A stretch of DNA of 64,000 bases, from positions 17,552 through 81,551 of the forward strand of contig JAFVQU010000003.1 in the NCBI GenBank assembly GCA_017504625.1, in the 5' to 3' direction. The notes under the pieces were generated by a model. That model ran no database searches. It was not told the DNA's origin and saw nothing but the letters and a program-made list of their open reading frames with translations. This DNA comes from Clostridia bacterium (lineage in GTDB: Bacteria > Bacillota > Clostridia > Oscillospirales > CAG-272). Made by a program: the position numbers and the translations under genes. Of this stretch, positions 1 to 64,000 are shown in pieces (within the stretch, counting starts at the first letter, position 1; each line of letters begins with the position of its first letter).

Positions 1-868
1 CGGTAGGAGTATAAACGTTGCCTGCCTTAGCCTGTCCGGAGGGAGTTTCCATATTGGCGGGAACTTCCTCATCGAAGAGCTGCCAAGCAAGCTCGGGGTA
101 GTCAATGAATACGTTTCTGTTACCCTGAATGCTTTCGACCGAGTCGTTTCTGCCCATTTCCCAGGTGTCAACGGGGTCAAGCTCGCACCAGTCGAGAAGA
201 ACGTCAACGCTCTCAAATACCTTGGTAACGCTTGTTGCGCCCCAATCGGAGTTCCATCTTACGTAAACGTAGAGGATGATTCTCGCAACGTCGCCCTTAG
301 CATAGTCTTCGGGTTCGTAATATCCGGAGGATTCGCCGAATTTCTTGCTGCTTCTATCACCGTTCACTCCCGCATTTTCGGGTCTGATGTGATGAAGGTC
401 AGCACCGCCACCCGAGGTGTTACCACCGCCAAGGCTCTGGGGCCATACGTGCTCACGGTTGCAAGCCCAAACGCCGTCCCATTGAGAAGGTACCATGGAG
501 ACGTCGGTGTAAAGAAGGGTTGCCTTCGTTGTGTCGCCGCCCTCACAGTCGGTATTCCAAACGAAATTCTTGCAATCGGTGTAACTTGCAGTCTCGTGAC
601 CTGCCTTCATGAGTGCATTCAGCGCGGATTGCAGCTCAGTGGGGGTTTTTGTTATAAGATTGTTATACGTATTGCTACCGGTGTAATAGTCAACGGCGTT
701 GTCTGACAACTCAGTACACGTTTCGTGACGCGTACCCCAGTTATCTATAACACTCGGATCATCGGGGGTGATGCTGACCCCATCTGCCGATGCCATCAAA
801 GGCAGGCTGGATATAATTATCACAACCGCCATTAAGAAGGCAAGTAATTTGATGTTTTTGACTTTCAT
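1..868 (-). CDS. Secreted endonuclease I family nuclease (3' end outside window)
   Basis: The reading frame opens at an ATG at 868-866 and stays open to the window edge (289 codons), so the C-terminus is missing. A GGAGGT ribosome binding site precedes the ATG. The N-terminus is a signal peptide: two Lys, then a hydrophobic stretch ending at about residue 28 (LPLMASA). The middle carries the endonuclease I signature: NREHVWPQS, then a Gly-rich loop, then DLHHIRP and VNGDRSSKKFG. In the family (Vibrio Vvn, Bacillus BsnI) the first block gives the catalytic His of the beta-beta-alpha metal site and the later residues complete the metal ligands. It is expected to degrade extracellular DNA or RNA non-specifically for nutrient scavenging. 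It was identified by motif; what follows the nuclease domain is unknown. Confidence 0.9.
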   Translation of the reverse strand, partial: MKVKNIKLLAFLMAVVIIISSLPLMASADGVSITPDDPSVIDNWGTRHETCTELSDNAVDYYTGSNTYNNLITKTPTELQSALNALMKAGHETASYTDCKNFVWNTDCEGGDTTKATLLYTDVSMVPSQWDGVWACNREHVWPQSLGGGNTSGGGADLHHIRPENAGVNGDRSSKKFGESSGYYEPEDYAKGDVARIILYVYVRWNSDWGATSVTKVFESVDVLLDWCELDPVDTWEMGRNDSVESIQGNRNVFIDYPELAWQLFDEEVPANMETPSGQAKAGNVYTPT

Positions 869-904
869 TTCTACCTCCATAGAATGTTTATTTGGTCACC
901 TTCT

Positions 905-933
905 ATTATGGCACATCCTGTCGAATTTGTCAA
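905..933 (-). promoter_or_regulatory. Sigma-A-type promoter of the endonuclease gene
   Basis: On the minus strand TTGACA (933-928) is followed after 17 bases by CATAAT (910-905), about 37 bases upstream of the start codon at 868. Confidence 0.75.
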
Positions 934-1079
934 TAATATTTTATATATATATATAACTTTGTATACATTGTCCCACAGGATTGTGCATTAGTGACAAAAT
1001 CTCGCAGGGCTTATTTTCACGCAAAAGGGAAGACGTTCAAATTACCAATAAAAAATGATGAAAAAAGATGTTTTCACCA

Positions 1080-1108
1080 TTGAAATATTTTTTTTCGTAT
1101 GTTATAAT
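1080..1108 (+). promoter_or_regulatory. Promoter of the FAD-dependent dehydrogenase
   Basis: TTGAAA (1080-1085), a 17-base spacer and a perfect TATAAT (1103-1108), about 65 bases before the start codon. Confidence 0.75.
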
Positions 1109-1172
1109 GAACTTAGCTAATGCAATTGAGGGCACTATATGTAAATATTAAATTTTAAAAGAGGTAGATTGA

Positions 1173-2537
1173 ATGAACTACGACATAATCATTATCGGCG
1201 CGGGCCCCGGAGGAATTTTTGCGGCATACGAGCTGATGCAAAAAAAGCCAAGCTTGAAGGTGGCTGTATTCGAGGCAGGGCATATGCTCAGCCGTCGTCA
1301 CTGCCCCATTGACGGCGATAAGATAAAGACCTGTATCGGATGTAAGAGCTGTTCTATAATGAGTGGCTTTGGCGGCGCGGGAGCTTTTTCCGACGGAAAA
1401 TATAATATCACAAACGATTTCGGCGGCTCGCTTTACGAGTACATAGGAAGAAAGCGCGCGCTTGATCTTATGCACTACGTTGACGAAATAAATATGAGCT
1501 ACGGCGGCGACGGATGCAAGCTTTACAGCACTGCGGGTACTCGCTTTAAGACGGTCTGCATTCAGAACGATCTGCATTTGCTTGATGCGTCGGTACGACA
1601 TCTCGGCACCGATATCAACTACGTCGTTCTTGAAAATCTCTACGCCTTTTTGGAGAGCAAGGTGGACTTTTTCTTTGACACTCCCGTAGAGACCATCGAG
1701 GTCATTGACGGAGGTTATTCTGTCAAATGTAAGGGTGCAATATACTCTTGTGAAAAATGCATAGTTTCTGTGGGAAGAAGCGGCAGTAAATGGATGGAAA
1801 AGGTTTGCAAGGAGCTTAAAATTCCCACCAAATCCAACCGCGTTGATATCGGCGTTCGCGTTGAGCTTCCCGCATCTGTATTCGCGCATCTGACCGACGA
1901 ATTGTATGAAAGTAAGATCGTATACCGCACCGAGACCTACGGTGACAAGGTGCGTACCTTCTGTATGAACCCCAAGGGTGCGGTCGTAAACGAGAACACC
2001 AACGGAATTATAACCGTCAACGGTCACAGCTATGAGGATCCCGCAAAGCAGACCGAAAATACTAACTTTGCACTGCTTGTGGCAAAGCATTTTTCAGAGC
2101 CCTTTAAGGATTCCAACGGATACGGCGAGTCTATCGCAAGACTCAGCAATATGCTTGGCGGTGGAGTTATCGTACAGCGCTTTGGCGATCTTATCCGCGG
2201 CAGACGCTCAACTCCCAAGAGAATTGAGGAAGCCTTTATCACGCCTACGCTTCAGGCAACTCCCGGCGACCTCAGCCTCGTTCTTCCCAAGCGAATTCTT
2301 GACGGTATTATCGAGATGATCTACGCGCTTGATAAGGTAGCCCCCGGTACTGCTAACGAGGATACCTTGCTTTACGGTGTAGAGGTCAAGTTCTACAATA
2401 TGGAGGTCGAGGTCAACGAAAAGCTTGAGAGCTGTTACCCCGGACTTTATATTATCGGTGACGGCAGCGGAATTACTCACTCGCTCTCGCACGCATCGGC
2501 AAGCGGCGTTCACGTTGCAAGAGATATTACACAGTAA
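1173..2537 (+). CDS. FAD-dependent dehydrogenase (COG2509-like)
   Basis: A 454-residue flavoprotein. The N-terminus has a dinucleotide-binding fold with GAGPGG at residues 9-14, followed by FEAG at the end of the second strand. A Cys cluster (TCIGCKSC, about 50-57) precedes SGFGGAGAFSDGK, a block typical of the uncharacterised 'FAD-dependent dehydrogenase' family. The C-terminus contains IIGDGSG, the second FAD-binding motif, followed by THSLSHASASG. Substrate is unknown. The start is preceded by AGAGGT. It has its own promoter and ends in a bidirectional terminator shared with the convergent lipoprotein gene. Family is fairly certain, function is not. Confidence 0.85.
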   Translation: MNYDIIIIGAGPGGIFAAYELMQKKPSLKVAVFEAGHMLSRRHCPIDGDKIKTCIGCKSCSIMSGFGGAGAFSDGKYNITNDFGGSLYEYIGRKRALDLMHYVDEINMSYGGDGCKLYSTAGTRFKTVCIQNDLHLLDASVRHLGTDINYVVLENLYAFLESKVDFFFDTPVETIEVIDGGYSVKCKGAIYSCEKCIVSVGRSGSKWMEKVCKELKIPTKSNRVDIGVRVELPASVFAHLTDELYESKIVYRTETYGDKVRTFCMNPKGAVVNENTNGIITVNGHSYEDPAKQTENTNFALLVAKHFSEPFKDSNGYGESIARLSNMLGGGVIVQRFGDLIRGRRSTPKRIEEAFITPTLQATPGDLSLVLPKRILDGIIEMIYALDKVAPGTANEDTLLYGVEVKFYNMEVEVNEKLESCYPGLYIIGDGSGITHSLSHASASGVHVARDITQ

Positions 2538-2550
2538 CAAACATAATAAA

Positions 2551-2587
2551 AAAAGCAGACCTCGTGTGAGGTCTGCTTTTGTTTTTT
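2551..2587. terminator. Bidirectional intrinsic terminator
   Basis: A 13-bp perfect stem (2551-2563 with 2568-2580) and a GTGT loop, with A-tract on one side and T-tract on the other. It serves the convergent genes ending at 2537 and 2586. Confidence 0.85.
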
Positions 2588-4757
2588 ATTTTTCAGGGAA
2601 ATTAAGTGTGTTGCAGGTCTTTGTTCCGTCCTCTTCGATAACTGCAAGAACGCACCCACGGTAGGAGGTCTTGGAGTTCCAGTTACAGGGAGCAATCTCA
2701 ACGGTTATCTCCTGGTCTTTGAATTCCTTGAGCCAGTTGTACTGACTTGCGCTCGAGGAATAGAGAAGTATCTTGGTGCTTCCGCTTGTAACGTAGATGT
2801 TCGTATAGTACTGAGCTTCAACAACCTCTATGCTTGCCTTGAACACGTATACCTCTGCGCCGTGGTCCTCGTTGTAGTCAAGGGCGTAGAAGTCCTGCGC
2901 GGTCTTATCGGTAATAAAGGAAACGGTAGAGTAGTCGTGAGAGCCGTAATTGTTTACGAGAACCTCGCAAGCATCAATGTTGGTTTGGCCGAAGCCCGAA
3001 GAACCGTCCTTAAGTCTGATGGCTCTCGTACCTCTGATGATAACCTCGTTACCAAGCTGAACCTTAGAGAGCTGCTCCTCGTCCATAATGACCGCGATAG
3101 CACCGCTCTCGTCGATGAGGTAGAAACCGGACTGGTTAACGAGAGAAGGACCAACGATACCCTTAACGGTGATGATCTCGCCAACGGTTGATCCGATAGC
3201 CTCACCAACGGTGATCGAGGGGATCTCCTCTTCGGAAATAGTAACGTTTACGGTCACGGTGTCAGAGGCGGTGACGCCGTTATAGGAAGCGGTTACTGTA
3301 ACGGTAGCGGTTCCGCTATTATTACAGTGCATTATGATCTTGCCTTCCTCGTTTGCAATAGAGATGACGTTCTCGTCGCTCGATGCGTAAGTAAGAGTTG
3401 CGTTCTCAAATCCGAGAAGAACAGAGGAAACGCTATCTACAAGCTCAAGCGCGGGGTCGCCTGTGTAGTTTGCTTCAAACTGGGGAACGCCGTAATACTT
3501 AACTGCGTGCTCTGCGGCGTTGTTTACGTCAAAGGTGAAGCCTTCGTCAACAACCTTTACGGGGAGGAAACGGAATACGCATCCTGCTACGGTTGACTTT
3601 GCGTTGAGGGCTACGAGATATACGGTGCATACCTTGCCGTCAAATGCGTCAAGCCAAGCAAAATCGCCGCCGTTGCACTGGGTGTAGGTGTAGGATCCCG
3701 TGGTTTCATCGAGATCGTTGATGTAGTAGTTAACAAATCCGCTACCGGGAACCTTCTTTACAAGAGCGGTGACCTTGAAAATCTGGGTGGTGATGTCCTC
3801 GGATACGGGAGTGTCGAGAATATCCTTAACGGTGGATACGGGGAAGGAAGCATCAGTCCAGTCATGGTTGCCATCGTCGTTGGAGATGAGAGTTACGCCT
3901 TCAAGCTGGTTACATCCAACGTATCCGTGCTTTGCTGCATTGTAGGACTCGTCAGCGAGTATCCAGTATGTCTTGGATGCCGCGATTTCTATCTTGTTGC
4001 CGATCTTAACTCTTGCGGCTGCGTCGCCATCGTAAACGTAGATGGAATCCGCGCCGTTAACGAGAATAAATCCGCAAGGCTTCATGCCGTTTGCGTATGT
4101 GATTCTTGCAACGATACCGCTAACGCGTACCTTTTCGCCCTCAGCGGCAGCTCTTGCCTCTGCAATAGTTGCCTCGGGGTATTCGGAAACGTCGACGTTG
4201 CCCTGATTTGACTCAAAGGAGATAAGTCTTGCGTTCTGTACCTCGGGAGTTCCGTTATAGTTCTGAAGAATACAGTGGAGAATTACAGTGTCGCCCTTGT
4301 ATGGTATCTCGTCAAGCTCGCTGTATCTGAGTGCGCCGTCTACGCTGTACGTGCCGTAGACCGAGATCTCGCCGGTCTCGTCGGTGATTACCATTCCGCC
4401 GTAAGTGGGATTGGTAACGGTCTTGATGGTGGCGCGGATGTAGTATCTTTCCTCGGTGATGTTGCCGGGCTCTCCGCAAAGCTCAATAGCTTCGGCGATA
4501 GTGATAAAGTCGTATTCGGGTTCGGGAGTAGTTGATTCGCTCTCATCCGTGGGCTCCTCGGTAGGCTCTTCGGAGGGCTCCTCGGAGGGAGTTTCTGTGG
4601 GAGCTTCGCTGGGAGTTTCGGAAGGCTCGTTCGTGGGCTCTTCTGTGGGAGCGTTTGTGGGCTCTTCTGTGGTCGTCTCTTCAACTATGCCACAGGCTAC
4701 TGCCGATACGATCATGAGAAGTACAAGCAAGAGGGATAAGATTCTTGAAATTTTCAT
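2586..4757 (-). CDS. Secreted OB-fold/Big2-domain lipoprotein
   Basis: A 723-residue surface lipoprotein with a lipobox ending at Cys22 (SAVAC). Residues about 26-80 are a Pro/Glu/Thr/Ser-rich linker built from EEPT/SEEP repeats, fitting a cell-wall spacer. Three or more stretches resemble the OB-fold nucleic-acid-binding domain of YhcR-type secreted nucleases, for example about 84-185 (ITIAEAI then a conserved ITDETGEISVYG turn), 200-300, and again near 510-610 and 620-720. Around 445-500 lies a bacterial Ig-like (Big2) segment with YASSDENVISI and GTATVTVTA. No nuclease catalytic motif is visible. It lies one gene away from a secreted endonuclease, so a role in binding extracellular nucleic acid is possible but inferred. 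Confidence 0.7.
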   Translation of the reverse strand: MKISRILSLLLVLLMIVSAVACGIVEETTTEEPTNAPTEEPTNEPSETPSEAPTETPSEEPSEEPTEEPTDESESTTPEPEYDFITIAEAIELCGEPGNITEERYYIRATIKTVTNPTYGGMVITDETGEISVYGTYSVDGALRYSELDEIPYKGDTVILHCILQNYNGTPEVQNARLISFESNQGNVDVSEYPEATIAEARAAAEGEKVRVSGIVARITYANGMKPCGFILVNGADSIYVYDGDAAARVKIGNKIEIAASKTYWILADESYNAAKHGYVGCNQLEGVTLISNDDGNHDWTDASFPVSTVKDILDTPVSEDITTQIFKVTALVKKVPGSGFVNYYINDLDETTGSYTYTQCNGGDFAWLDAFDGKVCTVYLVALNAKSTVAGCVFRFLPVKVVDEGFTFDVNNAAEHAVKYYGVPQFEANYTGDPALELVDSVSSVLLGFENATLTYASSDENVISIANEEGKIIMHCNNSGTATVTVTASYNGVTASDTVTVNVTISEEEIPSITVGEAIGSTVGEIITVKGIVGPSLVNQSGFYLIDESGAIAVIMDEEQLSKVQLGNEVIIRGTRAIRLKDGSSGFGQTNIDACEVLVNNYGSHDYSTVSFITDKTAQDFYALDYNEDHGAEVYVFKASIEVVEAQYYTNIYVTSGSTKILLYSSSASQYNWLKEFKDQEITVEIAPCNWNSKTSYRGCVLAVIEEDGTKTCNTLNFPEK

Positions 4758-4789
4758 ATAATTCTCCTTAATAAAATATGTGCGTATAT

Positions 4790-4818
4790 ATTTTACATTA
4801 AAAGAGCGGTAAAGTCAA
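4790..4818 (-). promoter_or_regulatory. Promoter of the OB-fold lipoprotein
   Basis: Minus strand TTGACT (4818-4813), 17-base spacer, TAAAAT (4795-4790). Confidence 0.65.
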
Positions 4819-4928
4819 CATAAAACACGATATTTCAGCAAAAAAACCGTCTTTTTTTATATTTTGTTTCAACAACCAAGGTGAGAACTGCAAGTTTGAT
4901 CCCAATACGACTTTAAGTGCTAAAAAAC

Positions 4929-4957
4929 TTGACAAAAACGGTAAAATCTAATATAAT
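4929..4957 (+). promoter_or_regulatory. Promoter upstream of the unknown gene, rbfA and nrnA
   Basis: TTGACA (4929-4934), 17 bases, TATAAT (4952-4957): a full consensus promoter about 30 bases before the GTG start. Confidence 0.8.
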
Positions 4958-4987
4958 TGTCTTAGTAAAAAGCTTGGAGGCGTTAGA

Positions 4988-5899
4988 GTGAGGATAATTC
5001 GCGATAATATCTATCTTTTTTCGGTCGCAAGGTCTTGCCCCGGCAAAATCGTGGCGTGTCGCACGAATGATGGCGACGGCGCGGTAGGGAAGAATATCAA
5101 CGACGTTATCGCGTTTGACAAAGTTGATCTTGATTATGCCTTTTCGCGCGAGGGCAACGAGGAGTACAGGAGCGTATGTCTTTCCTGTCAATATCGCGGA
5201 GAGAGGAAAGCGGTCGCGTTTTTCGACTTCATGTGCCGTTCGTCATCCTTGTGCCTTGCAGTAGTATTTGATTTTGAAATATCTTCCTCAGCGAAGGCGA
5301 TGAATGCGCTCGGTTACGGTAATGCCGACCTTGCCCCTTCGCTCACAAGGCTTTGCGATGACAGCTTTTCAATCGCAGATCACGAGGCTTTTATGTATAT
5401 AGCCTACGTTTACGGCTGCATTGCGCCGCTTGGCGAGCTTCGGGCGTGTCGTTCGTTTAACAGTGCTGAATTGCTGCGCAGATACGTTAATTTAGCCGCC
5501 GATTTCATTGGAGTTGAGGTCGAATACTCGACCAAAAACGACCAAAATATTACATACTTCAATGACGAAAGATCAGTTTTTGCGGGCGGAATATGCGCCT
5601 CAGCTATACTGATCTCGTCAATACTTGCCCGTAAATTCTCAGATCTTGGCATGCTTTACGTTGAGGTCGTAATGGGTCGTGACGGCGCGTCTGTCTGCTT
5701 TGGGATAGATACAAAAAACGCTCTTGCGTTTGACAGCGCGAAATTCCTTGGCGACGTCGCGGATTCTTACGGTGTTTTGCTTGACAGGATCACCACGCGG
5801 CAGGGAGTGTCGCTCTTGCTCGTTCCGTTCTACGTTGACGTAGGTCTTGCGGAGGTCAAGGAGCGCGATATGTATCCGAGCATATCGGAATTTCTTTAA
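4988..5899 (+). CDS. Protein of unknown function upstream of rbfA
   Basis: A 303-residue soluble-looking protein with a GTG start eight bases after a GGAGG site. I do not recognise its family. It has several Cys residues early on (FSVARSCPG, VCLSCQYRG), no signal peptide and no clear membrane segment, and a C-terminal half with alternating hydrophobic beta/alpha character. It could be a degenerate sensor or GHKL-like fold, but no ATP-binding N, G1 or G2 box is visible, so this is not claimed. It sits in the place where infB often precedes rbfA in Firmicutes and shares a strong promoter with it. The 78-base gap to rbfA has no terminator, so co-transcription is likely. Confidence 0.7.
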   Translation: MRIIRDNIYLFSVARSCPGKIVACRTNDGDGAVGKNINDVIAFDKVDLDYAFSREGNEEYRSVCLSCQYRGERKAVAFFDFMCRSSSLCLAVVFDFEISSSAKAMNALGYGNADLAPSLTRLCDDSFSIADHEAFMYIAYVYGCIAPLGELRACRSFNSAELLRRYVNLAADFIGVEVEYSTKNDQNITYFNDERSVFAGGICASAILISSILARKFSDLGMLYVEVVMGRDGASVCFGIDTKNALAFDSAKFLGDVADSYGVLLDRITTRQGVSLLLVPFYVDVGLAEVKERDMYPSISEFL

Positions 5900-5977
5900 T
5901 ATCGGAATAACGAAGAAAATAATAAGACAATAATAGAAAATGAGAAATGTCGCTAAAGCGGCAGAGAGGAAAGCAAC

Positions 5978-6355
5978 ATGGCAAAATACAGAAGAGAGAG
6001 AATAAACGACGAATTCAGAAACGAGATCGCGATCATACTCCGTGAGGTCAAGGATCCAAGAGTTGCAAAGGCTTTTGTCAGCGTGACCGCGGCGGAGGTG
6101 ACTCCCGATCTTAAGTTTGCGAAGGTATACTATTCGTCGCTTATGGGAGATAAAAAAGAGGTCAAGCGCGGACTTATCTCAAGTGCGGGATTTATCAGAG
6201 GTCAGATCGCGAAGAGAATGAATCTTCGCGTAACCCCCGAGATAAGCTTCGTTGAGGACGGTTCTATAGAGTATGGAGCAAAGATCTCTAAGATACTTGA
6301 GGGAATTACAATCACAGACCCCGACGGAGAAGACGAAACCGACGGAGAGAACTGA
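5978..6355 (+). CDS. rbfA: Ribosome-binding factor A
   Basis: A 125-residue protein with the RbfA KH-like fold. Recognisable blocks are RRERINDEFRNEIAIIL at the N-terminus, VKDPRV, SVTAAEVTPDLKFAKVYYS in the middle and LRVTPEISFVEDGSIEYG near residue 100. RbfA binds the 30S precursor and helps mature the 5' end of 16S rRNA, especially in the cold. The C-terminal tail is acidic (DPDGEDETDGEN). It is preceded by an AGAGAGGA ribosome binding site. nrnA follows after 3 bases, the usual neighbour order, though infB and truB are not next to it here. Confidence 0.95.
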   Translation: MAKYRRERINDEFRNEIAIILREVKDPRVAKAFVSVTAAEVTPDLKFAKVYYSSLMGDKKEVKRGLISSAGFIRGQIAKRMNLRVTPEISFVEDGSIEYGAKISKILEGITITDPDGEDETDGEN

Positions 6356-6358
6356 TAA

Positions 6359-7375
6359 ATGAACGATGTAGCAGAGTTTGTCGCGCTTAGCGCAAGTGAC
6401 GTTGCCGAAGCACTTTGTAAGAAGGACAATATACTTATACTTTTTCATCATAATCCCGACGGCGATGCGTCAGGAAGCGCGTTTGCACTCAAAAGCTTTC
6501 TTGATAGCGTAGGAAAGAGAGCGGTATGCCTCTGTCCCGATGAGATGCCCGAAAGATTACTGTTTATTTCTGACGGATTGCAGGAGAAGGTTACCGCAGA
6601 GGCGTTGCCCGAGGACTTTGTTCCCGAGCTTATACTTTCGGTGGACACGGCATCGCCCTCGCAGCTCGGAACACTCTACGAGAGCTATCGGGGCAAGATC
6701 GACGCTATGATAGATCATCACGGCAAGGGAACTCCGTACGCGGACAACTATATAGTGCCCACGGCGTCGTCGTGCGGCGAGGTTCTGTACGGTGTGATAC
6801 GCGATATGGCTCAACGGCTTGGAGTAGATATTCCGCTTCGCACTAAAAGCCTTATCTACACTGCGATAAGCTCAGATACGGGATGCTTCAGATACAGCAA
6901 CGTGGCGCCTTCAACTCACAACGTTGCGGCAGAGCTTATTGAGAGCGGAGTTGACTCGGCGGATATAAACCACAAGCTTTTCGGCATGAAGAGCCTAAAG
7001 CAGATGCAGGTAGAGCATGCGGGCTTTGAGAGAATGAATATGCACCTTGGCGGAAAGCTGGCGATAATTACGTTCCCGTATGATCTTAAGGAACAGTACG
7101 GTGCGGAAAACGAGCATCTTGAAACGCTTGTTGACGTTGCGAGATGTATTCGCGGAGTTGAGGTGGCGGCGGTTATCAAGCAACCCGAGGCTGAGAACAG
7201 ATTTCGCGTATCAATGCGATCCTCATGCGATCTTGACGTTTCGGAAATATGCGCGCTTTACGGCGGAGGTGGACACGTCCGCGCGGCAGGATGCACGATA
7301 GTGGCGGATTCGATACTTTCTGCGGAAATGACGGTAGTTCTCGCAATAGAGCAGCGGATGCTCGAGGAAGAATAA
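6359..7375 (+). CDS. nrnA: Oligoribonuclease / pAp phosphatase NrnA (DHH family)
   Basis: A 338-residue DHH/DHHA1 phosphoesterase. Motif I is HHNPDGDASGSA (about 29-40), motif II has SVDTASP, the DHH motif itself is MIDHHGKG, and motif IV contains SSDTGCFRYSN. The C-terminal DHHA1 domain ends in the glycine-rich ALYGGGGHVRAAGC. The enzyme uses Mn2+ to hydrolyse short oligoribonucleotides and to dephosphorylate 3'-phosphoadenosine 5'-phosphate. It starts 3 bases after rbfA, so translation is probably coupled. A terminator follows directly. Confidence 0.93.
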   Translation: MNDVAEFVALSASDVAEALCKKDNILILFHHNPDGDASGSAFALKSFLDSVGKRAVCLCPDEMPERLLFISDGLQEKVTAEALPEDFVPELILSVDTASPSQLGTLYESYRGKIDAMIDHHGKGTPYADNYIVPTASSCGEVLYGVIRDMAQRLGVDIPLRTKSLIYTAISSDTGCFRYSNVAPSTHNVAAELIESGVDSADINHKLFGMKSLKQMQVEHAGFERMNMHLGGKLAIITFPYDLKEQYGAENEHLETLVDVARCIRGVEVAAVIKQPEAENRFRVSMRSSCDLDVSEICALYGGGGHVRAAGCTIVADSILSAEMTVVLAIEQRMLEEE

Positions 7376-7405
7376 AAAAGGAATTGCAATCGCAATTCCT
7401 TTTTT
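7375..7405. terminator. Bidirectional terminator after nrnA
   Basis: GGAATTGC (7380-7387) pairs with GCAATTCC (7392-7399) with A- and T-tracts outside, between the convergent nrnA and LRR lipoprotein genes. Confidence 0.85.
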
Positions 7406-7420
7406 GTTTATTTGATCTTA

Positions 7421-8236
7421 TTATTCGGCCTCGGTAGCATCCTCGGCTACGTTTCTCATTTCCGCAACGTACTTAGCGGCGTAAGAATCTGCGGGTGCAG
7501 TGATATAATCCTTATTGATTCCGCTGAACGCGAATTCACCGATGCTCTCGATAGAAGCGGAGAGCTTGATAGCACCCTCGCTGTTAAGTGCGGTGCAATC
7601 GGCAAACGCGAGGTCACCGATGGACTTGAGAGCTTCGGAAGCGGTAAATGCGGTAAGCTTTTCGCAGTTGTTGAACGCGAAAACGCCGATAGAGCTTACG
7701 CTTTCGGGAAGAGCAACAGTTTCAAGAGCTGAGCAGTTCATAAAGGTGTAATCCGCGATGGCGGTAATGCCATCACCCTCGAACACGACAGATTTAAGAT
7801 TGGTACATCCCATAAATGCGCCCTTGCCGATAGAGGTAACGGATGCGGGGATAACGATAGTTTCAAGCGAGGTGCAACCCGCAAAAGCCCAGTCACCGAT
7901 AGAGGTAACAGTGTCGGGAATAGTAAATGCGGTAGCTGCGGTAGTATAATAGAAGGCTTCGTTTCCAATCGCAACAACGGTACGCTCACCGCGGTTAGCA
8001 TCACCGACCTTTGCGGGAATTACTATCTCGTGCTCGGTGTAAAGACCGACGTAATCGGTAATAGATGCGTTCTCACCGCCGACCGACTTGAAGGAAAGAG
8101 TTCCGGTTTCGATCTTATGCTCGGTAGAGGGCGCAACGTAATCGTTTATAGAAGTGAAATCCTGTTGCTCCTTAGCGCAGGACGCGAACGCAAAAATAAG
8201 CATTATTGCGGCAAGGATAATTGCAATTTTCTTCAT
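7421..8236 (-). CDS. BspA-type leucine-rich-repeat lipoprotein
   Basis: The start used is the ATG at 8236, which has GGAGG eight bases upstream; an upstream in-frame ATG has none. The 271-residue product begins with a lipoprotein signal (MKKIAIILAA) ending at Cys20. From about residue 80 onward it consists of BspA/Treponema-type LRR units of about 23 residues with the pattern IP-x-TVTSIG-x-AFAGCTSLETI. Such proteins are anchored to the membrane and display the repeat array outside, often for adhesion or protein binding. The function here is not known. It is monocistronic. A larger relative lies at 17504-18703. Confidence 0.88.
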   Translation of the reverse strand: MKKIAIILAAIMLIFAFASCAKEQQDFTSINDYVAPSTEHKIETGTLSFKSVGGENASITDYVGLYTEHEIVIPAKVGDANRGERTVVAIGNEAFYYTTAATAFTIPDTVTSIGDWAFAGCTSLETIVIPASVTSIGKGAFMGCTNLKSVVFEGDGITAIADYTFMNCSALETVALPESVSSIGVFAFNNCEKLTAFTASEALKSIGDLAFADCTALNSEGAIKLSASIESIGEFAFSGINKDYITAPADSYAAKYVAEMRNVAEDATEAE

Positions 8237-8277
8237 TTGTAAGCCTCCGTTATAGATAAAATAAACCATACACAAAA

Positions 8278-8306
8278 ATTATACAACAAAACGACTCAAA
8301 TGTCAA
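8278..8306 (-). promoter_or_regulatory. Promoter of the LRR lipoprotein
   Basis: Minus strand TTGACA (8306-8301), 17 bases, TATAAT (8283-8278): full consensus. Confidence 0.8.
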
Positions 8307-8374
8307 GGCTTTAGCTTTATTTTTGAACAAGTGTTTATCAATATTTTAGCATAGGCGGTTTTTTTGCCTCCATA

Positions 8375-8403
8375 TTGAAAAAAACCGAAATGTGTGCTAT
8401 AAT
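8375..8403 (+). promoter_or_regulatory. Promoter of the YifB/ComM ATPase
   Basis: TTGAAA (8375-8380), 17 bases, TATAAT (8398-8403). Confidence 0.75.
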
Positions 8404-8463
8404 GAGGTATATTTGAGTATGATCGTCCCATAAATAACGATATGGGGCAGGAAAGGATGAAAA

Positions 8464-10017
8464 ATGCTATCTTCGGTTTTCAGCGCAGGAATCTTCGGTA
8501 TTGACGGATATATAGTTACCGTTGAGGCGGATGCTCAGCCCCGCCTTCCCAATTTCGAGCTTGTCGGACTTCCCGATATGGCAGTCAAGGAGGCGAAGGA
8601 GAGAGTCAGAACTGCGTGCATTAACAGTGGCTTTCGCTTTCCCGAGCTTGCTTTTATGCTCAATCTCGCGCCTGCTGACCGCAAGAAAGAGGGCTCGGCG
8701 TACGACGTGGCGATATTGCTTGGAATAATGATCTCGTCGGGCATTATACGCTCCGACGTTGACGTTTCCGATAAATGCTTTGTCGGAGAGCTTTCGCTTT
8801 CGGGCTCGCTTCGAGGAGTGAGAGGAGCGCTTTCAATGTGCGTTGCGGCAAGAGATGCCGGATTTAAAGAGTTTTACGCACCTGCGGAGAACGCTCACGA
8901 GGCGGCGGCAGTTGAGGGAATTGTAGTTTATCCCGTTGAAAATATAAGGCAGATAGTGTCGCACCTGAACGGAAGCGAGCCGCTTTCGCCAATTAATTAC
9001 GACAGAAGCGGGTTTATCGAGGCTACAGCTACCTACGGAATAGACTTTTCCGACGTCAAGGGACAAGCGCAGGCAAAAAGAGCGATGGAGATAGCCGCAA
9101 CGGGCGGACACAACATCGTGCTTATCGGCCCTCCCGGCACGGGTAAGTCGATGCTTGCAAAGAGATTGCCTACGATTTTACCCCCGCTTTCCTTTGGAGA
9201 GGCAATAGAAACGACCAAGGTGCATTCGGTTTCGGGAACGCTGCCCGAGGGTACGTCGCTTATGTCGGTGCGCCCATTCCGTTCTCCTCATCACACGATG
9301 AGCGCGGTCAGTCTTGTTGGCGGCGGTATAAATCCTATGCCCGGAGAGGTTTCGCTTGCGCACAACGGAGTGCTTTTTCTTGACGAGCTTCCCGAGTTTC
9401 CAAAGCAGGTCACAGACGCTCTCCGTCAGCCTCTTGAGGATAGAAGGGTTACTATAACACGCGCAAGCGGACGCGTAACCTTTCCGTGCAGCTTTATGCT
9501 CGTCGGCGCAATGAACCCTTGCCGATGCGGCTATTTCGGACACCCCACACGCCCTTGCACGTGTAAGCCTATTGACGTTAAGAGATACGTGTCGCGAATA
9601 AGCGGCCCTATGCTTGACAGAATAGATATCCAAATCGAGCTCCCCTCGCTTTCCTACGGTGAGCTTGCAGACAGAAGCGAGAGCGGAGAGAGAAGTGAGG
9701 TAATAAGAGCAAGAGTTATCGAGGCGCGTGAGTTTGCGAGAAGGAGAATGGGTGAGAATAGCCCGTACATCAACAACGCAAGCCTTGACAGCGCGGGTAT
9801 CCGTAAATATTGCGTGGCGGATGACGACGCTATGGAGCTTCTCCGCGTCGCGTACGATACAATGGGCTTATCGGCGCGCGGCTACGACAGAATAATGCGA
9901 GTTGCGAGAACTATTGCCGACCTTGCAAAGAGTGAGATCATTCGCGCGGAGCATATTGCCGAGGCAATACAGTTCCGCAGTCTTGACAGAAAATACTGGG
10001 GCGGTGACGATGAATAA
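8464..10017 (+). CDS. YifB/ComM family AAA+ ATPase
   Basis: A 517-residue magnesium-chelatase-like ATPase. The N-terminal ChlI domain (1-170) opens with the typical SSVFSAGIFGIDGY and RLPNFELVGLPD. The AAA+ core has Walker A GPPGTGKS at 222-229, Walker B GVLFLDELPEF, and a Cys-rich insertion NPCRCGYFGH plus PCTC. The C-terminus is the YifB-specific helical domain. In naturally competent bacteria ComM is a hexameric branch-migration helicase that extends heteroduplex DNA during recombination. In clostridia the gene is usual and its role less tested. It is probably co-transcribed with the downstream cation transporter, 40 bases away with no terminator. Confidence 0.93.
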   Translation: MLSSVFSAGIFGIDGYIVTVEADAQPRLPNFELVGLPDMAVKEAKERVRTACINSGFRFPELAFMLNLAPADRKKEGSAYDVAILLGIMISSGIIRSDVDVSDKCFVGELSLSGSLRGVRGALSMCVAARDAGFKEFYAPAENAHEAAAVEGIVVYPVENIRQIVSHLNGSEPLSPINYDRSGFIEATATYGIDFSDVKGQAQAKRAMEIAATGGHNIVLIGPPGTGKSMLAKRLPTILPPLSFGEAIETTKVHSVSGTLPEGTSLMSVRPFRSPHHTMSAVSLVGGGINPMPGEVSLAHNGVLFLDELPEFPKQVTDALRQPLEDRRVTITRASGRVTFPCSFMLVGAMNPCRCGYFGHPTRPCTCKPIDVKRYVSRISGPMLDRIDIQIELPSLSYGELADRSESGERSEVIRARVIEAREFARRRMGENSPYINNASLDSAGIRKYCVADDDAMELLRVAYDTMGLSARGYDRIMRVARTIADLAKSEIIRAEHIAEAIQFRSLDRKYWGGDDE

Positions 10018-10057
10018 TTCACACGCGACCAAATAAAGCAGAAAAGAGGGTTTGTCC

Positions 10058-11227
10058 TTGACAGAATTGTTGTGTAAGCTGTTTGTCAAAAACAGAGATA
10101 ATATTGGCTCGCCTGAGGTCAGACGGGCATACGGAACGCTTGCGAGCGTTGTCGGAATAATAGTCAATCTTTTGCTCGCGACAGGAAAGATCGCGGTCGG
10201 ATTGCTTTTCGGAGCGATCTCGCTTGCGGGTGACGGAATCAATAATCTTTCCGACGCGGGCTCGCAGATCATATCCTTTATAAGCTTTAAGATGGCGGCA
10301 AAGCCCGCCGATCGCGATCACCCGTTTGGTCACGCGAGAATAGAGTACGTCGCGTCGATGATAGTATCGTTCTTCATTATGCTCGTTGGCTTTAATCTTT
10401 TCCGCGAGTCGCTTGAAAAAATACTTGACGACGGACAGGTGACAAACGATTCAAATATCTGGCTTATGGTAGCAGTTCTTGCCGTGTCGATACTCTTTAA
10501 GCTCTGGCTCGTGCTTTTCAACCGTAGGATAGCTAAGAAGATAGACTCGTCGGTAATGCGCGCGACGGCGGCAGACAGTCTGTCCGACGCGGGAGCAAGT
10601 ACGGCGGTGCTTATCGCAATGCTGATCTTCAAATTCACCGGAGTTGATATCGACGGATATATGGGTATTCTCGTTGCGGTGGTGATCTTTATAGCGGGGA
10701 TAAAGATACTTAACGATACCAAGAACGCGATACTCGGCGAAGCTCCGTCAGAGGAGATAATTGAGCGTATAAAGGCAGTTATTGCCGAATATCCCGACGC
10801 GCTTGGAATACACGATATGGTTGTGCATAGCTACGGGCCCGGACGCACGATGGCGACCTTGCACATTGAGGTCGACGGCTCGAAGTGCGTGTTTGAATCA
10901 CACGATATGATAGACCTTATAGAGCGTAGGCTTTACGAGGAATGCTCTGTTCAGGCAAGCATACACATGGATCCGATAGTTGCCGACGACGAGGAGGTAA
11001 ACAAGATGCGTGCGCTTGTAATAGAGAAGATCAAGAGCATCGACAGTCGCTTTGATATTCACGATTTCAGATTTGTCAAGGGTGTGACTCATACAAATCT
11101 GATATTCGACGTTTACGTTCCTTTTGAAATAAAGGAGAGCGATGACCAGGTCAAAAAGGCAATCGCTGATAAGATTTTTGAAATTGATAAGAGCTATTTT
11201 ACCGTTGTGACGGTAGACAGAGGATGA
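10058..11227 (+). CDS. Cation diffusion facilitator (CDF) metal exporter
   Basis: An integral-membrane metal:proton antiporter of about 389 residues. I chose the TTG at 10058 because AGAGGG lies seven bases upstream; the TTG at 10052 is too close to it. Transmembrane helices cover roughly the first 210 residues. GDGINNLSDAGSQ marks the helix-2 metal-site region and DHPFGHARIEY the adjacent loop, both typical of CDF proteins. A second site on helix 5 reads ADSLSDAGAS. The C-terminal cytoplasmic domain (about 210-300) has the ferredoxin-like fold that senses metal, with an extended tail beyond it. Substrate (Zn, Mn, Fe or Cd) cannot be told from sequence alone. Confidence 0.92.
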   Translation: MTELLCKLFVKNRDNIGSPEVRRAYGTLASVVGIIVNLLLATGKIAVGLLFGAISLAGDGINNLSDAGSQIISFISFKMAAKPADRDHPFGHARIEYVASMIVSFFIMLVGFNLFRESLEKILDDGQVTNDSNIWLMVAVLAVSILFKLWLVLFNRRIAKKIDSSVMRATAADSLSDAGASTAVLIAMLIFKFTGVDIDGYMGILVAVVIFIAGIKILNDTKNAILGEAPSEEIIERIKAVIAEYPDALGIHDMVVHSYGPGRTMATLHIEVDGSKCVFESHDMIDLIERRLYEECSVQASIHMDPIVADDEEVNKMRALVIEKIKSIDSRFDIHDFRFVKGVTHTNLIFDVYVPFEIKESDDQVKKAIADKIFEIDKSYFTVVTVDRG

Positions 11228-11233
11228 TTTATC

Positions 11234-11260
11234 AAAAAAGGCGGCACTGCCGCCTTTTTT
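11234..11260 (+). terminator. Intrinsic terminator after the CDF gene
   Basis: GGCGGC (11240-11245), ACT loop, GCCGCC, then six T; also flanked by A on the 5' side. Confidence 0.88.
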
Positions 11261-11353
11261 GAATGCATATGCATTGAGCTATCACGTTTCTTGCAATTTT
11301 TGAATATAATAGCAACGTATATAGCCATTTTGTGAAAGTTTACAATTTGTTAA

Positions 11354-11383
11354 TTGCAAAATAAGGCAAAAAAGTGATATAAT
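11354..11383 (+). promoter_or_regulatory. Promoter of citrate synthase
   Basis: TTGCAA (11354-11359), 18-base spacer, TATAAT (11378-11383). Confidence 0.65.
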
Positions 11384-11415
11384 AGGGCATTAGTTGTTTT
11401 GAAAGGAGATCAAAA

Positions 11416-12804
11416 ATGCAGGTCTATTCCAAAAATCACTCAAGCGACCGCGACGAAGAGCTTGAGTGTGAATTTCAATCTATGTTCAACGACGCAAAGT
11501 CTGCATATATGATTCCCAAAGAGGCATTTGATAGCTATCGGGTAAAAAGAGGACTTCGTGAGGCGGACGGCACGGGTGTTACCGCCGGTGTTACCAGAAT
11601 TGCCAACGCGCACGGATATATGATGTACGAGGGAGATAAATATCCCGACGACGGTAAGCTTGAATACCGCGGTTATGAGATAAGCACGCTTATAAATAAC
11701 TTTGTTGAGGACGGAAGATTTGGGTTTGAGGAATGCGCGTTCTTGCTCTTCTTCGGTCACCTTCCCACCGAGCAGGAGCTTTTCGAATTCAACGATATTC
11801 TCGCGGCGTACAGAAGACTCCCCCCGAGATTTACCGAGGACATTATTATGAAGGCGCCCTCAAGGTCTATTATGAACAAGATGGCAAGCTCGGTGCTTTC
11901 TCTATATTCTTACGATGACAATCCCGACGATACCGGACTTGAAAATATGCTCCATCAGAGCATGGAGCTGCTTTCGCGTCTGCCGGTTATCGCGGCGCAG
12001 TCCTACGCGGTATATCAGAGCGCGTTTAACGACAAGAGCCTGAACATCCACAACCCTTCAAGCAGACTCTCAACCGCGGAGAACTTTTTGCGCGTTCTCC
12101 GTCCCGATAAGAGCTATACCGAGGAGGAGGCAAAGCTCCTTGACGTATGCCTTGTCGTTCACGCGGAGCACGGCGGAGGTAACTGCTCGACATTTACCTG
12201 TCGAGTGCTTTCGAGCTCGGGCTCTGATACCTATTCGGCAATCAGCGCGGCGATAGGCGCGCTTAAGGGTCCCAGACACGGCGGCGCAAATATCAAGGTG
12301 CAGGAGATGTTCGATTGTATCAAGGAAAACGTCAAAAATCCCAAGGATGATGCCGAGCTTTCCGCATTTCTTCTTAAAATACTTAAGGGCGAGGCATACG
12401 ACGGCTCGGGCCTTATCTACGGCATGGGACACGCGATATATACAAAATCCGATCCCCGTGCGGTCATGCTCAAAAAATACGCGCGCGAGCTTGCGTATAA
12501 GAAGGGATATGGCGACGATTTCGAGCTTCTTGAGAGCATCGAGCGATTGACACCCGGACTTTTCAACGCATACAAGGGAACGGATAAGGCAATGTGCGCA
12601 AACGTCGACCTTTATTCCGGTCTCGTTTACAGAATGCTCGATATTCCCGTTGAGATGTATACGCCTCTTTTCGCAATCGCGAGAGTTGCGGGCTGGTGCG
12701 CTCACAGAATGGAGGAATATTGCACGGCAAACAAGATAATTCGTCCTGCGTATAAGTGCATTTCAAGACCCCGTCCTTACGTTTCGTTGGATGACAGAAG
12801 TTAA
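11416..12804 (+). CDS. gltA: Citrate synthase
   Basis: A 462-residue citrate/2-methylcitrate synthase. It has a GGAGAT ribosome binding site. The family core is visible: RGYEISTLI, the VHAEHGGGNCSTFTCR block that carries the first active-site His, then KGPRHGGANIKVQEM with the second His, and GMGHAIYTKSDPRA. It condenses oxaloacetate and acetyl-CoA to citrate and CoA. In fermentative clostridia it feeds an oxidative branch toward 2-oxoglutarate and glutamate; aconitase and isocitrate dehydrogenase are not in this window. The long N-terminus (about 60 residues before the core) is normal for the clostridial group. Use of propionyl-CoA as substrate cannot be excluded. Confidence 0.93.
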   Translation: MQVYSKNHSSDRDEELECEFQSMFNDAKSAYMIPKEAFDSYRVKRGLREADGTGVTAGVTRIANAHGYMMYEGDKYPDDGKLEYRGYEISTLINNFVEDGRFGFEECAFLLFFGHLPTEQELFEFNDILAAYRRLPPRFTEDIIMKAPSRSIMNKMASSVLSLYSYDDNPDDTGLENMLHQSMELLSRLPVIAAQSYAVYQSAFNDKSLNIHNPSSRLSTAENFLRVLRPDKSYTEEEAKLLDVCLVVHAEHGGGNCSTFTCRVLSSSGSDTYSAISAAIGALKGPRHGGANIKVQEMFDCIKENVKNPKDDAELSAFLLKILKGEAYDGSGLIYGMGHAIYTKSDPRAVMLKKYARELAYKKGYGDDFELLESIERLTPGLFNAYKGTDKAMCANVDLYSGLVYRMLDIPVEMYTPLFAIARVAGWCAHRMEEYCTANKIIRPAYKCISRPRPYVSLDDRS

Positions 12805-12824
12805 TATGTAAAATATCTTTCCCC

Positions 12825-12862
12825 TTACGGCGTGCTTTGCGAGAGCGCGCCGTAAAATTTTA
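12825..12862 (+). terminator. Probable terminator after citrate synthase
   Basis: TTACGGCG (12825-12832) pairs with CGCCGTAA (12848-12855) around a 15-base loop and is followed by a T-rich tract. Confidence 0.65.
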
Positions 12863-12979
12863 TTCCTTGTCCTAAAAAGGCTTGTCGCACCATATATTTT
12901 TATATAGACGAACAAGCATCAAGGGGGGATATTTACGCAAACAGGATATGAAAAGGGAGCAGAAAAAAAGCTTGACACG

Positions 12980-15637
12980 GTGCGAGGGCTAAGCACGGCT
13001 GAGATTGAGGAGTCACGCAAAAAGCACGGTACTAATACAATGTCGAGGGCGAAGGGGAAGTCCTTTATCTCTCGTTTTTTGTCAAATCTCGGCGATCCCG
13101 TAGTCAAGATACTTATAGGCGCGCTTGTCTTAAATCTGATATTTACGTTCAGACACGCCGACTGGTTTGAGGTCGGAGGAATTGCCGTGTCAATATTTCT
13201 TGCCACACTTATTTCCACCGTGTCAGAGCACGGCTCGGAGGCGGCGTTTGTAAAGCTGAAGGAGGCAAGTGAGAGGCAAAAAGTACGTGCGTGGCGCGAC
13301 GGCGAGCTTTGTGAGATAAATATCTCCGACGTTGTGGTTGGTGACGTTGTTGCAATAGGCGCTGGCGAGCAAATAGCCGCCGACGGCTTTCTTTTGTCGG
13401 GCGAGGTTGGAGTCGATCAATCCGCCATGACCGGCGAGAGCCGCGAGGTTTATAAAAAACCAATGCAGGACGACGATGAGAGAGGCCCTGCCTCGCCGTC
13501 ATATTGTCTGCGCGGATGCACCGTCGTGTCGGGAGAGGGAAGAATGAAGGTCGACAGAGTGGGTGACGGAACCTTTCTCGGCGGCATATCGCGTGAGATT
13601 CAGGAGGAAACCAGGGAAAGTCCGCTGAAAATAAGGCTTACTAAGCTTGCAAAGCAAATAAGCGTGCTTGGATATATTGCCGCGGCACTTGTGGCAATTG
13701 TCTATCTTTTTAATGTTTTTGTCGCTGATAGCGCGTTTGATCCCGAAATAATAAGATACAAGATCTCAAATTTTTCATTCCTCTCGTCACACCTCTTTCA
13801 TGCGTTGACACTCGGTCTTACTGTCATTGTCGTAGCCGTCCCCGAGGGCCTGCCGATGATGATCGCGGTGGTTCTTTCCTCCAACGTCAAAAAAATGGTC
13901 AAGGACAACGTGCTTATACGCAAGGGAGTAGGAATCGAGGCGGCGGGAAGTATGAATATACTTTTTACCGACAAAACAGGCACGCTTACCGAGGGGAAGC
14001 TTATGCTTGGCAGTATATTTCTCGGTGACGGAAGTGAGATGGAGAATATCACGTCGCTATCACGCGCAGAAAGGCTGTACGACCGTTTTTGGATTAACGC
14101 GAGAGCAAATAACTCAGCTACGCTCGGCCGTGGGGAGAATGGCAAAATTCAAGCCCTTGGAGGAAATTCGACCGATCGAGCCTTGCTATCTGCAATAGCG
14201 CGTGACGGCAAGAAAAAAATAGATTTTTCAATCATCGGCAAGCTGCCGTTTGAAAGTGAGCGCAAATATTCCACCGCGCTTGTTGACGAGCGAGGGAAAC
14301 GCCGTTTGCTTGTCAAGGGAGCCCCCGAAAAATTGCTTCCATATATAGTGAGCTTTCTTGACCGTGACGGTGTGGAGAGAGTCTTTTCGCGCGAGATTGT
14401 TGATGGGCTTTGCAAAAAGCTCTCGGGCGAAGGGAAGCGATTGCTTGCAATAGCCGAGTCGAGCGATCGAATAATACCGCAGGAAACGGCGAACGGCGAG
14501 CTTTGTGATCTGACGCTTATAGCCCTCGTTGTGCTTGAGGACAAAGTGCGGCGGGAGGCAGTATCGTCGGTCAAAAAGCTTCGCGGCGCGGGAGTTCACG
14601 TTGTTATGATTACGGGAGATAACCGCGACACTGCGGCATATATTGCCCAGAGGTGCGGTATTATTGACGGTAAAACCGATATTGTGCTTACAAGCGGAGA
14701 GCTTGCAAAGCTTTCCGATACGAGCCTTAAGGAGCTTTTGCCGCGCCTTGCCGTAGTTGCGCGCGCGCTTCCCAACGATAAGAGCAGGCTCGTACGTATT
14801 TCACAGGAGCTTAATATGGTCGTGGGAATGACGGGCGACGGCATAAACGATGCTCCCGCGCTGAAGCGCGCCGACGTCGGATTTGCAATGGGAAGCGGCA
14901 CGGAGGTTGCAAAGGATGCGGGCGATATAATAATACTTGACGATAACTTGAAATCGGTCGTCAAGGCGGTGCTTTACGGCAGAAATATTTTCAAAAGCAT
15001 CAGAAAATTCATATCACTTCAGCTCACGATGAATCTGTGCGCCGTCGGAGTGTCTATGATATGTCCGTTTTTGGGAGTCGATTCACCCGTTACGGTCGTG
15101 CAGATGCTTTGGATCAATATAATTATGGATACGCTTGGCGGTCTTGCCTTTGCGGGTGAGCCCGCGCTCGAAGCCTGTATGGATGAGCCGCCTAAACGGC
15201 GTGACGAGCCGATTCTCAACGGATATATGATAAACGAGATACTCTGGAATGGGGGATTCACCGTAGGACTTTGCATTGCGTTTTTGAAGCTCCCCGCGAT
15301 AAGCTCGCTTTTTCGCTATTCTCCCGATAACATATACCTGCTTACAGCTTTCTTCGCGCTCTTTATATTTGCGTCGGTATTCAATTGCTTCAACGCAAGG
15401 ACTGATCGCGTGAAAACCTTTTCACATATTACGAAAAACCGAGCCTTTATCGTAATAATGGCGGCGATATTGGCAATACAGATAGTCTTTGTGTACCTTG
15501 GAGGGCAGGTGCTTCGTACTGTTCCTCTGACGGCAAGGGAATTGCTCGTCACTTTGCTCTTGGCCCTGACGGTTTTCCCCGCGGATATACTGCGAAAGCT
15601 GTTGTGGAGGGCATTGTTTGGCAAACGAGGATATTGA
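12980..15637 (+). CDS. Calcium-type cation-transporting P-type ATPase
   Basis: A P2-type ATPase of 885 residues from the first standard start, a GTG at 12980. Motifs: TGES in the actuator domain, VPEGLPMM in helix 4, the phosphorylation site DKTGTLTEGK, KGAPE in the nucleotide domain, MITGDN and GMTGDGINDAPALK in the hinge, and a C-terminal six-helix domain. The pattern is that of PMCA/SERCA-like Ca2+ exporters. The start is uncertain: GTG 12980 has no ribosome binding site, while a strong AAGGGGGGAT lies at 12921-12930 and the frame stays open upstream to there (ATA at 12929, ACG at 12935), encoding a plausible N-terminal extension. Function is confident, the N-terminus is not. Confidence 0.9.
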   Translation: MRGLSTAEIEESRKKHGTNTMSRAKGKSFISRFLSNLGDPVVKILIGALVLNLIFTFRHADWFEVGGIAVSIFLATLISTVSEHGSEAAFVKLKEASERQKVRAWRDGELCEINISDVVVGDVVAIGAGEQIAADGFLLSGEVGVDQSAMTGESREVYKKPMQDDDERGPASPSYCLRGCTVVSGEGRMKVDRVGDGTFLGGISREIQEETRESPLKIRLTKLAKQISVLGYIAAALVAIVYLFNVFVADSAFDPEIIRYKISNFSFLSSHLFHALTLGLTVIVVAVPEGLPMMIAVVLSSNVKKMVKDNVLIRKGVGIEAAGSMNILFTDKTGTLTEGKLMLGSIFLGDGSEMENITSLSRAERLYDRFWINARANNSATLGRGENGKIQALGGNSTDRALLSAIARDGKKKIDFSIIGKLPFESERKYSTALVDERGKRRLLVKGAPEKLLPYIVSFLDRDGVERVFSREIVDGLCKKLSGEGKRLLAIAESSDRIIPQETANGELCDLTLIALVVLEDKVRREAVSSVKKLRGAGVHVVMITGDNRDTAAYIAQRCGIIDGKTDIVLTSGELAKLSDTSLKELLPRLAVVARALPNDKSRLVRISQELNMVVGMTGDGINDAPALKRADVGFAMGSGTEVAKDAGDIIILDDNLKSVVKAVLYGRNIFKSIRKFISLQLTMNLCAVGVSMICPFLGVDSPVTVVQMLWINIIMDTLGGLAFAGEPALEACMDEPPKRRDEPILNGYMINEILWNGGFTVGLCIAFLKLPAISSLFRYSPDNIYLLTAFFALFIFASVFNCFNARTDRVKTFSHITKNRAFIVIMAAILAIQIVFVYLGGQVLRTVPLTARELLVTLLLALTVFPADILRKLLWRALFGKRGY

Positions 15638-15640
15638 CAG

Positions 15641-15669
15641 AAAAAACGGCGGCACAGTCCGCCGTTTTT
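15641..15669 (+). terminator. Intrinsic terminator after the P-type ATPase
   Basis: An 11-bp stem (15642-15652 with 15659-15669) whose 3' arm ends in five T. Confidence 0.85.
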
Positions 15670-15680
15670 GACCTTTTCAC

Positions 15681-15709
15681 TTGACAAAAGAAAAGCGTTT
15701 TGATACAAT
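15681..15709 (+). promoter_or_regulatory. Promoter of the HD-cdd-VanY operon
   Basis: TTGACA (15681-15686), 17 bases, TACAAT (15704-15709). It is the only strong promoter before the six closely spaced genes that end at 19578. Confidence 0.78.
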
Positions 15710-15744
15710 ATAAAATAGATAAGAATTTATTGCGGAGTGTTAAT

Positions 15745-16332
15745 ATGACCAACAAGGAAAGATTTATTGAAATATTCAAAACAAATATAAAAAGAGATGG
15801 AGCGGAAAATCTGCTTAATTTCCTGCTTTCAGATGCGAGTGACTTTTTCACGGCTCCCGCAAGCACGAGATATCACGGTGCTTACGAGGGCGGACTTTTA
15901 GAGCATACCCTTAACGTATACGACTGCCTTGTCGATATACTGAAGCGGCCGAGAATAAAAGAGGTGTACGGCATTCAGTATTCCGACGAGAGTATAGCTA
16001 TTGCCGCGCTTTTGCACGACTTGTGCAAGATAAATTTCTATAAGGTCAGCTTCAGAAACGCAAAGAATGCCGAGGGCAGATGGGAGTCGGTGCCCTACTA
16101 TACGATAGAGGACTCGCTTCCTTACGGTCACGGTGAAAAGTCGGTATATATCGCCTCGGGATATATGCGTCTGACTCGTGACGAGGCGTTTGCCATCCGT
16201 TATCACATGGGCTTTTCGACCAACGACGACCCAGGAAACGTAGGCAAATCGCTTGAAATGTTCCCGCTTGCCTTTTTCCTTAATTGCGCGGATACCGAGG
16301 CGGCATATTACCTTGAGGGTTCAAATAAATAA
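15745..16332 (+). CDS. HD-domain phosphohydrolase
   Basis: Start set at the ATG at 15745, which has GGAG in the right place; the longer frame from 15700 overlaps the promoter. The 195-residue product carries a metal-dependent HD domain: His54 (LLEHTLNVY), His91-Asp92 (LLHDLCK), a GHGE segment at 128-131 and His154. The pattern resembles hydrolases related to the 3'-5' exonuclease YhaM and to phage-encoded HD proteins. The substrate (nucleotide or RNA end) is unknown. It is the first gene of an operon with cytidine deaminase, so a role in nucleotide salvage is a reasonable inference. Confidence 0.82.
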   Translation: MTNKERFIEIFKTNIKRDGAENLLNFLLSDASDFFTAPASTRYHGAYEGGLLEHTLNVYDCLVDILKRPRIKEVYGIQYSDESIAIAALLHDLCKINFYKVSFRNAKNAEGRWESVPYYTIEDSLPYGHGEKSVYIASGYMRLTRDEAFAIRYHMGFSTNDDPGNVGKSLEMFPLAFFLNCADTEAAYYLEGSNK

Positions 16333-16346
16333 AAGGATTTTTGGCT

Positions 16347-16760
16347 ATGATAGACAGAAAAATGCTTGTTGACGCGGCGCTTGGGGCAAGAGCGGGCGCG
16401 TATTCTCCCTATTCAAAATTCTGCGTAGGCGCGGCACTTCTTTGCGCTGACGGAGAGGTCATAATCGGTGCAAACGTGGAAAACAGCTCGTACGGTGGTA
16501 CTATTTGCGCGGAAAGAGTTGCCTTGACTTCTGCGGTCGTCAACGGCAAACGCGATTTTAAGGCTATCGCCATAGTAGGCGCACCGTGCGGTGAGTCGGT
16601 TGGCGCATATTGCGCTCCCTGCGGTATTTGCAGACAGTTTATGGCGGAATTCTGCGCGGGAGATTTTGAGATTCTTCTCTTTGACGGCAAGGAGATAAAG
16701 GCTTATACGCTTGACACGCTGCTTCCCGCGGCGTTTACCAAAAAGGATCTCGAAATCTGA
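16347..16760 (+). CDS. cdd: Cytidine deaminase
   Basis: A 137-residue homotetrameric-type cytidine deaminase. I start it at ATG 16347, nine bases after AGGA; TTG 16341 is in frame but too close. The zinc site is complete: CAE at 54-56 (Cys54, with Glu56 as the proton shuttle) and PCGIC with Cys92 and Cys95. NVENSSYGGT precedes it and supplies the nucleoside contacts. The enzyme converts cytidine and deoxycytidine to the uridine forms for pyrimidine salvage. It starts 14 bases after the HD gene. Confidence 0.95.
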   Translation: MIDRKMLVDAALGARAGAYSPYSKFCVGAALLCADGEVIIGANVENSSYGGTICAERVALTSAVVNGKRDFKAIAIVGAPCGESVGAYCAPCGICRQFMAEFCAGDFEILLFDGKEIKAYTLDTLLPAAFTKKDLEI

Positions 16761-16772
16761 CGGAGAAAAGAT

Positions 16773-16982
16773 ATGCCTATAAACAAGGATATAAATAAGC
16801 CCGTAAGCGCGGGCAGATGTGAGGATTGCGAATTCTACGACTATGATGAGGAGTGGGAGGAGTATATCTGCTCAATGTCGCTTGACGAGGACGAAATGAT
16901 AAACTTTTTGTCGCGTAATACGGGCAGGTGTCCGTATTACAGATATTACGACGAATATAAGAGCGTAAGAAAGCAAAATTGA
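16773..16982 (+). CDS. Small four-cysteine protein (DUF6472-like)
   Basis: A 69-residue acidic, aromatic-rich protein with four Cys at 16, 19, 33 and 53, spaced as a zinc-ribbon or knuckle. The region 17-31 is DEEW/YDY-rich, and the C-terminus ends DEYKSVRKQN. From memory this matches a small clostridial family annotated DUF6472; that should be confirmed by profile search. The start follows an AGAAAAGA-type site 13 bases after cdd. It is probably a zinc-binding regulatory or adaptor protein; function is unknown. Confidence 0.78.
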   Translation: MPINKDINKPVSAGRCEDCEFYDYDEEWEEYICSMSLDEDEMINFLSRNTGRCPYYRYYDEYKSVRKQN

Positions 16983-17000
16983 TCTTTAAAGGAATCAAAA

Positions 17001-17507
17001 ATGAAGAAAAAGAAGATAAATGCGTTCAGAGCGACATTTGCGGCGGCGGTTTGCTGTGCAGTGATGGGAATAATGCTCTATTTACATAATAATCAGGTGC
17101 AGGATCTGATGGCGAAGATTGCCGAAAAGGGAAACCTTGCAAACGTTGAATGGCTGGTCAAATACCTTTCGTATATCTTGCCGATCGTGCCCGTGATCAT
17201 TGCCCTTACCGTGTATTATACGGTATTCAAGGACGATGCTATCGTGATGCATAAGGAAAAAACTCTTGCATCAATCGTGCTTATAGCTTTCACCTACGCG
17301 TTCTTGCTTCCTGTCGTAGCGTCAAAAAAGGAGCCTATCGGTGAGAGCGAGAAGACTATGCTTGATATTTCTGTCAATTGGTTTGCTTTCCAGGCGGTGC
17401 CTATGCTTGTAATGCTTCTCTATCACTCGTCCATGACCGAGGAGGAAACTGACTTGGCGGAAGAAAAAGAAGAATCGTCCCCCGAAGAGAAGAAGGAAGA
17501 AGAATGA
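17001..17507 (+). CDS. Four-helix membrane protein of unknown function
   Basis: A 168-residue protein with an N-terminal Lys cluster and about four hydrophobic segments (roughly 11-28, 53-75, 86-106 and 124-143), followed by a soluble, strongly acidic tail rich in Glu and Lys (EEKEESSPEEKKEEE). No family is recognised. It has a good AAAGGA site and its last codons overlap the next gene (ATGA), so it is co-translated with the LRR lipoprotein. Confidence 0.75.
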   Translation: MKKKKINAFRATFAAAVCCAVMGIMLYLHNNQVQDLMAKIAEKGNLANVEWLVKYLSYILPIVPVIIALTVYYTVFKDDAIVMHKEKTLASIVLIAFTYAFLLPVVASKKEPIGESEKTMLDISVNWFAFQAVPMLVMLLYHSSMTEEETDLAEEKEESSPEEKKEEE

Positions 17508-18703
17508 AAATAAAAGGATATATAAAGCTTTTTTGCATTGTGTGTGCGCTTGCTATAAGTCTTTCGGCATGTCTGCCGCGCCCCGCTAACAACGGCGTGT
17601 CAAACGAGGGTGGCGAATATACCGAAAAGGAGTTTACTCCTGCGGTTGACAACGGAAAAGACAGTGAGCTTGGCTCAGAATACCGTGAGATATTCGCACT
17701 TGTTGAAGCCGGAGAGGGAATCACGCTTGCCACAGATGCGGATTTCAACTACAAAGACGTTGAAGGCGGAGTCAAGATCACGAAATATATCGGGAATTAC
17801 GAGGGTGAAAATGGATATCTCATTCTTGCCATTCCCGAAACTATAGGTGATAAGAGAGTCGTTTCTATCGGAAAAGAGGCGTTTGCCATTGCGTCAAAGC
17901 TTGACGGAGTTATCATTCCCGACGGCGTAAGGACGATTGAAAGCCTTTGCTTTTACGGATGCAATTATCTCAAATACGTTAAGATAGGAAGCGGACTTGA
18001 AACGGTAGGGGACTACGCGTTTTCGATGTGTAACCGACTTTTTGAGATCGATCTTTCAACGGTTGAGAGCATCGGACTCGGCGCGCTTACGAGATGTGAG
18101 TCTATAAACACAGTAAAATTATCATTTATCGGCGGCACGGTCGATAAAAACACCTATCTCGGATATATATTCGGGGCAAGCAATTCCGATTTTAATTCGG
18201 AGTATATCCCCACTTCGCTCCGAAATATTATCTTGAGTGACGAGTGTAAATCTATCCCCGATCTTGCGTTCTACGGATGCGAAAACCTCACCTTTGTAAT
18301 TATCCCCGATAGCGTTGAGAGTATTGGGATCAGAGCCTTTTATAAGTGCCGTTCGCTTACCGAGATCAAGCTTGGAAACGGTGTAAGAACTGTTGGTGAC
18401 GACGCATTTTTCGGTTGTGACAGTCTTAAGTCGGCAACGCTTGGAGCTTCACTTGAAGGTCTTGGTATGCAAGCATTTTTCGGTTGCTCCACGCTCGAAA
18501 ACATAAGCCTTTCGGCAAAGCTTGACGAGATAAAAAGCTCAACCTTTTACGGATGCAGATCACTTAAGACAATTGATCTTCTAAACGTGAGGGTAATTGG
18601 CGAGGATGCATTTTACGGCTGTGATATGCTGACTCCTCCTGACACCTCGCGCGTTGAAACTATCGCACAGGGAAACGGCAGTCTTAGAAGCTCTGAGCAG
18701 TAA
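17504..18703 (+). CDS. BspA-type leucine-rich-repeat lipoprotein
   Basis: A 399-residue surface lipoprotein. The signal peptide ends at Cys23 (LSAC). A short low-complexity spacer is followed, from about residue 115, by a run of Treponema/BspA-type LRR units: VVSIGKEAF, GVRTIESLCFYGCNYLKYVKIG, SVESIGIRAFYKCRSLTEIKLG, and so on, eight or more in total. The ATG lies inside the stop of the preceding membrane-protein gene. It is likely an outward-facing binding or adhesion protein. It shares architecture with the smaller lipoprotein at 7421-8236. Confidence 0.88.
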   Translation: MKIKGYIKLFCIVCALAISLSACLPRPANNGVSNEGGEYTEKEFTPAVDNGKDSELGSEYREIFALVEAGEGITLATDADFNYKDVEGGVKITKYIGNYEGENGYLILAIPETIGDKRVVSIGKEAFAIASKLDGVIIPDGVRTIESLCFYGCNYLKYVKIGSGLETVGDYAFSMCNRLFEIDLSTVESIGLGALTRCESINTVKLSFIGGTVDKNTYLGYIFGASNSDFNSEYIPTSLRNIILSDECKSIPDLAFYGCENLTFVIIPDSVESIGIRAFYKCRSLTEIKLGNGVRTVGDDAFFGCDSLKSATLGASLEGLGMQAFFGCSTLENISLSAKLDEIKSSTFYGCRSLKTIDLLNVRVIGEDAFYGCDMLTPPDTSRVETIAQGNGSLRSSEQ

Positions 18704-18708
18704 TCAAA

Positions 18709-19578
18709 ATGAACAACAAAAAGAAGCTGATAAAAATATTAGTTATTACGGCGGCAGCCTTGCTTGTATTATTCGTGCTCTCCGCCGTGGTGGCAATAAA
18801 CGCCGACAAGATATTCGTTCATATTGAGAAAAACGGCGCGTTTAAGAAAAGCATAGAGTTTAACGAGGTCGAAATCACAAGCACGACAACCTTTGAAGTG
18901 CTTTCGGACGACAGTCGCGTGAGCTTTGATCAGAGCATGATGCTTGTAAACAAGCTCTACACCTTGCCCGATGCCTTTGAGCCGCAGATATCCGAGTATA
19001 AAAGCACTACGGTCTATATGAATAACTGTATGCTTGACGCGTATGCAGAGCTTTCGGCAGATATAAGCCGAAGATTCAGGCAAAAGCTTTATGTTTCAAG
19101 CGATTTCAGAACTGCGGACGAGCAGGCGGCACTTTATGAGGAGGATCCTCTGACCGCCACATTGCCTGGTGCGAGTGAGCATCAGACCGGACTTGCACTT
19201 GACGTTTACGTAGCAAGATTTTCAGGTGACGGCTTTATAAAATCGCCTATCGGCCGCTTTATTAACCGCAATTCGTGGAAATACGGGTTTATTATCCGAT
19301 ATCCCTCGTACGGCGAGGACGTAACGGGAATTCGCTTTGAGCCGTGGCATATCAGATACGTAGGTCATCCGCACTCCGACATAATTTACAACAATCACCT
19401 CACGCTTGAGGAATACGTAGAGTCACTTAAGCTTGGCAAATGGTACGAAACCGAGGACTACTATATCTGCCGCATGGCGATACCTTATGAAGACGAGTTC
19501 ATTTTCCCGAGTGATTTCACGTCCTGCGTTATATCTCCCGATAACACGGGAAGCTCAATTATAACCGTTAAAAAATAA
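18709..19578 (+). CDS. D-Ala-D-Ala carboxypeptidase, VanY/M15B family
   Basis: A 289-residue zinc peptidase anchored by one N-terminal transmembrane helix (about 8-30). The catalytic domain holds both zinc motifs: SEHQTGLALDV (His158, Asp165) and FEPWHIRYVG (catalytic Glu211, His214). These define LD/DD-carboxypeptidases that trim the terminal D-Ala of peptidoglycan stems. A C-terminal extension of about 60 residues follows the domain. No vancomycin-resistance neighbours are present, so it is read as a housekeeping wall-remodelling enzyme and not a resistance gene. It starts six bases after the LRR gene and ends the operon. Confidence 0.92.
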   Translation: MNNKKKLIKILVITAAALLVLFVLSAVVAINADKIFVHIEKNGAFKKSIEFNEVEITSTTTFEVLSDDSRVSFDQSMMLVNKLYTLPDAFEPQISEYKSTTVYMNNCMLDAYAELSADISRRFRQKLYVSSDFRTADEQAALYEEDPLTATLPGASEHQTGLALDVYVARFSGDGFIKSPIGRFINRNSWKYGFIIRYPSYGEDVTGIRFEPWHIRYVGHPHSDIIYNNHLTLEEYVESLKLGKWYETEDYYICRMAIPYEDEFIFPSDFTSCVISPDNTGSSIITVKK

Positions 19579-19612
19579 AGAAGATCCCGACAGTGTCGGG
19601 ATCTTCTTTTTA
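19578..19612. terminator. Bidirectional terminator
   Basis: A 14-bp perfect stem (19578-19591 with 19595-19608) and an AGT loop, between convergent genes ending at 19578 and 19610. Confidence 0.9.
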
Positions 19613-21499
19613 CTTTTTCAAATTTCTCATTGAATTAAGAATTGCGATAACGGCAACACCGACGTCGGCAAAGACGGCGGCATTAAGTCCGACCAAGCCA
19701 CACGCACCAAGCACAAGCACGGCGGCTTTGACACCGAGTGCGAATACGATATTTTGAATTACGATCCTGCGGGTGCGGCGCGCAAGCGTTATCGTATCGG
19801 TTATCTTTGAAAGCTCGTCATCCATAAGCACGATGTCAGCGGCTTCAATTGCCGCATCAGATCCCAAAGCTCCCATAGCGATGCCAACGTCCGCGCGCGT
19901 GATTACGGGCGCGTCGTTGATGCCATCGCCAACGTAAGCGACCTTTTTTTCGTTCTTTTGCGATGCAATAATCTTCTCAATAGCGCTTACCTTGCCGTCG
20001 GGCAAAAGCTCGGTGTAGATCTCGTCAATACCAAGCTGCTTTCCAATCTGGTTTCCTGCGGCGGCTCTGTCGCCCGTAAGCATAACTGTTTTTTCAATAC
20101 CTGCGCGACGAAGTGAAGCCAACGCCTCACGCGCCCCTGATTTTTCCTTGTCGGATATAAAGATATATCCAAGATAAAGACCGTTTTTCGCGACGTGAAC
20201 GACGGTGCTGTGATCGGTATTTGCCAGAGGGATAATACCAAATTTTTTTATAAGCTTGTCGTTTCCAACAAGCAAAATGTCGCCATCGACACTTGCCTTG
20301 ACACCGTGCCCGAATATTTCCTCTACGGTCGTGGGGGTGCTTGAATCTATCTCACCCGCCGCCTCGACGATCGAGCGAGAAATCGGGTGATTTGAAAATT
20401 GCTCGGCAAGAGCTGCAAGTCTTAAAAGCTCTTTTGGATCAATATTGCTTGCTAAATGTACCTCGTCAATCCGAAAGCGACCTTCGGTAAGTGTTCCGGT
20501 TTTGTCAAAAACTATAGTGTCACAATGTGCCAGAGTGTCAAGATAAGCCGATCCCTTGATCAAAATTCCGCGCGAGGAAGCCGAACCGATGCCGCTGAAA
20601 TATGAAAGCGGAACCGAGATTACCAGCGCGCAGGGACAGCTGATGACGAGGAAGGTCAGCGCGCGGTAAACCCACTCCTTCCACACGGAAGAATCACCGA
20701 TGCCGATAAAGAGTGGAGGAAGAATTGCCAGCAATGCCGCCGCTATAACCACGGCGGGAGTGTAAAAACGAGCAAATTTTGTAATAAAGCTCTCGCTTTT
20801 TGATTTGTTTTGAGCCGAGTCCTCCACAAGCGAAAGAATTTTTGACACCGTCGATTCCTCGTATCGTTTGGTAACATCGGCGTAAATAACGCCGCCGAGA
20901 TTTATGCATCCACTGTGTATCTCGTCGCCAACAGATACCTCGCGCGGTAAGCTTTCTCCCGTGAGCGCGGAGGTGTCTACCGTGCTTTCTCCCTCGCAAA
21001 TTTTCGCGTCAAGCGGTATTTTCTCGCCCGGACGGACAAGAATCCTCTCGCCGACCTCGACGCAGTCGCAATCGACCGTAAAGCTTTCTCCGTTGCGGAT
21101 AACGGTAGCCTCATCAGACTGAAGAGAGAGCAGAGCCTTGATAGAATTGCGACTTTTTCCAACCGCGATATGCTCGAATAATTCGCCAACGCTATAAAAG
21201 AGCATTACGAAAACGCCCTCGGCATATTCGCCCGTGCAGAATGCTCCTATCGTGGCAATTCCCATAAGGAAGTTTTCGTCAAAAACCTGACCGTGAATGA
21301 TGCCTTGGAGCGCTTCTTTAAGCACTCCGCCGCCTATTATGACGTATGGGATTAGGTAGAGAGCGAGTATAAGGGGCGTAAAACCGCTAAATTCAAGCAC
21401 GCCCGATAAAATACCAACGTGATCAACCACGACCGCCACAGCAAGTAAAATCGCCGATAAAACAATGCGATAAAGGCGCTTTTTATCCTTTTTCTTCAT
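19610..21499 (-). CDS. Zn/Cd/Pb-exporting P1B-type ATPase
   Basis: A 629-residue heavy-metal ATPase. Motifs: TGES (180-183), CPC at 288-290 in the metal-binding helix, the phosphorylation site DKTGTLTEG with Asp332, an NHPISRS (HP) motif, TGDRAAA and GDGINDAPVI. The last helix has an Asp in ADVGVAVIAILNS, typical of the Zn2+/Cd2+/Pb2+ subgroup (P1B-2). The usual N-terminal HMA domain is missing; it is encoded by the gene immediately upstream. Translation is probably coupled, since only one base separates the stop of the HMA gene from this ATG. Exports toxic divalent metal from the cytoplasm using ATP. Confidence 0.94.
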   Translation of the reverse strand: MKKKDKKRLYRIVLSAILLAVAVVVDHVGILSGVLEFSGFTPLILALYLIPYVIIGGGVLKEALQGIIHGQVFDENFLMGIATIGAFCTGEYAEGVFVMLFYSVGELFEHIAVGKSRNSIKALLSLQSDEATVIRNGESFTVDCDCVEVGERILVRPGEKIPLDAKICEGESTVDTSALTGESLPREVSVGDEIHSGCINLGGVIYADVTKRYEESTVSKILSLVEDSAQNKSKSESFITKFARFYTPAVVIAAALLAILPPLFIGIGDSSVWKEWVYRALTFLVISCPCALVISVPLSYFSGIGSASSRGILIKGSAYLDTLAHCDTIVFDKTGTLTEGRFRIDEVHLASNIDPKELLRLAALAEQFSNHPISRSIVEAAGEIDSSTPTTVEEIFGHGVKASVDGDILLVGNDKLIKKFGIIPLANTDHSTVVHVAKNGLYLGYIFISDKEKSGAREALASLRRAGIEKTVMLTGDRAAAGNQIGKQLGIDEIYTELLPDGKVSAIEKIIASQKNEKKVAYVGDGINDAPVITRADVGIAMGALGSDAAIEAADIVLMDDELSKITDTITLARRTRRIVIQNIVFALGVKAAVLVLGACGLVGLNAAVFADVGVAVIAILNSMRNLKK

Positions 21500-21500
21500 C

Positions 21501-21722
21501 TCACTTTGCGATTATGCGGCAGTCGGAATCGATTTTTGATACCACCTTCTGCGCCTCTTTGAGTATTCTGTCAAAATCGTTTTCGCTCGCCTCAATAGTG
21601 AGCTTCTGCGTCATAAAGCTGACAGATGCCGAGATAACGCCCTCAATTTCGTTTATTTTTCTTTCCATTCTTGCCGCGCAATTTGCGCAGTCAACCTCGT
21701 CAAGTGTAAAAGTCTTTTTCAT
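21501..21722 (-). CDS. Stand-alone HMA-domain metal-binding protein
   Basis: A 73-residue heavy-metal-associated domain. The start at 21722 follows a GAGGAG site; upstream ATG codons lack one. The metal loop reads DCANCAARM (CxxC) and the remainder gives the ferredoxin-like fold. It corresponds to the N-terminal domain of CadA/ZntA pumps, here split off and likely acting as a metallochaperone or regulatory partner for the ATPase. It lies between the repressor gene (4 bases upstream) and the pump gene. Confidence 0.9.
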   Translation of the reverse strand: MKKTFTLDEVDCANCAARMERKINEIEGVISASVSFMTQKLTIEASENDFDRILKEAQKVVSKIDSDCRIIAK

Positions 21723-21726
21723 AAAA

Positions 21727-22086
21727 TTACTCCTCAATATGTTCAACACCCATGTTGATTATAGTTTTCACGTGCTCATCGTCAAGAGAGTAGAGCACAG
21801 ACTTGCCTATCTTGCGATATTTTACGAGCCTTGCGTCCTTGAGTATGCGGAGCTGGTGTGAGATAGCCGACATGCTCATCGAGAGCTTTTCTGATATGTC
21901 GCATACGCACATTTCGCCCTCAAAGAGCAGGTAGAGAATTTTTATGCGAGTGCTATCGCCCATCACCGAGAAAAACTCGGCAAGGCAGAAGAAATGTTCA
22001 TCTTCAGGTAAGCTTATGCTGTCAATGATCTCGTGATGCGCCTCGTGAGAGTCGCAAAGCGGTAAATTTCCGTGTTCGTGAGCCAT
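21727..22086 (-). CDS. ArsR/SmtB-family metal-sensing repressor (CadC-like)
   Basis: A 119-residue winged-helix repressor. The start at 22086 has GGAGG upstream. The N-terminal tail is rich in Cys and His (CDSHEAHHE). The alpha-3 metal motif is GEMCVCD, as in CadC, and it leads into the recognition helix SAISHQLRIL. The C-terminal helix keeps most of the alpha-5 site: Asp and His in DDEH, then a His eleven residues later, with Glu in place of the last His. It should dissociate from DNA when Zn, Cd or Pb binds, releasing expression of its own operon. The operator candidate is at 22113-22128. Confidence 0.93.
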   Translation of the reverse strand: MAHEHGNLPLCDSHEAHHEIIDSISLPEDEHFFCLAEFFSVMGDSTRIKILYLLFEGEMCVCDISEKLSMSMSAISHQLRILKDARLVKYRKIGKSVLYSLDDEHVKTIINMGVEHIEE

Positions 22087-22112
22087 TTTTGACCTCCATT
22101 TTCCAACAACAA

Positions 22113-22128
22113 TTGAACAGTTGTTCAA
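22113..22128 (-). promoter_or_regulatory. ArsR/CadC-type operator
   Basis: A perfect palindrome, TTGAAC-AGTT-GTTCAA, lies between the -10 box (22142-22137) and the repressor start codon. Position and form fit autoregulation by the ArsR-family repressor. Confidence 0.78.
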
Positions 22129-22136
22129 CTATTGTT

Positions 22137-22165
22137 ATTATATCATCAAAAACAAAAAATGTCAA
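22137..22165 (-). promoter_or_regulatory. Promoter of the metal-efflux operon
   Basis: Minus strand TTGACA (22165-22160), 17 bases, TATAAT (22142-22137). The -35 box touches the terminator of the upstream BMC operon. Confidence 0.8.
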
Positions 22166-22166
22166 T

Positions 22167-22197
22167 AAAAAACGGAGAATTTTCATTCTCCGTTTTT
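22167..22197 (-). terminator. Terminator of the BMC operon
   Basis: A stem of about 13 bp (22167-22180 with 22185-22197) with A/T tracts, immediately after the last gene of the microcompartment operon. Confidence 0.85.
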
Positions 22198-22209
22198 GAA
22201 ATATTAAAA

Positions 22210-22617
22210 TTAAAGCAAATGAGTGGGCATTTTGCCGCCGATCTGAACTATCTCAACTGCTTCCTTTTCATTGTGCCCGATTACTGCCGCCACGGTTTCG
22301 GGTGCTACGTTTGTAAGAACCGCGGTTTCAACGGTTTTAGCGGGAGCTTCGCTGGGGGGAGTAACCGTTTCCTTGACGGTTTCCTTTTTGGTCGCGGTCT
22401 TCTTTGCAGCAGGCTTTTTAGCGGTAGCTGTGGGAGCCTTTGCCTCTGTCTTTTGTGCGGTAGTCTTAGCGGGAGCCTTCTTTGTGGTTGTAGTCTTCTT
22501 GGCAGGAGCCTTTTGGGGTGCTGCCGCAACAGTTGCTACAAGCTCGGGCGCGATGTTCTTTTCTTCGGTGGTGGTCTTTGCCACTCTCTTTGTGATGCTA
22601 TCCTTACCTATCGGCAT
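22210..22617 (-). CDS. Small disordered partner of the ParA-type ATPase
   Basis: A 135-residue protein with three parts: a short N-terminal block (MPIGKDSITKRVAK), a low-complexity middle (about 30-90) made almost only of Lys, Ala, Thr and Pro, and a C-terminal block (about 95-135) ending IVQIGGKMPTHLL. The ATG lies inside the end of the ParA gene (14-base overlap) with AAAGGAG upstream, so the two are translated together. The basic middle could bind DNA or drive condensation; the ends look like conserved contact motifs. ParA-type ATPases usually have such an adjacent partner that stimulates ATP hydrolysis. It could be analogous to McdB of carboxysomes, but it lacks a terminal Trp and homology is not shown. 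Similar MPIGKDSI/MPxxLL proteins next to ParA may occur outside BMC loci (recollection). Confidence 0.75.
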   Translation of the reverse strand: MPIGKDSITKRVAKTTTEEKNIAPELVATVAAAPQKAPAKKTTTTKKAPAKTTAQKTEAKAPTATAKKPAAKKTATKKETVKETVTPPSEAPAKTVETAVLTNVAPETVAAVIGHNEKEAVEIVQIGGKMPTHLL

Positions 22618-23395
22618 ATTTCATAATCTCCTTTGCCATTTCCATATATTCCTGAGCCGCGCGGCTGGTTTTCTTGTAAGCCATAACGGGTTTGCTGTTG
22701 TCCTGCGACCACTCGACCGTGCTGTCGATCCTGATTATAGATTCGAGAAGTCTTACGTTGTCGAGAGAGGACAGAGTTTCAATGGTCTGCTTGAAATAAT
22801 TTTTGCGCTCGCTTGCCTTAGTAACGGCAATTCCGAGAATCTCAATCGAGGGAGAAATAAGCTTGACCTGCTCGTAAAATTCAAACATATTTGCAAGTCC
22901 GAAAAGTCCCCAAGGCGACGCCTCAACGGGAATTATAAGATAATCGGATGCGCACATAATGTTCATTACCCAGCAACCGAGTGTAGGAGGCGAGTCGATA
23001 AGAATGTAGTCGTACTTGCCCGATTCCTTGATCTTCTTAAGCCCCTGACGGAGAATAAACTCTCTTTGCCACTTGGAAAAGAGCTGGAATTCGATACTGC
23101 TCATAAGCGTGGAGGAAGGTATGAGATCAAGTCCCTCGTACTCGGTCTGAACGATGTATTCGGAAAGATCCCTCTGCTCAACGATACCCGTGTAGATGTT
23201 CTTTCCACTCTGAGCCATTTCAAGCGACTTCTCGTCGTCAAAATAGGATAAGGTAAGATTCATCTGCATATCAGAGTCAATAAGAAGCACCTTTTTGCCA
23301 AGTGTGCTCATAGCGTAGCCAACGTTGGCGCAGGTAGTCGATTTTCCGCTTCCGCCCTTGTTGTTGGCAAAGCAGATGGTTGTCGTTTGAGCCAT
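22604..23395 (-). CDS. ParA/MinD-family ATPase (candidate compartment positioning)
   Basis: A 263-residue ParA-type ATPase. The deviant Walker A is NNKGGSGKST at about 12-21, including the signature Lys; Walker A' is LIDSDMQMN and Walker B is YDYILIDSPP. These proteins dimerise on ATP, bind DNA non-specifically and form gradients that position plasmids, chromosomes, carboxysomes or other cargo. It starts 15 bases after the EutP-like gene with AAAGGACG between, so it is part of the BMC operon. No parB or parS is seen. The immediate partner is the small basic protein overlapping its 3' end. Positioning of the microcompartment is the favoured inference; a general chromosome-related role is the alternative. 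Confidence 0.88.
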   Translation of the reverse strand: MAQTTTICFANNKGGSGKSTTCANVGYAMSTLGKKVLLIDSDMQMNLTLSYFDDEKSLEMAQSGKNIYTGIVEQRDLSEYIVQTEYEGLDLIPSSTLMSSIEFQLFSKWQREFILRQGLKKIKESGKYDYILIDSPPTLGCWVMNIMCASDYLIIPVEASPWGLFGLANMFEFYEQVKLISPSIEILGIAVTKASERKNYFKQTIETLSSLDNVRLLESIIRIDSTVEWSQDNSKPVMAYKKTSRAAQEYMEMAKEIMKYADR

Positions 23396-23410
23396 TTTTT
23401 TGTCCGTCCT

Positions 23411-23845
23411 TTATTCCTGATTTAAATAATCGATTATTTTGTCAAGTCCCTCACCCGTATAGGAGCTTACGTAAAAGATTTTCTCGGGCTTAAGTCCGCA
23501 GTTATGAAGCCATCTTTCAGCAAGGGGTACGTTAGCATCCTCCTTGTCAATTCCCGAAATTATGCCTATAACGTCACGGTTTACGTGGTGAGTGCAGTTG
23601 GGGGGGAATACGCAGAAGGGCTCGTTCGCGCTTACGACGAGTCCTATAACGTCTGCTTCGTACGAATAGACTGCCAAAGCCGCCGCCAAGGTGTGTACCT
23701 CGGTGTATTCGCCGGGCGTGTCTATTATCGTATCCATATAGGTGATATATTGAGTTTTGCAGTAGTGTATCTGCTCACCCTTCAAGGCTTGGGTTAAGGT
23801 TGTTTTTCCAGCGGCAACCCTTCCCATCAAAATAAGTTTCTTCAT
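23411..23845 (-). CDS. EutP/PduV-family GTPase
   Basis: A 144-residue small P-loop protein. The start at 23845 overlaps the stop of the shell gene by one base (TAATG). The P-loop is GRVAAGKTTL at the N-terminus, DTPGEY is the G3 motif, and GIDKED is near the G4 position. The family occurs in ethanolamine and propanediol BMC operons; PduV binds the outside of the compartment and has been linked to its movement, and EutP to acetate kinase-like activity. Being next to a ParA-type ATPase at the end of the operon, a role in compartment dynamics is plausible. Confidence 0.9.
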   Translation of the reverse strand: MKKLILMGRVAAGKTTLTQALKGEQIHYCKTQYITYMDTIIDTPGEYTEVHTLAAALAVYSYEADVIGLVVSANEPFCVFPPNCTHHVNRDVIGIISGIDKEDANVPLAERWLHNCGLKPEKIFYVSSYTGEGLDKIIDYLNQE

Positions 23846-24216
23846 TACGTGCGGGTCATTTCGCATACAGAAAATTTAAGAACGTTTCTGAAATATTCTG
23901 TAATTGCAGTAAATGATGCCTCAACCTCTGCAACCTTACCCGTGATGATGAGCGTACCCGAGAATCTGTCAACGAAACCGAGGTCTGCGCCCGAGGACTT
24001 GAGAGCAATATCTGCGGTAATGACTGCGGTTTCCGCGGGGCTTACCGTAAGCACGCCGATCGCCGCCTTCTCGTAATCAAGCTTGGGATCAAGACCGAGC
24101 TTCTGATAGAGTGTGGGGTCGGGATTTGCGATAATATGAGCAAGAGTGATCTGACGACCGGGCACCAGCTCCTGCACTATTCTCATTTTATCTTGAAATT
24201 CAAAATTGTTTGACAT
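23845..24216 (-). CDS. BMC shell protein, PduU/EutS type
   Basis: A 123-residue circularly permuted BMC-domain protein. The N-terminal part RIVQELVPGRQITLAHIIANP is diagnostic of EutS/PduU, which forms a small beta-barrel cap over the hexamer pore. The following part (GVLTVSPAETAVITADIALKS, LGFVDRFSGTLIITG) is the BMC fold. The C-terminus ends with CEMTRT, as in EutS. An insertion (YQKLGLDPKLDYEKAA) lengthens the junction. Ribosome binding site GGAGG lies within the last codons of the activase gene. Confidence 0.93.
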   Translation of the reverse strand: MSNNFEFQDKMRIVQELVPGRQITLAHIIANPDPTLYQKLGLDPKLDYEKAAIGVLTVSPAETAVITADIALKSSGADLGFVDRFSGTLIITGKVAEVEASFTAITEYFRNVLKFSVCEMTRT

Positions 24217-24218
24217 AA

Positions 24219-25016
24219 TTATCCTCCGATCTGGACGTGAAGCTTAGTTGACGCGCCCTCAGCCGCCTTAAGAAGCATATTCATATGCTCGTTTGCGGGA
24301 GGAGCGATGCCGTCCATAAGATAGGTGCGGCCAAGACCTGCATACTTGTCCTGACCAAGTCTGTGGTAAGGAAGCAGATGCATTTCGGTCACGTTAGGGA
24401 GAGAATCGGCAAATCTTGCAATTGCCGCGATCTCTGCGGGCGTGTCGTTGAAGGTCGGCACGACGGGTACACGGATAATAAGGTGATTTGCGTTTTCTGC
24501 AATATATTTGGCGTTTTCAAGGATCTGCCCGTTCTCCTGAGTGGTAAATTCCTTGTGCTTTGCGCTGTCCATGTGCTTGATGTCCATTAAGAAGTGGTCA
24601 ACGTGGGGAAGTAAGCTCTGTACGACCTCGCGGTGAGCAAACGCAGTCGTTTCAATTGCGGTCGAGAAGCCAAATTCATGCGCCGCACGGAGAAGAGCCT
24701 CAGCAAACTCGGGCTGAGCCATGCACTCGCCGCCCGAAAGAGTAAGACCGCCTCCACTCTTTGCATAATAGATTCGATCCTTAAGGACTTCCTCCATTAC
24801 CTCGGCAACTGTCACGTCGCGGCCCATTATCTCAACCTTGCCGCCACGCGTCATTTCTTCTATTTTGTATTCCTGTGATTCGGGATTGCAGCACCACTTG
24901 CAACGAAGATAGCAACCCTTGAGGAATACTATCGTTCTTATTCCGGGACCGTCGTGCAACGAATATCTCTGAATATCAAAGATACGCCCCGTCTGTTCAA
25001 ATATGTTCTTTGCCAC
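24219..25016 (-). CDS. Glycyl radical enzyme activase (radical SAM)
   Basis: A 265-residue radical SAM enzyme with GTG start and AAAGGAG site. The [4Fe-4S]-SAM motif is CYLRCKWC (CxxxCxxC), preceded by SLHDGPGIRT, the activase signature. SGGE in LTLSGGEC contacts SAM. It generates the glycyl radical on the diol dehydratase encoded upstream, using SAM and an electron donor. Many activases of this group carry an inserted ferredoxin-like domain with eight Cys just after the first motif; here the chain passes directly from CNPESQ to the next helix, so that insert is absent. Confidence 0.93.
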   Translation of the reverse strand: MAKNIFEQTGRIFDIQRYSLHDGPGIRTIVFLKGCYLRCKWCCNPESQEYKIEEMTRGGKVEIMGRDVTVAEVMEEVLKDRIYYAKSGGGLTLSGGECMAQPEFAEALLRAAHEFGFSTAIETTAFAHREVVQSLLPHVDHFLMDIKHMDSAKHKEFTTQENGQILENAKYIAENANHLIIRVPVVPTFNDTPAEIAAIARFADSLPNVTEMHLLPYHRLGQDKYAGLGRTYLMDGIAPPANEHMNMLLKAAEGASTKLHVQIGG

Positions 25017-25252
25017 GTCGGTCTCCTTTCTTCAGATTTGCCTTCTTCGACTTAAGAAACTTTTTGAAAAAAGTTTCTTAAGAATCTTCAAAAACCTTAA
25101 ACAAGAAAAGTAATAAATATCATTCATTACTACTCTTGTTCGAAGTTTTTGTGGACTGTATGGCTACAACCAAGTCCCTTTATGTGTGAAATTTTTGAGG
25201 GGCTTGGGGAACTTTTTTTTAAAGTTCCCCAAACGCGTCCCCTCGTGTCCCC
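25017..25252 (-). repeat. Two-hairpin intergenic module between dehydratase and activase
   Basis: Reading along the transcript from the dehydratase stop: hairpin 1 (25232-25204, 12-bp arms TTGGGGAACTTT/AAAGTTCCCCAA), a tail CCTCAAAAATTT, about 95 bases of spacer, the near-complementary AGGTTTTTGAAG, then hairpin 2 (25082-25051, 15-bp arms). A sister copy lies at 27785-27973. It could set relative expression of the two genes or be a mobile-type repeat. No ORF or promoter was seen inside. Confidence 0.65.
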
Positions 25253-27784
25253 TTATAATCCGCCTTGCTCGGTACGGTTGATGATATCGTCCTGAAGCGA
25301 GCGGGAGAGGGTAGTGAAGAGTGCGCTATAACCTGCAACTCTTACTACGAGAGTTTTATACTTTTCGGGATTCTTCTGCGCGTCGATAAGAGTTTCTCTC
25401 GAAACTACGTTATACTGAACGTGCATACCCTTCTGATCGAAGTATCCGCGGAGGTAAGCCACGAACTTTTCAAGGCTTGACATGCTCGAAAGAGCGGAGG
25501 GATGGAACTTCTGGTTGAAGAGCGTACCGTTAGATGCGATACCGTGGTCAAGGCGCGCAACAGAGTTTGCAGTAGCGGTCGGACCCTTGATATCTCTGCC
25601 CGAAGCGGGGCCTACGCCGTCCGCAATGGGAGTGTACGCCAATCTTCCGTCAGGAGTAGCGCCGGTCTGATATCCGAGCGGGACGTTAGCCGATACGGGA
25701 TAAAGACCTGCTTGGAAGATGCCTCCACGGGGATTGGTGAAATTCTCGAAGGGCTTGGTGTATGTGTTGCCAACCTCACGCGCAAACGCGTCAACCTCGG
25801 TAATATCGTTACCGTACTTGGGGAGAGCCTCGATCATTCGGAGGATCTCGTCGTATCTTGCTTTTTTATCTGCAGAAATATGAGAAGCGTTGATAAGACC
25901 GTTGTAGATCTCCTTGATAACGGCTTCGTTGATAGCAATACCCTCGGCTGCAAGATTCTTTGCAACCTCAACTGTAAGCTCGCTAGCCTTCTTGGGAATG
26001 AATCCCTTACCGAAGTTGTCGGCAAGTGCCTGCTTCATCTCAGCCATGGTAACTTTCTTTTCCTCGAAGACGAGAGTCTTGATCGCAAGAAGAGCGTCTG
26101 TCATATTTGCAATACCGAATCCCTGAGGACCGGTGAAGTTGTAGTGCGCGCCACCTTCCTGAAGCGAAACACCGCGCTCAATGCAATCGTTGCAGAGGCA
26201 GGACTGGAAGGGGAGAGGACAACGAACGCTGTGAGCATAGTCAACCGCGTTGTCGGCATGTACCATCATTTCTATAAAGTGAAGCTCCTGAGCCTTGTAC
26301 GCATCAAAGAACTCTTCAAACGTGGTCATCTTTTCAACGTCACCGGTCTGAAGACCGATAAGCTCGCCCTTGTCGTAGCCGTTCGAGAAAACAAGCTCGA
26401 GAGGACGGCACATATTGAAGAATGCCGCATCGTGCCAGCCGTCGGTTCTTGCGCCCTTCTGAGGCTCAACGCAACCGATTATACAGTAATCACGCGCATC
26501 CTGAAGGGTAAGACCTCTTGCCATAATAGCGGGGATAATGACCTCGTCGTTGTAGAACGCGGGAACGCCAAGGCCCTCTCTCGTAACTGCCGCCGCCTTT
26601 ATAAGAAGATCGTGGGGAGTGCAGTTCCATACACGGATGGAAAGCGAAGGCTGGGGAAGACGAACGTGCATCGTTGCTTCCATACACATGTAGGAAAGCT
26701 CGTTGGTAACGTCAACACCGTCCTCGTTCTGACCGCCTACGATAAGGTTCTGGAAGAGTCCGTATCCTGCAAATCCTTCTGCGGATGCCGCATCTCTTAC
26801 CTTGGTAAGATCGTTAAGCTTTACCCAAATACAGTCAAGGTATTCCTGCGCCTCTTCAAGTGTGATAGTACCGTTGTCAAGATCCTTCTTGAAGAGAGGA
26901 TACATATACTGGTCAAAACGACCGGGGGAGATCGAGTGTCCGCTTGATTCGCACTGAATAAGCTGCTGAACGAACCAGAACGCCTGGCAAGCCTCGTAGA
27001 AGTTGCGCGCGGGTTTTGCGGGAACTCTGTCACAGGTCTCTGCAATGCGGAGAAGCTCTGCCTTACGAACGCTGTCGGTGCATTTACCTGCTTCCTTAAG
27101 AGCAAGCTCGGAGTAGCGGCGAGCGTAGAAAATTACTGCCTCACAGCTTTCAATTACAGACTCAAGGAAGTTCTTGCGGCTAAGATAATCGCCGTTACCG
27201 ATGTAGAGCTTTGCCATTGCTTGACGAGCTTCTTCAATAACGCCCTCAAGACCTTTGTATATAACCTTTGCGTAGTCAACGTTGATGTGACCGATACCGT
27301 TGTAGAAGTAGTTTCCTACGGTGAAGATTCCATGGTTAAGAAACACGTCAAGAACCTCGGGGTCCATAGACTGTGCCGCGAGATCGCTTACAGTCTTACC
27401 CTTCCAGTAAGGATGTACCTTCTTAAGTCTTTCAACGGTTTCGGGAGAGATGTAGAAGCGGTCTGCATCTCTTGTTGCGATTGTATCGTATTCACCCTCA
27501 AGCCATTCAAACGAGTACTCGGGGAAGGTCTGACAGCTACGGGGAACTATCGAGTTGCTTCCGACGATAAGCTCTTCGGGACGAATGACTATCGGAATGT
27601 TCTCAAGTATGTGGCGAAAAGCTGCAGAACGACGCTTCACTATCGGAAGACCTTCAGTCTGCTTGTAGCTTTCGGTGATCAGCTCGGCTCTGTCTGCCTC
27701 GATCTGAGGTGTAGCCGCATAAAGATGATCGATAAGCCTCTGAATTCTTGGGCTTTTTTCTATAACGAATTTAATTTGATTCAT
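25253..27784 (-). CDS. Glycyl radical 1,2-propanediol (diol) dehydratase
   Basis: An 843-residue glycyl radical enzyme. The thiyl Cys438 lies in CIIGCVEPQ with the catalytic base Glu440; HDAAFFN follows with Asp452. The radical site is RVAGYSALF with Gly818. His166, His283 and Ser284 match the diol-binding residues His164, His281 and Ser282 of Clostridium butyricum glycerol dehydratase by simple offset, so it belongs to the diol-dehydratase subgroup and not to pyruvate formate-lyase. It should turn 1,2-propanediol into propionaldehyde without B12, inside the microcompartment; glycerol is a possible alternative. The protein begins straight at the core (SPRIQRL), with no N-terminal encapsulation extension. 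AAGGAG ribosome binding site. Oxygen-sensitive when activated. Confidence 0.93.
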   Translation of the reverse strand: MNQIKFVIEKSPRIQRLIDHLYAATPQIEADRAELITESYKQTEGLPIVKRRSAAFRHILENIPIVIRPEELIVGSNSIVPRSCQTFPEYSFEWLEGEYDTIATRDADRFYISPETVERLKKVHPYWKGKTVSDLAAQSMDPEVLDVFLNHGIFTVGNYFYNGIGHINVDYAKVIYKGLEGVIEEARQAMAKLYIGNGDYLSRKNFLESVIESCEAVIFYARRYSELALKEAGKCTDSVRKAELLRIAETCDRVPAKPARNFYEACQAFWFVQQLIQCESSGHSISPGRFDQYMYPLFKKDLDNGTITLEEAQEYLDCIWVKLNDLTKVRDAASAEGFAGYGLFQNLIVGGQNEDGVDVTNELSYMCMEATMHVRLPQPSLSIRVWNCTPHDLLIKAAAVTREGLGVPAFYNDEVIIPAIMARGLTLQDARDYCIIGCVEPQKGARTDGWHDAAFFNMCRPLELVFSNGYDKGELIGLQTGDVEKMTTFEEFFDAYKAQELHFIEMMVHADNAVDYAHSVRCPLPFQSCLCNDCIERGVSLQEGGAHYNFTGPQGFGIANMTDALLAIKTLVFEEKKVTMAEMKQALADNFGKGFIPKKASELTVEVAKNLAAEGIAINEAVIKEIYNGLINASHISADKKARYDEILRMIEALPKYGNDITEVDAFAREVGNTYTKPFENFTNPRGGIFQAGLYPVSANVPLGYQTGATPDGRLAYTPIADGVGPASGRDIKGPTATANSVARLDHGIASNGTLFNQKFHPSALSSMSSLEKFVAYLRGYFDQKGMHVQYNVVSRETLIDAQKNPEKYKTLVVRVAGYSALFTTLSRSLQDDIINRTEQGGL

Positions 27785-27973
27785 AGTTAGTTTATTTCTC
27801 CTTTTTTTCTTGGAACTATTTTAAGAAAGGTTCCAAACCTCCAAAAACTTTCAAAAAGTATTCAGAGCTTAAACTTTAGGGGGTAAACTGTCTTTTCTTG
27901 CCTTTGTTTGCAAGTAAGTTTTTGAAGAGCTCGAGAAACTTTTTATAAAAAGTTTCTCGAACGCCTCTCTTCA
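27785..27973 (-). repeat. Two-hairpin intergenic module upstream of the dehydratase
   Basis: Along the transcript: hairpin 1 (27960-27931) is a perfect palindrome with 15-base arms TCGAGAAACTTTTTA, followed by CTTCAAAAACTT. After about 75 bases comes AAGTTTTTGGAG, complementary to that tail, then a weaker hairpin with TTGGAACC and GTTCCAAG arms (about 27834-27811), then the dehydratase ribosome binding site. Same plan as 25017-25252. Confidence 0.65.
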
Positions 27974-28519
27974 TTAAATCTGCGCCCAGAGCTCTGCGTG
28001 GGGAGCAGGTATAACGGTTGAGCCGAAGAATACACCCTGATCCTTAGCGTGCTGAGAGCCTGCCTCAACAGCTGCGGTGACGTCGCCAACGTCGCCGGTT
28101 ACAAGGCAAACGCCCTTACCGCCCATACCGCGAGAGGTACGAAGTTCGAAGATGGAAACCTTTGCGGTCTTTACTGCGATATCAGCCGCCTTTATGATAG
28201 AAGCAGCAGAGAATGTTTCAATAATTCCAAGGCTGCCCTTCTTCTCAGAGGGCTCTGTGCCGAAGAGGGCGGTAACCACCTGGGGATCGATGCGTCCCAT
28301 AATGGAGTAGTCAACAAGCTTTTCATCGAATCTGCCTCTTACGTGGTCAACAGCCGCAGTAACGTCGGAGATAGAGCCGGTGAGGATTATCTCATACTTA
28401 CCGGGACAAGCTGCGTGTGCGGAAATAAGGCTGATGCCTGCGCTCTTGAGAGCTGCGTCGGTTGCCTCAATGCCTTTTGCTATACTTTTAAGTTCAATTA
28501 CACCTATTGCGTGATACAT
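27974..28519 (-). CDS. pduT: Tandem-BMC shell protein, PduT type
   Basis: A 181-residue trimer-forming protein with two BMC domains (about 3-85 and 94-180). Cys38 occurs in ACPGKYEIILTG, the same position and context as the Cys that holds a [4Fe-4S] cluster at the trimer centre in PduT. It is thought to pass electrons across the shell. The second domain contains LGIIETFSAASIIKAAD and GKGVCLVTGDVGDVTAAVEAG. Its gene lies directly downstream of the PduS-like gene (30 bases), the known partner. Confidence 0.92.
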   Translation of the reverse strand: MYHAIGVIELKSIAKGIEATDAALKSAGISLISAHAACPGKYEIILTGSISDVTAAVDHVRGRFDEKLVDYSIMGRIDPQVVTALFGTEPSEKKGSLGIIETFSAASIIKAADIAVKTAKVSIFELRTSRGMGGKGVCLVTGDVGDVTAAVEAGSQHAKDQGVFFGSTVIPAPHAELWAQI

Positions 28520-28549
28520 ATTTATTACCCTTTTTCCTTATTTGATGAA

Positions 28550-29875
28550 TTACGCCTCAATTACTATCTTTGTGGGATCTACGAATACGACCTTACCCGA
28601 GATCGACGCGTGCTGGGGAACCGAAAGTCCTGTGCCAAGTCCCGCGATAACCTGTCCTTCGGTAACTACGTCGCCTACATTTACGCAGGGAACGGAGGGA
28701 GCGCCGATGTGCTGAGACATCTTGATCTCAACGCGAGAAGCCTTGATCTTTTTGGGGAGGTATTTGGGAACAACGTCGTATTTATGTACTCCGAGAATGT
28801 CTTCCCACTTTGCAGATTGGATCATACGGTACTCTCTGTCAGAGCTTACCTTATATTCTTCGTTGCCTGCAACGAATCTCATCTTATTCTTTGCGAGAAT
28901 GCCCTTGAGATTGAGAATGACGTCCTTGGGTGAGATCTCCTGGCAGCAGACCTCTGCGCAAATGCCGCAAGAGCAACAAAGGGAAGCAGTCTTGATAAGG
29001 TCGGGATGATCTTCAGCAGCTGCATTGAGCGCAACTCTGATCATCTTATGAGGCTCAAGAGGATATCCGAGAAGGTGTCTGGGACACATTTCGGTACATC
29101 TGGTACATCCGCAACAAGCGGAGCTTGCGCGGCGAAGCATATCGTCCATAGCAACTCTCTTGTTCTTTACGCAACGAGCGCTGTCGGGAATGATAAGAAG
29201 CGATTTTGTGGTTTTTGTAATAACCGCGACTGCGGGATCGACGATCTTACCCATTGAAGGGCCGCCGTCGAACATGATCTGATCATCCTTAAGACGAACG
29301 CCGAGAATATCGAAAAGCTCCGAAACTCTCATGCCTACGGGAACCTTAACGACGTATCTTTCGGGAAGATCACCGCCAATGGTAACCCACTTTTCAGTAA
29401 CGGGCTTACCTTCCTTAACCGCTTCGCATACGTTGTATACCGTCTCGCCGTTGAGAACGATAACTCCTGCAGTGATAGGAAGATTGCCGGGCTTGACAAT
29501 GCGTCCGGTTGCCTGATAGATGAGAGAGATTTCATCGCCCATCGGGTAAACGTTGGGAAGAAGCTTTACGCTAACGTCCTTACCGAGCATCTGATCGTCG
29601 GAGTAACCGAGCATGTGTGCGCGATGCTCCTTTATTGCAACGTAGGTGTGCTTGATTCCGGTATACGCCATAACTGCCTGCGCGCCCTCAACGATCTTGC
29701 TCATTTCTTCGCGCATAAGCATATAGTCGGTATACATAAGGGGCTCACATTCTGCACAGTTGATGCAGAGAATGTCGGCTCCGTCCGCCAGCTTTCCAAA
29801 GGAGGGGAAGCCTGCGCCGCCCGCGCCTACGATACTGCTATTCTGCATTAAAGATTTTAAATCAAATTTTGTCAT
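28550..29875 (-). CDS. pduS: PduS-like NADH-oxidising Fe-S flavoprotein (RnfC family)
   Basis: A 441-residue protein with an N-terminal GAGGAGFPS motif and the RnfC/NuoF-type FMN/NADH domain (to about 230), an SLBB-like segment, and two [4Fe-4S] ferredoxin motifs (CCGCTRCTEMCP and CSCGICAEVC). A barrel-sandwich-like tail ends in PTKIVIEA. PduS proteins oxidise NADH in BMCs; in B12 systems they reduce cobalamin. Here no B12 enzyme is present, so recycling NAD+ inside the compartment by passing electrons to PduT is the likely role. The AAAGGA site is 32 bases before ATG, with a small stem (29885-29899) between them. Confidence 0.9.
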   Translation of the reverse strand: MTKFDLKSLMQNSSIVGAGGAGFPSFGKLADGADILCINCAECEPLMYTDYMLMREEMSKIVEGAQAVMAYTGIKHTYVAIKEHRAHMLGYSDDQMLGKDVSVKLLPNVYPMGDEISLIYQATGRIVKPGNLPITAGVIVLNGETVYNVCEAVKEGKPVTEKWVTIGGDLPERYVVKVPVGMRVSELFDILGVRLKDDQIMFDGGPSMGKIVDPAVAVITKTTKSLLIIPDSARCVKNKRVAMDDMLRRASSACCGCTRCTEMCPRHLLGYPLEPHKMIRVALNAAAEDHPDLIKTASLCCSCGICAEVCCQEISPKDVILNLKGILAKNKMRFVAGNEEYKVSSDREYRMIQSAKWEDILGVHKYDVVPKYLPKKIKASRVEIKMSQHIGAPSVPCVNVGDVVTEGQVIAGLGTGLSVPQHASISGKVVFVDPTKIVIEA

Positions 29876-29935
29876 TGCTTTGTCGCGCTGTGATAGCGCA
29901 TTCCTTTCGGGTAAGATGCTTTGCGTTTTTTAAGC

Positions 29936-30199
29936 TTACGCCTGCTTTTTATCTACAATTCCGACTACCGCCGCGTCAACGGGAATGTCCTGATTGCCAA
30001 CGGCAACTCTTGCGCCGCTGCCGGTAGTTACGAGAACTTCCTCTCCGATGCCTGCGCTTACGGTGCGATCAACCGCCACTATGTACTTGTCGGTAAGCTC
30101 CTGATTTTCAATAAGCTGGATCTCAAGGAACTTGAAGCCGATAAGTTTGTCGAGCTTATTGGTCGAAACGATATTTCCAACTACTTTTCCTTTTAACAT
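29936..30199 (-). CDS. BMC vertex protein, EutN/CcmL type
   Basis: An 87-residue pentamer-forming (BMC-P) protein. The family pattern is clear: LKGKVVGNIVSTNK at the start, a middle with LIGFKFLEIQL and DRTVSAGIGEEVLVTTGSGAR, and PVDAAVVGIVD near the end. Five subunits cap each vertex of the icosahedral shell. It has an AGAGG site and lies between pduL (18 bases) and the PduS-like gene (60 bases). Confidence 0.95.
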   Translation of the reverse strand: MLKGKVVGNIVSTNKLDKLIGFKFLEIQLIENQELTDKYIVAVDRTVSAGIGEEVLVTTGSGARVAVGNQDIPVDAAVVGIVDKKQA

Positions 30200-30217
30200 T
30201 TTCTATACCTCTGAAAT

Positions 30218-30880
30218 TTAATCTTTTACAACGGTAACCTTGCTGCCGTTTTTGAAGCCGACTGCGTTTGCATCGTCGGTGTCAACGTGCATTTCAAGGC
30301 GGAAGTCCTTGTGAACTCTGACCTGAACGTCAAACCATCTTGTCCTCTTGGTTCCGGACATAGCATCAACGTCGATGTAATCGTTGTCCTTAACTCCGAA
30401 GCGAGTCGCGTCGTCGGGACTCATGTGGATGTGACGGTTAGCGATGATACAACCCTGCGAGAGCTTAACTATACCCTTAGGGCCGATGATCGTGATGGGA
30501 GAGGATCCCGTAAGGCTTCCCGATTCACGAACGGGGGGCTTTACCTTAAGAACGTAGGAATCAGTGACCGATATCTCGACCTGACTTGCTTTTCTCAGCG
30601 GGCCAAGAACTCTTACGCCTTCAATTGCCTTCATGGAAGGACCTACGATAGTCAAGGTCTCCTTGCAAGCGTACTGACCGGGCTGGGAGAGATCCTTTAA
30701 GTGTGTAAGCTCGTAGCCCGTGCCGAAGAGCGTTTCAAGATCTTCTTTTGTCAGGTGAATGTGTCTGTTAGAAATACCAACGGGAATTTCAAGCGCACCG
30801 CCGTTACATGATGCGGTGCCAGTCATTTCATTTACGATCTTTTTTACGATGCTTTCAATATCCTGTGTCGAAATGCTCAT
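30218..30880 (-). CDS. pduL: Phosphate propanoyltransferase PduL
   Basis: A 220-residue PduL. The first 19 residues (TQDIESIVKKIVNEM) form an amphipathic helix typical of an encapsulation peptide, followed by a short linker. The catalytic part has two HxH zinc motifs, NRHIHLTKEDL (His40/His42) and NRHIHMSPDDA (His150/His152), in the two half-barrels. It converts propionyl-CoA and phosphate to propionyl phosphate and CoA, regenerating CoA within the compartment. Acetate kinase at the head of the operon can then make ATP. Confidence 0.95.
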   Translation of the reverse strand: MSISTQDIESIVKKIVNEMTGTASCNGGALEIPVGISNRHIHLTKEDLETLFGTGYELTHLKDLSQPGQYACKETLTIVGPSMKAIEGVRVLGPLRKASQVEISVTDSYVLKVKPPVRESGSLTGSSPITIIGPKGIVKLSQGCIIANRHIHMSPDDATRFGVKDNDYIDVDAMSGTKRTRWFDVQVRVHKDFRLEMHVDTDDANAVGFKNGSKVTVVKD

Positions 30881-31048
30881 AGTATTTTGATTCCTTTCGA
30901 TTGATTGCCATAATTTTCATATAAAAACGGTTAAAAATGCAAATTTAATCGCTTTTATACGAAAATTATTTTGTTGGTGTGTCTTGCCCGAGGATTTCGG
31001 GCAAGACACATAGCAAGCCTCACGGCAGAATTGCCGTATTTCTCGATA
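30881..31048 (-). promoter_or_regulatory. Intercistronic stem-loops between shell genes and pduL
   Basis: Two hairpins follow the stop of the upstream shell gene: 31037-31022 (ACGGCA/TGCCGT) and a strong 14-bp stem 31010-30978 (TGTGTCTTGCCCGA with its complement, 5-base loop). No proper T-run follows the strong stem, so partial termination or protection of the shell mRNA is more likely than full termination. Confidence 0.65.
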
Positions 31049-31324
31049 TTAGCCGAGAGTGGGGAGGAGCTTGTTAACGTCAGTGTGAGGTCTGGGGATA
31101 ACGTGAGTTGCAATAACCTCGCCGAGAGCGGAAGCTGCTGCGCCGCCTGCCTCAACTGCTGCCTTTACTGCACCAACGTCGCCGCGAACCATAACGGATA
31201 CGAGTCCGCTACCGATCTTCTCGGAACCGATAAGCTGTACGTTTGCTGCCTTAACCATAGCATCTGCTGCCTCGATTGCTGCTACGAGACCTCTGGTCTC
31301 TACCATTCCCAATGCTTCATTCAT
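31049..31324 (-). CDS. BMC-H shell protein (copy B)
   Basis: A 91-residue single-domain BMC hexamer protein of the PduA/EutM type. [20 protein letters not shown] opens the fold, [22 protein letters not shown] follows, and [11 protein letters not shown] closes it. The pore loop KIGSG is the usual short polar loop. It is a near-identical copy of the protein at 31762-32037, differing only at residue 66 (Ala here, Arg there). These would form the main hexagonal tiles of the shell facets. AAGGAG site. Confidence 0.95.
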
Positions 31325-31380
31325 AGTTTTAAATCTCCTTTTGGATTATTTTTTTAAAATTTGTTTCAGGACTTTGGCGA

Positions 31381-31665
31381 TTAAACGCCTTTGTCAGTTT
31401 TAATGAATCTGATAATGTCGGGATGAGGACGTGCAATAACTTCCTTACACATAACCTGACCGACTGCCTGCGCGGCTTCGACACCCGCCTCAAGAGCGGC
31501 AGTAACTGCCGAAACGTTACCTTCAACGACAACTGTCACAAGTCTTCCGCCCAAGCGCTTTTCAACGTGGATAAGCTTAACGTTTGCAGCCTTGACCATA
31601 GCGTCAAGACCAACGATAGCCGTTACCATTGCTTGAACTTCAAGCAGTGCAATTGCATTTTCCAT
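31381..31665 (-). CDS. BMC-H shell protein, divergent
   Basis: A 94-residue single-domain BMC protein. It has the same fold (AIALLEVQAMVTAIVGLDAM, VKLIHVEKRLGGRLVTVVVEGNVSAV, VIARPHPDI) but is clearly different in sequence from its two neighbours. The pore loop reads KRLGGR and is more basic, suggesting a pore with different selectivity. The C-terminus (RFIKTDKGV) is slightly extended. TAGGAG site. Confidence 0.93.
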   Translation of the reverse strand: MENAIALLEVQAMVTAIVGLDAMVKAANVKLIHVEKRLGGRLVTVVVEGNVSAVTAALEAGVEAAQAVGQVMCKEVIARPHPDIIRFIKTDKGV

Positions 31666-31689
31666 AGTTTTTTCTCCTATCGTTTTGTG

Positions 31690-31740
31690 ATCTGTCCACG
31701 GACAAGTCTTTTATGTAACTTGTCCATAGGACAAATTCAC
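31690..31740 (-). promoter_or_regulatory. Small stem-loop cluster between two BMC-H genes
   Basis: TTGTCC-ATA-GGACAA (31716-31730 region) and TGTCC-AC-GGACA, which can also pair with each other through GGACAAGT/ACTTGTCC. Intercistronic, on the shell mRNA. Confidence 0.45.
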
Positions 31741-31761
31741 CTGATGGTCGGTAATTTTAGA

Positions 31762-32037
31762 TTAACCGAGAGTGGGGAGAAGCTTGTTAACGTCGGTGTG
31801 AGGTCTGGGGATAACGTGAGTAGCGATAACCTCGCCGAGTCTGGAAGCTGCTGCTCCGCCTGCCTCAACTGCCGCCTTTACCGCGCCAACGTCGCCGCGA
31901 ACCATAACGGATACGAGTCCGCTACCGATCTTTTCGGAACCGATAAGCTGTACGTTTGCTGCCTTAACCATAGCATCTGCTGCCTCGATTGCTGCTACGA
32001 GACCTCTGGTCTCTACCATTCCCAATGCTTCATTCAT
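31762..32037 (-). CDS. BMC-H shell protein (copy A)
   Basis: A 91-residue PduA/EutM-type hexamer protein, almost identical to the one at 31049-31324 (Arg66 instead of Ala66). The first half of the genes and the AAGGAGATTTA leader are nearly base-identical, while the last third of the coding region has several silent changes. The pair arose by duplication around the divergent BMC-H gene or is kept alike by gene conversion. Residue 66 lies near the subunit edge region, so the exchange may alter tile contacts; this is inference. Confidence 0.95.
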
Positions 32038-32094
32038 GATTGTAAATCTCCTTTTTTATAAATACAAATTTTTAAAAACTTTTTTGTGTGGACC

Positions 32095-32427
32095 TTATTT
32101 ATCCATGTTTCTGAGCTTATCCTTACCGGTTGCGGTAAGATCTGCAAACCACTGTACCTGATCGTCAAGACCTGCGATCATCTTGGAGGTGATGTAAAGA
32201 CCGCGTCTTTTCGCCTCCTCAACGCCTGCGTCGAGAGCCGACTGAACTGCTCCCGCGTTGCCCTGGAACTTAACTACCATAACCAGCGGTACCGCGCACT
32301 GCTCTGCGTTTGCGGGTTTGTTTTTGTCAATGGCTACAACCTTGACGTCGGCGGTTTTTGCCACCAAGTCTGCTACTACTATTGAGGTGGTGTAGCCGTA
32401 AACCTCAATCATACCAAGTGCTGCCAT
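32095..32427 (-). CDS. BMC-domain shell protein with insertion
   Basis: A 110-residue BMC-domain protein that starts ALGMIEVYGYTTSIVVADLVAKTADVKV. Compared with the standard 91-residue form it has a longer pore-side loop (DKNKPANAEQCAVP, with a Cys) and a C-terminal extension that ends in ATGKDKLRNMDK. Family is certain; subtype is not. It is the first shell gene of the operon, 12 bases after the alcohol dehydrogenase gene, with a TAGGAG site. It may be a minor facet protein or one with a cluster- or cargo-binding role. Confidence 0.88.
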   Translation of the reverse strand: MAALGMIEVYGYTTSIVVADLVAKTADVKVVAIDKNKPANAEQCAVPLVMVVKFQGNAGAVQSALDAGVEEAKRRGLYITSKMIAGLDDQVQWFADLTATGKDKLRNMDK

Positions 32428-32439
32428 AATTAACTCCTA

Positions 32440-33666
32440 TCAGTTTTCGTTGATATAGCAGATCTTGATACCCTTCTGCGCTACGTTGGTTTCCATAGCC
32501 TCATTCATCTTGTCGAGAGGGAAGGAATGAGTGATAAGCTCTTCGATCGGTATGTTCATTTCCTGACACTGCTTTAAGAATGCCACGGTCTTGGGGTAGT
32601 CCTCAGCGGAGTAATCCCAAGAGCCTACGATATCGATCTCCTTGTTACACATAGCAAAGTGGGGATTTACCTGATATTCTCCGTTGTTTACGAAGAAGCC
32701 CATCTCGCACATACCGCCGCCGCGACGGATGTAGCTGTAGATGTCTGCAGCCGCTATGGGAGCGCCGGTGCACTGGAAAGCAAAGTCAACGCCAACGTTA
32801 TTAGCGATAGCCTTTACCTTTGCAACTCTCTTGTCAAGCGTGTCCTCGTCGGGACGACGGAAGCAGATAGTTGTCTTTGCGCCCATTCTCTGTGCGACCT
32901 TGAGTCTGTCCTCGTTACCGTCAACCGCGATGATGTGGTTGATACCTGCAGCGCGGAGAACCGTGATCATAACAAGACCTACGGGGCCGCAGCCCTGAAC
33001 GAGAACCTTAGAGCCGAAGTTGAGAAGACCGGTCTTCTGACCTCTCTCGAGTGCGTGTACGCATACGCAAGCAAGCTCGAGGATCATTCTCTGCTTGAGG
33101 TTAAGCTCGTTAACCTGGAAATATGTAACGCCGTGTCCGCCCTTGATCACCATGTAATCTGCGAACCAGCCGTTAACTCTGTTGCCCTCAGCCGTTCCTC
33201 TCTTATCACCGATAAGACCGAAAACGCCCTGATTGTCACAAAGATTTGTTCTGCCGGGAACCATACGGCAAGCGTAGCAATCGCCACAGCTGAGAACCGA
33301 GGTGACGATCTTGTCGCCAACCCTAAGGGGCTTGCCCGCGGTGTCGCTTGTTACGTTCTTTCCTACCGCAACGACCTCGCCCGTGCCCTCGTGACCGAGA
33401 ATTACGGGAATAAGTCCGAAGGGATCGGCTTTCCATTCATGTACGTCAGTTCCGCAAACGCCTGCACCTTCAACCTTAACGAGAATATCGTTATCGCCAA
33501 GTGCGGGGATCGGGATCTTTTGTACTTCTATCTTTTTCTGACCGACAAGCATTGCAACGTTAGCAGTGGTGGGGATGGGGCCCTGTGCCTTTGCGGTAGC
33601 GCCTGTACCCATCGAGCTGATAACCGAGCGAACGATGCTTTCGATCTGAGAAGCTGTGATATCCAT
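32440..33666 (-). CDS. Zinc alcohol dehydrogenase with encapsulation peptide
   Basis: A 408-residue medium-chain dehydrogenase. Residues 4-20 (ASQIESIVRSVISSMG) form an amphipathic helix like that of PduL, then a Gly/Ala/Pro linker to about 35: an encapsulation peptide. Catalytic zinc residues are Cys71 (GAGVCGTDVHE) and His92-Glu93 (GHEGTGE); the structural zinc Cys set lies in SCGDCYACRMVPGRTNLC. The nucleotide-binding turn is GCGPVGL. It likely reduces propionaldehyde to 1-propanol, regenerating NAD+ for the aldehyde dehydrogenase; reduction of lactaldehyde to propanediol is an alternative. Confidence 0.92.
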   Translation of the reverse strand: MDITASQIESIVRSVISSMGTGATAKAQGPIPTTANVAMLVGQKKIEVQKIPIPALGDNDILVKVEGAGVCGTDVHEWKADPFGLIPVILGHEGTGEVVAVGKNVTSDTAGKPLRVGDKIVTSVLSCGDCYACRMVPGRTNLCDNQGVFGLIGDKRGTAEGNRVNGWFADYMVIKGGHGVTYFQVNELNLKQRMILELACVCVHALERGQKTGLLNFGSKVLVQGCGPVGLVMITVLRAAGINHIIAVDGNEDRLKVAQRMGAKTTICFRRPDEDTLDKRVAKVKAIANNVGVDFAFQCTGAPIAAADIYSYIRRGGGMCEMGFFVNNGEYQVNPHFAMCNKEIDIVGSWDYSAEDYPKTVAFLKQCQEMNIPIEELITHSFPLDKMNEAMETNVAQKGIKICYINEN

Positions 33667-33696
33667 CTCTTAAATGTATCCTTTCGTGAGATTTGA

Positions 33697-35157
33697 TCAG
33701 ATAATTCTGAAGCTGTCCACCATTACGCAACGGCGCTTTCTTGTGAAGGAACGAGCCGAGGTGATACCCTCGCCGGTAGGACCTGCGATGGTAAAGGTGG
33801 TGTGTCCCTCGCCGCCGAAGCCGATGCCTGCATAGGAGGGAGCGTTCTTAACGAAGATAGTCGTTTCAACCGCACGGGCGAACGCGGTGAGGTTGTCGAT
33901 GTTCTTCGAATGCATGTGAGCGGTGTGGCGGTTGCCGTGCTCAGCCTTAACAGCCAAGTCAATAGCCTCGTCGATGTCCTTTACGCGAACGATACCGAGA
34001 ATAGGCATCATAAGCTCTTCCTGCACGAAGTCGTGCTCGAAGGGAACCTCAGCGATAGCGCAACGGATCTCGGGACCGACCTTGATGCCGATCTTCTCAA
34101 GGATCACGCGGCAGTCACGACCTACACAGTCGCGGTTGACCGACTTGGTTATCTTACCATTCTTGCCTTCCTTTTCAACAAGGACAACCTTTGCAAGAGC
34201 GTCTGCCTGAGCCTTCGTAAGAAGGATACAGCCGTTCTTCTTCATGCCTGCGATAAGTCTGTCGGCAACGTTGTTAAATACGAAAACTTCCTTTTCGGCG
34301 ATACAGGGGAGGTTGTTATCGAAGGTACATCCGTCGATAATATCCTTTGCTGCCTTATCGATGTCAGCCGTGTCGTCGACGATAACGGGAGGGTTACCCG
34401 CGCCCGCGCCGATAGCCTTCTTGCCCGAGGAGAGAACCGCGCGAACAACGCCGGGGCCACCCGTGCAAACGAGGAGCTTGATCGAAGGATGCTTATACAT
34501 AACGTTTGCGGTATCAAGCGTAGGCTTGACAACGCTTGCAACGAGCACGCGGGGACCGCCTGCCGATGCTACTGCGCGGTTAACGAGGTCAACGGCGTAG
34601 TTGGATGTAGCGATAGCGCCGGGGTGGGGGTTGAAAACAACGCCGTTTCCTGCCGCTATCATACCGATACTGTTACAGATAACAGTTTCGGAGGGATTGG
34701 TCGAGGGTGTGATCGCACCGACTACTCCGAAGGGAGCCATTTCAGTGAGAGTCAAGCCACAGTCACCTGTTCTTGCCTCTTCGATGATATCCTCGGTACC
34801 GGGAGTCTTGTCAGCCACGAGAAGATGCTTTGCATACTTGTGATCAACGCGACCCATCTTGGTTTCAGCAACTCCGAGAGCCGCCAGGGTCTGAGCCTCG
34901 GCTCTGGTAAGCTCTCTGATTGCCGTAATGATCTTTTCTCTCTGAGCTACCGTCATGGAGCGAACTGCCTTGTATCCTGCGTTTGCTACCTCGATGGCTT
35001 CTTCCATCGTTTCGTAAACACCGATAAGGCGGCGTCCGCGGTACTGGGTGGAATCCCATTCCTTAACTGCGGTTGACGGAGCAGAGGGCTTTTTGAATTC
35101 CGATACAACGCGAGCAACGATTTCGTTGATCTGCGCCTCGGTCAAATTATTAACCAT
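33697..35157 (-). CDS. pduP: CoA-acylating aldehyde dehydrogenase, PduP type
   Basis: A 486-residue enzyme. Residues 4-22 (LTEAQINEIVARVVSEFKK) are the classical N-terminal encapsulation helix, followed by a Pro/Ser linker. The catalytic Cys285 is in NNLPCIAEKE, and CTGGPGVVRAV carries the nucleotide-binding site. It oxidises propionaldehyde with NAD+ and CoA to propionyl-CoA. AAGGAG site. Together with PduL and acetate kinase it makes the ATP-yielding oxidative arm; with the alcohol dehydrogenase it balances NADH. Confidence 0.95.
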   Translation of the reverse strand: MVNNLTEAQINEIVARVVSEFKKPSAPSTAVKEWDSTQYRGRRLIGVYETMEEAIEVANAGYKAVRSMTVAQREKIITAIRELTRAEAQTLAALGVAETKMGRVDHKYAKHLLVADKTPGTEDIIEEARTGDCGLTLTEMAPFGVVGAITPSTNPSETVICNSIGMIAAGNGVVFNPHPGAIATSNYAVDLVNRAVASAGGPRVLVASVVKPTLDTANVMYKHPSIKLLVCTGGPGVVRAVLSSGKKAIGAGAGNPPVIVDDTADIDKAAKDIIDGCTFDNNLPCIAEKEVFVFNNVADRLIAGMKKNGCILLTKAQADALAKVVLVEKEGKNGKITKSVNRDCVGRDCRVILEKIGIKVGPEIRCAIAEVPFEHDFVQEELMMPILGIVRVKDIDEAIDLAVKAEHGNRHTAHMHSKNIDNLTAFARAVETTIFVKNAPSYAGIGFGGEGHTTFTIAGPTGEGITSARSFTRKRRCVMVDSFRII

Positions 35158-35188
35158 TTTGCAATGCTCCTTATTTATAGATTAGGAA

Positions 35189-36004
35189 TTACTTACCGAG
35201 AGCTGCGATAACCTTTCTGGTGATCTCAGCTACGAGATCGTCACCTGCGGGAGCAGAGTGAGAGCCGCAGTCACACTTGCCGTCAGCACACTTGCAGTTT
35301 GGAGTACCCTTGTTGGGGCAGGACTTGCATCCGGGATGCTTGCCGGGGAGACCCATCTTCTTACGAAGCTCCATAAGTCTCTCAAGCTCGTGGCAGGAGA
35401 TCTCGTCGATGCGGCTGTTTGCGCCTGCACCGATCTGACGAGCGTAAAGGTTGATCTTTGCGTTGAACTCTACCTCTTCCATGGTGAAGCAAGCTCTGAG
35501 AAGAGTGTTACCAACGGTAAGAGCACCGTGGTTCTTAAGAAGGAACGCGTCGTGCTTCTGGATATAGGGCATAAGGGAGTCGGGAATCTCCATGGTGGAG
35601 GGCATACCGTAGTCACAGGTAGGAACGTTACCGATGGTGAGAATTGCCTCGGGAAGAATGTACTGGTCGAGCTCTACGCCTGCAACGGTGAATGCGGTTG
35701 CAACGGGGGGATGAGCGTGAACGACAGCGTTAACGTCGGGACGCTCCTGATAAACTCTCATGTGCATCTTGATCTCGGAGGAGGGGTTGAGTCTACCTTC
35801 AACCTTGTTGCCGTTGCCGTCGATCTTGATGATCATGTCGGGGGTCATGTAGCCCTTGGATACACCGGTAGGGGTGCAGTAATACTCGTTGGGGCCAACC
35901 TTAACGGAAATGTTACCGTCGTTTGCTGCTACGAAACCGTGATCGTAAATTCTCTTACCGATGTCACAGATTTCTCTCTTGATTTCAAAGGGTGATCTTG
36001 CCAT
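35189..36004 (-). CDS. Class II aldolase with Cys-rich linker and C-terminal encapsulation helix
   Basis: A 271-residue fusion-like protein. Residues 1-215 are a class II aldolase/adducin domain: GNISVK, Glu77 in SSEIKMH, His96 and His98 (VHAHPP) and His159 (NHGAL) form the zinc site seen in L-fuculose-1-phosphate aldolase. It is expected to split fuculose- or rhamnulose-1-phosphate to dihydroxyacetone phosphate and lactaldehyde. Residues 224-250 hold six Cys (226, 229, 237, 239, 244, 246) in a CxxC-x7-CxC-x4-CxC pattern. Residues 255-271 (DDLVAEITRKVIAALGK) look like a C-terminal encapsulation peptide. The Cys segment is unusual and may bind metal. Kinases and isomerases for the sugars are not in this window. 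Confidence 0.92.
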   Translation of the reverse strand: MARSPFEIKREICDIGKRIYDHGFVAANDGNISVKVGPNEYYCTPTGVSKGYMTPDMIIKIDGNGNKVEGRLNPSSEIKMHMRVYQERPDVNAVVHAHPPVATAFTVAGVELDQYILPEAILTIGNVPTCDYGMPSTMEIPDSLMPYIQKHDAFLLKNHGALTVGNTLLRACFTMEEVEFNAKINLYARQIGAGANSRIDEISCHELERLMELRKKMGLPGKHPGCKSCPNKGTPNCKCADGKCDCGSHSAPAGDDLVAEITRKVIAALGK

Positions 36005-36045
36005 TTTGTTGATTTCCTTTCGTTTATATCAATTTTTTATTTGCT

Positions 36046-37239
36046 TTATTTAACCAGCTCAAAGGTATCGGACGCGATCATATATTCCTCGTCTGTGGGA
36101 ATTACGACTACCTTTACCTTGGAGTCGGGAGCACTGATTATAAGATTTTCGCCTCTGGGGCCGTTCATGTTGGCCTCGCGGTCGAGCTTGATGCCGAAGA
36201 ACTCAAGATTGTCGCCGATAAGCTGACGGGTGAGTCTGTCATTTTCACCAAGACCTGCGGTGAAGATAAGAACGTCAATTCCGTTCATCTCTGCAACGTA
36301 AGAGCCGATGATCTTCTTTGCGTAGTGAACAAGAAGCTCCATAGCGAGCTTTGCTCTTTCGTTACCCTGGTCTGCAGCTGCCCAAACGTCACGCGCGTCG
36401 TTGGAAACGCCCGAAACGCCGAGAAGTCCCGACTTTTTGTTCATAATATCGTTGACCTCAGCGGCAGTCATGCCGGTTTGCTCTATTATGTAAGGGATGA
36501 TAGAGGGGTCGATAGAACCGCAACGGGTACCCATGGGAAGTCCCTCCTGAGGAGTGAATCCGAGAGAGGTATCAATTGCCTTACCGCAGTCAACCGCTGT
36601 GATAGAGGATCCTGAGCCGATATGGCAGGAAACTATCTTGGTGCTGTTATAGTCAAGACCGAGGAACTTACAAGCCTCAGCGGAAACATAGCGGTGGCTT
36701 GTTCCGTGGAAGCCGTAGCGGCGAACACCGTACTTTTCATACCACTCATAGGGGAGGGGATAGATGTAGGTCTTTGGCTCGAAGCCTGAATAGAAGGAGG
36801 TGTCGAATACGCCTGCCTGAGGAGTGTCGGGCATAAGAGCCATACAAGCGGCAACGCCCTTAAGCGCGGGAGGTCCGTGGAGGGGATTGATGGGTATGAT
36901 CGATTCGATATACTTGATCTCCTCTTCGCCGAGAAGGCAGGACTTGTTGAGCTTGCCTCCGTGAGCAAATCTGTGTCCTACTGCGCTGATCTCGCTGACG
37001 TCGGCGATAACGCCGTATTCTGCGTCGGTGAGAAGCTTGAGGACGAGAGCGATAGCTTCGTTGTGGGTAGGCATGGGGTAATCTGCTTCGTAGTTTTCCT
37101 TACCGGGACGCTTGTGGGTGATAGCACCGCTGAGTCCTATTTTTTCGCAAAGACCCTTTGCAAGCACCTTGCCGCTTTCCATATCAAAGAGCTGATACTT
37201 AAGCGAGCTGCTTCCGGCATTGATTACCAGAATTTTCAT
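36046..37239 (-). CDS. ackA: Acetate/propionate kinase
   Basis: A 397-residue ASKHA-fold kinase. Motifs: MKILVINAGSSSLKYQL at the N-terminus (phosphate 1), VGHRFAHGG, YGFHGTSHRYVS (the adenosine/phosphate segment), HIGSGSSITA and FTAGLGEND. It makes ATP and acetate or propionate from the acyl phosphate. As first gene of the BMC operon it fills the place of PduW, acting on propionyl phosphate made by PduL. No targeting extension is visible, so it probably works in the cytosol. It may also be the cell's main acetate kinase, since no pta is adjacent. GGAAAGGAA site. Confidence 0.95.
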   Translation of the reverse strand: MKILVINAGSSSLKYQLFDMESGKVLAKGLCEKIGLSGAITHKRPGKENYEADYPMPTHNEAIALVLKLLTDAEYGVIADVSEISAVGHRFAHGGKLNKSCLLGEEEIKYIESIIPINPLHGPPALKGVAACMALMPDTPQAGVFDTSFYSGFEPKTYIYPLPYEWYEKYGVRRYGFHGTSHRYVSAEACKFLGLDYNSTKIVSCHIGSGSSITAVDCGKAIDTSLGFTPQEGLPMGTRCGSIDPSIIPYIIEQTGMTAAEVNDIMNKKSGLLGVSGVSNDARDVWAAADQGNERAKLAMELLVHYAKKIIGSYVAEMNGIDVLIFTAGLGENDRLTRQLIGDNLEFFGIKLDREANMNGPRGENLIISAPDSKVKVVVIPTDEEYMIASDTFELVK

Positions 37240-37371
37240 GTGTCTTGACCGTTCCTTTCCTGAGACCTCGTCAGGCGTACAGTCGCCGTCGGGGGTGGAT
37301 CAAAATGTTAGTAAAAGATTGGGCGGGGCCGCAGAAAAAGTGTTTTTTTCGGCAGATGCCCTTCAAAATAT

Positions 37372-37400
37372 ATTATAACAAAAAAATAATAAAATTGCAA
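37372..37400 (-). promoter_or_regulatory. Proximal promoter of the BMC operon
   Basis: Minus strand TTGCAA (37400-37395), 17 bases, TATAAT (37377-37372), leaving a leader of about 125 bases to ackA. Confidence 0.65.
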
Positions 37401-37502
37401 TAGGTCAAATAAAAAAGAAACGGCAGAATACACAAAAAAATCTCGTCAATGTTTTGCACTTTATATAAAATTTTGCCACTGATAAAAAATTATCAAAGAA
37501 TT

Positions 37503-37520
37503 GTGATAATTAATTAACAA
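37503..37520 (-). promoter_or_regulatory. Rex-like redox operator
   Basis: GTGATAATTAATTAACAA matches the Rex consensus TTGTTAANNNNTTAACAA at 12 of 14 fixed positions. It lies just downstream of the -10 box of the distal minus promoter, where a repressor would block initiation. Rex senses NADH/NAD+ and controls fermentation genes in clostridia. AT-richness makes chance matches likelier, so this is a candidate only. Confidence 0.45.
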
Positions 37521-37530
37521 ACATAGCCTA

Positions 37531-37559
37531 ATTATATACATTATTACCAATTTATACAA
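37531..37559 (-). promoter_or_regulatory. Distal promoter candidate of the BMC operon
   Basis: Minus strand TTGTAT (37559-37554), 17 bases, TATAAT (37536-37531). The surrounding sequence is AT-rich, so confidence is moderate. Confidence 0.45.
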
Positions 37560-37663
37560 ATTAATATAAAAAATTACATTGATATAATTTTAACGAGAAA
37601 GGCCCCGAAAAAAGGCTTTTTTGCCCCTCGATAAACACAATTTTGAAAAAATAAAAATACCTA

Positions 37664-37692
37664 TTGTAAAGCGCGGAAAAATTTGGTATAAT
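37664..37692 (+). promoter_or_regulatory. Promoter of metG
   Basis: TTGTAA (37664-37669), 17 bases, TATAAT (37687-37692), giving a leader of about 160 bases. Confidence 0.7.
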
Positions 37693-37830
37693 ATATTATG
37701 TATTGCTTGATTTTCGGACGTTTCGGTGCGCACACGCATGCGTATATATAATAAAAAGGAAAAATTCCGACAAGTTCAAGCTGAATAATCAACGAAGTCA
37801 ATAAAAACAAACAAGATATAAACAATCAAA

Positions 37831-37860
37831 GAAAGGCACGCGGCCCATTCGTCGCGTGTA
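37831..37860 (+). promoter_or_regulatory. Ribosome binding site separated from metG start by a stem
   Basis: GAAAGG (37831-37836) is followed by CACGCG (37837-37842), a 10-base loop and CGCGTG (37853-37858), directly before ATG 37860. Folding would bring the site next to the start. A second ATG at 37872 has GGTGA five bases upstream and is an alternative start. Confidence 0.5.
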
Positions 37861-39854
37861 TGGTGACTGACATGTCAGAAAAGCAGAAGTATTACGTTAC
37901 GACGGCGATAGCCTACGCCTCAAAGAAGCCTCATTTCGGCAATACCTACGAGGCTATTATGACCGACGCAATGGCTCGCTACAAGAGAGAGATGGGCTTC
38001 GACGTATTCATGTGTACGGGTACGGACGAGCACGGACAGAAGATCGAGGATCTTGCAAAGGATGCAGGTATCACTCCCAAAGCATACGTTGACGGTGTTG
38101 CGGGCGAGATCAAAGAGCTTTGGGATAAGATGAACGTAAGCTATGATTACTTCATCCGTACTACCGACGATTATCACGAAGCCGCTGTTCAGAAGATATT
38201 CAAGAAATTCTACGAGCAGGGCGACATATACAAGGGCAAATACGAGGGCTGGTACTGTACTCCCTGCGAGTCCTTCTTTACCGAAACTCAGGCAGAGGGC
38301 GGAAAGTGCCCCGACTGTGGCAGAGAAGTGCAGAAGGCAGAGGAGGAGGCTTACTTCTTCAAGATGAGCAAGTATGCCGACAGACTTATGGCGCACATCG
38401 ACGCAAATCCCGAGTTCATTCAGCCCGAGTCGCGTAAAAAGGAAATGGTAAACAACTTCCTCAAGGTTGAGGGCGGTCTTCAGGATCTTTGCGTATCCCG
38501 TACCTCTTTCTCCTGGGGTATTCCCGTTGATTTCGATACCCGCCACGTAACTTACGTTTGGCTTGACGCGCTTACCAACTACATCACTGCTATCGGCTTC
38601 GATCCCGATAAGTCCTACGACGAGCAGAGCGAGCATTTCAAGAAGTATTGGCCCGCGGACGTTCACGTTATCGGCAAGGATATTCTCCGTTTCCACACTA
38701 TCTATTGGCCTATTTTCCTTATGGCTCTTGATATCCCGCTTCCCAAGCAGATTTTCGGTCACCCTTGGTTCAACTTCGGCGCCGATAAGATGTCAAAGTC
38801 GCGCGGAAACGTTATTTATGCCGATGAGCTTGCCGAGCGCTTCGGCGTTGACGGCGTAAGATATTACGCGCTTGCGGAAATGCCCTTTGCCAACGACGGA
38901 AGCATCACCTATGAAACCGTAATCAAGAGATTTAACACCGACCTTGTAAACAACCTCGGAAATCTTGTTAAGAGAACTCTTGATATGCAGAAGAAGTACT
39001 TTGACAAGGTAGTTCAGGCACCCGTTGAGTGCGAGGAGCTTGACGGTGAGCTTAAATCTGCTTGCGTTAAGGCTTACGATGGCGTTATCAAGAATATGGA
39101 TAGCTTCCATATTGCCGACGCGCTTGAGTGCATCTTTGAGATGCTTTCGCGCGCGAATAAGTATATTGATGAAACTACGCCTTGGACGCTTGCAAAGGAC
39201 GAAACAAAGCAGGCAAGACTTGGCACCGTTCTCTATAATCTTCTTGAAGCGATCCGTTGGGGCGCTGTAATGCTCAATCCCTTTATTCCCGAAACCTCGA
39301 ACGAGATCCTCAATATGCTCGGCACGGACAAGATTGGATACGAGAGCATTGGCACGACCGACGAGTTTGGCGGCATAGCTGCGGGTAGCACGGTTGGTGA
39401 TTCCAAAGTGCTTTTCGCAAGAATCGACGAGGCAAAGCTTCTTTCTGAGCTTGAAGCAGAAATGGCGGCGAAGAAGGCTGCGGCTGAGGCTGCTGCAAAG
39501 GCAAACGAGATCCCCGAAAAGCCCGAGGGATGCGCGCTTATCGGAATTGAGGACTTTATGGGCGTTGAGCTTCGCACCGCAAAGATCCTTGAGTGCGAAA
39601 AGGTGCCGAAGGCAAAGAAGCTTCTCAAGCTCCAGATCGACCTTGGATATGAAAAGCGTCAGGTCGTATCGGGAATTGCTAAGTGGTATCAGCCCGAGGA
39701 CCTTATCGGTAAGAAGATAATCGTAGTTGCAAATCTCAAGCCCGCAACACTTTGCGGTATTGAGTCGAACGGTATGATACTCGCATCGGGCGAGGAGACC
39801 GTGCGTGTCGTATTCCTTGACAAAGATACTCCTCTTGGAGAGAGAGTTAGATAA
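37860..39854 (+). CDS. metG: Methionyl-tRNA synthetase
   Basis: A 664-residue class I synthetase. The catalytic domain begins YYVTTAIAYASKKPHFGNTYEAI, where PHFGN stands for the HIGH motif. A zinc knuckle is formed by CTPC and CPDC (about 137-158). The second signature is KMSKS in GADKMSKSRGN. The C-terminal 100 residues (from IGIEDFMGVELRTAKI) are a Trbp111-type tRNA-binding domain that aids dimerisation, joined by an Ala/Lys-rich linker. It charges tRNA-Met for initiation and elongation. Start could be ATG 37860 or ATG 37872. Followed by a dispersed stem-loop and a terminator. Confidence 0.95.
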   Translation: MVTDMSEKQKYYVTTAIAYASKKPHFGNTYEAIMTDAMARYKREMGFDVFMCTGTDEHGQKIEDLAKDAGITPKAYVDGVAGEIKELWDKMNVSYDYFIRTTDDYHEAAVQKIFKKFYEQGDIYKGKYEGWYCTPCESFFTETQAEGGKCPDCGREVQKAEEEAYFFKMSKYADRLMAHIDANPEFIQPESRKKEMVNNFLKVEGGLQDLCVSRTSFSWGIPVDFDTRHVTYVWLDALTNYITAIGFDPDKSYDEQSEHFKKYWPADVHVIGKDILRFHTIYWPIFLMALDIPLPKQIFGHPWFNFGADKMSKSRGNVIYADELAERFGVDGVRYYALAEMPFANDGSITYETVIKRFNTDLVNNLGNLVKRTLDMQKKYFDKVVQAPVECEELDGELKSACVKAYDGVIKNMDSFHIADALECIFEMLSRANKYIDETTPWTLAKDETKQARLGTVLYNLLEAIRWGAVMLNPFIPETSNEILNMLGTDKIGYESIGTTDEFGGIAAGSTVGDSKVLFARIDEAKLLSELEAEMAAKKAAAEAAAKANEIPEKPEGCALIGIEDFMGVELRTAKILECEKVPKAKKLLKLQIDLGYEKRQVVSGIAKWYQPEDLIGKKIIVVANLKPATLCGIESNGMILASGEETVRVVFLDKDTPLGERVR

Positions 39855-39945
39855 TTGGATAAAAAAGCAGGGAGGGAGAGAAACTTTTTGGGAAAAAGTT
39901 TCTCTCCCTCCCTTCACCCACCCTCTTTTCAAAAACTCTCTAAAA
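39853..39945 (+). repeat. Stop-proximal dispersed stem-loop element (copy 1)
   Basis: A 20-bp perfect stem (39870-39889 with 39893-39912; core GAGAAACTTTTT/AAAAAGTTTCTC) followed by CACCCACCCTCTTTTCAAAAACTC. The flank and tail match copy 2 (44085-44180) read on the other strand, over about 90 bases. Lies just after the metG stop. Confidence 0.75.
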
Positions 39946-39951
39946 GCAAGT

Positions 39952-39975
39952 AAAGCGCCGCAGGGCGCTTTTTTT
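39952..39975 (+). terminator. Intrinsic terminator after metG
   Basis: AAAGCGCC (39952-39959), GCAG loop, GGCGCTTT, then T-run. Confidence 0.88.
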
Positions 39976-39976
39976 A

Positions 39977-40005
39977 TTGACACAATATCTGCTATATGAT
40001 AAAAT
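39977..40005 (+). promoter_or_regulatory. Promoter of the sigma factor operon
   Basis: TTGACA (39977-39982), 17 bases, TAAAAT (40000-40005). Looks like a housekeeping promoter and not an ECF-type site. Confidence 0.72.
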
Positions 40006-40106
40006 AAGGTAAAGAAAAGATCCGAGAAAAATTTTCTTTAACAGTGTAACCATTTAAAATTTTCGGCGACATATTATATGAAGCCGGAGGAGAGGAGGCC
40101 TCAAAA

Positions 40107-40694
40107 TTGCCGACTGATAGGGAGGTCGGCACGGGATATATTATGGATGACAGTAAAATAGTTGACCTGTTCTTTGACAGGGACGAGCGCGCCATAAGCG
40201 AATCTGACCGCAAATACGGCAGGATGCTATCGTCAATATCCTTTTCCTTGCTTGGCTCAAGCGAGGATGCCGAGGAATGTGTCAACGACACCTATCTTGA
40301 CGCGTGGGGAGCAATTCCGCCCGCGCGCCCGTTACATCTCGGGGCGTTTCTCTCAAAGATCGTAAGACGCATCTCAATCGACCGCTACCGCCACAAGCAC
40401 AGGGAAAAGCGAGGCGGCATTGAGGAGCTGTGCGAGGAATTATCAGATGCGATACCGTCGGGCGTGAGTGTCTATGATGAGTATGAGAACGGTAGACTGA
40501 AGGATGCGCTTAACGAATTCTTATCACTGCAGGATAAGGAAAAGCGAGTTGTCTTTGTACTGCGCTATTTCTACTTAAAGCCCGTTGGCGAGATCGCAAT
40601 CAGAGTCGGCGCGAGCGAATCAAAGGTCAAAACGATGCTTCACCGCATGCGCGAAAGTCTGAAGACGTTTTTGGAGAGGAGGGATCTCTTTTGA
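40107..40694 (+). CDS. ECF-like sigma-70 factor
   Basis: A 195-residue RNA polymerase sigma factor. Region 2 spans about 25-95 (LFFDRDERAISESDRKYG, SSEDAEECVNDTYLDAW, then RRISIDRYR), region 4 about 130-190 (LSLQDKEKRVVFVLRYFYLKPVGEIA, the helix-turn-helix ASESKVKTMLHRMRESL). TTG 40107 has AGGAGG eight bases upstream; the family more often starts at the motif MDDSKIVDLFF (ATG 40143), which here has no well-placed site. It overlaps the next gene by four bases. It likely directs transcription of a small regulon in response to a signal sensed by its membrane partner. Confidence 0.9.
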   Translation: MPTDREVGTGYIMDDSKIVDLFFDRDERAISESDRKYGRMLSSISFSLLGSSEDAEECVNDTYLDAWGAIPPARPLHLGAFLSKIVRRISIDRYRHKHREKRGGIEELCEELSDAIPSGVSVYDEYENGRLKDALNEFLSLQDKEKRVVFVLRYFYLKPVGEIAIRVGASESKVKTMLHRMRESLKTFLERRDLF

Positions 40695-41455
40695 GCGATA
40701 AAAAAAGAAAAAGTGAATATCTCCTGTCCGAAATAGGCGGAATAGACGAAAGCATCCTCGCCGAAGCCGAGAGCTATCGCAAAAAGAGAAGTCCTATGTG
40801 GTTAAAGCCTCTCGTTGCGGTTGCGTGCGCGTGTCTTTTTGTGGCGGGAGTTTTGACTACCGTGCTGAACAAGGGCGGCGTGTTTGATAACAACGTCGGG
40901 ATGGAGGCTGCACCCGAGAGCAACGATATGATCGAGGGTGATAAGAACGAAGCAAATGTCGATAAGGCGACCGAGGCGACACCTGATTTTGAGCCTGAAG
41001 AGGTCAGAAAAATCGGATTTGACGCACTTCTTTCCTTGCAGACCGAGTACATCGACGGCGACTCGTTGACAGACGAAGGCACGCGCGAGCAGGGAAAGAC
41101 ATACGTTGTCGGTTATGATTCCTTTGAGGCCGTACGGAGAGAATACGGAGAGACCTATATTCTCTGGCGTCACGTTGACGGCGGCAAGCTCTTTATGAGC
41201 CGAGCGCTTGATAATGACGAGGTAGAGGCGATAAATAAGCGCCTTGGCATAGGTCGGGCGGTTGGTACAGATTCGCCGATGCTTGAATTCAACGTTTGGA
41301 TATTGCGCGGCGACGGAAGCGTGATAAGCCCCTATCTTATCGGCAGCGGCGGCAATATCGGCAGTACTCTTTTTGACTACGAGGCGGAGATAATTCCGCA
41401 GGAAGAGCTTATTGAGATCATCGGTGAAATACTTGCCGATAAGCCTCAAAATTAA
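40691..41455 (+). CDS. Membrane-anchored putative anti-sigma partner
   Basis: A 254-residue single-pass protein whose TTG start lies in the stop of the sigma gene (TTGA), so both are co-translated. Residues 1-35 are cytoplasmic and could bind the sigma factor (SEYLLSEIGGIDESILAEAESY), about 38-60 is the membrane helix, and the rest is outside: an acidic linker and a soluble domain of about 160 residues with no family I recognise. Arrangement is typical of sigma/anti-sigma pairs in clostridia; it lacks a recognisable zinc anti-sigma HxxxCxxC motif. Confidence 0.78.
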   Translation: MSDKKRKSEYLLSEIGGIDESILAEAESYRKKRSPMWLKPLVAVACACLFVAGVLTTVLNKGGVFDNNVGMEAAPESNDMIEGDKNEANVDKATEATPDFEPEEVRKIGFDALLSLQTEYIDGDSLTDEGTREQGKTYVVGYDSFEAVRREYGETYILWRHVDGGKLFMSRALDNDEVEAINKRLGIGRAVGTDSPMLEFNVWILRGDGSVISPYLIGSGGNIGSTLFDYEAEIIPQEELIEIIGEILADKPQN

Positions 41456-41489
41456 TTCTCGGATCATTTTTTGAAAGGAAGGTTACACT

Positions 41490-43151
41490 ATGAAATTAAC
41501 GAAGCTTATATCACTTATTCTTTCGCTTATAATGCTTATAACACTTGTCGCCTGCGCGGCAAAGAGTGGAGAAGAGGGAGTTATCGGCGACCAGGACGTT
41601 GGAAAGCCTTATCCGAATCAGTCGGAAAAAGTACCTTCGTCGGTGACAAACTCAAGCGCGGCGGGAAATAACGTATCCAATCCCGATGTCGATTATAGCT
41701 TTTCGGCGGATATGGAGTGGGAAGAGGGCGTTATGGAGGAGCCCGCGGAGGCTCCCGATGCCGTCATGCCGCAACCGCCTGAGGGTGAGGTCGGTGACGT
41801 CAACGTGGGTGTTGCCGAAAATCCCTTTATAAAAACTCAAGACAATAACACATCATCCTTCTCGGCAGACGTTGATACGGCTTCCTATGCGTATTTCCGT
41901 AAGCTTGTCAACTCGGGATATTCGTTTTCCGATCTTAAATACAGTGGCACAAGCTTCAGAACCGAGGAGTTTATAAATTATTTTAAATACGACGTAAATA
42001 CTCCCGCCGAAAATGAGCTTTTCGGTGTGTATACGAGCATTACTCCTTGCCCGTGGAATGTGGAAAGCCTCCTTTTGAGAGTTACGCTTCAAGCGGAAAA
42101 GGCGGTGAATGAAAATGGCAACAACCTTGTTTTCCTTATTGACGTTTCGGGTTCTATGGGGTCAAGCGACAAGCTTCCGCTTCTCAAGCGCGCTTTTTCA
42201 TACCTCGTTGACAATCTGACCGATAAGGACACCATTTCAATAGTAACCTATTCGGGACGCGAGCAGGTTGTTCTCGAGGGCTGCAGCGGCAATAAAAAGA
42301 CCGAAATAATGAACGCCATCAACTCGCTTTCTGCATCGGGCTCGACCAATGGCGAGGCGGGACTCAAAAAAGCGTATCAGATCGCGGAAAGCTTTATGAT
42401 AGAAGGCGGAAACAACCGCATAATTATGGCGTCCGACGGTGATCTTAATGTGGGCATTTCATCGGTTGAAGAACTTAAGAGCTTTATTTCCGACAAGAGA
42501 GATCAGGGCGTTTATCTGTCGGTTCTCGGATTTGGCTCGGGCAATTATCGTGACTCGATGATGGAGACCATTGCTGATAACGGAAACGGCGTTTATTATT
42601 ATATCGACGGTGAGAGCGAGGCTGAAAAGGTGTTCGCCACCGACCTTCTCGGCACTCTTTACACGGTTGCCGAGGACGTGAAGCTCCAGCTTGAATTCAA
42701 CTCCGAGCTTATTGATTCTTACCGATTGATCGGTTACGAAAATCGCGTTATGTCAAACGAGGATTTCGACAACGACAAAAAGGACGCGGGTGAGGTTGGC
42801 GCATCTCATCAGGTCACGGTTTGCTACGAGATCAAGCTTGCTGCTTATGAAAACGACAAATCTCCCGTATCACCCTTCGTGACCTTGCGCGTAAGATACA
42901 AGAACCCAGGTGAGCCTTTGAGCTTGCTTAATGAATATTACGTAACCAATCTCGAATCGACTCCGAGTGAGGACGAGAAATTCCTCACGGCAGTAATTGA
43001 GACCTGTATGCTTCTTCGTAACAGTGAATATATTGCCAACACATCTCTTTTGGATATAGCAAATGCTCTTGATGCACTCGACCTTTCGGAATATCCTGAA
43101 AGAGCAGAATTTCGTGAGCTTATAAATACTCTTATCACGAGAGAACAGTGA
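41490..43151 (+). CDS. von Willebrand factor A domain lipoprotein (YfbK-like)
   Basis: A 553-residue lipoprotein, signal peptide ending at Cys22 (LVAC). An acidic Pro/Glu linker leads to a conserved segment SFSADVDTASYAYFRKLVNSG and FRTEEFINYFKYD, typical of the YfbK family. The vWA domain (about 205-390) has the MIDAS motif DVSGSMGSS, a Thr in the second loop and ASDGDLNVG. The C-terminal domain (about 400-550) matches the family's DUF3520 region, with LLRNSEYI and DALDLSEYPERAEF. It is expected to bind metal and a protein ligand outside the cell. AAAGGAAGG site. It probably belongs to the sigma operon. Confidence 0.9.
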   Translation: MKLTKLISLILSLIMLITLVACAAKSGEEGVIGDQDVGKPYPNQSEKVPSSVTNSSAAGNNVSNPDVDYSFSADMEWEEGVMEEPAEAPDAVMPQPPEGEVGDVNVGVAENPFIKTQDNNTSSFSADVDTASYAYFRKLVNSGYSFSDLKYSGTSFRTEEFINYFKYDVNTPAENELFGVYTSITPCPWNVESLLLRVTLQAEKAVNENGNNLVFLIDVSGSMGSSDKLPLLKRAFSYLVDNLTDKDTISIVTYSGREQVVLEGCSGNKKTEIMNAINSLSASGSTNGEAGLKKAYQIAESFMIEGGNNRIIMASDGDLNVGISSVEELKSFISDKRDQGVYLSVLGFGSGNYRDSMMETIADNGNGVYYYIDGESEAEKVFATDLLGTLYTVAEDVKLQLEFNSELIDSYRLIGYENRVMSNEDFDNDKKDAGEVGASHQVTVCYEIKLAAYENDKSPVSPFVTLRVRYKNPGEPLSLLNEYYVTNLESTPSEDEKFLTAVIETCMLLRNSEYIANTSLLDIANALDALDLSEYPERAEFRELINTLITREQ

Positions 43152-43157
43152 TAACAA

Positions 43158-43186
43158 ACAAAAAAGCGGCTATGCCGCTTTTTTGT
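43158..43186. terminator. Bidirectional terminator
   Basis: ACAAAAAAGCGGC (43158-43170), TAT loop, and its perfect complement 43174-43186, between convergent genes. Confidence 0.88.
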
Positions 43187-43198
43187 TTAGTTATTTAT

Positions 43199-43954
43199 TC
43201 AATTGATCTCAAGCTCAGCCCAGACGGGTGCGTGATCATTCATCCATGGCTCTGCAAGACTGCCCGCGGCGACCATTCTGATGTTTGGGGATACGAGAAT
43301 GTTATCAAAGGGGCAGGGACGAACGAAACCGTCTGCGCGTATGGTATCAAACGTGCCAAATTTGCCGGCGTTTGCTCCCGTAAAACCAAGCGACTCAAAT
43401 CTGCCGAACTCCTCTTTGTAGTAAAGAGTATTGCTAAGACGCTTAAAGTCGATGTAATCCTCGGGGTTGAAATCGCCCATTATAATGCAGTATTCCTGCG
43501 TTCTCGCAAAATCGAGAAGCTGTTTTAACTGCTTTGATCTCTTGTGCTTGTGTGCCCAGTCAAGATGAAGACTTATTATTGTGATCTCCTTGCCCTCAAC
43601 GGTAATTGTACCACAGAGATACCACGGGTGCTGATACTCGTCGTTCTTGTATTTTACCATTCTGACATCCTCAAGCTCGAATCGCGAAAGGAATGCCTTG
43701 CCGTTATATTTCCATGTGAAGAATTTTTTGTAGTTGGGGAGTGCAGTAGAATAGATGGCATCAAAAGCCGTCTCTCCTGTTTCCTTATTAAAGAGATCAA
43801 CGTCCTCCTGAAGCGCCCAAAGGTCTGCTCCAATATCGGTAAAAACCTTTCTAAAGAGCTTTTTGCTCTCCTCGCTTCCTGCGGTTGCGTTATCTCTGCC
43901 TGAATAATCGCCTACGTTATAGGTCGCAACCTTAATTCTTGCAGCCTCGCTCAT
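43199..43954 (-). CDS. Endonuclease/exonuclease/phosphatase family hydrolase
   Basis: A 251-residue EEP-fold protein. Start at 43954, nine bases after AAAGG; the ATG three codons upstream is too close. Motifs: TYNVGDYS, WALQEDVDLF (metal-binding Glu), HLDWAHKH (catalytic His), IMGDFNPEDY (GDFN), and NDHAPVWAEL (last Asp-His pair). The family covers nucleases, sphingomyelinases and inositol phosphatases; no signal peptide is present, so an intracellular phosphodiesterase is likely. The real substrate is unknown. Confidence 0.9.
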   Translation of the reverse strand: MSEAARIKVATYNVGDYSGRDNATAGSEESKKLFRKVFTDIGADLWALQEDVDLFNKETGETAFDAIYSTALPNYKKFFTWKYNGKAFLSRFELEDVRMVKYKNDEYQHPWYLCGTITVEGKEITIISLHLDWAHKHKRSKQLKQLLDFARTQEYCIIMGDFNPEDYIDFKRLSNTLYYKEEFGRFESLGFTGANAGKFGTFDTIRADGFVRPCPFDNILVSPNIRMVAAGSLAEPWMNDHAPVWAELEIN

Positions 43955-43997
43955 AATTGTCATCCTTTCTTTATAAGCAAAAGATTTATCAAATCCA

Positions 43998-44026
43998 TTG
44001 TATCATGGCAGATAATGACTGTCAAT
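43998..44026 (-). promoter_or_regulatory. Promoter of the EEP hydrolase
   Basis: Minus strand TTGACA (44026-44021), 17 bases, TACAAT (44003-43998). Confidence 0.75.
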
Positions 44027-44084
44027 AAATTCCCGAAAAAAAGCAAGATTTTTGATTTCACAATTTTTGCAATATTATTTTTTT

Positions 44085-44172
44085 TCAGAAGTTTTTGAAG
44101 AGAGGGTGGGTGCAGGGAGGGAGAGAAACTTTTTTCCAAAAAGTTTCTCTCCCTCCCCGTATATCCAATTAA
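44085..44172 (-). repeat. Stop-proximal dispersed stem-loop element (copy 2)
   Basis: Same stem as copy 1: arms 44115-44134 and 44138-44157. On the minus strand it follows the stop of the ABC transporter gene by about 15 bases and is trailed by CACCCACCCTCTCTTCAAAA, so its orientation relative to the upstream gene is the same as in copy 1. Confidence 0.75.
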
Positions 44173-46182
44173 TTAATCCAATTCGCGTTTGCCGGTGTAA
44201 AGCTCGTAGTAGCGTCCCTTCATTTCAAGGAGCTGCTCGTGAGTGCCGCGCTCGATTATCTCGCCCTGCTCAAGCACCATAATAGCGTTTGAGTTGCGTA
44301 CGGTGGAAAGTCGGTGCGCGATAACGAAGGTGGTACGCGTTGCCATAAGTCTGTCCATACCGTGCTCGATGTGTCGCTCCGTACGCGTGTCGACCGAGCT
44401 TGTCGCTTCGTCAAGCACCAGAATGGGAGCTTTCGAAAGCGCCGCGCGTGCGATATTGAGAAGCTGACGCTGACCCTGCGAAAGATTTGCGCCGTCGCCC
44501 TCAAGCATGGTGTTGTAGCCGTTTTCAAGGCGCTTGATAAAGCTGTGCGCAGATGCGGTCTTTGCCGCCGCAATTACCTCCTCGTCGGTTGCGTCGGGAC
44601 GTCCGTAACGGATGTTTTCCATAACCGTTCCCGTAAAGAGATGGGTGTCCTGAAGCACCATCGCGATGTTTGAGCGCAAGCTTTCGCGCTTGATGTCGTG
44701 AATATCAACGCCGTCTATTGTGATCTTACCCGAATCTATGTCGTAGAAGCGTGAAAGAAGGTTTGTGATTGTTGTTTTTCCCGCGCCCGTAGAGCCAACG
44801 AAGGCTATCTTCTGGCCGGGGTGAGCGTAAAGCGAAATGTTCTTCAGAATTACCTTATCGGGATTGTAGCCGAAGGTAACGTTTTCAAAGGTCACGTCGC
44901 CGCGCATATCGGGCATGTCGATAGCATTTTCGCCGTCGGGAGTTTCGGGAGCCTCGTCCATAACCGCAAAAACTCGCTCAGCTCCCGCCAAAGCCGAGAA
45001 TATCGAGGCAGTCTGCTGAGAGATGTTATTTATCGGCATGCTGAACTGCTTTGAATACTGCGCGAAGAGCTGGAGCGCGCCGGGGTCAAGCTTTCCTGCC
45101 GCCATGAGTATTCCGCCTATACCGATGGTTACGGAATAGCTTATCATGCTTGTATTATGCATGATAGGACCCATGATGCCGCCGTAGAACTGCGCCTTCA
45201 TCTGCTTGTCGCGGAGATCCTCATTGAGCGTGTCGAATTCCTCACAGCAAACTCCCTCGTGGTTAAATACCTTAACGACCTTCTGACCGGTAACGGTTTC
45301 CTCAATGTATCCGTTTGCCGCTCCGAGAGCCGCCTGCTGACCGCTGTAATACTTGCGTGATGCGCCTGCGATCTTTGCTCCTCCGATTGCGAAGAAGGGG
45401 ATGAATACGACAGTTATAACGGTAAGCAAGATGTTTGTGGTCACCATGAATACAAAGGTGCCGATAAGCGAAATAACGCCCGAAACGATGCTTGTAAGCG
45501 AGTTGTTGAACATAACGTCGATGTTATCAACGTCATTTGTAAAGCGCGACATGATCTCGCCCGTGGGATGAGTATCGAAATAACGCACGGGGAGCTTCTG
45601 AAGCTTCTGGAAAAGGTCGTTTCTGATCCTTTCTATCGCGCTTTGCGAGATAGTCATCATTATTCTCGACTGAAGATAAGTCGTGATGATAGTGAATGCG
45701 TATATGCAAACGAGGATCATAATAGTTGCCGCGATATAGAACATTACCGCCGCCGCTCTTTCGTTAAATCCGTCGCCCACGATGTTGCCGATAAATCCGA
45801 CCGCCGCATCCTTGACTGACAGAATAGCCTTGTCAAGAGCCTGATATACCGGGCTTGAAAGGATCTCGGGATCGACCTTAAGACCTACGTATTCGGTAAG
45901 CTGATTGATTATAGGTCTTGTGAGATATCCACCAACAAGGGAGAATACGGTGTTGAGCATCATAAAGAAGAAGACTATAAAGAGCAACGCCTTGTATTTA
46001 CCGACGTAGCCGAGCAATCTTCCTATGGTTTTCTTTGCGTTCTTGGGCTTGCCGCCCATTCCTGCGGGGCCTCTGCCGCGAGGGCCGGGACCGCCGCCTC
46101 CTCGTGGGCCGTGACCACCGGGGCCTGCGTGCTTTGAGCTGCTGTTATACTGCTTTTGAAGCTCGGAAAGTGAACGTGCCAT
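44173..46182 (-). CDS. ABC exporter, fused permease-ATPase (second subunit)
   Basis: A 669-residue type IV exporter half-transporter. The first 50 residues are a Gly/Pro/Arg-rich cytoplasmic extension (GGHGPRGGGGPGPRGRG), then six membrane helices to about 385, and an ATPase domain with Walker A GSTGAGKTT, signature LSQGQRQLL, Walker B ILVLDEATSSVD and the H-loop IAHRLST. It starts two bases after the partner gene, so they form a heterodimer like the BmrCD or LmrCD drug exporters. Substrate unknown. Confidence 0.93.
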   Translation of the reverse strand: MARSLSELQKQYNSSSKHAGPGGHGPRGGGGPGPRGRGPAGMGGKPKNAKKTIGRLLGYVGKYKALLFIVFFFMMLNTVFSLVGGYLTRPIINQLTEYVGLKVDPEILSSPVYQALDKAILSVKDAAVGFIGNIVGDGFNERAAAVMFYIAATIMILVCIYAFTIITTYLQSRIMMTISQSAIERIRNDLFQKLQKLPVRYFDTHPTGEIMSRFTNDVDNIDVMFNNSLTSIVSGVISLIGTFVFMVTTNILLTVITVVFIPFFAIGGAKIAGASRKYYSGQQAALGAANGYIEETVTGQKVVKVFNHEGVCCEEFDTLNEDLRDKQMKAQFYGGIMGPIMHNTSMISYSVTIGIGGILMAAGKLDPGALQLFAQYSKQFSMPINNISQQTASIFSALAGAERVFAVMDEAPETPDGENAIDMPDMRGDVTFENVTFGYNPDKVILKNISLYAHPGQKIAFVGSTGAGKTTITNLLSRFYDIDSGKITIDGVDIHDIKRESLRSNIAMVLQDTHLFTGTVMENIRYGRPDATDEEVIAAAKTASAHSFIKRLENGYNTMLEGDGANLSQGQRQLLNIARAALSKAPILVLDEATSSVDTRTERHIEHGMDRLMATRTTFVIAHRLSTVRNSNAIMVLEQGEIIERGTHEQLLEMKGRYYELYTGKRELD

Positions 46183-46184
46183 AT

Positions 46185-47945
46185 TTAGTTACCGTCCTTT
46201 CCCGAGATCTGAGAATTGTAGATTTCCTGATACTCGACGTTGTTCTGCATAAGAGCGTCGTGTGTGCCGATGCCGGTGATCTTACCGTCGTCCATAACGA
46301 CTATCATATCGGCATCCTTGACAGAGGAAATTCTCTGCGCGATTATTATCTTTGTCGACGCGCCGAGCTCCTCACGGAACGCACGGCGTATCTGCGCCTC
46401 GGTCGCGGTGTCTACCGCGCTCGTTGAGTCATCGAGAATGATTATCTTGGGGCTTTTAAGGAGCGCGCGAGCGATGCAAAGACGCTGCTTCTGACCGCCC
46501 GATACGTTAACGCCACCCTGACCAAGCTCGGTCTGATAGCCGTTTGTGAAGTTCTTTACAAACTTGTCTGCCTGCGCGCTTTCAGCCGCCGCAAATATCT
46601 GCTCGTCGGTGGCATCCTCGTCGCCCCAACGGAGATTTTCCTCAATTGTTCCCGAGAAGAGAACGTTCTTTTGAAGCACCATGCCGACTCCCTCGCGGAG
46701 ATTGTGGAGCGAGTAGTCCTTGACGTTGATGCCGTCGATAAGCACCTCGCCCTCGTCTGTGTCGTAAAGGCGGGGAATGAGAGAAACGAGCGTGGTCTTA
46801 CCGCAACCGGTAGAGCCGATGATTCCGACCGTGCTACCTGCGGGAATAGTCAGATTTATGTTTGCAAGCACGGGATCCTCGCTGTTTTTGTAGTAGCGGT
46901 AGGTAACGTTTTTGAATTCGATCTCGCCGCGCTCGATGGTAGCCTCGGTGTTGCAATCCTCGGTATCAATGATGTCTATCTTCTCGTCAAGCACCTCGGA
47001 GATACGCTTTGCCGACGCAAGCGCACGCGAGGAGAACATAAGCATAAAGGTCACCATCATAAGCGAGAAGAGGATCTGAGATACGTAGTTGATAAAGGAC
47101 GAAAGCTCGCCAACGCTGAAAGCGGCGTTGAGTCCCCAGGTGTCGTAGTTGCTGATAACTATCTGGCTACCGAACCAGATAACGAGGCCGGTCGTGATAT
47201 ACATAAAGAAGGATTGCACGGGTGACATGAGGATCATGTTTTTCATCGCAGACATACCCGCGCCCTTGAGGTCGGCGTTTGCGCTTTCAAATTTGTCTGT
47301 TTCAAAGCCCTCGCGTGTAAATGATTTTACAACACGCACGTTCGTGATGTTCTCCTGAACGGTTGAGTTGAGCCCGTCTATCTTGGTCTGCATCCTTGCA
47401 AATCTCGGCATACCGCGGAAAATGATAAACGCCATCGCGCCGAGAAGCAAGGGAAGTGTTACCGCCATAACTATAGAGAGCGAGGGGCTGAGTCTTATTG
47501 CCATAATAACGCCACCGATGAGCATACCGGGGGATCGAAGCATCATGCGTAGCATCATATTGATAAAATTCTGCATCTGGGTTACGTCGTTGGTAAGTCT
47601 TGTTACGAGCGAGCCCGTCGAGAACTTGTCAATATTTGCAAAGCTGTAGCCCTGTACCTTTTTAAAGAGGTCGCTTCGAAGGTCGGAGGCAAAGTTTACC
47701 GATGCCTTTGCGCCAAAGTAAGAGCCGCCTACACCGCCAAGCATCATAAGAAGCGCGGTTCCTATCATTTTTGCCATGACGATAAGGCTTGAGCCTGCGG
47801 TTATCGATCCATCAATGGCGGCATTGATGACCTCGGCAAGATAAAGGGGCATAAGCACCTCGCCTATGACCTCGATTATCATGCAAAGAGGCCCTAAAAT
47901 GAAGTAAAGCATATAGGGCTTTACGTACTTCATCCATCTTTTCAT
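46185..47945 (-). CDS. ABC exporter, fused permease-ATPase (first subunit)
   Basis: A 586-residue half-transporter. I prefer the ATG at 47945 (MKRWMKYVKPYMLYFILGP), the usual family start; the longer frame to 48017 overlaps the leader. Six membrane helices to about 300, then Walker A GSTGCGKTT, signature VSGGQKQRL, Walker B IIILDDSTSAVD. The Asp in place of the catalytic Glu (LDDS) marks the degenerate site of a heterodimeric exporter, the partner having the canonical LDEATS. Expected to export lipid, drug or peptide. Confidence 0.92.
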   Translation of the reverse strand: MKRWMKYVKPYMLYFILGPLCMIIEVIGEVLMPLYLAEVINAAIDGSITAGSSLIVMAKMIGTALLMMLGGVGGSYFGAKASVNFASDLRSDLFKKVQGYSFANIDKFSTGSLVTRLTNDVTQMQNFINMMLRMMLRSPGMLIGGVIMAIRLSPSLSIVMAVTLPLLLGAMAFIIFRGMPRFARMQTKIDGLNSTVQENITNVRVVKSFTREGFETDKFESANADLKGAGMSAMKNMILMSPVQSFFMYITTGLVIWFGSQIVISNYDTWGLNAAFSVGELSSFINYVSQILFSLMMVTFMLMFSSRALASAKRISEVLDEKIDIIDTEDCNTEATIERGEIEFKNVTYRYYKNSEDPVLANINLTIPAGSTVGIIGSTGCGKTTLVSLIPRLYDTDEGEVLIDGINVKDYSLHNLREGVGMVLQKNVLFSGTIEENLRWGDEDATDEQIFAAAESAQADKFVKNFTNGYQTELGQGGVNVSGGQKQRLCIARALLKSPKIIILDDSTSAVDTATEAQIRRAFREELGASTKIIIAQRISSVKDADMIVVMDDGKITGIGTHDALMQNNVEYQEIYNSQISGKDGN

Positions 47946-48026
47946 GTTTTTCGTGGTTTCCTTTCGGTTTTGCATGTGATGAGCAAAAAAATACTCTCCG
48001 CGTATGCGCGCGGACAAGTGAAATAT

Positions 48027-48056
48027 ATTATATCACTTTTATTGTATACTTGTCAA
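48027..48056 (-). promoter_or_regulatory. Promoter of the ABC exporter operon
   Basis: Minus strand TTGACA (48056-48051), 18 bases, TATAAT (48032-48027). Confidence 0.72.
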
Positions 48057-48070
48057 GTGAATTTTGTGTG

Positions 48071-48095
48071 AAAAAGGGAGGGCGTTCTCCCTCCC
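48071..48095 (-). terminator. Terminator of the radical SAM gene
   Basis: GGGAGGG (48095-48089 on the minus strand), 6-base loop, CCCTCCC, then TTTTT. Confidence 0.8.
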
Positions 48096-48102
48096 GTATA
48101 TT

Positions 48103-48987
48103 TTAAAAATCAGGTGTGTATTTTTTGTCTGCCGAGCTATGCTCTTGAAAATATCCTTCAAAGCCGAGCTCACTTGCGAGCTTAGCCACGCTTCCGTATT
48201 CAAAGCTTGTGACACGCCTGCAAAGATTTTTGCAAGTGCAGTTTTTGTCAGATTCAATATAAAAATCGGGTGTGTATTGGCTCATAAGACTAAGCAGGAT
48301 ATTTTCGTGTCCTATCTCGTTATCAAGCAGACGTAAAATATCCATTGAATCGGCTCTGTGCGAGGGAAGAACGAGATGACGCACGATAAGACCGCGCCGA
48401 AGCATGCCGTTTTCCTTGAATTGAGGCTTTCCTACCTGTCGCGACATCTCACCTATCGCCGCAAGCGCGACCTTGCAATAATCGGGCGCGAACGAGTATT
48501 TTTTCGCGATCTCCGAGTCAAAATATTTAAAGTCGGGAAGGTAAATATCAATAAGTCCGTCAAGCATTTTCAGGCTTTCGATCTTTTCGTATCCACTGCT
48601 GTTCCAAACTGTCGGGATGTTGAGCTGGGGCTTGATTTTCTCAAGCAGCTTGGCAAGACTTTCGGTATAGTGAGTCGGCGTGACGAATTCAATACATTCG
48701 GCACCCTTGTCGCATAACAGAGCAATCTCTTTTTCAAGCTCCGCATCGCTCAGAATATTACCTGCTCCGCCGTGGGATATCACGCTGTTCTGGCAGTAAA
48801 TGCAATGCAGATTGCATCCCGAAAAGAAGATGGTGCCCGCGCCGCCCTTGCCGCTGATACACGGCTCTTCCCAGCCGTGAAGCATAATTTTCGATACGAG
48901 ATAATCCTCGGGCGCACGGCAAAATCCAAGCTCGCCGCAAGATCTATCCGCTCCGCAATTGCGTGGGCATATATAGCATTTTGCCAT
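48103..48987 (-). CDS. Radical SAM protein, PflA-like (COG1313)
   Basis: A 294-residue radical SAM enzyme. It opens with a Cys-rich zone (CYICPRNCGADRSCGELGFCRAP) then KGGAGTIFFSGCNLHCIYCQN, where CNLHCIYC is the [4Fe-4S]-SAM motif. This layout belongs to the 'putative pyruvate formate-lyase activating enzyme' group COG1313, whose substrate is not established. Further Cys near the end (NCTCKNLC) are an uncommon addition and may hold another cluster. It is monocistronic with its own promoter and terminator. Confidence 0.88.
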   Translation of the reverse strand: MAKCYICPRNCGADRSCGELGFCRAPEDYLVSKIMLHGWEEPCISGKGGAGTIFFSGCNLHCIYCQNSVISHGGAGNILSDAELEKEIALLCDKGAECIEFVTPTHYTESLAKLLEKIKPQLNIPTVWNSSGYEKIESLKMLDGLIDIYLPDFKYFDSEIAKKYSFAPDYCKVALAAIGEMSRQVGKPQFKENGMLRRGLIVRHLVLPSHRADSMDILRLLDNEIGHENILLSLMSQYTPDFYIESDKNCTCKNLCRRVTSFEYGSVAKLASELGFEGYFQEHSSADKKYTPDF

Positions 48988-49030
48988 GGTCTACACTCCT
49001 TTCCTAAAAGATAATGCTTTTATACAATGA

Positions 49031-49059
49031 ATTATACCGCAAAAAGCGATTCCGTGCAA
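49031..49059 (-). promoter_or_regulatory. Promoter of the radical SAM gene
   Basis: Minus strand TTGCAC (49059-49054), 17 bases, TATAAT (49036-49031). Confidence 0.65.
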
Positions 49060-49077
49060 GTGAATTTTAAAAATCTA

Positions 49078-49106
49078 TTTACTTTTTCAATTTTGGGTGC
49101 TATAAT
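49078..49106 (+). promoter_or_regulatory. Promoter of pncC
   Basis: TTTACT (49078-49083), 17 bases, TATAAT (49101-49106). Confidence 0.65.
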
Positions 49107-49142
49107 GTTAAGGTACAGACTGATACCGTGGAGGTACATCTT

Positions 49143-49709
49143 GTGGAAAGACAAAATTATCGCTTTGAAGAGATATACGGCGACGTTGTTGAATATTTCG
49201 GTAAAGATCTGACCGAAATAGAGCTTGAAACAAAGAAAAAATATAAAAAAGCGGTTGCCGCGCTTATAGAAAAAGGCGTAAGCGTATCAACTGCCGAATC
49301 ATTTACAGGCGGGCTTATAGGAAAGCTGTTTACCGATATAAGCGGATCATCCGCTATCTTTCGCGGCGGAATTATCGCCTATATAAACGAAATAAAGGAA
49401 GGCTTGCTCGGAGTGAAGCGTGAAACGATAGAGAAGTATACCGAGGTGAGCTTTGCCGCGGCAGCCGAGATGGCAGAGGGCGCAAGACGGGTGTTCGGAA
49501 GTGACTTGGCTATTTCCACAACGGGCTTTGCAGGGCCTACGGGCGGAAATGAAACCGATCCCGTCGGTACGGTCTACGTAGGTGTTGCCACGGCAGATAA
49601 AACCACGGTTTTTCGCGCCGAATATAAGGAAAGATTACTTGAGCGCGAAATTATTCGGGCTTGCTCGAGCTTGCTTGCGATAGAGCAAATTTTGAAAATA
49701 TTGGATTAA
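49143..49709 (+). CDS. pncC: Nicotinamide-nucleotide amidase (CinA C-terminal domain)
   Basis: A 188-residue stand-alone CinA C-terminal domain. The GTG at 49143 has GGAGGT seven bases upstream. Motifs: STAESFTGGLIGKLFTDISGSS, with the catalytic Ser, GGIIAYINEIKEGLLGV, and STTGFAGPTGGNETDPVGTVYVG. It deamidates NMN to nicotinic acid mononucleotide in pyridine-nucleotide salvage. About 30 residues precede the domain (FEEIYGDVVEYFGKDLTEIE), slightly longer than the usual 160-residue form. The N-terminal CinA (MoCF) domain is absent. Confidence 0.92.
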   Translation: MERQNYRFEEIYGDVVEYFGKDLTEIELETKKKYKKAVAALIEKGVSVSTAESFTGGLIGKLFTDISGSSAIFRGGIIAYINEIKEGLLGVKRETIEKYTEVSFAAAAEMAEGARRVFGSDLAISTTGFAGPTGGNETDPVGTVYVGVATADKTTVFRAEYKERLLEREIIRACSSLLAIEQILKILD

Positions 49710-49765
49710 AATTTGCACAATAGGCAGATTTTGTAATTAAAACTCGAAAAAATTTCAAGAAAGAC

Positions 49766-49794
49766 TTGATTTATCCAAAAAAATGTATTACAAT
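49766..49794 (+). promoter_or_regulatory. Promoter of phosphofructokinase
   Basis: TTGATT (49766-49771), 17 bases, TACAAT (49789-49794). Confidence 0.65.
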
Positions 49795-49858
49795 ATACTT
49801 TAATTGAAAAAAGAAACAAAGTGCCTTGTCGCAAGAAAAAGGCAGATCGGAGATAAAT

Positions 49859-50935
49859 ATGGCAAAATTCAGAAAAATCGGAATACTCACGTCGGGCGGT
49901 GACGCTCCCGGTATGAACGCGGCTATCAGAGCTATCACAAGAAAGGCTCTTGCAGAGGGTATTGAGGTAGTTGGTATCAACGAGGGTTACAGCGGACTTA
50001 TTAACGGCAATCTTCGTCCTCTTAACAGCAGATCGGTATCCAATATAATCACTACCGGCGGTACTATCCTTTACAGCTCGCGCTGCCCCGAGTTCAAGAC
50101 TCCCGAGGGTATGGCAAAGGCAATCAAGACCTGCGAGGAGAACCAGATCGACGCGATTATTGCGCTCGGCGGTGACGGTACCTTCCGCGGTGCGACCGAC
50201 CTTACCAATCATGGAATCCCCTCTATCGGTATTCCTTGTACCATAGACAACGACATTACCGCTACCGAGTACACGATAGGCTTCGATACCGCAATGAATA
50301 CGGTACTCGACATGGTGGGCGCTCTCAGAGAGACCTGCGAATCGCATGCAAGATGCAATATCATCGAGGTTATGGGACGCGGATGCGGTATGATCGCGCT
50401 TTATGCGGGAATTTCCTCGGGTGCGGTAGTTATCGCTATTCCCGAGGTACCCTTTGATGAAGATTATGCAATCGAGAGATTCCGCCACGCCCGTGAGATA
50501 GGCAAGAGAGGTATGATCGGCGTATTTGCTGAGGGTATGTCGCTCAATCTCGACCACAAGTACAGCGAGGAATTCGTAAAGAAACTTGAGGAAAGCACCG
50601 GAATCGAAACCAAGTTTGCGCGTCTCGGTCATATCGTGCGCGGCGGATCGCCCGCGCTTCGTGATCGCCTTACCGCAACGCAAATGGGCGCAAACGCCGT
50701 AAGCTGCTTGCTTGAGGGCAAGAGCAACGTGGTCATGTGCGTTCAGCAGGGTAGAATAACAAGTGTCGATATCAACTACGCGCTTATGCTCGACAAGATG
50801 TATAAGGGCAAGCTCCAGGACGGCGATCTTGACAATTTCAGCCCCGATGCTATAGCTGAGATGAAGTCTGCTTGCGCATACCGTCAGGCTAAGATGGAAA
50901 GACTTTACCGCATGTCCTTTGAAATAGGCGTATAA
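49859..50935 (+). CDS. pfkA: 6-phosphofructokinase
   Basis: A 358-residue phosphofructokinase. The ATG at 49859 has GGAG before it. GGDAPGMNAAIR opens the protein, GGDGT is at 104-108, and the catalytic TIDNDI is at 128-133. Two positions decide phosphoryl donor use: Gly107 (Escherichia coli Gly104) suggests ATP, while residue 127 (E. coli Gly124, Lys in PPi enzymes) is Cys here (GIPCTIDND). It phosphorylates fructose 6-phosphate in glycolysis; ATP is the likely donor but PPi cannot be ruled out. It is slightly longer than the 320-residue bacterial enzyme. Confidence 0.92.
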   Translation: MAKFRKIGILTSGGDAPGMNAAIRAITRKALAEGIEVVGINEGYSGLINGNLRPLNSRSVSNIITTGGTILYSSRCPEFKTPEGMAKAIKTCEENQIDAIIALGGDGTFRGATDLTNHGIPSIGIPCTIDNDITATEYTIGFDTAMNTVLDMVGALRETCESHARCNIIEVMGRGCGMIALYAGISSGAVVIAIPEVPFDEDYAIERFRHAREIGKRGMIGVFAEGMSLNLDHKYSEEFVKKLEESTGIETKFARLGHIVRGGSPALRDRLTATQMGANAVSCLLEGKSNVVMCVQQGRITSVDINYALMLDKMYKGKLQDGDLDNFSPDAIAEMKSACAYRQAKMERLYRMSFEIGV

Positions 50936-50944
50936 TGGTGTTTT

Positions 50945-50980
50945 AAAAGCGTCGTCTTGAAAAAGACGACGCTTTTTTAT
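50945..50980 (+). terminator. Terminator after pfkA
   Basis: A 14-bp perfect stem (50945-50958 with 50963-50976), GAAA-type loop and T-run. Confidence 0.92.
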
Positions 50981-51112
50981 GCAGATAACCCAATCAGACT
51001 GTACAAAAAAGCCGTGATAATTGCTCCAAAACCGTATGCTTGCTTTGGAGAAGTACGGTTGATTTTTATTAAAAACAATATGAAAAACCTCTAAAAAATG
51101 TCATATATTGAA

Positions 51113-51141
51113 TTGTATTGTGGGACAAAACATGATATAAT
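51113..51141 (+). promoter_or_regulatory. Promoter of the 1160-residue lipoprotein
   Basis: TTGTAT (51113-51118), 17 bases, TATAAT (51136-51141). A separate small stem with AACCGTA/TACGGTT arms lies at 51030-51060. Confidence 0.65.
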
Positions 51142-51202
51142 GAATTTATGAAAACAGATACCCCTCTCTAAAATCCGAGATTTATGAAAGGATATTCATT
51201 GT

Positions 51203-54200
51203 ATGAAAAGAATATTAGATGCTCTCATTTCGGGAAGTATGATATTTGTTATGCTTCTCGCCGCGCTTGTTGCCTGTAACGTAAGACATGTTGAGCAGAC
51301 TACGGCTACGACCGATACATATACCACAGAACGCCCGACGATTCCAAGCGAAGAATCAAGCGAAGAATTAAGCGAAGAATCAAGCGAAGAATCAAGCGAG
51401 GCTATCATTGAGGTTCCCGAGTGGCCGAGCGAGATTGAAAGTCCATACATGGATACAATCATTTATGCCAACTCAGTTGCTAATACCATCCAGCAAAATT
51501 ATGCGGGTGTAACTCAGTGGTTCAGTAATAACGGGCAGACATGTAATATTCAGAACCTCTGCGTTGATATGACCTTCCTTCGCGACAACGCCACCAAGGA
51601 TCAGTACGTTGGGTACATAAACAACAAGGACGGAGCTACGTATATAGAGAACACCATGGACGTATACGTCCGCATGAGCGACGGTAATACGTATTACACG
51701 TCAAAAACGACTAACGACTGTTATACAAACGTCTACAGACACGGATATTATTATCACGAGATACGTATGGAAAGACTAAATTTCGCGAACGACGCAGGCG
51801 AGAGAGTAGAGACGCTTCAGGTTGCGAGAATATTCCACACGTATCCTGACAAGCTTCATCACGAGATACAGGTATGCTCTTCAAAGGTTGCTACGACAGG
51901 AATTGACGCTATTGGATTTATAACTGAGATTGCTGCGGACAGAGTTGCTAAGATACAGATCAGGGATAAAAAAGGTATTCATAGCACACTTGATGATATT
52001 GACTGGGCAAGCGTAGAGTACGTGGGATTTGACATTGTTGATGCAGGTATCTTCGGATACATCCTTCCCGTTTGTGAGAGCGCAGGCACTATAACGGTGA
52101 CACTTGAGGACGGAAAATATATTATCGTGCAGGAGACGGCTCCCAATGGAGGAATAATTGAGCCCGGTAACGAAAATTCGCTTAATGAAAACGATTTTTA
52201 TTCCGGACAGAGAATATATACCGATACCACGCACGATTTTGAGAATCTTGACAAAGAAGCGTATATTGAGAGAAATCCGCTTGGTGCCAAAAGCATCAAG
52301 CTCAGTACCGCATACTCGGACAGTGCGGCGTTCTCCGGATACGACTCGTTGCGAGGCTCGTACATAATAGATATGAGCTATACGGTGTCGTCACTCTGGG
52401 ACAAGCGACAGAATCTTCACTTTGAGGCGAACTTCGGGATCAAGGGCGATGACGTTGACAGAGTAGTCTATATGGTGGTGGCGCACAACGGTGGAGTGCT
52501 TGAATGCGCGGTTGTTCTGGATGACAACATGATGTCATTGCCTATACCGATACAAGTTGGTAAGAACTTCTCAAACGACGGTGACGATAAGAATCAAAAC
52601 GTAACCGGTGACAGTAACGTGACCTCACATAACATATTCAACTATGCGGATAAGCAGTACAGCGAGGCGATCTTCCCAATGGTAGTCAAGGCGGGGGATA
52701 TGAAGGAATACAGCGTTCTGCATCTATATCAGAACTGGGGAAATTATCCACTTAAACAGATATCCTTCATTCATTTTTACGTACCCTATTATCACTTCTC
52801 GACCGGAATGACAGAGACCAACTGTATCTGTTACAACGCTACCAACGTTGATATGCTTCCCGATCACAGAGCAATGTCCGCGCCGTACTGGGCAGAGGGC
52901 GTACAACACACGTCGGGAGGATGGCACGGATTTTTTACTTATCAGTATTCACCCAAGACTTCAAAGACCGGGCTTAGAAATGTAGACAGATACGTAGTTG
53001 CACACGGACCGACGTATGCGGAGGTCGATATGACCTTTGAAAGCACCGACGGAAACATCAAGGCAACCTACACGCATATGGAAATGCCTCAGATGGATGA
53101 GAACAGAGCATATTACACAATGACATACGAGTTCCTTGAGGATACCGGCTTCAAGGGCTTCAAGGATCTTGTAAAGCTTTATTACGTGAGCAGCCGTAAC
53201 GACGGCGGGCAGTATGTAAATCTTGGATATCTTAACGAGAACAACGAGTGCGTTGTCGAAAAGGTCAGCCTTGCACAGAATGAGCCTATATACCGCAAGC
53301 TCGGTGACGAGTATCCTTACTTTGATATGTTTGAACTTGAAACCTGGTCTGGCGGAATGATGGGATATGTCAACGTGGCGTTTCTTATTAAGGATTATGA
53401 GGTTATAATGGAGGGCGAGAAGGCTGACGTTGATCTGCTGATAAGAGAAGAGAATAAGCGGGTAGCTCTTACGCTTGATCTTGAAAACGTAAAATTCAAG
53501 AAGGGCGACAGTATAACTATTCATGCGATACTCGTTCCTTGGGGCTCGCAGAATTCCGATTACAGCGGCACAGATTATGCTCCCGACCAGAACGTAAGAG
53601 ATATACGAGAGAATACTCTCATCAATCCGATAAAGATCGAGGCGGGAGAGAATACCACCGTAATAGAGGATCCCTTTATGCCGAAGGTCAGAACCGAGAA
53701 TGGCAAGGATGCTGAGTTCACCGTTTCGGGCTACAAGGTGAGCGAGTATAAGATCCCCGATCGCGACGAGGGATATTACATAACTGTGAGAGCGTACGGC
53801 TTTACTAAGCTGACAGCCCCCAAGGTATATCAGTTTATTGACGGTGAGTGGGTGGAATACGAGCTTTCGTCAAGAAACACTCCGGACACGCTCGGATATA
53901 CTAATCAGCACGACGGATACGCAGTTCATTACGAGGGGGACGGCACGGTGTCGTATTCCTTCGTCATTGATATGTCCGATGCAAAGTCCAAGAGATTTAG
54001 AATCGACACCGATCACGAATTCAACGGCTTTGCAAGAGTAGAGACCGAGGAGCTTGTTCTCCATCCCTATAACGTCATATTTGAGCCTTCTCAAATTGCC
54101 TCGATAGCAAAGAAAAATCCTATGTTTACCAAGCATGAGCAGGGGCAAGACGGCGGAATGCTGTATATGAGTCTTCACGGTGTGGATCGGGCAAGTACGT

Positions 54201-54685
54201 CGGAATCGTGGCTCAGCATAAATCAGAATGATCTCAACGGCGCGGTGACCGGACAGTATGTTATTATGAAATACCGTCTTCCTGCCGATAATCCCGATAC
54301 CATCAGCTTCCTTGAAATATTTGCCGGAACTGAGCACACTGGAGCGCAAGGCCCCGACAGCTTTAAAATTAATAAGGGTATCGAGTCCGATGGTAGATGG
54401 CATCTGATAGTTCTTGATACTCAAGCCGCCGGATACGCTGGCGGCCCCGGTAAGTATGTCAAGGCGGATACCGACACCGGAGAGTATTTGATCAAATATA
54501 TGAGGATAGACCTATTTAACAGAAACGTCAATCCTCAAACTCATTGGGATATAGCATTTGTTGCAGCTCACGATGATCTTGCGACGATACTTGAGGCAAA
54601 TAGTGACCTTGAGTACGTTACCTTGATAACCGGTAACGATAGCTTCTGTCTGATTGATCCTAAAACCGGCGAAGAAATAAAATGA
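51203..54685 (+). CDS. Large secreted lipoprotein of unknown function
   Basis: A 1160-residue lipoprotein with lipobox Cys25 (LVAC). A Thr-rich piece and a SEES/SEEL repeat (about 46-66) form a wall spacer. The body is beta-rich and I do not recognise a full family. From about 105 to 730 it resembles the beta-sandwich layout of polysaccharide-binding or glycoside-processing surface proteins (ADRVAKIQIRDKKG, GWHGFFTYQYSPK, AYYTMTYEFLEDTGF). The last 200 residues (GQYVIMKYRLP, DGRWHLIVLDTQAAGY) look like a carbohydrate-binding jelly roll. Next to two WbsX/GH99-like genes, so a role in glycan handling is inferred. AAAGGA site. Confidence 0.75.
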   Translation: MKRILDALISGSMIFVMLLAALVACNVRHVEQTTATTDTYTTERPTIPSEESSEELSEESSEESSEAIIEVPEWPSEIESPYMDTIIYANSVANTIQQNYAGVTQWFSNNGQTCNIQNLCVDMTFLRDNATKDQYVGYINNKDGATYIENTMDVYVRMSDGNTYYTSKTTNDCYTNVYRHGYYYHEIRMERLNFANDAGERVETLQVARIFHTYPDKLHHEIQVCSSKVATTGIDAIGFITEIAADRVAKIQIRDKKGIHSTLDDIDWASVEYVGFDIVDAGIFGYILPVCESAGTITVTLEDGKYIIVQETAPNGGIIEPGNENSLNENDFYSGQRIYTDTTHDFENLDKEAYIERNPLGAKSIKLSTAYSDSAAFSGYDSLRGSYIIDMSYTVSSLWDKRQNLHFEANFGIKGDDVDRVVYMVVAHNGGVLECAVVLDDNMMSLPIPIQVGKNFSNDGDDKNQNVTGDSNVTSHNIFNYADKQYSEAIFPMVVKAGDMKEYSVLHLYQNWGNYPLKQISFIHFYVPYYHFSTGMTETNCICYNATNVDMLPDHRAMSAPYWAEGVQHTSGGWHGFFTYQYSPKTSKTGLRNVDRYVVAHGPTYAEVDMTFESTDGNIKATYTHMEMPQMDENRAYYTMTYEFLEDTGFKGFKDLVKLYYVSSRNDGGQYVNLGYLNENNECVVEKVSLAQNEPIYRKLGDEYPYFDMFELETWSGGMMGYVNVAFLIKDYEVIMEGEKADVDLLIREENKRVALTLDLENVKFKKGDSITIHAILVPWGSQNSDYSGTDYAPDQNVRDIRENTLINPIKIEAGENTTVIEDPFMPKVRTENGKDAEFTVSGYKVSEYKIPDRDEGYYITVRAYGFTKLTAPKVYQFIDGEWVEYELSSRNTPDTLGYTNQHDGYAVHYEGDGTVSYSFVIDMSDAKSKRFRIDTDHEFNGFARVETEELVLHPYNVIFEPSQIASIAKKNPMFTKHEQGQDGGMLYMSLHGVDRASTSESWLSINQNDLNGAVTGQYVIMKYRLPADNPDTISFLEIFAGTEHTGAQGPDSFKINKGIESDGRWHLIVLDTQAAGYAGGPGKYVKADTDTGEYLIKYMRIDLFNRNVNPQTHWDIAFVAAHDDLATILEANSDLEYVTLITGNDSFCLIDPKTGEEIK

Positions 54686-54778
54686 TCTGTTTTTTCAGCG
54701 GTGTCGCGTGACGGCAACGCTTTGTTGTGAGGATCAGAAAAAATATTTGAGTTTTGCAAACAAATATCCGTTTTGGGA

Positions 54779-54808
54779 TTGACAATCGGATTTTGATAAT
54801 GGTATAAT
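54779..54808 (+). promoter_or_regulatory. Promoter of the first WbsX-like gene
   Basis: TTGACA (54779-54784), 18 bases, TATAAT (54803-54808). Confidence 0.75.
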
Positions 54809-54851
54809 TGAAATGTTGAAATTTTATCGACATCTCGAAAGGAGAACAAAC

Positions 54852-56006
54852 ATGCAAAAGAAGTACGACATAGCGGCGTTCATATGGCCCGCGTATACAG
54901 GCAAGGAGCCCAGAACAAAGATATTTTGGCCCGGCGATATTGGCGAATGGCAGACTGTTCGCGATAGTGTTATAGACTATCCCGAGGCAAACTATCACTG
55001 GGACAGAAAGCCTCTTTGGGGTTATAGAGACGAGGCAGACCCCGAGACTATGGAGTTCCAGATCGAAGAGGCAACAAAGCACGGTGTTAATGTGTTTATA
55101 TACGACTGGTACTGGTATGAAAAGAGACCCTTCCTTGAGCAGTGCCTTGACGATGGCTTCCTTAAGGCTAAGAATAAGGATAAGATGAAATTCTATCTCA
55201 TGTGGGCTAACCACGACGTAAACTACACATGGGATAAGCGTAATTCCGATATGCTTTGGACAAGCAATCCTACCGTTTGGGACGGATTTGTTGACAGAAC
55301 CCAGTTTAATATAATCGTTGATCGCGTTATTTCTAAGTATTTCTCACAGCCCAACTACTATAAGATCGACGGCAAGCCTGTATTTATGTTCTACTCGCTC
55401 GGCAGCCTTATTCACGGTCTTGGCGGTAGCTTCGACGCTACTCTTGAGGCTCTTGAGTACTTCAACCAGAAGACTATTGAGGCAGGCTTCCCCGGAGTTC
55501 ATCTCCAGATGGTTTCCTACGGCTCGGGCGTTGACAACGCGAGCGGTGTTGACGGAGGTCAGAAGGTATCCAACAGAGAGGTTGCTGAGGGGCTTGGATT
55601 CTCCAGCGTATCCAACTATCAGTACTGTCACTTCATGGGTATGAATCACGACTACACCTTGCTTACAAGCGTTGCGGAGCAGGAATGGAATAAGATGAAC
55701 GAAAGCTTCAATATTCCTTACTATCCTCACGTTTCCGTGGGCTGGGATCCCAACCCCAGATTCAACGCTTATAACGGCAACGTTACGTTTAACAATACTC
55801 CCGAAAACGTTGAGATAGCGTTCAGAAAGGCAAGAGATTTCGTTGACGCAAATATAGATAAGCTCAAGGTTCCGCTTATTACGGTAAACAGCTGGAATGA
55901 ATGGACTGAAACAAGCTATCTTCAGCCTGATAACGTATTCGGTTACGGCTATCTTGAGGCGTGCAAGAAGGTCTTTGTTGATGAGCCTGCCGAAGAGAAT
56001 AAGTAA
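54852..56006 (+). CDS. WbsX/GH99-like domain protein (paralog 1)
   Basis: A 384-residue protein; ATG 54852 follows AAAGGAG. It shows the glycosyltransferase-WbsX / GH99-like TIM-barrel pattern: IAAFIWPAYTGKEPRTKIFW at the N-terminus, HGVNVFIYDWYWYE near residue 80, KPVFMFYSLGS near 175, and NSWNEWTETSYLQPD near 355. In GH99 the comparable acidic residues act on mannans; in WbsX they are linked to O-antigen. No signal peptide, so it is cytoplasmic. It matches the next gene along the full length. Exact activity unknown. Confidence 0.85.
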   Translation: MQKKYDIAAFIWPAYTGKEPRTKIFWPGDIGEWQTVRDSVIDYPEANYHWDRKPLWGYRDEADPETMEFQIEEATKHGVNVFIYDWYWYEKRPFLEQCLDDGFLKAKNKDKMKFYLMWANHDVNYTWDKRNSDMLWTSNPTVWDGFVDRTQFNIIVDRVISKYFSQPNYYKIDGKPVFMFYSLGSLIHGLGGSFDATLEALEYFNQKTIEAGFPGVHLQMVSYGSGVDNASGVDGGQKVSNREVAEGLGFSSVSNYQYCHFMGMNHDYTLLTSVAEQEWNKMNESFNIPYYPHVSVGWDPNPRFNAYNGNVTFNNTPENVEIAFRKARDFVDANIDKLKVPLITVNSWNEWTETSYLQPDNVFGYGYLEACKKVFVDEPAEENK

Positions 56007-56022
56007 TATTTTATCTGATTTA

Positions 56023-56050
56023 TCCGACCGCGTTTGCGGTCGGATTTTTT
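56023..56050 (+). terminator. Terminator after WbsX-like paralog 1
   Basis: TCCGACCGC (56023-56031), GTTT loop, GCGGTCGGA, then six T. It is followed by an imperfect tandem repeat of about 21 bases at 56051-56091 (ATCAAAATACTCCAT twice). Confidence 0.9.
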
Positions 56051-56105
56051 ATCAAAATACTCCATAAAAACATCAAAATACTCCATGAAACATCATGTTT
56101 TTATA

Positions 56106-56134
56106 TTGACAATCAAGGCTTGCGATGATATAAT
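56106..56134 (+). promoter_or_regulatory. Promoter of the second WbsX-like gene
   Basis: TTGACA (56106-56111), 17 bases, TATAAT (56129-56134). Like the first paralog's promoter it reads ATTGACAATC. Confidence 0.78.
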
Positions 56135-56173
56135 TAGGTTGAAAAATCTTATAGCGAGAAAAAGGAGAATGCT

Positions 56174-57325
56174 ATGAAGAAGAAATACGATATTGCGGCT
56201 TATATTTGGCCTGCGTATACGGGAAAAGAGATGCGAACCAGAATATTCTGGCCCGACGGAATTGGCGAATGGCAGACTGTGCGCGACAGCGTTATCGATT
56301 ATCCCGAGCATAACTATCACTGGGATAGAAAGCCTCTTTGGGGATATCAGGATGAGGCTGACCCCAAGGTTATGGAGTTCCAGATAGAAGAAGCAACAAG
56401 GCACGGTGTTAACGTCTTTATCTACGACTGGTATTGGTATGACGGGCGTCCCTTCCTTTCTCCCTGTCTTGATGAGGGTTTTCTTAAGGCGGAGAACAGA
56501 CACAAGATGCAGTTTTACATCATGTGGGCAAACCACGATGTAAACTACGGTTGGAACAAGCCCCTGGCAGATACTATCTGGGAGAACAACTGCAATATCT
56601 GGGGCGGCGCAGTAGACCGCAAGCAGTTTGAGAAAATAGTTGATCTTGTGATCAAAAAGTATTTTTCCGAGCCTAACTACTATAAAATTGACGGTAAGCC
56701 CGTATTTATGCTTTATGACGTAACTAACTTTGTAGTAGGCCTTGGCGGTATCGACGGCGCGGTGGATGCACTCAATTACTTCAGACAGAAGACGGTTGAG
56801 GCCGGTTTCCCCGGACTTGAGGTGCAGCTTGCGTTCTGGAGCGAGAGAATGGCAAACGTCAGCGGATTTGACGGCTACAGAGTTATGCCCATGAAGGAGG
56901 TCATTCCCGCGCTCGGACTTGACAGTATGACAAACTATCAGTTCTGTCACTATATCCATATGAAGAACGATTATCCCGAAATTTTGGCGGCGGCGCTCAG
57001 AGAATGGAATAGAATTGATCAGGAATATAATATTCCATACTATCCTCACGTTTCTGTGGGCTGGGACAACAATCCCCGTTTCAACAAGTTTATGCCCATG
57101 GTTTGCCGCAAGAACACTCCTGAGGAGGTCGAAAAGGCGTTCCGCGCGGCAAGAGAATACGTTGACACGCACTCCGACACGCTCAAGGCTCCTCTTATAA
57201 CGGTAAACAGCTGGAATGAGTGGACGGAAACAAGCTATCTTGAGCCCGATAACGTATTCGGCTACGGATATCTTGAAGCTGTAAAGAAGGTATTTGTTGA
57301 CGAAGCACCAGATATCGAGGAATAA
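56174..57325 (+). CDS. WbsX/GH99-like domain protein (paralog 2)
   Basis: A 383-residue paralog of the gene before it, collinear from start to end: IAAYIWPAYTGKEMRTRIFW, HGVNVFIYDWYWYDGRP, KPVFMLYDV, NSWNEWTETSYLEPD. Differences cluster in the middle (about 175-260), where paralog 1 has SLGSLIHG and this one DVTNFVVG; that part usually shapes the substrate pocket, so the two may act on related but different glycans. AAGGAG site. It has its own promoter and terminator, so the copies can be regulated separately. Confidence 0.85.
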   Translation: MKKKYDIAAYIWPAYTGKEMRTRIFWPDGIGEWQTVRDSVIDYPEHNYHWDRKPLWGYQDEADPKVMEFQIEEATRHGVNVFIYDWYWYDGRPFLSPCLDEGFLKAENRHKMQFYIMWANHDVNYGWNKPLADTIWENNCNIWGGAVDRKQFEKIVDLVIKKYFSEPNYYKIDGKPVFMLYDVTNFVVGLGGIDGAVDALNYFRQKTVEAGFPGLEVQLAFWSERMANVSGFDGYRVMPMKEVIPALGLDSMTNYQFCHYIHMKNDYPEILAAALREWNRIDQEYNIPYYPHVSVGWDNNPRFNKFMPMVCRKNTPEEVEKAFRAAREYVDTHSDTLKAPLITVNSWNEWTETSYLEPDNVFGYGYLEAVKKVFVDEAPDIEE

Positions 57326-57342
57326 TTTTGGTATACTTATGG

Positions 57343-57372
57343 AAAACCGCCGGTGCCGGCGGTTTTCTTTTT
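57343..57372 (+). terminator. Terminator after WbsX-like paralog 2
   Basis: AAAACCGCCGG (57343-57353), TG loop, CCGGCGGTTTT, then T-rich sequence. Confidence 0.88.
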
Positions 57373-57415
57373 TGAATATATTTAATAAAAAATAGCTCTT
57401 GGAAGAAAAAAACTG

Positions 57416-57444
57416 TTGACAAATGCAAATAATTTGTATATAAT
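57416..57444 (+). promoter_or_regulatory. Promoter of the SCP2 protein
   Basis: TTGACA (57416-57421), 17 bases, TATAAT (57439-57444): full consensus, suggesting high expression. Confidence 0.82.
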
Positions 57445-57485
57445 ATCACTCGTGCAAAAATAAGTATACAGAAAGGAATATAAAA

Positions 57486-57881
57486 ATGACGTTTATCGAA
57501 GCATTTGATAAGGTAAAGGCAGCTATGGCTGGAGCAGACGCTTCCACCGTTGAGGGCCATCTTGCAATTCAGGTAAATCTCTCTGACGAGGATGCTCACG
57601 GCATTTGCTACGTTGAGGTAGCTGAGGGTCAGCTTTACGTTGAGCCTTACGATTACTACGACAGAGATGCTATCATCACCGTTACCTCTAAGGACCTTGT
57701 AAGAGTTATGTCCGGCAGACTTGGACTTGAGAAGGCAATTGAGAAGGGCGTTATCACCGTTGAGGGCAACCTTGACGCTGTACTCGAGCTCAAGAAGCTT
57801 GCAAAGAAGGTTACCAAGAAGACCGCAACCGTAGCTGAAGAGGCTCCCGTAAAGAAGACGAGAAGCTGCAAAAAGAAGTAA
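57486..57881 (+). CDS. SCP2-domain protein with Lys-rich tail
   Basis: A 131-residue protein. Residues 1-105 resemble the sterol carrier protein 2 fold: FDKVKAAMAG, AIQVNLSDEDAHGICYVEVAEGQLYVEPYDYYDRDAIITVTSKDLVRVMSGRLGLEKAIEKGVITVEG written as a strand-rich core with a hydrophobic cavity in the family. The tail is basic (KKVTKKTATVAEEAPVKK, ending SCKKK). SCP2 proteins bind lipids or acyl-CoA; in bacteria single-domain forms are uncharacterised. AAAGGA site and a consensus promoter point to strong expression. Confidence 0.85.
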   Translation: MTFIEAFDKVKAAMAGADASTVEGHLAIQVNLSDEDAHGICYVEVAEGQLYVEPYDYYDRDAIITVTSKDLVRVMSGRLGLEKAIEKGVITVEGNLDAVLELKKLAKKVTKKTATVAEEAPVKKTRSCKKK

Positions 57882-57889
57882 TTTTTTAA

Positions 57890-57924
57890 AGGGAAGGGAA
57901 ACGCTGAGTTTCTCTTCTTTTTTT
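57890..57924 (+). terminator. Probable terminator after the SCP2 gene
   Basis: AGGGAAGGGAAAC pairs, with several G-U pairs, with GTTTCTCTTCTTT around GCTGA, followed by T-run. Confidence 0.65.
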
Positions 57925-57946
57925 GTGGATTTTTTAAAAATTTGTG

Positions 57947-57975
57947 TTGAAAAAAAGAAAAAAGTGTGATATAAT
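57947..57975 (+). promoter_or_regulatory. Promoter of the DUF1846 gene
   Basis: TTGAAA (57947-57952), 17 bases, TATAAT (57970-57975). Confidence 0.75.
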
Positions 57976-58045
57976 GAATTTTGTATTATTTTATTTATCT
58001 TAATGCGGTAAAATGGTACTGAAAACTGTCACAAGAGGTGGGAAA

Positions 58046-59533
58046 ATGCTTAAGGTCGGTTTTGATAACGATAAATATCTTCGTCTTCAATCAAAGCATA
58101 TCAAAGAGAGAATTGAGCAGTTTGGCGGCAAGCTTTATCTTGAGTTTGGCGGCAAGCTTTTCGACGACTTTCACGCCGCGCGCGTCCTTCCCGGATTCGC
58201 GCCCGACAGTAAGCTCCAGATGCTTCTTCAGCTTCGTGACGAGGCTGAGATTGTCATCGCCATCAATGCCGCGGATATTGAAAAGAACAAGGTAAGAGGT
58301 GACCTCGGCATCACCTACGACCTTGACGTTATGCGACTTATCGACGCATTCCGTGCGATAGGTCTTTACGTAGGAAGCGTTGTGCTTACGCGCTTTGAGG
58401 GACAGAGCAGTGCGATACAGTTTGAAAAGAAGCTTGAGGCACTCGGAGTCAAGACCTACCGACATTACTCGATCCCCGGATATCCTTACAACATAGAGGG
58501 TATCGTCAGTGAGAAGGGATACGGAAAGAACGACTACATTGAAACCGACAGAGAGCTTGTTATTGTCACCGCGCCCGGCCCCGGAAGCGGAAAGATGGCA
58601 GTTTGTATGTCGCAGTTGTACCACGAAAATATGCGCGGAGTAAAGGCGGGATATGCGAAATTTGAAACCTTCCCAATCTGGAATCTCCCGCTCAAGCACC
58701 CTGTAAATATGGCGTACGAGGCGGCAACCGCTGACCTTAACGACGTCAATATGATAGACCCCTTCCACCTTGAGGCTTATGGAAAAACTACGGTAAACTA
58801 CAACCGTGACGTTGAGGTTTTCCCTGTGGTTGAGGCAATGTTCAAGAGAATATACGGCGAGTCGCCCTACAAATCTCCTACCGATATGGGAGTTAATATG
58901 GCGGGCAACTGTATTTTTGACGATGCCGCAGTATCAGATGCATCGCGTCAGGAAATAATCAGACGATACTACGCCGCTCTTTGCGAGCAAAAGGAAAACG
59001 CTACCTCGTCGGAAACTGTTGGCAAGCTTGAGCTTATTATGAATCAGGCGAACGTAACGGTCAATGACAGACCCGTAGTTGAGGCGGCAAATAAAAAGGC
59101 AGATCTGACGGGCGGTCCCGCGGCGGCAATTGAGCTTCCCGACGGCAGAATAGTGACGGGTAAGACGTCATCCTTGCTCGGAGCAAGCGCGGCAGCGATC
59201 CTCAACGCGCTCAAGGCATTGGCGGATATAGACGATGCGGCACAGCTTATCTCGCCCTCAATAATCGAGCCTGTGCAGAGCCTGAAGGTTGACCACCTCG
59301 GAAATCACAACCCAAGACTTCATATAGACGAGGTGCTTATTGCGCTTGCGATAAGCGCGGTGACCTCGCCGACGGCGGCACTTGCGCTTGATCAGCTTGG
59401 TAAGCTTCGTTGCTGTGACGCGCACTCGTCGGTCATTTTGTCAATGGTTGATACCAGAACCTTTAAAAAGCTCGGTGTAAATCTCACCTGCGAGCCGCAG
59501 TATCAGGTTAAAAAGCTTTATCACGCGAAGTGA
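58046..59533 (+). CDS. DUF1846 family protein
   Basis: A 495-residue protein of the DUF1846 family, common in Firmicutes. The ATG at 58046 has GAGGTGGG upstream and gives the usual start MLKVGFDNDKYLRLQSKHI. Typical blocks: LYLEFGGKLFDDFHAARVLPGF, RHYSIPGYPYNIEGIVSEKGYG, VTAPGPGSGKMAVCMSQLYHE (P-loop-like GPGSGK, about 180-185) and GVNMAGNCIFDD. Structures exist for the family but no activity is established; an ATP-dependent role is possible from the loop. It ends just before dispersed stem-loop copy 3. Confidence 0.92.
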   Translation: MLKVGFDNDKYLRLQSKHIKERIEQFGGKLYLEFGGKLFDDFHAARVLPGFAPDSKLQMLLQLRDEAEIVIAINAADIEKNKVRGDLGITYDLDVMRLIDAFRAIGLYVGSVVLTRFEGQSSAIQFEKKLEALGVKTYRHYSIPGYPYNIEGIVSEKGYGKNDYIETDRELVIVTAPGPGSGKMAVCMSQLYHENMRGVKAGYAKFETFPIWNLPLKHPVNMAYEAATADLNDVNMIDPFHLEAYGKTTVNYNRDVEVFPVVEAMFKRIYGESPYKSPTDMGVNMAGNCIFDDAAVSDASRQEIIRRYYAALCEQKENATSSETVGKLELIMNQANVTVNDRPVVEAANKKADLTGGPAAAIELPDGRIVTGKTSSLLGASAAAILNALKALADIDDAAQLISPSIIEPVQSLKVDHLGNHNPRLHIDEVLIALAISAVTSPTAALALDQLGKLRCCDAHSSVILSMVDTRTFKKLGVNLTCEPQYQVKKLYHAK

Positions 59534-59640
59534 TGAATTAGGATAGGAATTGTGGGGAGAGGGAGAACTTCTTTGGAAAGAAGTTCTCCCTCTCCCCACA
59601 CCCCTTTCCCTTTCAAGAAATATAGCAAGAGAAAGGGCGA
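59534..59640 (+). repeat. Stop-proximal dispersed stem-loop element (copy 3)
   Basis: A 24-bp perfect stem (59551-59574 with 59577-59600, GG loop), core GGGAGAACTTCTTT, followed by CCCCTTTCCCTTTCAAG. It is 18 bases after the stop, like copies 1 and 2, but the arm sequence is a variant. The region to 59720 shows nothing else that I can support. Confidence 0.7.
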
Positions 59641-59721
59641 AAATAAGTAAAAACCAGCCTGATTTTGTTTAATGTGACTAAATATTGCATATCGCGGTAA
59701 AGTATTTCTACGAAAATGATA

Positions 59722-59750
59722 TTGACAAGGAAAAAGAAGAGTATTATAAT
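59722..59750 (+). promoter_or_regulatory. Promoter of the T-box-ilvA transcript
   Basis: TTGACA (59722-59727), 17 bases, TATAAT (59745-59750). Confidence 0.8.
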
Positions 59751-59756
59751 GATAAT

Positions 59757-60028
59757 GTAAGCTATGAAGGGGAGCGACGATCGCACAGCCTTACAGAGAG
59801 CCGTCGGACGAGATGTCAATGGTGCAAGACGGTAGCGCGGTGTTATTGTTAAATCACCCCTGAGCCCATCGCCGAAAGGAAGCGCGGAAAGAAATGTTGC
59901 GTTGCTTCTCAGTAGACCGATGCGTATTTTCTGCGTTAAAGAAAGACGTATTTGAGTACGGTTTTAACAAAAGAGTGGTATAGCGAAGTGTTTGTTGCTT
60001 CGTCTCTTTAGGAGACGGGCTTTTTTTG
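59757..60028 (+). ncRNA. T-box riboswitch, probably tRNA-Ile
   Basis: The leader has the T-box order of parts. Stem I carries AGAGAG (59794-59799), CCGTC paired with GACGG, and GGTGCAAGAC, similar to the usual GGTG loop. On its 3' side, AAATCACCCCTGAG gives a candidate specifier AUC (59853-59855), matching isoleucine and the downstream threonine dehydratase. The T-box motif is AGAGTGGTATAGCG (59973-59986), in which TGGT (59976-59979) would pair with the tRNA ACCA end. AAAGAG (59970-59975) can pair with CTCTTT (60004-60009) in the antiterminator. The competing terminator is CGTCTC/GAGACG (60001-60017) plus seven T. The specifier is inferred by position. Confidence 0.82.
60001..60027 (+). terminator. 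T-box-controlled terminator
   Basis: CGTCTC, TTTAG loop, GAGACG, then GGC and seven T. It forms when charged tRNA prevents the antiterminator. Confidence 0.82.
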
Positions 60029-60065
60029 TTAATTTCCGAATTTGTGATTTGAAAGGAAAAAGAAT

Positions 60066-61259
60066 ATGCTTACTCTTGACAAAATATATCACGCGTCCTA
60101 CGTACTGTCTGACGTGGTGAGAAAAACGGCGCTTGTTCAGGCTCCGAAGCTCAATCCCGATTGCGAGCTTTACTTAAAGCCTGAGAATTTGCAGGTGACG
60201 GGCTCGTTTAAGGTCAGAGGCGCGGGATATATGATTTCACAGCTTTCGGCAGAGGAAAAGGCTAAGGGTGTTATCGCATGTTCTGCGGGAAATCACGCGC
60301 AGGGAGTTGCGCTTGCGGCGCAAAAGTACGGAATAAAGTCGGTCATATGTCTTCCCGACGGCGCACCTATCTCTAAGGTTGAAGCGACCAAGAGCTACGG
60401 AGCCGAGGTCGTTATGGTAAAGGGAGTTTACGACGACGCATACAACCGCGCGCTTGAGCTTCGCGACGAGATGGGATATACCTTTGTCCATCCCTTTGAT
60501 AATGATAACGTTATCGCAGGTCAGGGAACTATCGGTCTTGAGATCTTGAACGAATTGAAGGATATAGACGCAGTCGTAGTGCCGATAGGCGGCGGCGGAC
60601 TTGCGTCGGGTATCGCGTTTGCAGTAAAGCAGCTCTCGCCCAAGACCAAGGTGTACGGCGTTCAGGCAAAGGGCGCGCCGAGTATGTACAATTCGGTCAA
60701 ATCGGGTAAACGAGAAAGACTCGACGGAGTAAATACGATCGCGGACGGAATTGCCGTCAAGGAGCCGGGCGAGAATACCTTTGAGCTTTGCTCAAAATAC
60801 ATAGACGAGATCGTTACGGTCACCGAGGGTGAGATAAGCTCTGCCATACTCGCACTCATCGAACAGCATAAGATGATAGCCGAGGGCGCGGGTGCGGTTG
60901 CCGTTGCGGCAGTAATGTTCAACAAGATAGACGTCAAGGGCAAGAGGGTCGTGTCGGTCGTATCGGGCGGTAATATTGACGTTACGATACTTTCAAGAGT
61001 TATCAAGCGAGGACTTTTGATGTCGGGCAGAAACTACACGCTTTGTGTCGAGCTTATGGATAAGCCCGGTCAGCTTCTCGGAGTGTCCGAAATCATCGCG
61101 GGACTTGGTGCGAACGTTATTTCGATCCACCACGAGAGAGCAAGTGAGACTATGGATATTAACGGTTGCTACCTCAGAATAGTTCTTGAAACGAGAAATC
61201 ACGAGCATATAAAGCAGGTTGAAAATGCCCTTACGGATGCGGGCTATAAATTGGTTTAA
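60066..61259 (+). CDS. ilvA: Threonine ammonia-lyase with one ACT domain
   Basis: A 397-residue PLP enzyme. The PLP Lys is in VTGSFKVRGAG (about 48-51), the phosphate loop is GGGGLASG (about 178-185), and SAGNHAQGVALAA is the substrate loop. After about residue 325 a single ACT domain follows (YTLCVELMDKPGQLLGVSEIIA). It converts threonine to 2-oxobutyrate and ammonia, feeding isoleucine synthesis. The T-box suggests control by isoleucine supply. A one-ACT form is regulated differently from the two-ACT enzyme of enterobacteria. AAAGGA site. Confidence 0.94.
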   Translation: MLTLDKIYHASYVLSDVVRKTALVQAPKLNPDCELYLKPENLQVTGSFKVRGAGYMISQLSAEEKAKGVIACSAGNHAQGVALAAQKYGIKSVICLPDGAPISKVEATKSYGAEVVMVKGVYDDAYNRALELRDEMGYTFVHPFDNDNVIAGQGTIGLEILNELKDIDAVVVPIGGGGLASGIAFAVKQLSPKTKVYGVQAKGAPSMYNSVKSGKRERLDGVNTIADGIAVKEPGENTFELCSKYIDEIVTVTEGEISSAILALIEQHKMIAEGAGAVAVAAVMFNKIDVKGKRVVSVVSGGNIDVTILSRVIKRGLLMSGRNYTLCVELMDKPGQLLGVSEIIAGLGANVISIHHERASETMDINGCYLRIVLETRNHEHIKQVENALTDAGYKLV

Positions 61260-61273
61260 AAGGAGTTAAAATT

Positions 61274-61645
61274 ATGGAAAAGATTTATACGAAAAACGCG
61301 CCCGAGGCAATAGGCCCGTACAGTCAGGCGATGAAGGTGGGAGGTCTTGTGTTTACCTCCGGACAGATAGCTATCAACCCTGCAAGCGGCGCAGTCGAGG
61401 CGACTACGATCGAAGGGCAGACTGAGCAGGTCTGCAAAAATCTCTGCGCGGTGCTTGAGGCTGCGGGGACAAGCATAGATAAGGTGGTAAAAACGACCTG
61501 CTTCCTCTCCGATATGGCGGATTTTGCCGCTTTCAATGAGGTTTACGGTAAATATTTCGTCGGCAAGCCCGCAAGAAGCTGTGTTGCCGCGAAGCAGCTT
61601 CCAAAGAACGTTCTTTGCGAGGTTGAGGTGATTGCCGAGCTTTGA
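61274..61645 (+). CDS. ridA: RidA family enamine/imine deaminase
   Basis: A 123-residue trimeric protein with typical motifs: APEAIGPYSQAMKVGGLVFTSGQI, Arg105 in the ligand-site PARSCVAA, and the C-terminal CEVEVIAEL. It hydrolyses reactive 2-aminoacrylate and 2-aminocrotonate released by PLP dehydratases such as IlvA. It follows ilvA by 14 bases in the same operon, so it detoxifies the immediate product of that enzyme. AGGAG site. Confidence 0.95.
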   Translation: MEKIYTKNAPEAIGPYSQAMKVGGLVFTSGQIAINPASGAVEATTIEGQTEQVCKNLCAVLEAAGTSIDKVVKTTCFLSDMADFAAFNEVYGKYFVGKPARSCVAAKQLPKNVLCEVEVIAEL

Positions 61646-61709
61646 TCGGCAAAAAGCATGTTAAATGAGCCAAAATCCTTGATATATATAATAAATATTA
61701 AATTTTATA

Positions 61710-61739
61710 TTGACAAGACGGTTTGGTTTGTGATATAAT
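61710..61739 (+). promoter_or_regulatory. Promoter of ilvBN
   Basis: TTGACA (61710-61715), 18 bases, TATAAT (61734-61739). The short leader shows no T-box. Confidence 0.75.
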
Positions 61740-61787
61740 TTGCTCATATTTATTTTTTTATTGCAAATACACTAACGGAGTTAATTT

Positions 61788-63446
61788 ATGAAGATCAACG
61801 GTTCAGAAATACTTGTAAAGGTATTGCTCGAGCAGGGAGTTGACACGGTATTCGGCTATCCGGGCGGCGCTGTGCTCAACATCTACGATGCGCTTTACAA
61901 GAACAGCGATAAGATAACGCACTATATGACCGCTCACGAGCAGGGCGCGGCACACGCCGCAGACGGCTATGCGAGAGCAACGGGCAAGACGGGTGTCGTT
62001 ATCGCAACGAGTGGCCCCGGCGCTACAAATCTTGTTACCGGTATTGCTACGGCGTATATGGACAGTGTTCCTATGGTTGCTATTACGGGTAACGTATCCA
62101 CCGACCTTATCGGTGCGGACAGCTTCCAGGAGGTTTATATAACGGGTATTACGATGCCTATTACAAAGCATAATTTCGTCGTTCGTGATGTAAATGAGCT
62201 TGCCGATACGCTCAGACGCGCGTTCGAGATCGCGGGAAGCGGCAGACCGGGTCCCGTTCTCATTGATATTCCTAAGGACGTAACCGCGGCACTTTGCGAG
62301 TACGAGCCGAAGGAAGCGGTCAAGACCACGAGAACTAAAGAGATCAAGGGCAATATTGAGGAGATAGCCGAGCTTATCAACCGCAGCGAGCGTCCCTTCA
62401 TCTACTTTGGCGGCGGAGTGCGACTTTCGGGCGCAGGCGACGAGCTGAGAGCACTTATTGAAAAGGCGGATATTCCCGCGGCTTATACCTTGATGGCGGC
62501 AGGCGTGCTTGGCTACGGAGAAAAGCACAATCTCGGACTTATCGGTATGCACGGCTTCTATACTGCAAACGTTGCGGCGCACAGATCGGACGTTATGCTT
62601 GCGATCGGTACGAGATTTTCGGACAGAGTCGCGCTCAACACTAAAAAGTTTGGCGAGAACGCGAGAATAGTTCACATTGATATAGACCCCAGCGAGATCA
62701 GCAAGAACGTAACGGCTGATTACAGTATCGTAGGTGACGTAAAGGAGGTTTTGACCGAGCTTCTCAAGCACGTAAAGCCCGCAAAGCATGAGGCTTGGGA
62801 AAAGCAGATCGAGCTTTGGCGCGGCGACGATTATAAGCCAACCGATTGTGAAGATTGCTTAAAGCCCCATTACCTTATTGAGAAAGCCTGTGAGATCGCG
62901 GGCGAGGATGCCGTTTACGTTACCGACGTAGGACAGCATCAGATGTGGGCGGCGCAGTTCCTGCACCACACAAAGCCCAATCATTTCCTTACAAGCGGAG
63001 GACTTGGTACGATGGGCTACGGCTACGGCGCGGCAATAGGCGCGAAGATAGCACGCCCCGACGTTCCCGTGGTTCACTTTACGGGGGACGGCTCCTTCCA
63101 CATGAATATGAATGAGCTTTGCACGGCGGTAAGCTACAACGTTCCCGTAATTACGGTTATATTCAACAACTCGGTGCTTGGAATGGTTCGTCAGTGGCAG
63201 GGAGCGTTCTACGGAAGAAGATTCTCGTCAAGCGAGCCTGAGAGAGTGACCGATTACGTAAAGGTTGCAGAGGGCTTTGGCGGTCGCGGATTCCATTGTG
63301 AAACGCCTGCCGAGTTCGAGGCGGCTATGAAGGAAGCTATGACGATGAGCGGTCCCGTCTGGATCGAGTGCGTCGTTGACCGTGAGGAAAAGGTACTTCC
63401 TATGATACCCGGCGGCAAGACGGTATCCGATACTATTTTCAACTGA
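61788..63446 (+). CDS. ilvB: Acetolactate synthase, catalytic subunit
   Basis: A 552-residue ThDP enzyme. Motifs: VDTVFGYPGGAVLNIYDAL at the N-terminus with YMTAHEQGAAHAADGYAR carrying the cofactor-activating Glu, SGPGATNLVTGIATAYMDS, the middle FAD-binding domain, and GDGSFHMNMNELCTAVSYNVPVITVIFNN, the ThDP motif, followed by the WQGAFYGRRFS segment. It joins two pyruvates to acetolactate (valine and leucine) or pyruvate and 2-oxobutyrate to acetohydroxybutyrate (isoleucine). The RQWQ/RRFS context is that of the anabolic enzyme. Its 2-oxobutyrate comes from the ilvA product nearby. Confidence 0.95.
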   Translation: MKINGSEILVKVLLEQGVDTVFGYPGGAVLNIYDALYKNSDKITHYMTAHEQGAAHAADGYARATGKTGVVIATSGPGATNLVTGIATAYMDSVPMVAITGNVSTDLIGADSFQEVYITGITMPITKHNFVVRDVNELADTLRRAFEIAGSGRPGPVLIDIPKDVTAALCEYEPKEAVKTTRTKEIKGNIEEIAELINRSERPFIYFGGGVRLSGAGDELRALIEKADIPAAYTLMAAGVLGYGEKHNLGLIGMHGFYTANVAAHRSDVMLAIGTRFSDRVALNTKKFGENARIVHIDIDPSEISKNVTADYSIVGDVKEVLTELLKHVKPAKHEAWEKQIELWRGDDYKPTDCEDCLKPHYLIEKACEIAGEDAVYVTDVGQHQMWAAQFLHHTKPNHFLTSGGLGTMGYGYGAAIGAKIARPDVPVVHFTGDGSFHMNMNELCTAVSYNVPVITVIFNNSVLGMVRQWQGAFYGRRFSSSEPERVTDYVKVAEGFGGRGFHCETPAEFEAAMKEAMTMSGPVWIECVVDREEKVLPMIPGGKTVSDTIFN

Positions 63447-63460
63447 TAGGAGGGAAGACG

Positions 63461-63955
63461 ATGAAAAAACAGTGTATGGTAGTTTTCGTTGAAAACAATG
63501 CCGGCGTGCTTGCGCGCGTTGCGTCTCTCTTCGTTCAGCGCGGATTCAATATCGATTCGCTCACCGTTTCTCCTACCGAAAACGAAAAGGTTTCAAGAAT
63601 AACGATAGTCACCCGCGGTGACGAAAAGTTCTTCAATCAGATAATGCAGCAGACCGGAAAGCTCATTGAAACAAAAATGATATTCTCGGTCGAGCCTACC
63701 TTCAGCCTTATACACGAGGTGCTTCTTATCAAATTTGCGGCGGAGGAAGCCGATAACGAGAAGCTTCAGAGCCTTATCGGAATCTACGGCGCGAAGATCG
63801 TTGACAGAACCGGCGGTTGTATCGTAGCGGAGCTTACCGATACTCCCCAGCGTCTTGACGGCTTTATCGAGGACACCGCAAAGTTCAAGGTCGTAGAGTC
63901 CTGCCGTTCGGGAGCTATCGCAATGGAACGCGGCAACGTTTCATACGAGCTTTAA
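63461..63955 (+). CDS. ilvN: Acetolactate synthase, regulatory subunit
   Basis: A 164-residue subunit with an N-terminal ACT domain (VFVENNAGVLARVASLFVQRGFNIDSLTVSPTE) and a second ACT-like domain (about 80-160, LLIKFAAEEADNEKLQSLIGIYGAKIVDR). It activates the catalytic subunit and gives valine feedback inhibition. It lies 14 bases after ilvB with GGAGGG. The next gene, usually ilvC, would lie beyond the window; the 45 bases after the stop hold a possible stem but not enough sequence to judge. Confidence 0.94.
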   Translation: MKKQCMVVFVENNAGVLARVASLFVQRGFNIDSLTVSPTENEKVSRITIVTRGDEKFFNQIMQQTGKLIETKMIFSVEPTFSLIHEVLLIKFAAEEADNEKLQSLIGIYGAKIVDRTGGCIVAELTDTPQRLDGFIEDTAKFKVVESCRSGAIAMERGNVSYEL

Positions 63956-64000
63956 GGATGCGATGTGGTACCATTTTTGAAAAAAATTTTCAACCCCACC

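Follow-up and report, generated by a model that had tools for sequence, protein, structure and literature searches.

A ParA-type ATPase and its small partner as a probable McdAB-like positioning system encoded at the end of a GRM5-type microcompartment operon

In a 64,000-nucleotide stretch of a Clostridia genome, hereafter the window, a single long bacterial microcompartment (BMC) operon occupies 37239 to 22210 of the minus strand, and its final two genes encode a ParA-type ATPase and then a small partner protein, which together probably constitute an McdAB-like positioning or partition system for a GRM5 microcompartment, a type of BMC that degrades fucose and rhamnose via 1,2-propanediol. 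The pair looks like a motor and its adaptor because nearly every ParA genome tested has BMC genes, even when the two lie apart. Here we describe the two genes, the conserved ends of the partner, the separate clade formed by the ATPase and the dependence of the pair on BMC-bearing genomes, for which diffusion-ratchet positioning of GRM5 BMCs would be the simplest reading.

Excerpts of PMC6325248 define GRM5 loci by a 1,2-propanediol dehydratase-type glycyl radical enzyme (GRE), a fuculose-phosphate-type aldolase, a lactaldehyde reductase, PduT together with PduS, and an activase without a ferredoxin insert. The window operon comprises the following features, in order of transcription:

36046..37239, minus strand: acetate/propionate kinase, the operon's first gene (Pfam PF00871)
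35189..36004, minus strand: class II aldolase, fuculose/rhamnulose-phosphate-type (PF00596, 2.8e-47)
33697..35157, minus strand: aldehyde dehydrogenase, probably CoA-acylating (PF00171)
32440..33666, minus strand: zinc alcohol dehydrogenase, probable lactaldehyde reductase (PF00107, PF08240)
32095..32427, minus strand: BMC-H shell protein
31762..32037, minus strand: BMC-H shell protein
31381..31665, minus strand: BMC-H shell protein
31049..31324, minus strand: BMC-H shell protein
30218..30880, minus strand: PduL phosphate propanoyltransferase (PF06130, 3.3e-76)
29936..30199, minus strand: BMC-P pentamer, EutN/CcmL (PF03319, 1.5e-25)
28550..29875, minus strand: PduS/RnfC-like electron-transfer protein (rnfC 8.6e-61, below the model cut-off)
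27974..28519, minus strand: PduT-like BMC-T shell protein with two BMC domains (eut_PduT 3.6e-31, below cut-off)
25253..27784, minus strand: glycyl radical enzyme, 1,2-propanediol-dehydratase type by context (PFL-like 3e-236, Gly_radical 3.7e-33)
24219..25016, minus strand: glycyl radical enzyme activase, 265 aa, in which Pfam sees no ferredoxin insert
23845..24216, minus strand: EutS/PduU-type BMC-H shell protein (PF00936, 3.3e-12; EutS 4.4e-30, below cut-off)
23411..23866, minus strand: EutP/PduV-type small GTPase-like protein (Pfam PduV-EutP PF10662, 1.7e-46)
22604..23395, minus strand: ParA/MinD-type ATPase, 263 aa, deviant Walker A NNKGGSGKST (Pfam AAA_31, 8.1e-53)
22210..22617, minus strand: partner/adaptor, 135 aa, no Pfam family, conserved end motifs
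22166..22197, minus strand: terminator-like hairpin and U-run 3' of the partner gene (RNA folding)

By the published gene criteria, the predicted products make the operon a complete GRM5-type (fucose/rhamnose, 1,2-propanediol) locus, an assignment in which the hits to the PduT and PduS-like models fall short of the curated thresholds.

The ParA protein begins MAQTTTICFANNKGGSGKST (263 aa). A preliminary description of this DNA had placed a ParA with an intact KGGSGKST 15 bases past the EutP/PduV gene, with a partner overlapping it by 14 bases and both genes ahead of the operon terminator, an arrangement confirmed here: the ParA gene starts at 23395, next to EutP/PduV at 23411-23866, the overlap spans 22604-22617, and folding of the RNA downstream of the partner (22150-22215) gives a 13-bp stem at -17.5 kcal/mol (z -5.0); a consensus terminator scan downstream of the partner gene found none. 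Shine-Dalgarno-like sequences, read by eye, stand 5' of both genes (AAAGGACGG and AAAGGAG), and an arsR-like gene beyond the hairpin has its own sigma-70-like promoter, a 12/12 match at 22165-22137. Just past the BMC terminator, 19610-22128 reads by eye as an ArsR-like regulator, a small metal-binding-like protein and a heavy-metal-type P-ATPase. Within the operon, the BMC-H proteins of 31049-31324 and 31762-32037 appear by eye to be one residue apart (AAASALGEV vs AAASRLGEV), with a third BMC-H between them, and are read as the product of a recent duplication or gene conversion; equal-scoring BMC-H pairs also occur in several relatives. Elsewhere in the window, tandem similar genes at 54813-56006 and 56174-57325 encode proteins starting KKYDIAAFIWPAYTGKEPRT and KKYDIAAYIWPAYTGKEMRT, respectively, which we take to resemble WbsX/GH99-type proteins.

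BMC shell genes were found in 65 of the 66 ParA genomes tested, many of which carry the pair away from the operon, the sole genome without a BMC match, G492, being 76% complete. These 66 genomes, made up of 17 relatives, 34 members of a 299-genome sample, eight further genomes and seven from family f77, are not one random sample, since six were included only because ParA was not seen beside BMC genes. All 17 ParA-bearing relatives have BMC genes, in a set of 98 genomes of which 24 have BMC matches above the Pfam cut-off (Fisher 7.6e-14), and the 299 genomes evenly sample the GTDB family to which Ca. Galacturonibacter belongs (assumed to be Lachnospiraceae): ParA occurs in 34, BMC genes in 92 and both in 34, leaving no genome with ParA without BMC and 58 with BMC without ParA (Fisher 2.5e-20). 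Like the other Fisher values given here, these overstate independence because the genomes are related. BMC genes were also present in all eight further ParA genomes (12 tested, four belonging to the 34) and in six of the seven more ParA genomes of family f77, G492 being the miss. In the portions of the open-licence literature consulted, no earlier paper with a co-occurrence test of this ParA with BMC genes was found.

The nearest GTDB loci of the ParA belong to Clostridia metagenome-assembled genomes, many from animal guts according to their records. Among the best 80 of 474 such loci, the closest copies usually follow straight after EutS and EutP, and 72 have a shell gene in the sampled flank, 71 by a window-like shell gene and one (L123) added by Pfam, which also confirmed L102; each of the eight loci without a flanking shell gene lies in a genome with BMC genes. 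In G482 the two are clearly apart on one contig, ParA standing at 1,002 kb and the nearest shell match at 535 kb, and in G758 it is probably also apart, 87 kb from a shell gene among the matches listed. On the ParA tree, the linkage label, which was set by hand and is affected by contig breaks that add noise and inflate the unlinked class, changes 12-13 times, at least 5-6 of these changes being forced by well-supported branches. Since unlinked ParA copies still reside in BMC genomes, linkage has been repeatedly broken and dependence kept.

The preliminary description had cautioned that related pairs may occur in clostridia without BMC genes, so that the linkage could be incidental. Unlinked pairs do exist, yet their genomes carry BMC genes, save the one that is 76% complete. 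That a partition cassette stands by chance beside BMC genes, as might be supposed from the commonness of ParA genes and the copies found away from BMC genes, is extremely unlikely when all 34 ParA genomes have BMC genes in a sample where 92 of 299 do, and when the eight GTDB loci without flanking shell genes all lie in BMC genomes; the 65 of 66 count, which includes many genomes with the pair away from the operon, indicates that the linkage is not incidental. We also consider it very unlikely that the pair positions some other fucose/rhamnose structure co-occurring with GRM5, such as an enzyme cluster or a transporter. In keeping with such a role, several of the ParA genes in one clade lie near what read by eye as an AraC-type regulator, rhamnulokinase and rhamnose isomerase, but a window-like shell gene flanks 71 of the best 80 of 474 GTDB copies.

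The preliminary description had also proposed that the pair serves a glycyl-radical BMC, which is supported both by the shell genes of the ParA genomes and by the enzymes they encode. A propanediol-type GRE (E<=1e-200, 53-68% identity) was detected in 32 of 34 ParA-bearing versus 21 of 46 ParA-lacking BMC genomes (Fisher 3.2e-6; 46 of the 58 ParA-lacking BMC genomes were searched, 80 genomes in all), and an aldehyde dehydrogenase query (E<=1e-120) matched in 31/34 versus 32/46. The best reading is that the McdAB-like system would serve mostly GRM5 BMCs. Within the 299-genome sample, 21 BMC genomes have a GRE but not the pair, and five GRM5-like operons from the window's family (L176-L180) contain EutP, EutS, GRE and aldolase with no such ParA. 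As GRM5-like operons without ParA exist, the pair is an accessory module, mostly of GRM5-type BMCs; the ParA/partner system is dispensable. EutP/PduV, encoded beside the pair and suggested in passages of PMC8262871 to help position Pdu BMCs, is GTPase-like rather than a ParA and also occurs in GRM5-like operons without the pair; it was discarded as a discriminating neighbour or cause of the linkage, given the five same-family operons that have EutP without ParA.

Close ParA orthologues occur in 17 of the 98 relatives at 55-100% identity, and each is followed by a small partner, not a ParB, whose ORF carries both end motifs in 17/17, a pairing beyond chance. The next full-length matches in the 98 relatives reach at most 36% identity among the matches listed, and the short ones comprise two 47-48-residue fragments in G032 (50-51%) and one partial match in G091 (37%). 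In L014 (1501-2265, G006), the ParA start is out of frame, reflecting a frameshift or an assembly error, and this sequence was left out of alignment A1. Across a class-wide even sample, 3 of 391 genomes, the window's own included, pass a ParA threshold of E<=1e-45. The window genome (G000; 1.96 Mb, 30 contigs) encodes two further ParA proteins, one full-length (33% identity) and one partial (34%); the idea that the pair is this genome's own chromosomal ParA system was dropped, the other full-length ParA being a different gene.

A ParA tree of 131 rows places 117 close copies apart from 14 Soj rows, with a long branch between them and support of 100/100, and on this tree the window ParA clade is separate from chromosomal Soj. 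Each of the 13 Soj loci listed (L020-L032) is followed by an ORF that reads as ParB by eye. Chromosomal Soj/ParB was accordingly rejected as an identity for the pair, there being a separate ParA clade and no ParB with a DNA-binding part beside the ParA. Compared with solved chains, the ParA profile matches ParA/Soj best (8ray 8.4e-41, 6iub 1.5e-33) and beta-McdA well below (6noo 9.5e-18), the McdA side of the comparison covering beta-McdA. The window offers one feature of McdA, a deviant-Walker-A ParA/MinD-type ATPase encoded with a BMC and an McdB-like gene, but as ParA/Soj chains outrank beta-McdA among the solved structures, sequence does not identify the ATPase as an McdA.

The window partner combines an N-terminal MPIGKDSITKR, a K/A/T/P-rich linker and a C-terminal MPTHLL, and with a net charge of +10 and a pI of 9.8 it is a basic, probably disordered protein. 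To define its family, we assembled 100 distinct proteins from 144 loci whose ParA has at least 45% identity, chosen by an N-terminal pattern that fixed or limited positions 1, 3, 4, 5, 7 and 8, the C-terminus being no criterion. All 100, with lengths of 63-207, end in [ML]-P-x-[YHFW]-L-[LMF]; P at -5, L at -2 and an aromatic residue or His at -3, all outside the picking pattern, are thus invariant, the -3 residue being Y in 66, H in 14 (as in the window), F in 11 and W in 9. R or K at position 10, likewise outside the pattern, is found in 97/100, and K5 in 99/100, although K/R at that position belonged to the pattern. D or E occurs at -7 in 61/100 and at -8 in 54/100. The linkers are rich in A, K, P, T and E, with a median disorder-promoting residue fraction of 0.92, and net charge has a median of +9 and a range of -6 to +28. 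In sequence terms, the family is one of fixed ends and a free middle.

The window partner matches no Pfam family, ParB_N included, and gives only histone-like matches below cut-off. A histone-H1-like nucleoid protein, with the pair regulating the operon or compacting DNA, would fit the median net charge and the matches to HC2 (histone H1-like) at E<=0.01 in 24/103 partners, below cut-off for the window partner. These matches, however, arise from K/A/P composition, some partners go down to a net charge of -6, and it is the ends that are conserved and not the basic middle, so that we rate this reading as highly improbable and dropped a histone-like DNA protein as a candidate, its matches reflecting composition only.

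Eighteen loci gave no pattern match: L037 (the same place as L035), six with variant partners (L145, L157, L160, L169, L171, L174) and 11 with no partner adjoining ParA (L035, L102, L123, L139, L155, L156, L158, L159, L161, L165, L172). Among the variants, the L145 partner exceeds the pattern's length limit and in the remaining five K5 is replaced by T, A or S; variant tails include LPIFLR in L169 and I before P in L160 (IPVYLL) and L174 (IPTYLL). In L157, L169 and L174, ParA and partner follow by eye a BMC-T gene and DeoR-type regulator ORFs, a recurrent arrangement. Two partner-less loci belong to family f77, and the other nine (L102, L123, L155, L156, L158, L159, L161, L165, L172) form one supported ParA-tree clade. 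Neighbours in this clade, by eye or BLAST, are AraC-type and rhamnose genes or a GRE, and Pfam identifies a PduB-like BMC-T neighbour in L102 and L123. Scanning the sampled ParA loci and BMC operons revealed no displaced partner apart from the adjacent one of L174. A DNA pattern of the N-terminal motif was also run against the 11 genomes lacking an adjacent partner and against G540, whose partner is a variant one; in these 12 genomes it returned only spurious ORFs, the positive control recovering 3/6 and spurious hits also appearing in 2/6 ParA-free genomes.

Pfam detects ParB_N in nine of the 103 partners, flanked each time by the conserved head and tail; seven come from family f77 (L036, L140-L145) and two from the 299-genome sample (L146, L153). 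The L145 partner, of 375 aa, has a long K/A/P-rich stretch ahead of the domain. GERR is the motif of canonical ParB, and it is present in 13 of 14 ParBs compared; the ParB_N partners have GHKR, GNRR, GYRR or GYHR at that position. The pair therefore resembles Soj-Spo0J in its ParA family and in the ParB_N common to nine partners, and differs from it in its separate ParA clade, in this altered motif and in a window partner without ParB_N. With the ParA tree rooted on Soj, the first branches belong to seven of the nine f77 rows, and L146 and L153 lie nested within the tree, a placement consistent either with an ancient ParB_N that was lost many times or with gains that were separate; the ParB_N domain tree has long branches and is compatible with one origin or several. 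The occurrence of ParB_N in nine partners suggests that the partner is a ParB-slot protein, an adaptor linked to ParB. More tentatively, and as a reading we hold to be possible rather than probable, the partner might be a stripped-down ParB that kept its ParA-touching N-terminus, swapped parS binding for a shell-docking tail and, across most lineages, lost the CTPase-type ParB_N domain that nine relatives retain. No paper on ParB_N-bearing BMC adaptors was found in the parts of the open-licence literature consulted.

In the positioning model, ParA-ATP dimers would bind the nucleoid non-specifically, and the [ML]PxYLL-type C-terminal tail of the partner would dock on BMC shell or cargo while its basic N-terminal MPIGKxSIxR motif touches the ParA dimer. 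By analogy with ParA and McdAB work, this contact would stimulate the ATPase, triggering ATP hydrolysis and ParA release, and the local loss of ParA would move BMCs apart along the nucleoid as in a diffusion ratchet, so that spaced BMCs may avoid clumping and both daughters may inherit them. Passages of PMC12866334 count against positioning, reporting that Salmonella Pdu BMC distribution is unchanged in parA and minD mutants. Alternatively, the pair could aid BMC assembly or prevent sticking, as a condensate-forming adaptor recycled by its ATPase with little nucleoid positioning. The same BMC dependence would be expected, the linkers consist largely of disorder-promoting residues, McdBs can form condensates (passages of PMC11321042), and the minor shell protein PduK stops polar aggregation of Salmonella Pdu BMCs (excerpts of PMC13052382), so that spacing need not depend on a ParA. 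Nevertheless, a ParA with an intact Walker A and a partner with a basic N-terminal motif are the usual make-up of a diffusion ratchet, and nine partners carry ParB_N, which makes the assembly role unlikely.

The McdAB systems of alpha- and beta-carboxysomes are the closest parallel to the proposed positioning system in that they, too, pair a ParA-family ATPase with a small adaptor encoded with the BMC. For candidate McdB-like proteins encoded at PDU and GRM loci, PMC11321042 cites MacCready 2020. According to passages of PMC11321042 and PMC12204374, McdA acts on the nucleoid and McdB has a basic N-terminus and a short C-terminal motif with an aromatic and nearby acidic residues: in H. neapolitanus McdB, the first 20 residues, K7 among them, contact McdA (PMC12204374, preprint), and association with carboxysomes requires a tryptophan at the C-terminus together with acidic residues beside it (PMC11321042). 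The basic N-terminus is shared by our partners, as in their R/K10. Overall, the partners are laid out like McdB, with a basic head, an unconstrained linker and a tail that has acidic residues around -7/-8 and an aromatic residue or His at -3. Unlike McdAB, the system described here belongs to a GRM5 BMC, has a ParA profile far nearer to ParA/Soj and includes partners with ParB_N, and whereas carboxysomal McdB has an invariant C-terminal W, W stands at -3 in 9/100 partners and the window has H.

The preliminary description knew of no established positioning system for this BMC class, which holds for experiments but not for predictions, as candidate McdB-like proteins at PDU and GRM loci have been mentioned in earlier papers: passages of PMC11321042 give them Y or F in their last five residues, and excerpts of PMC8262871 mention them too. 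The GRM proteins are GRM-associated like our partners and have acidic residues near the Y/F; Y or F occupies -3 in 77/100 partners, and the window's last five residues, PTHLL, contain neither. Compared by description alone, the partner family is probably the published GRM McdB-like family. ParA is listed among accessory families of BMC loci in parts of PMC4207490, and the main text of PMC8217296 has no words beginning McdA, partition or MinD. Co-occurrence without linkage and ParB_N forms do not appear in the relevant passages of PMC11321042. Thus, putative McdB-like proteins near GRM loci were known, and ParB_N between the same end motifs in nine relatives is new.

Among ParA-type systems that distribute BMCs within cells and to daughters, that of carboxysomes is the one worked out. 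For GRM5-type BMCs, the pair offers concrete genes, end motifs to mutate and a phylogenetic argument, that of an often unlinked yet dependent system. The ParB_N forms provide a testable bridge between DNA partition and organelle partition, and should the partner prove to be a reduced ParB, McdB-like BMC adaptors would, in this case at least, descend from proteins that partition chromosomes or plasmids.
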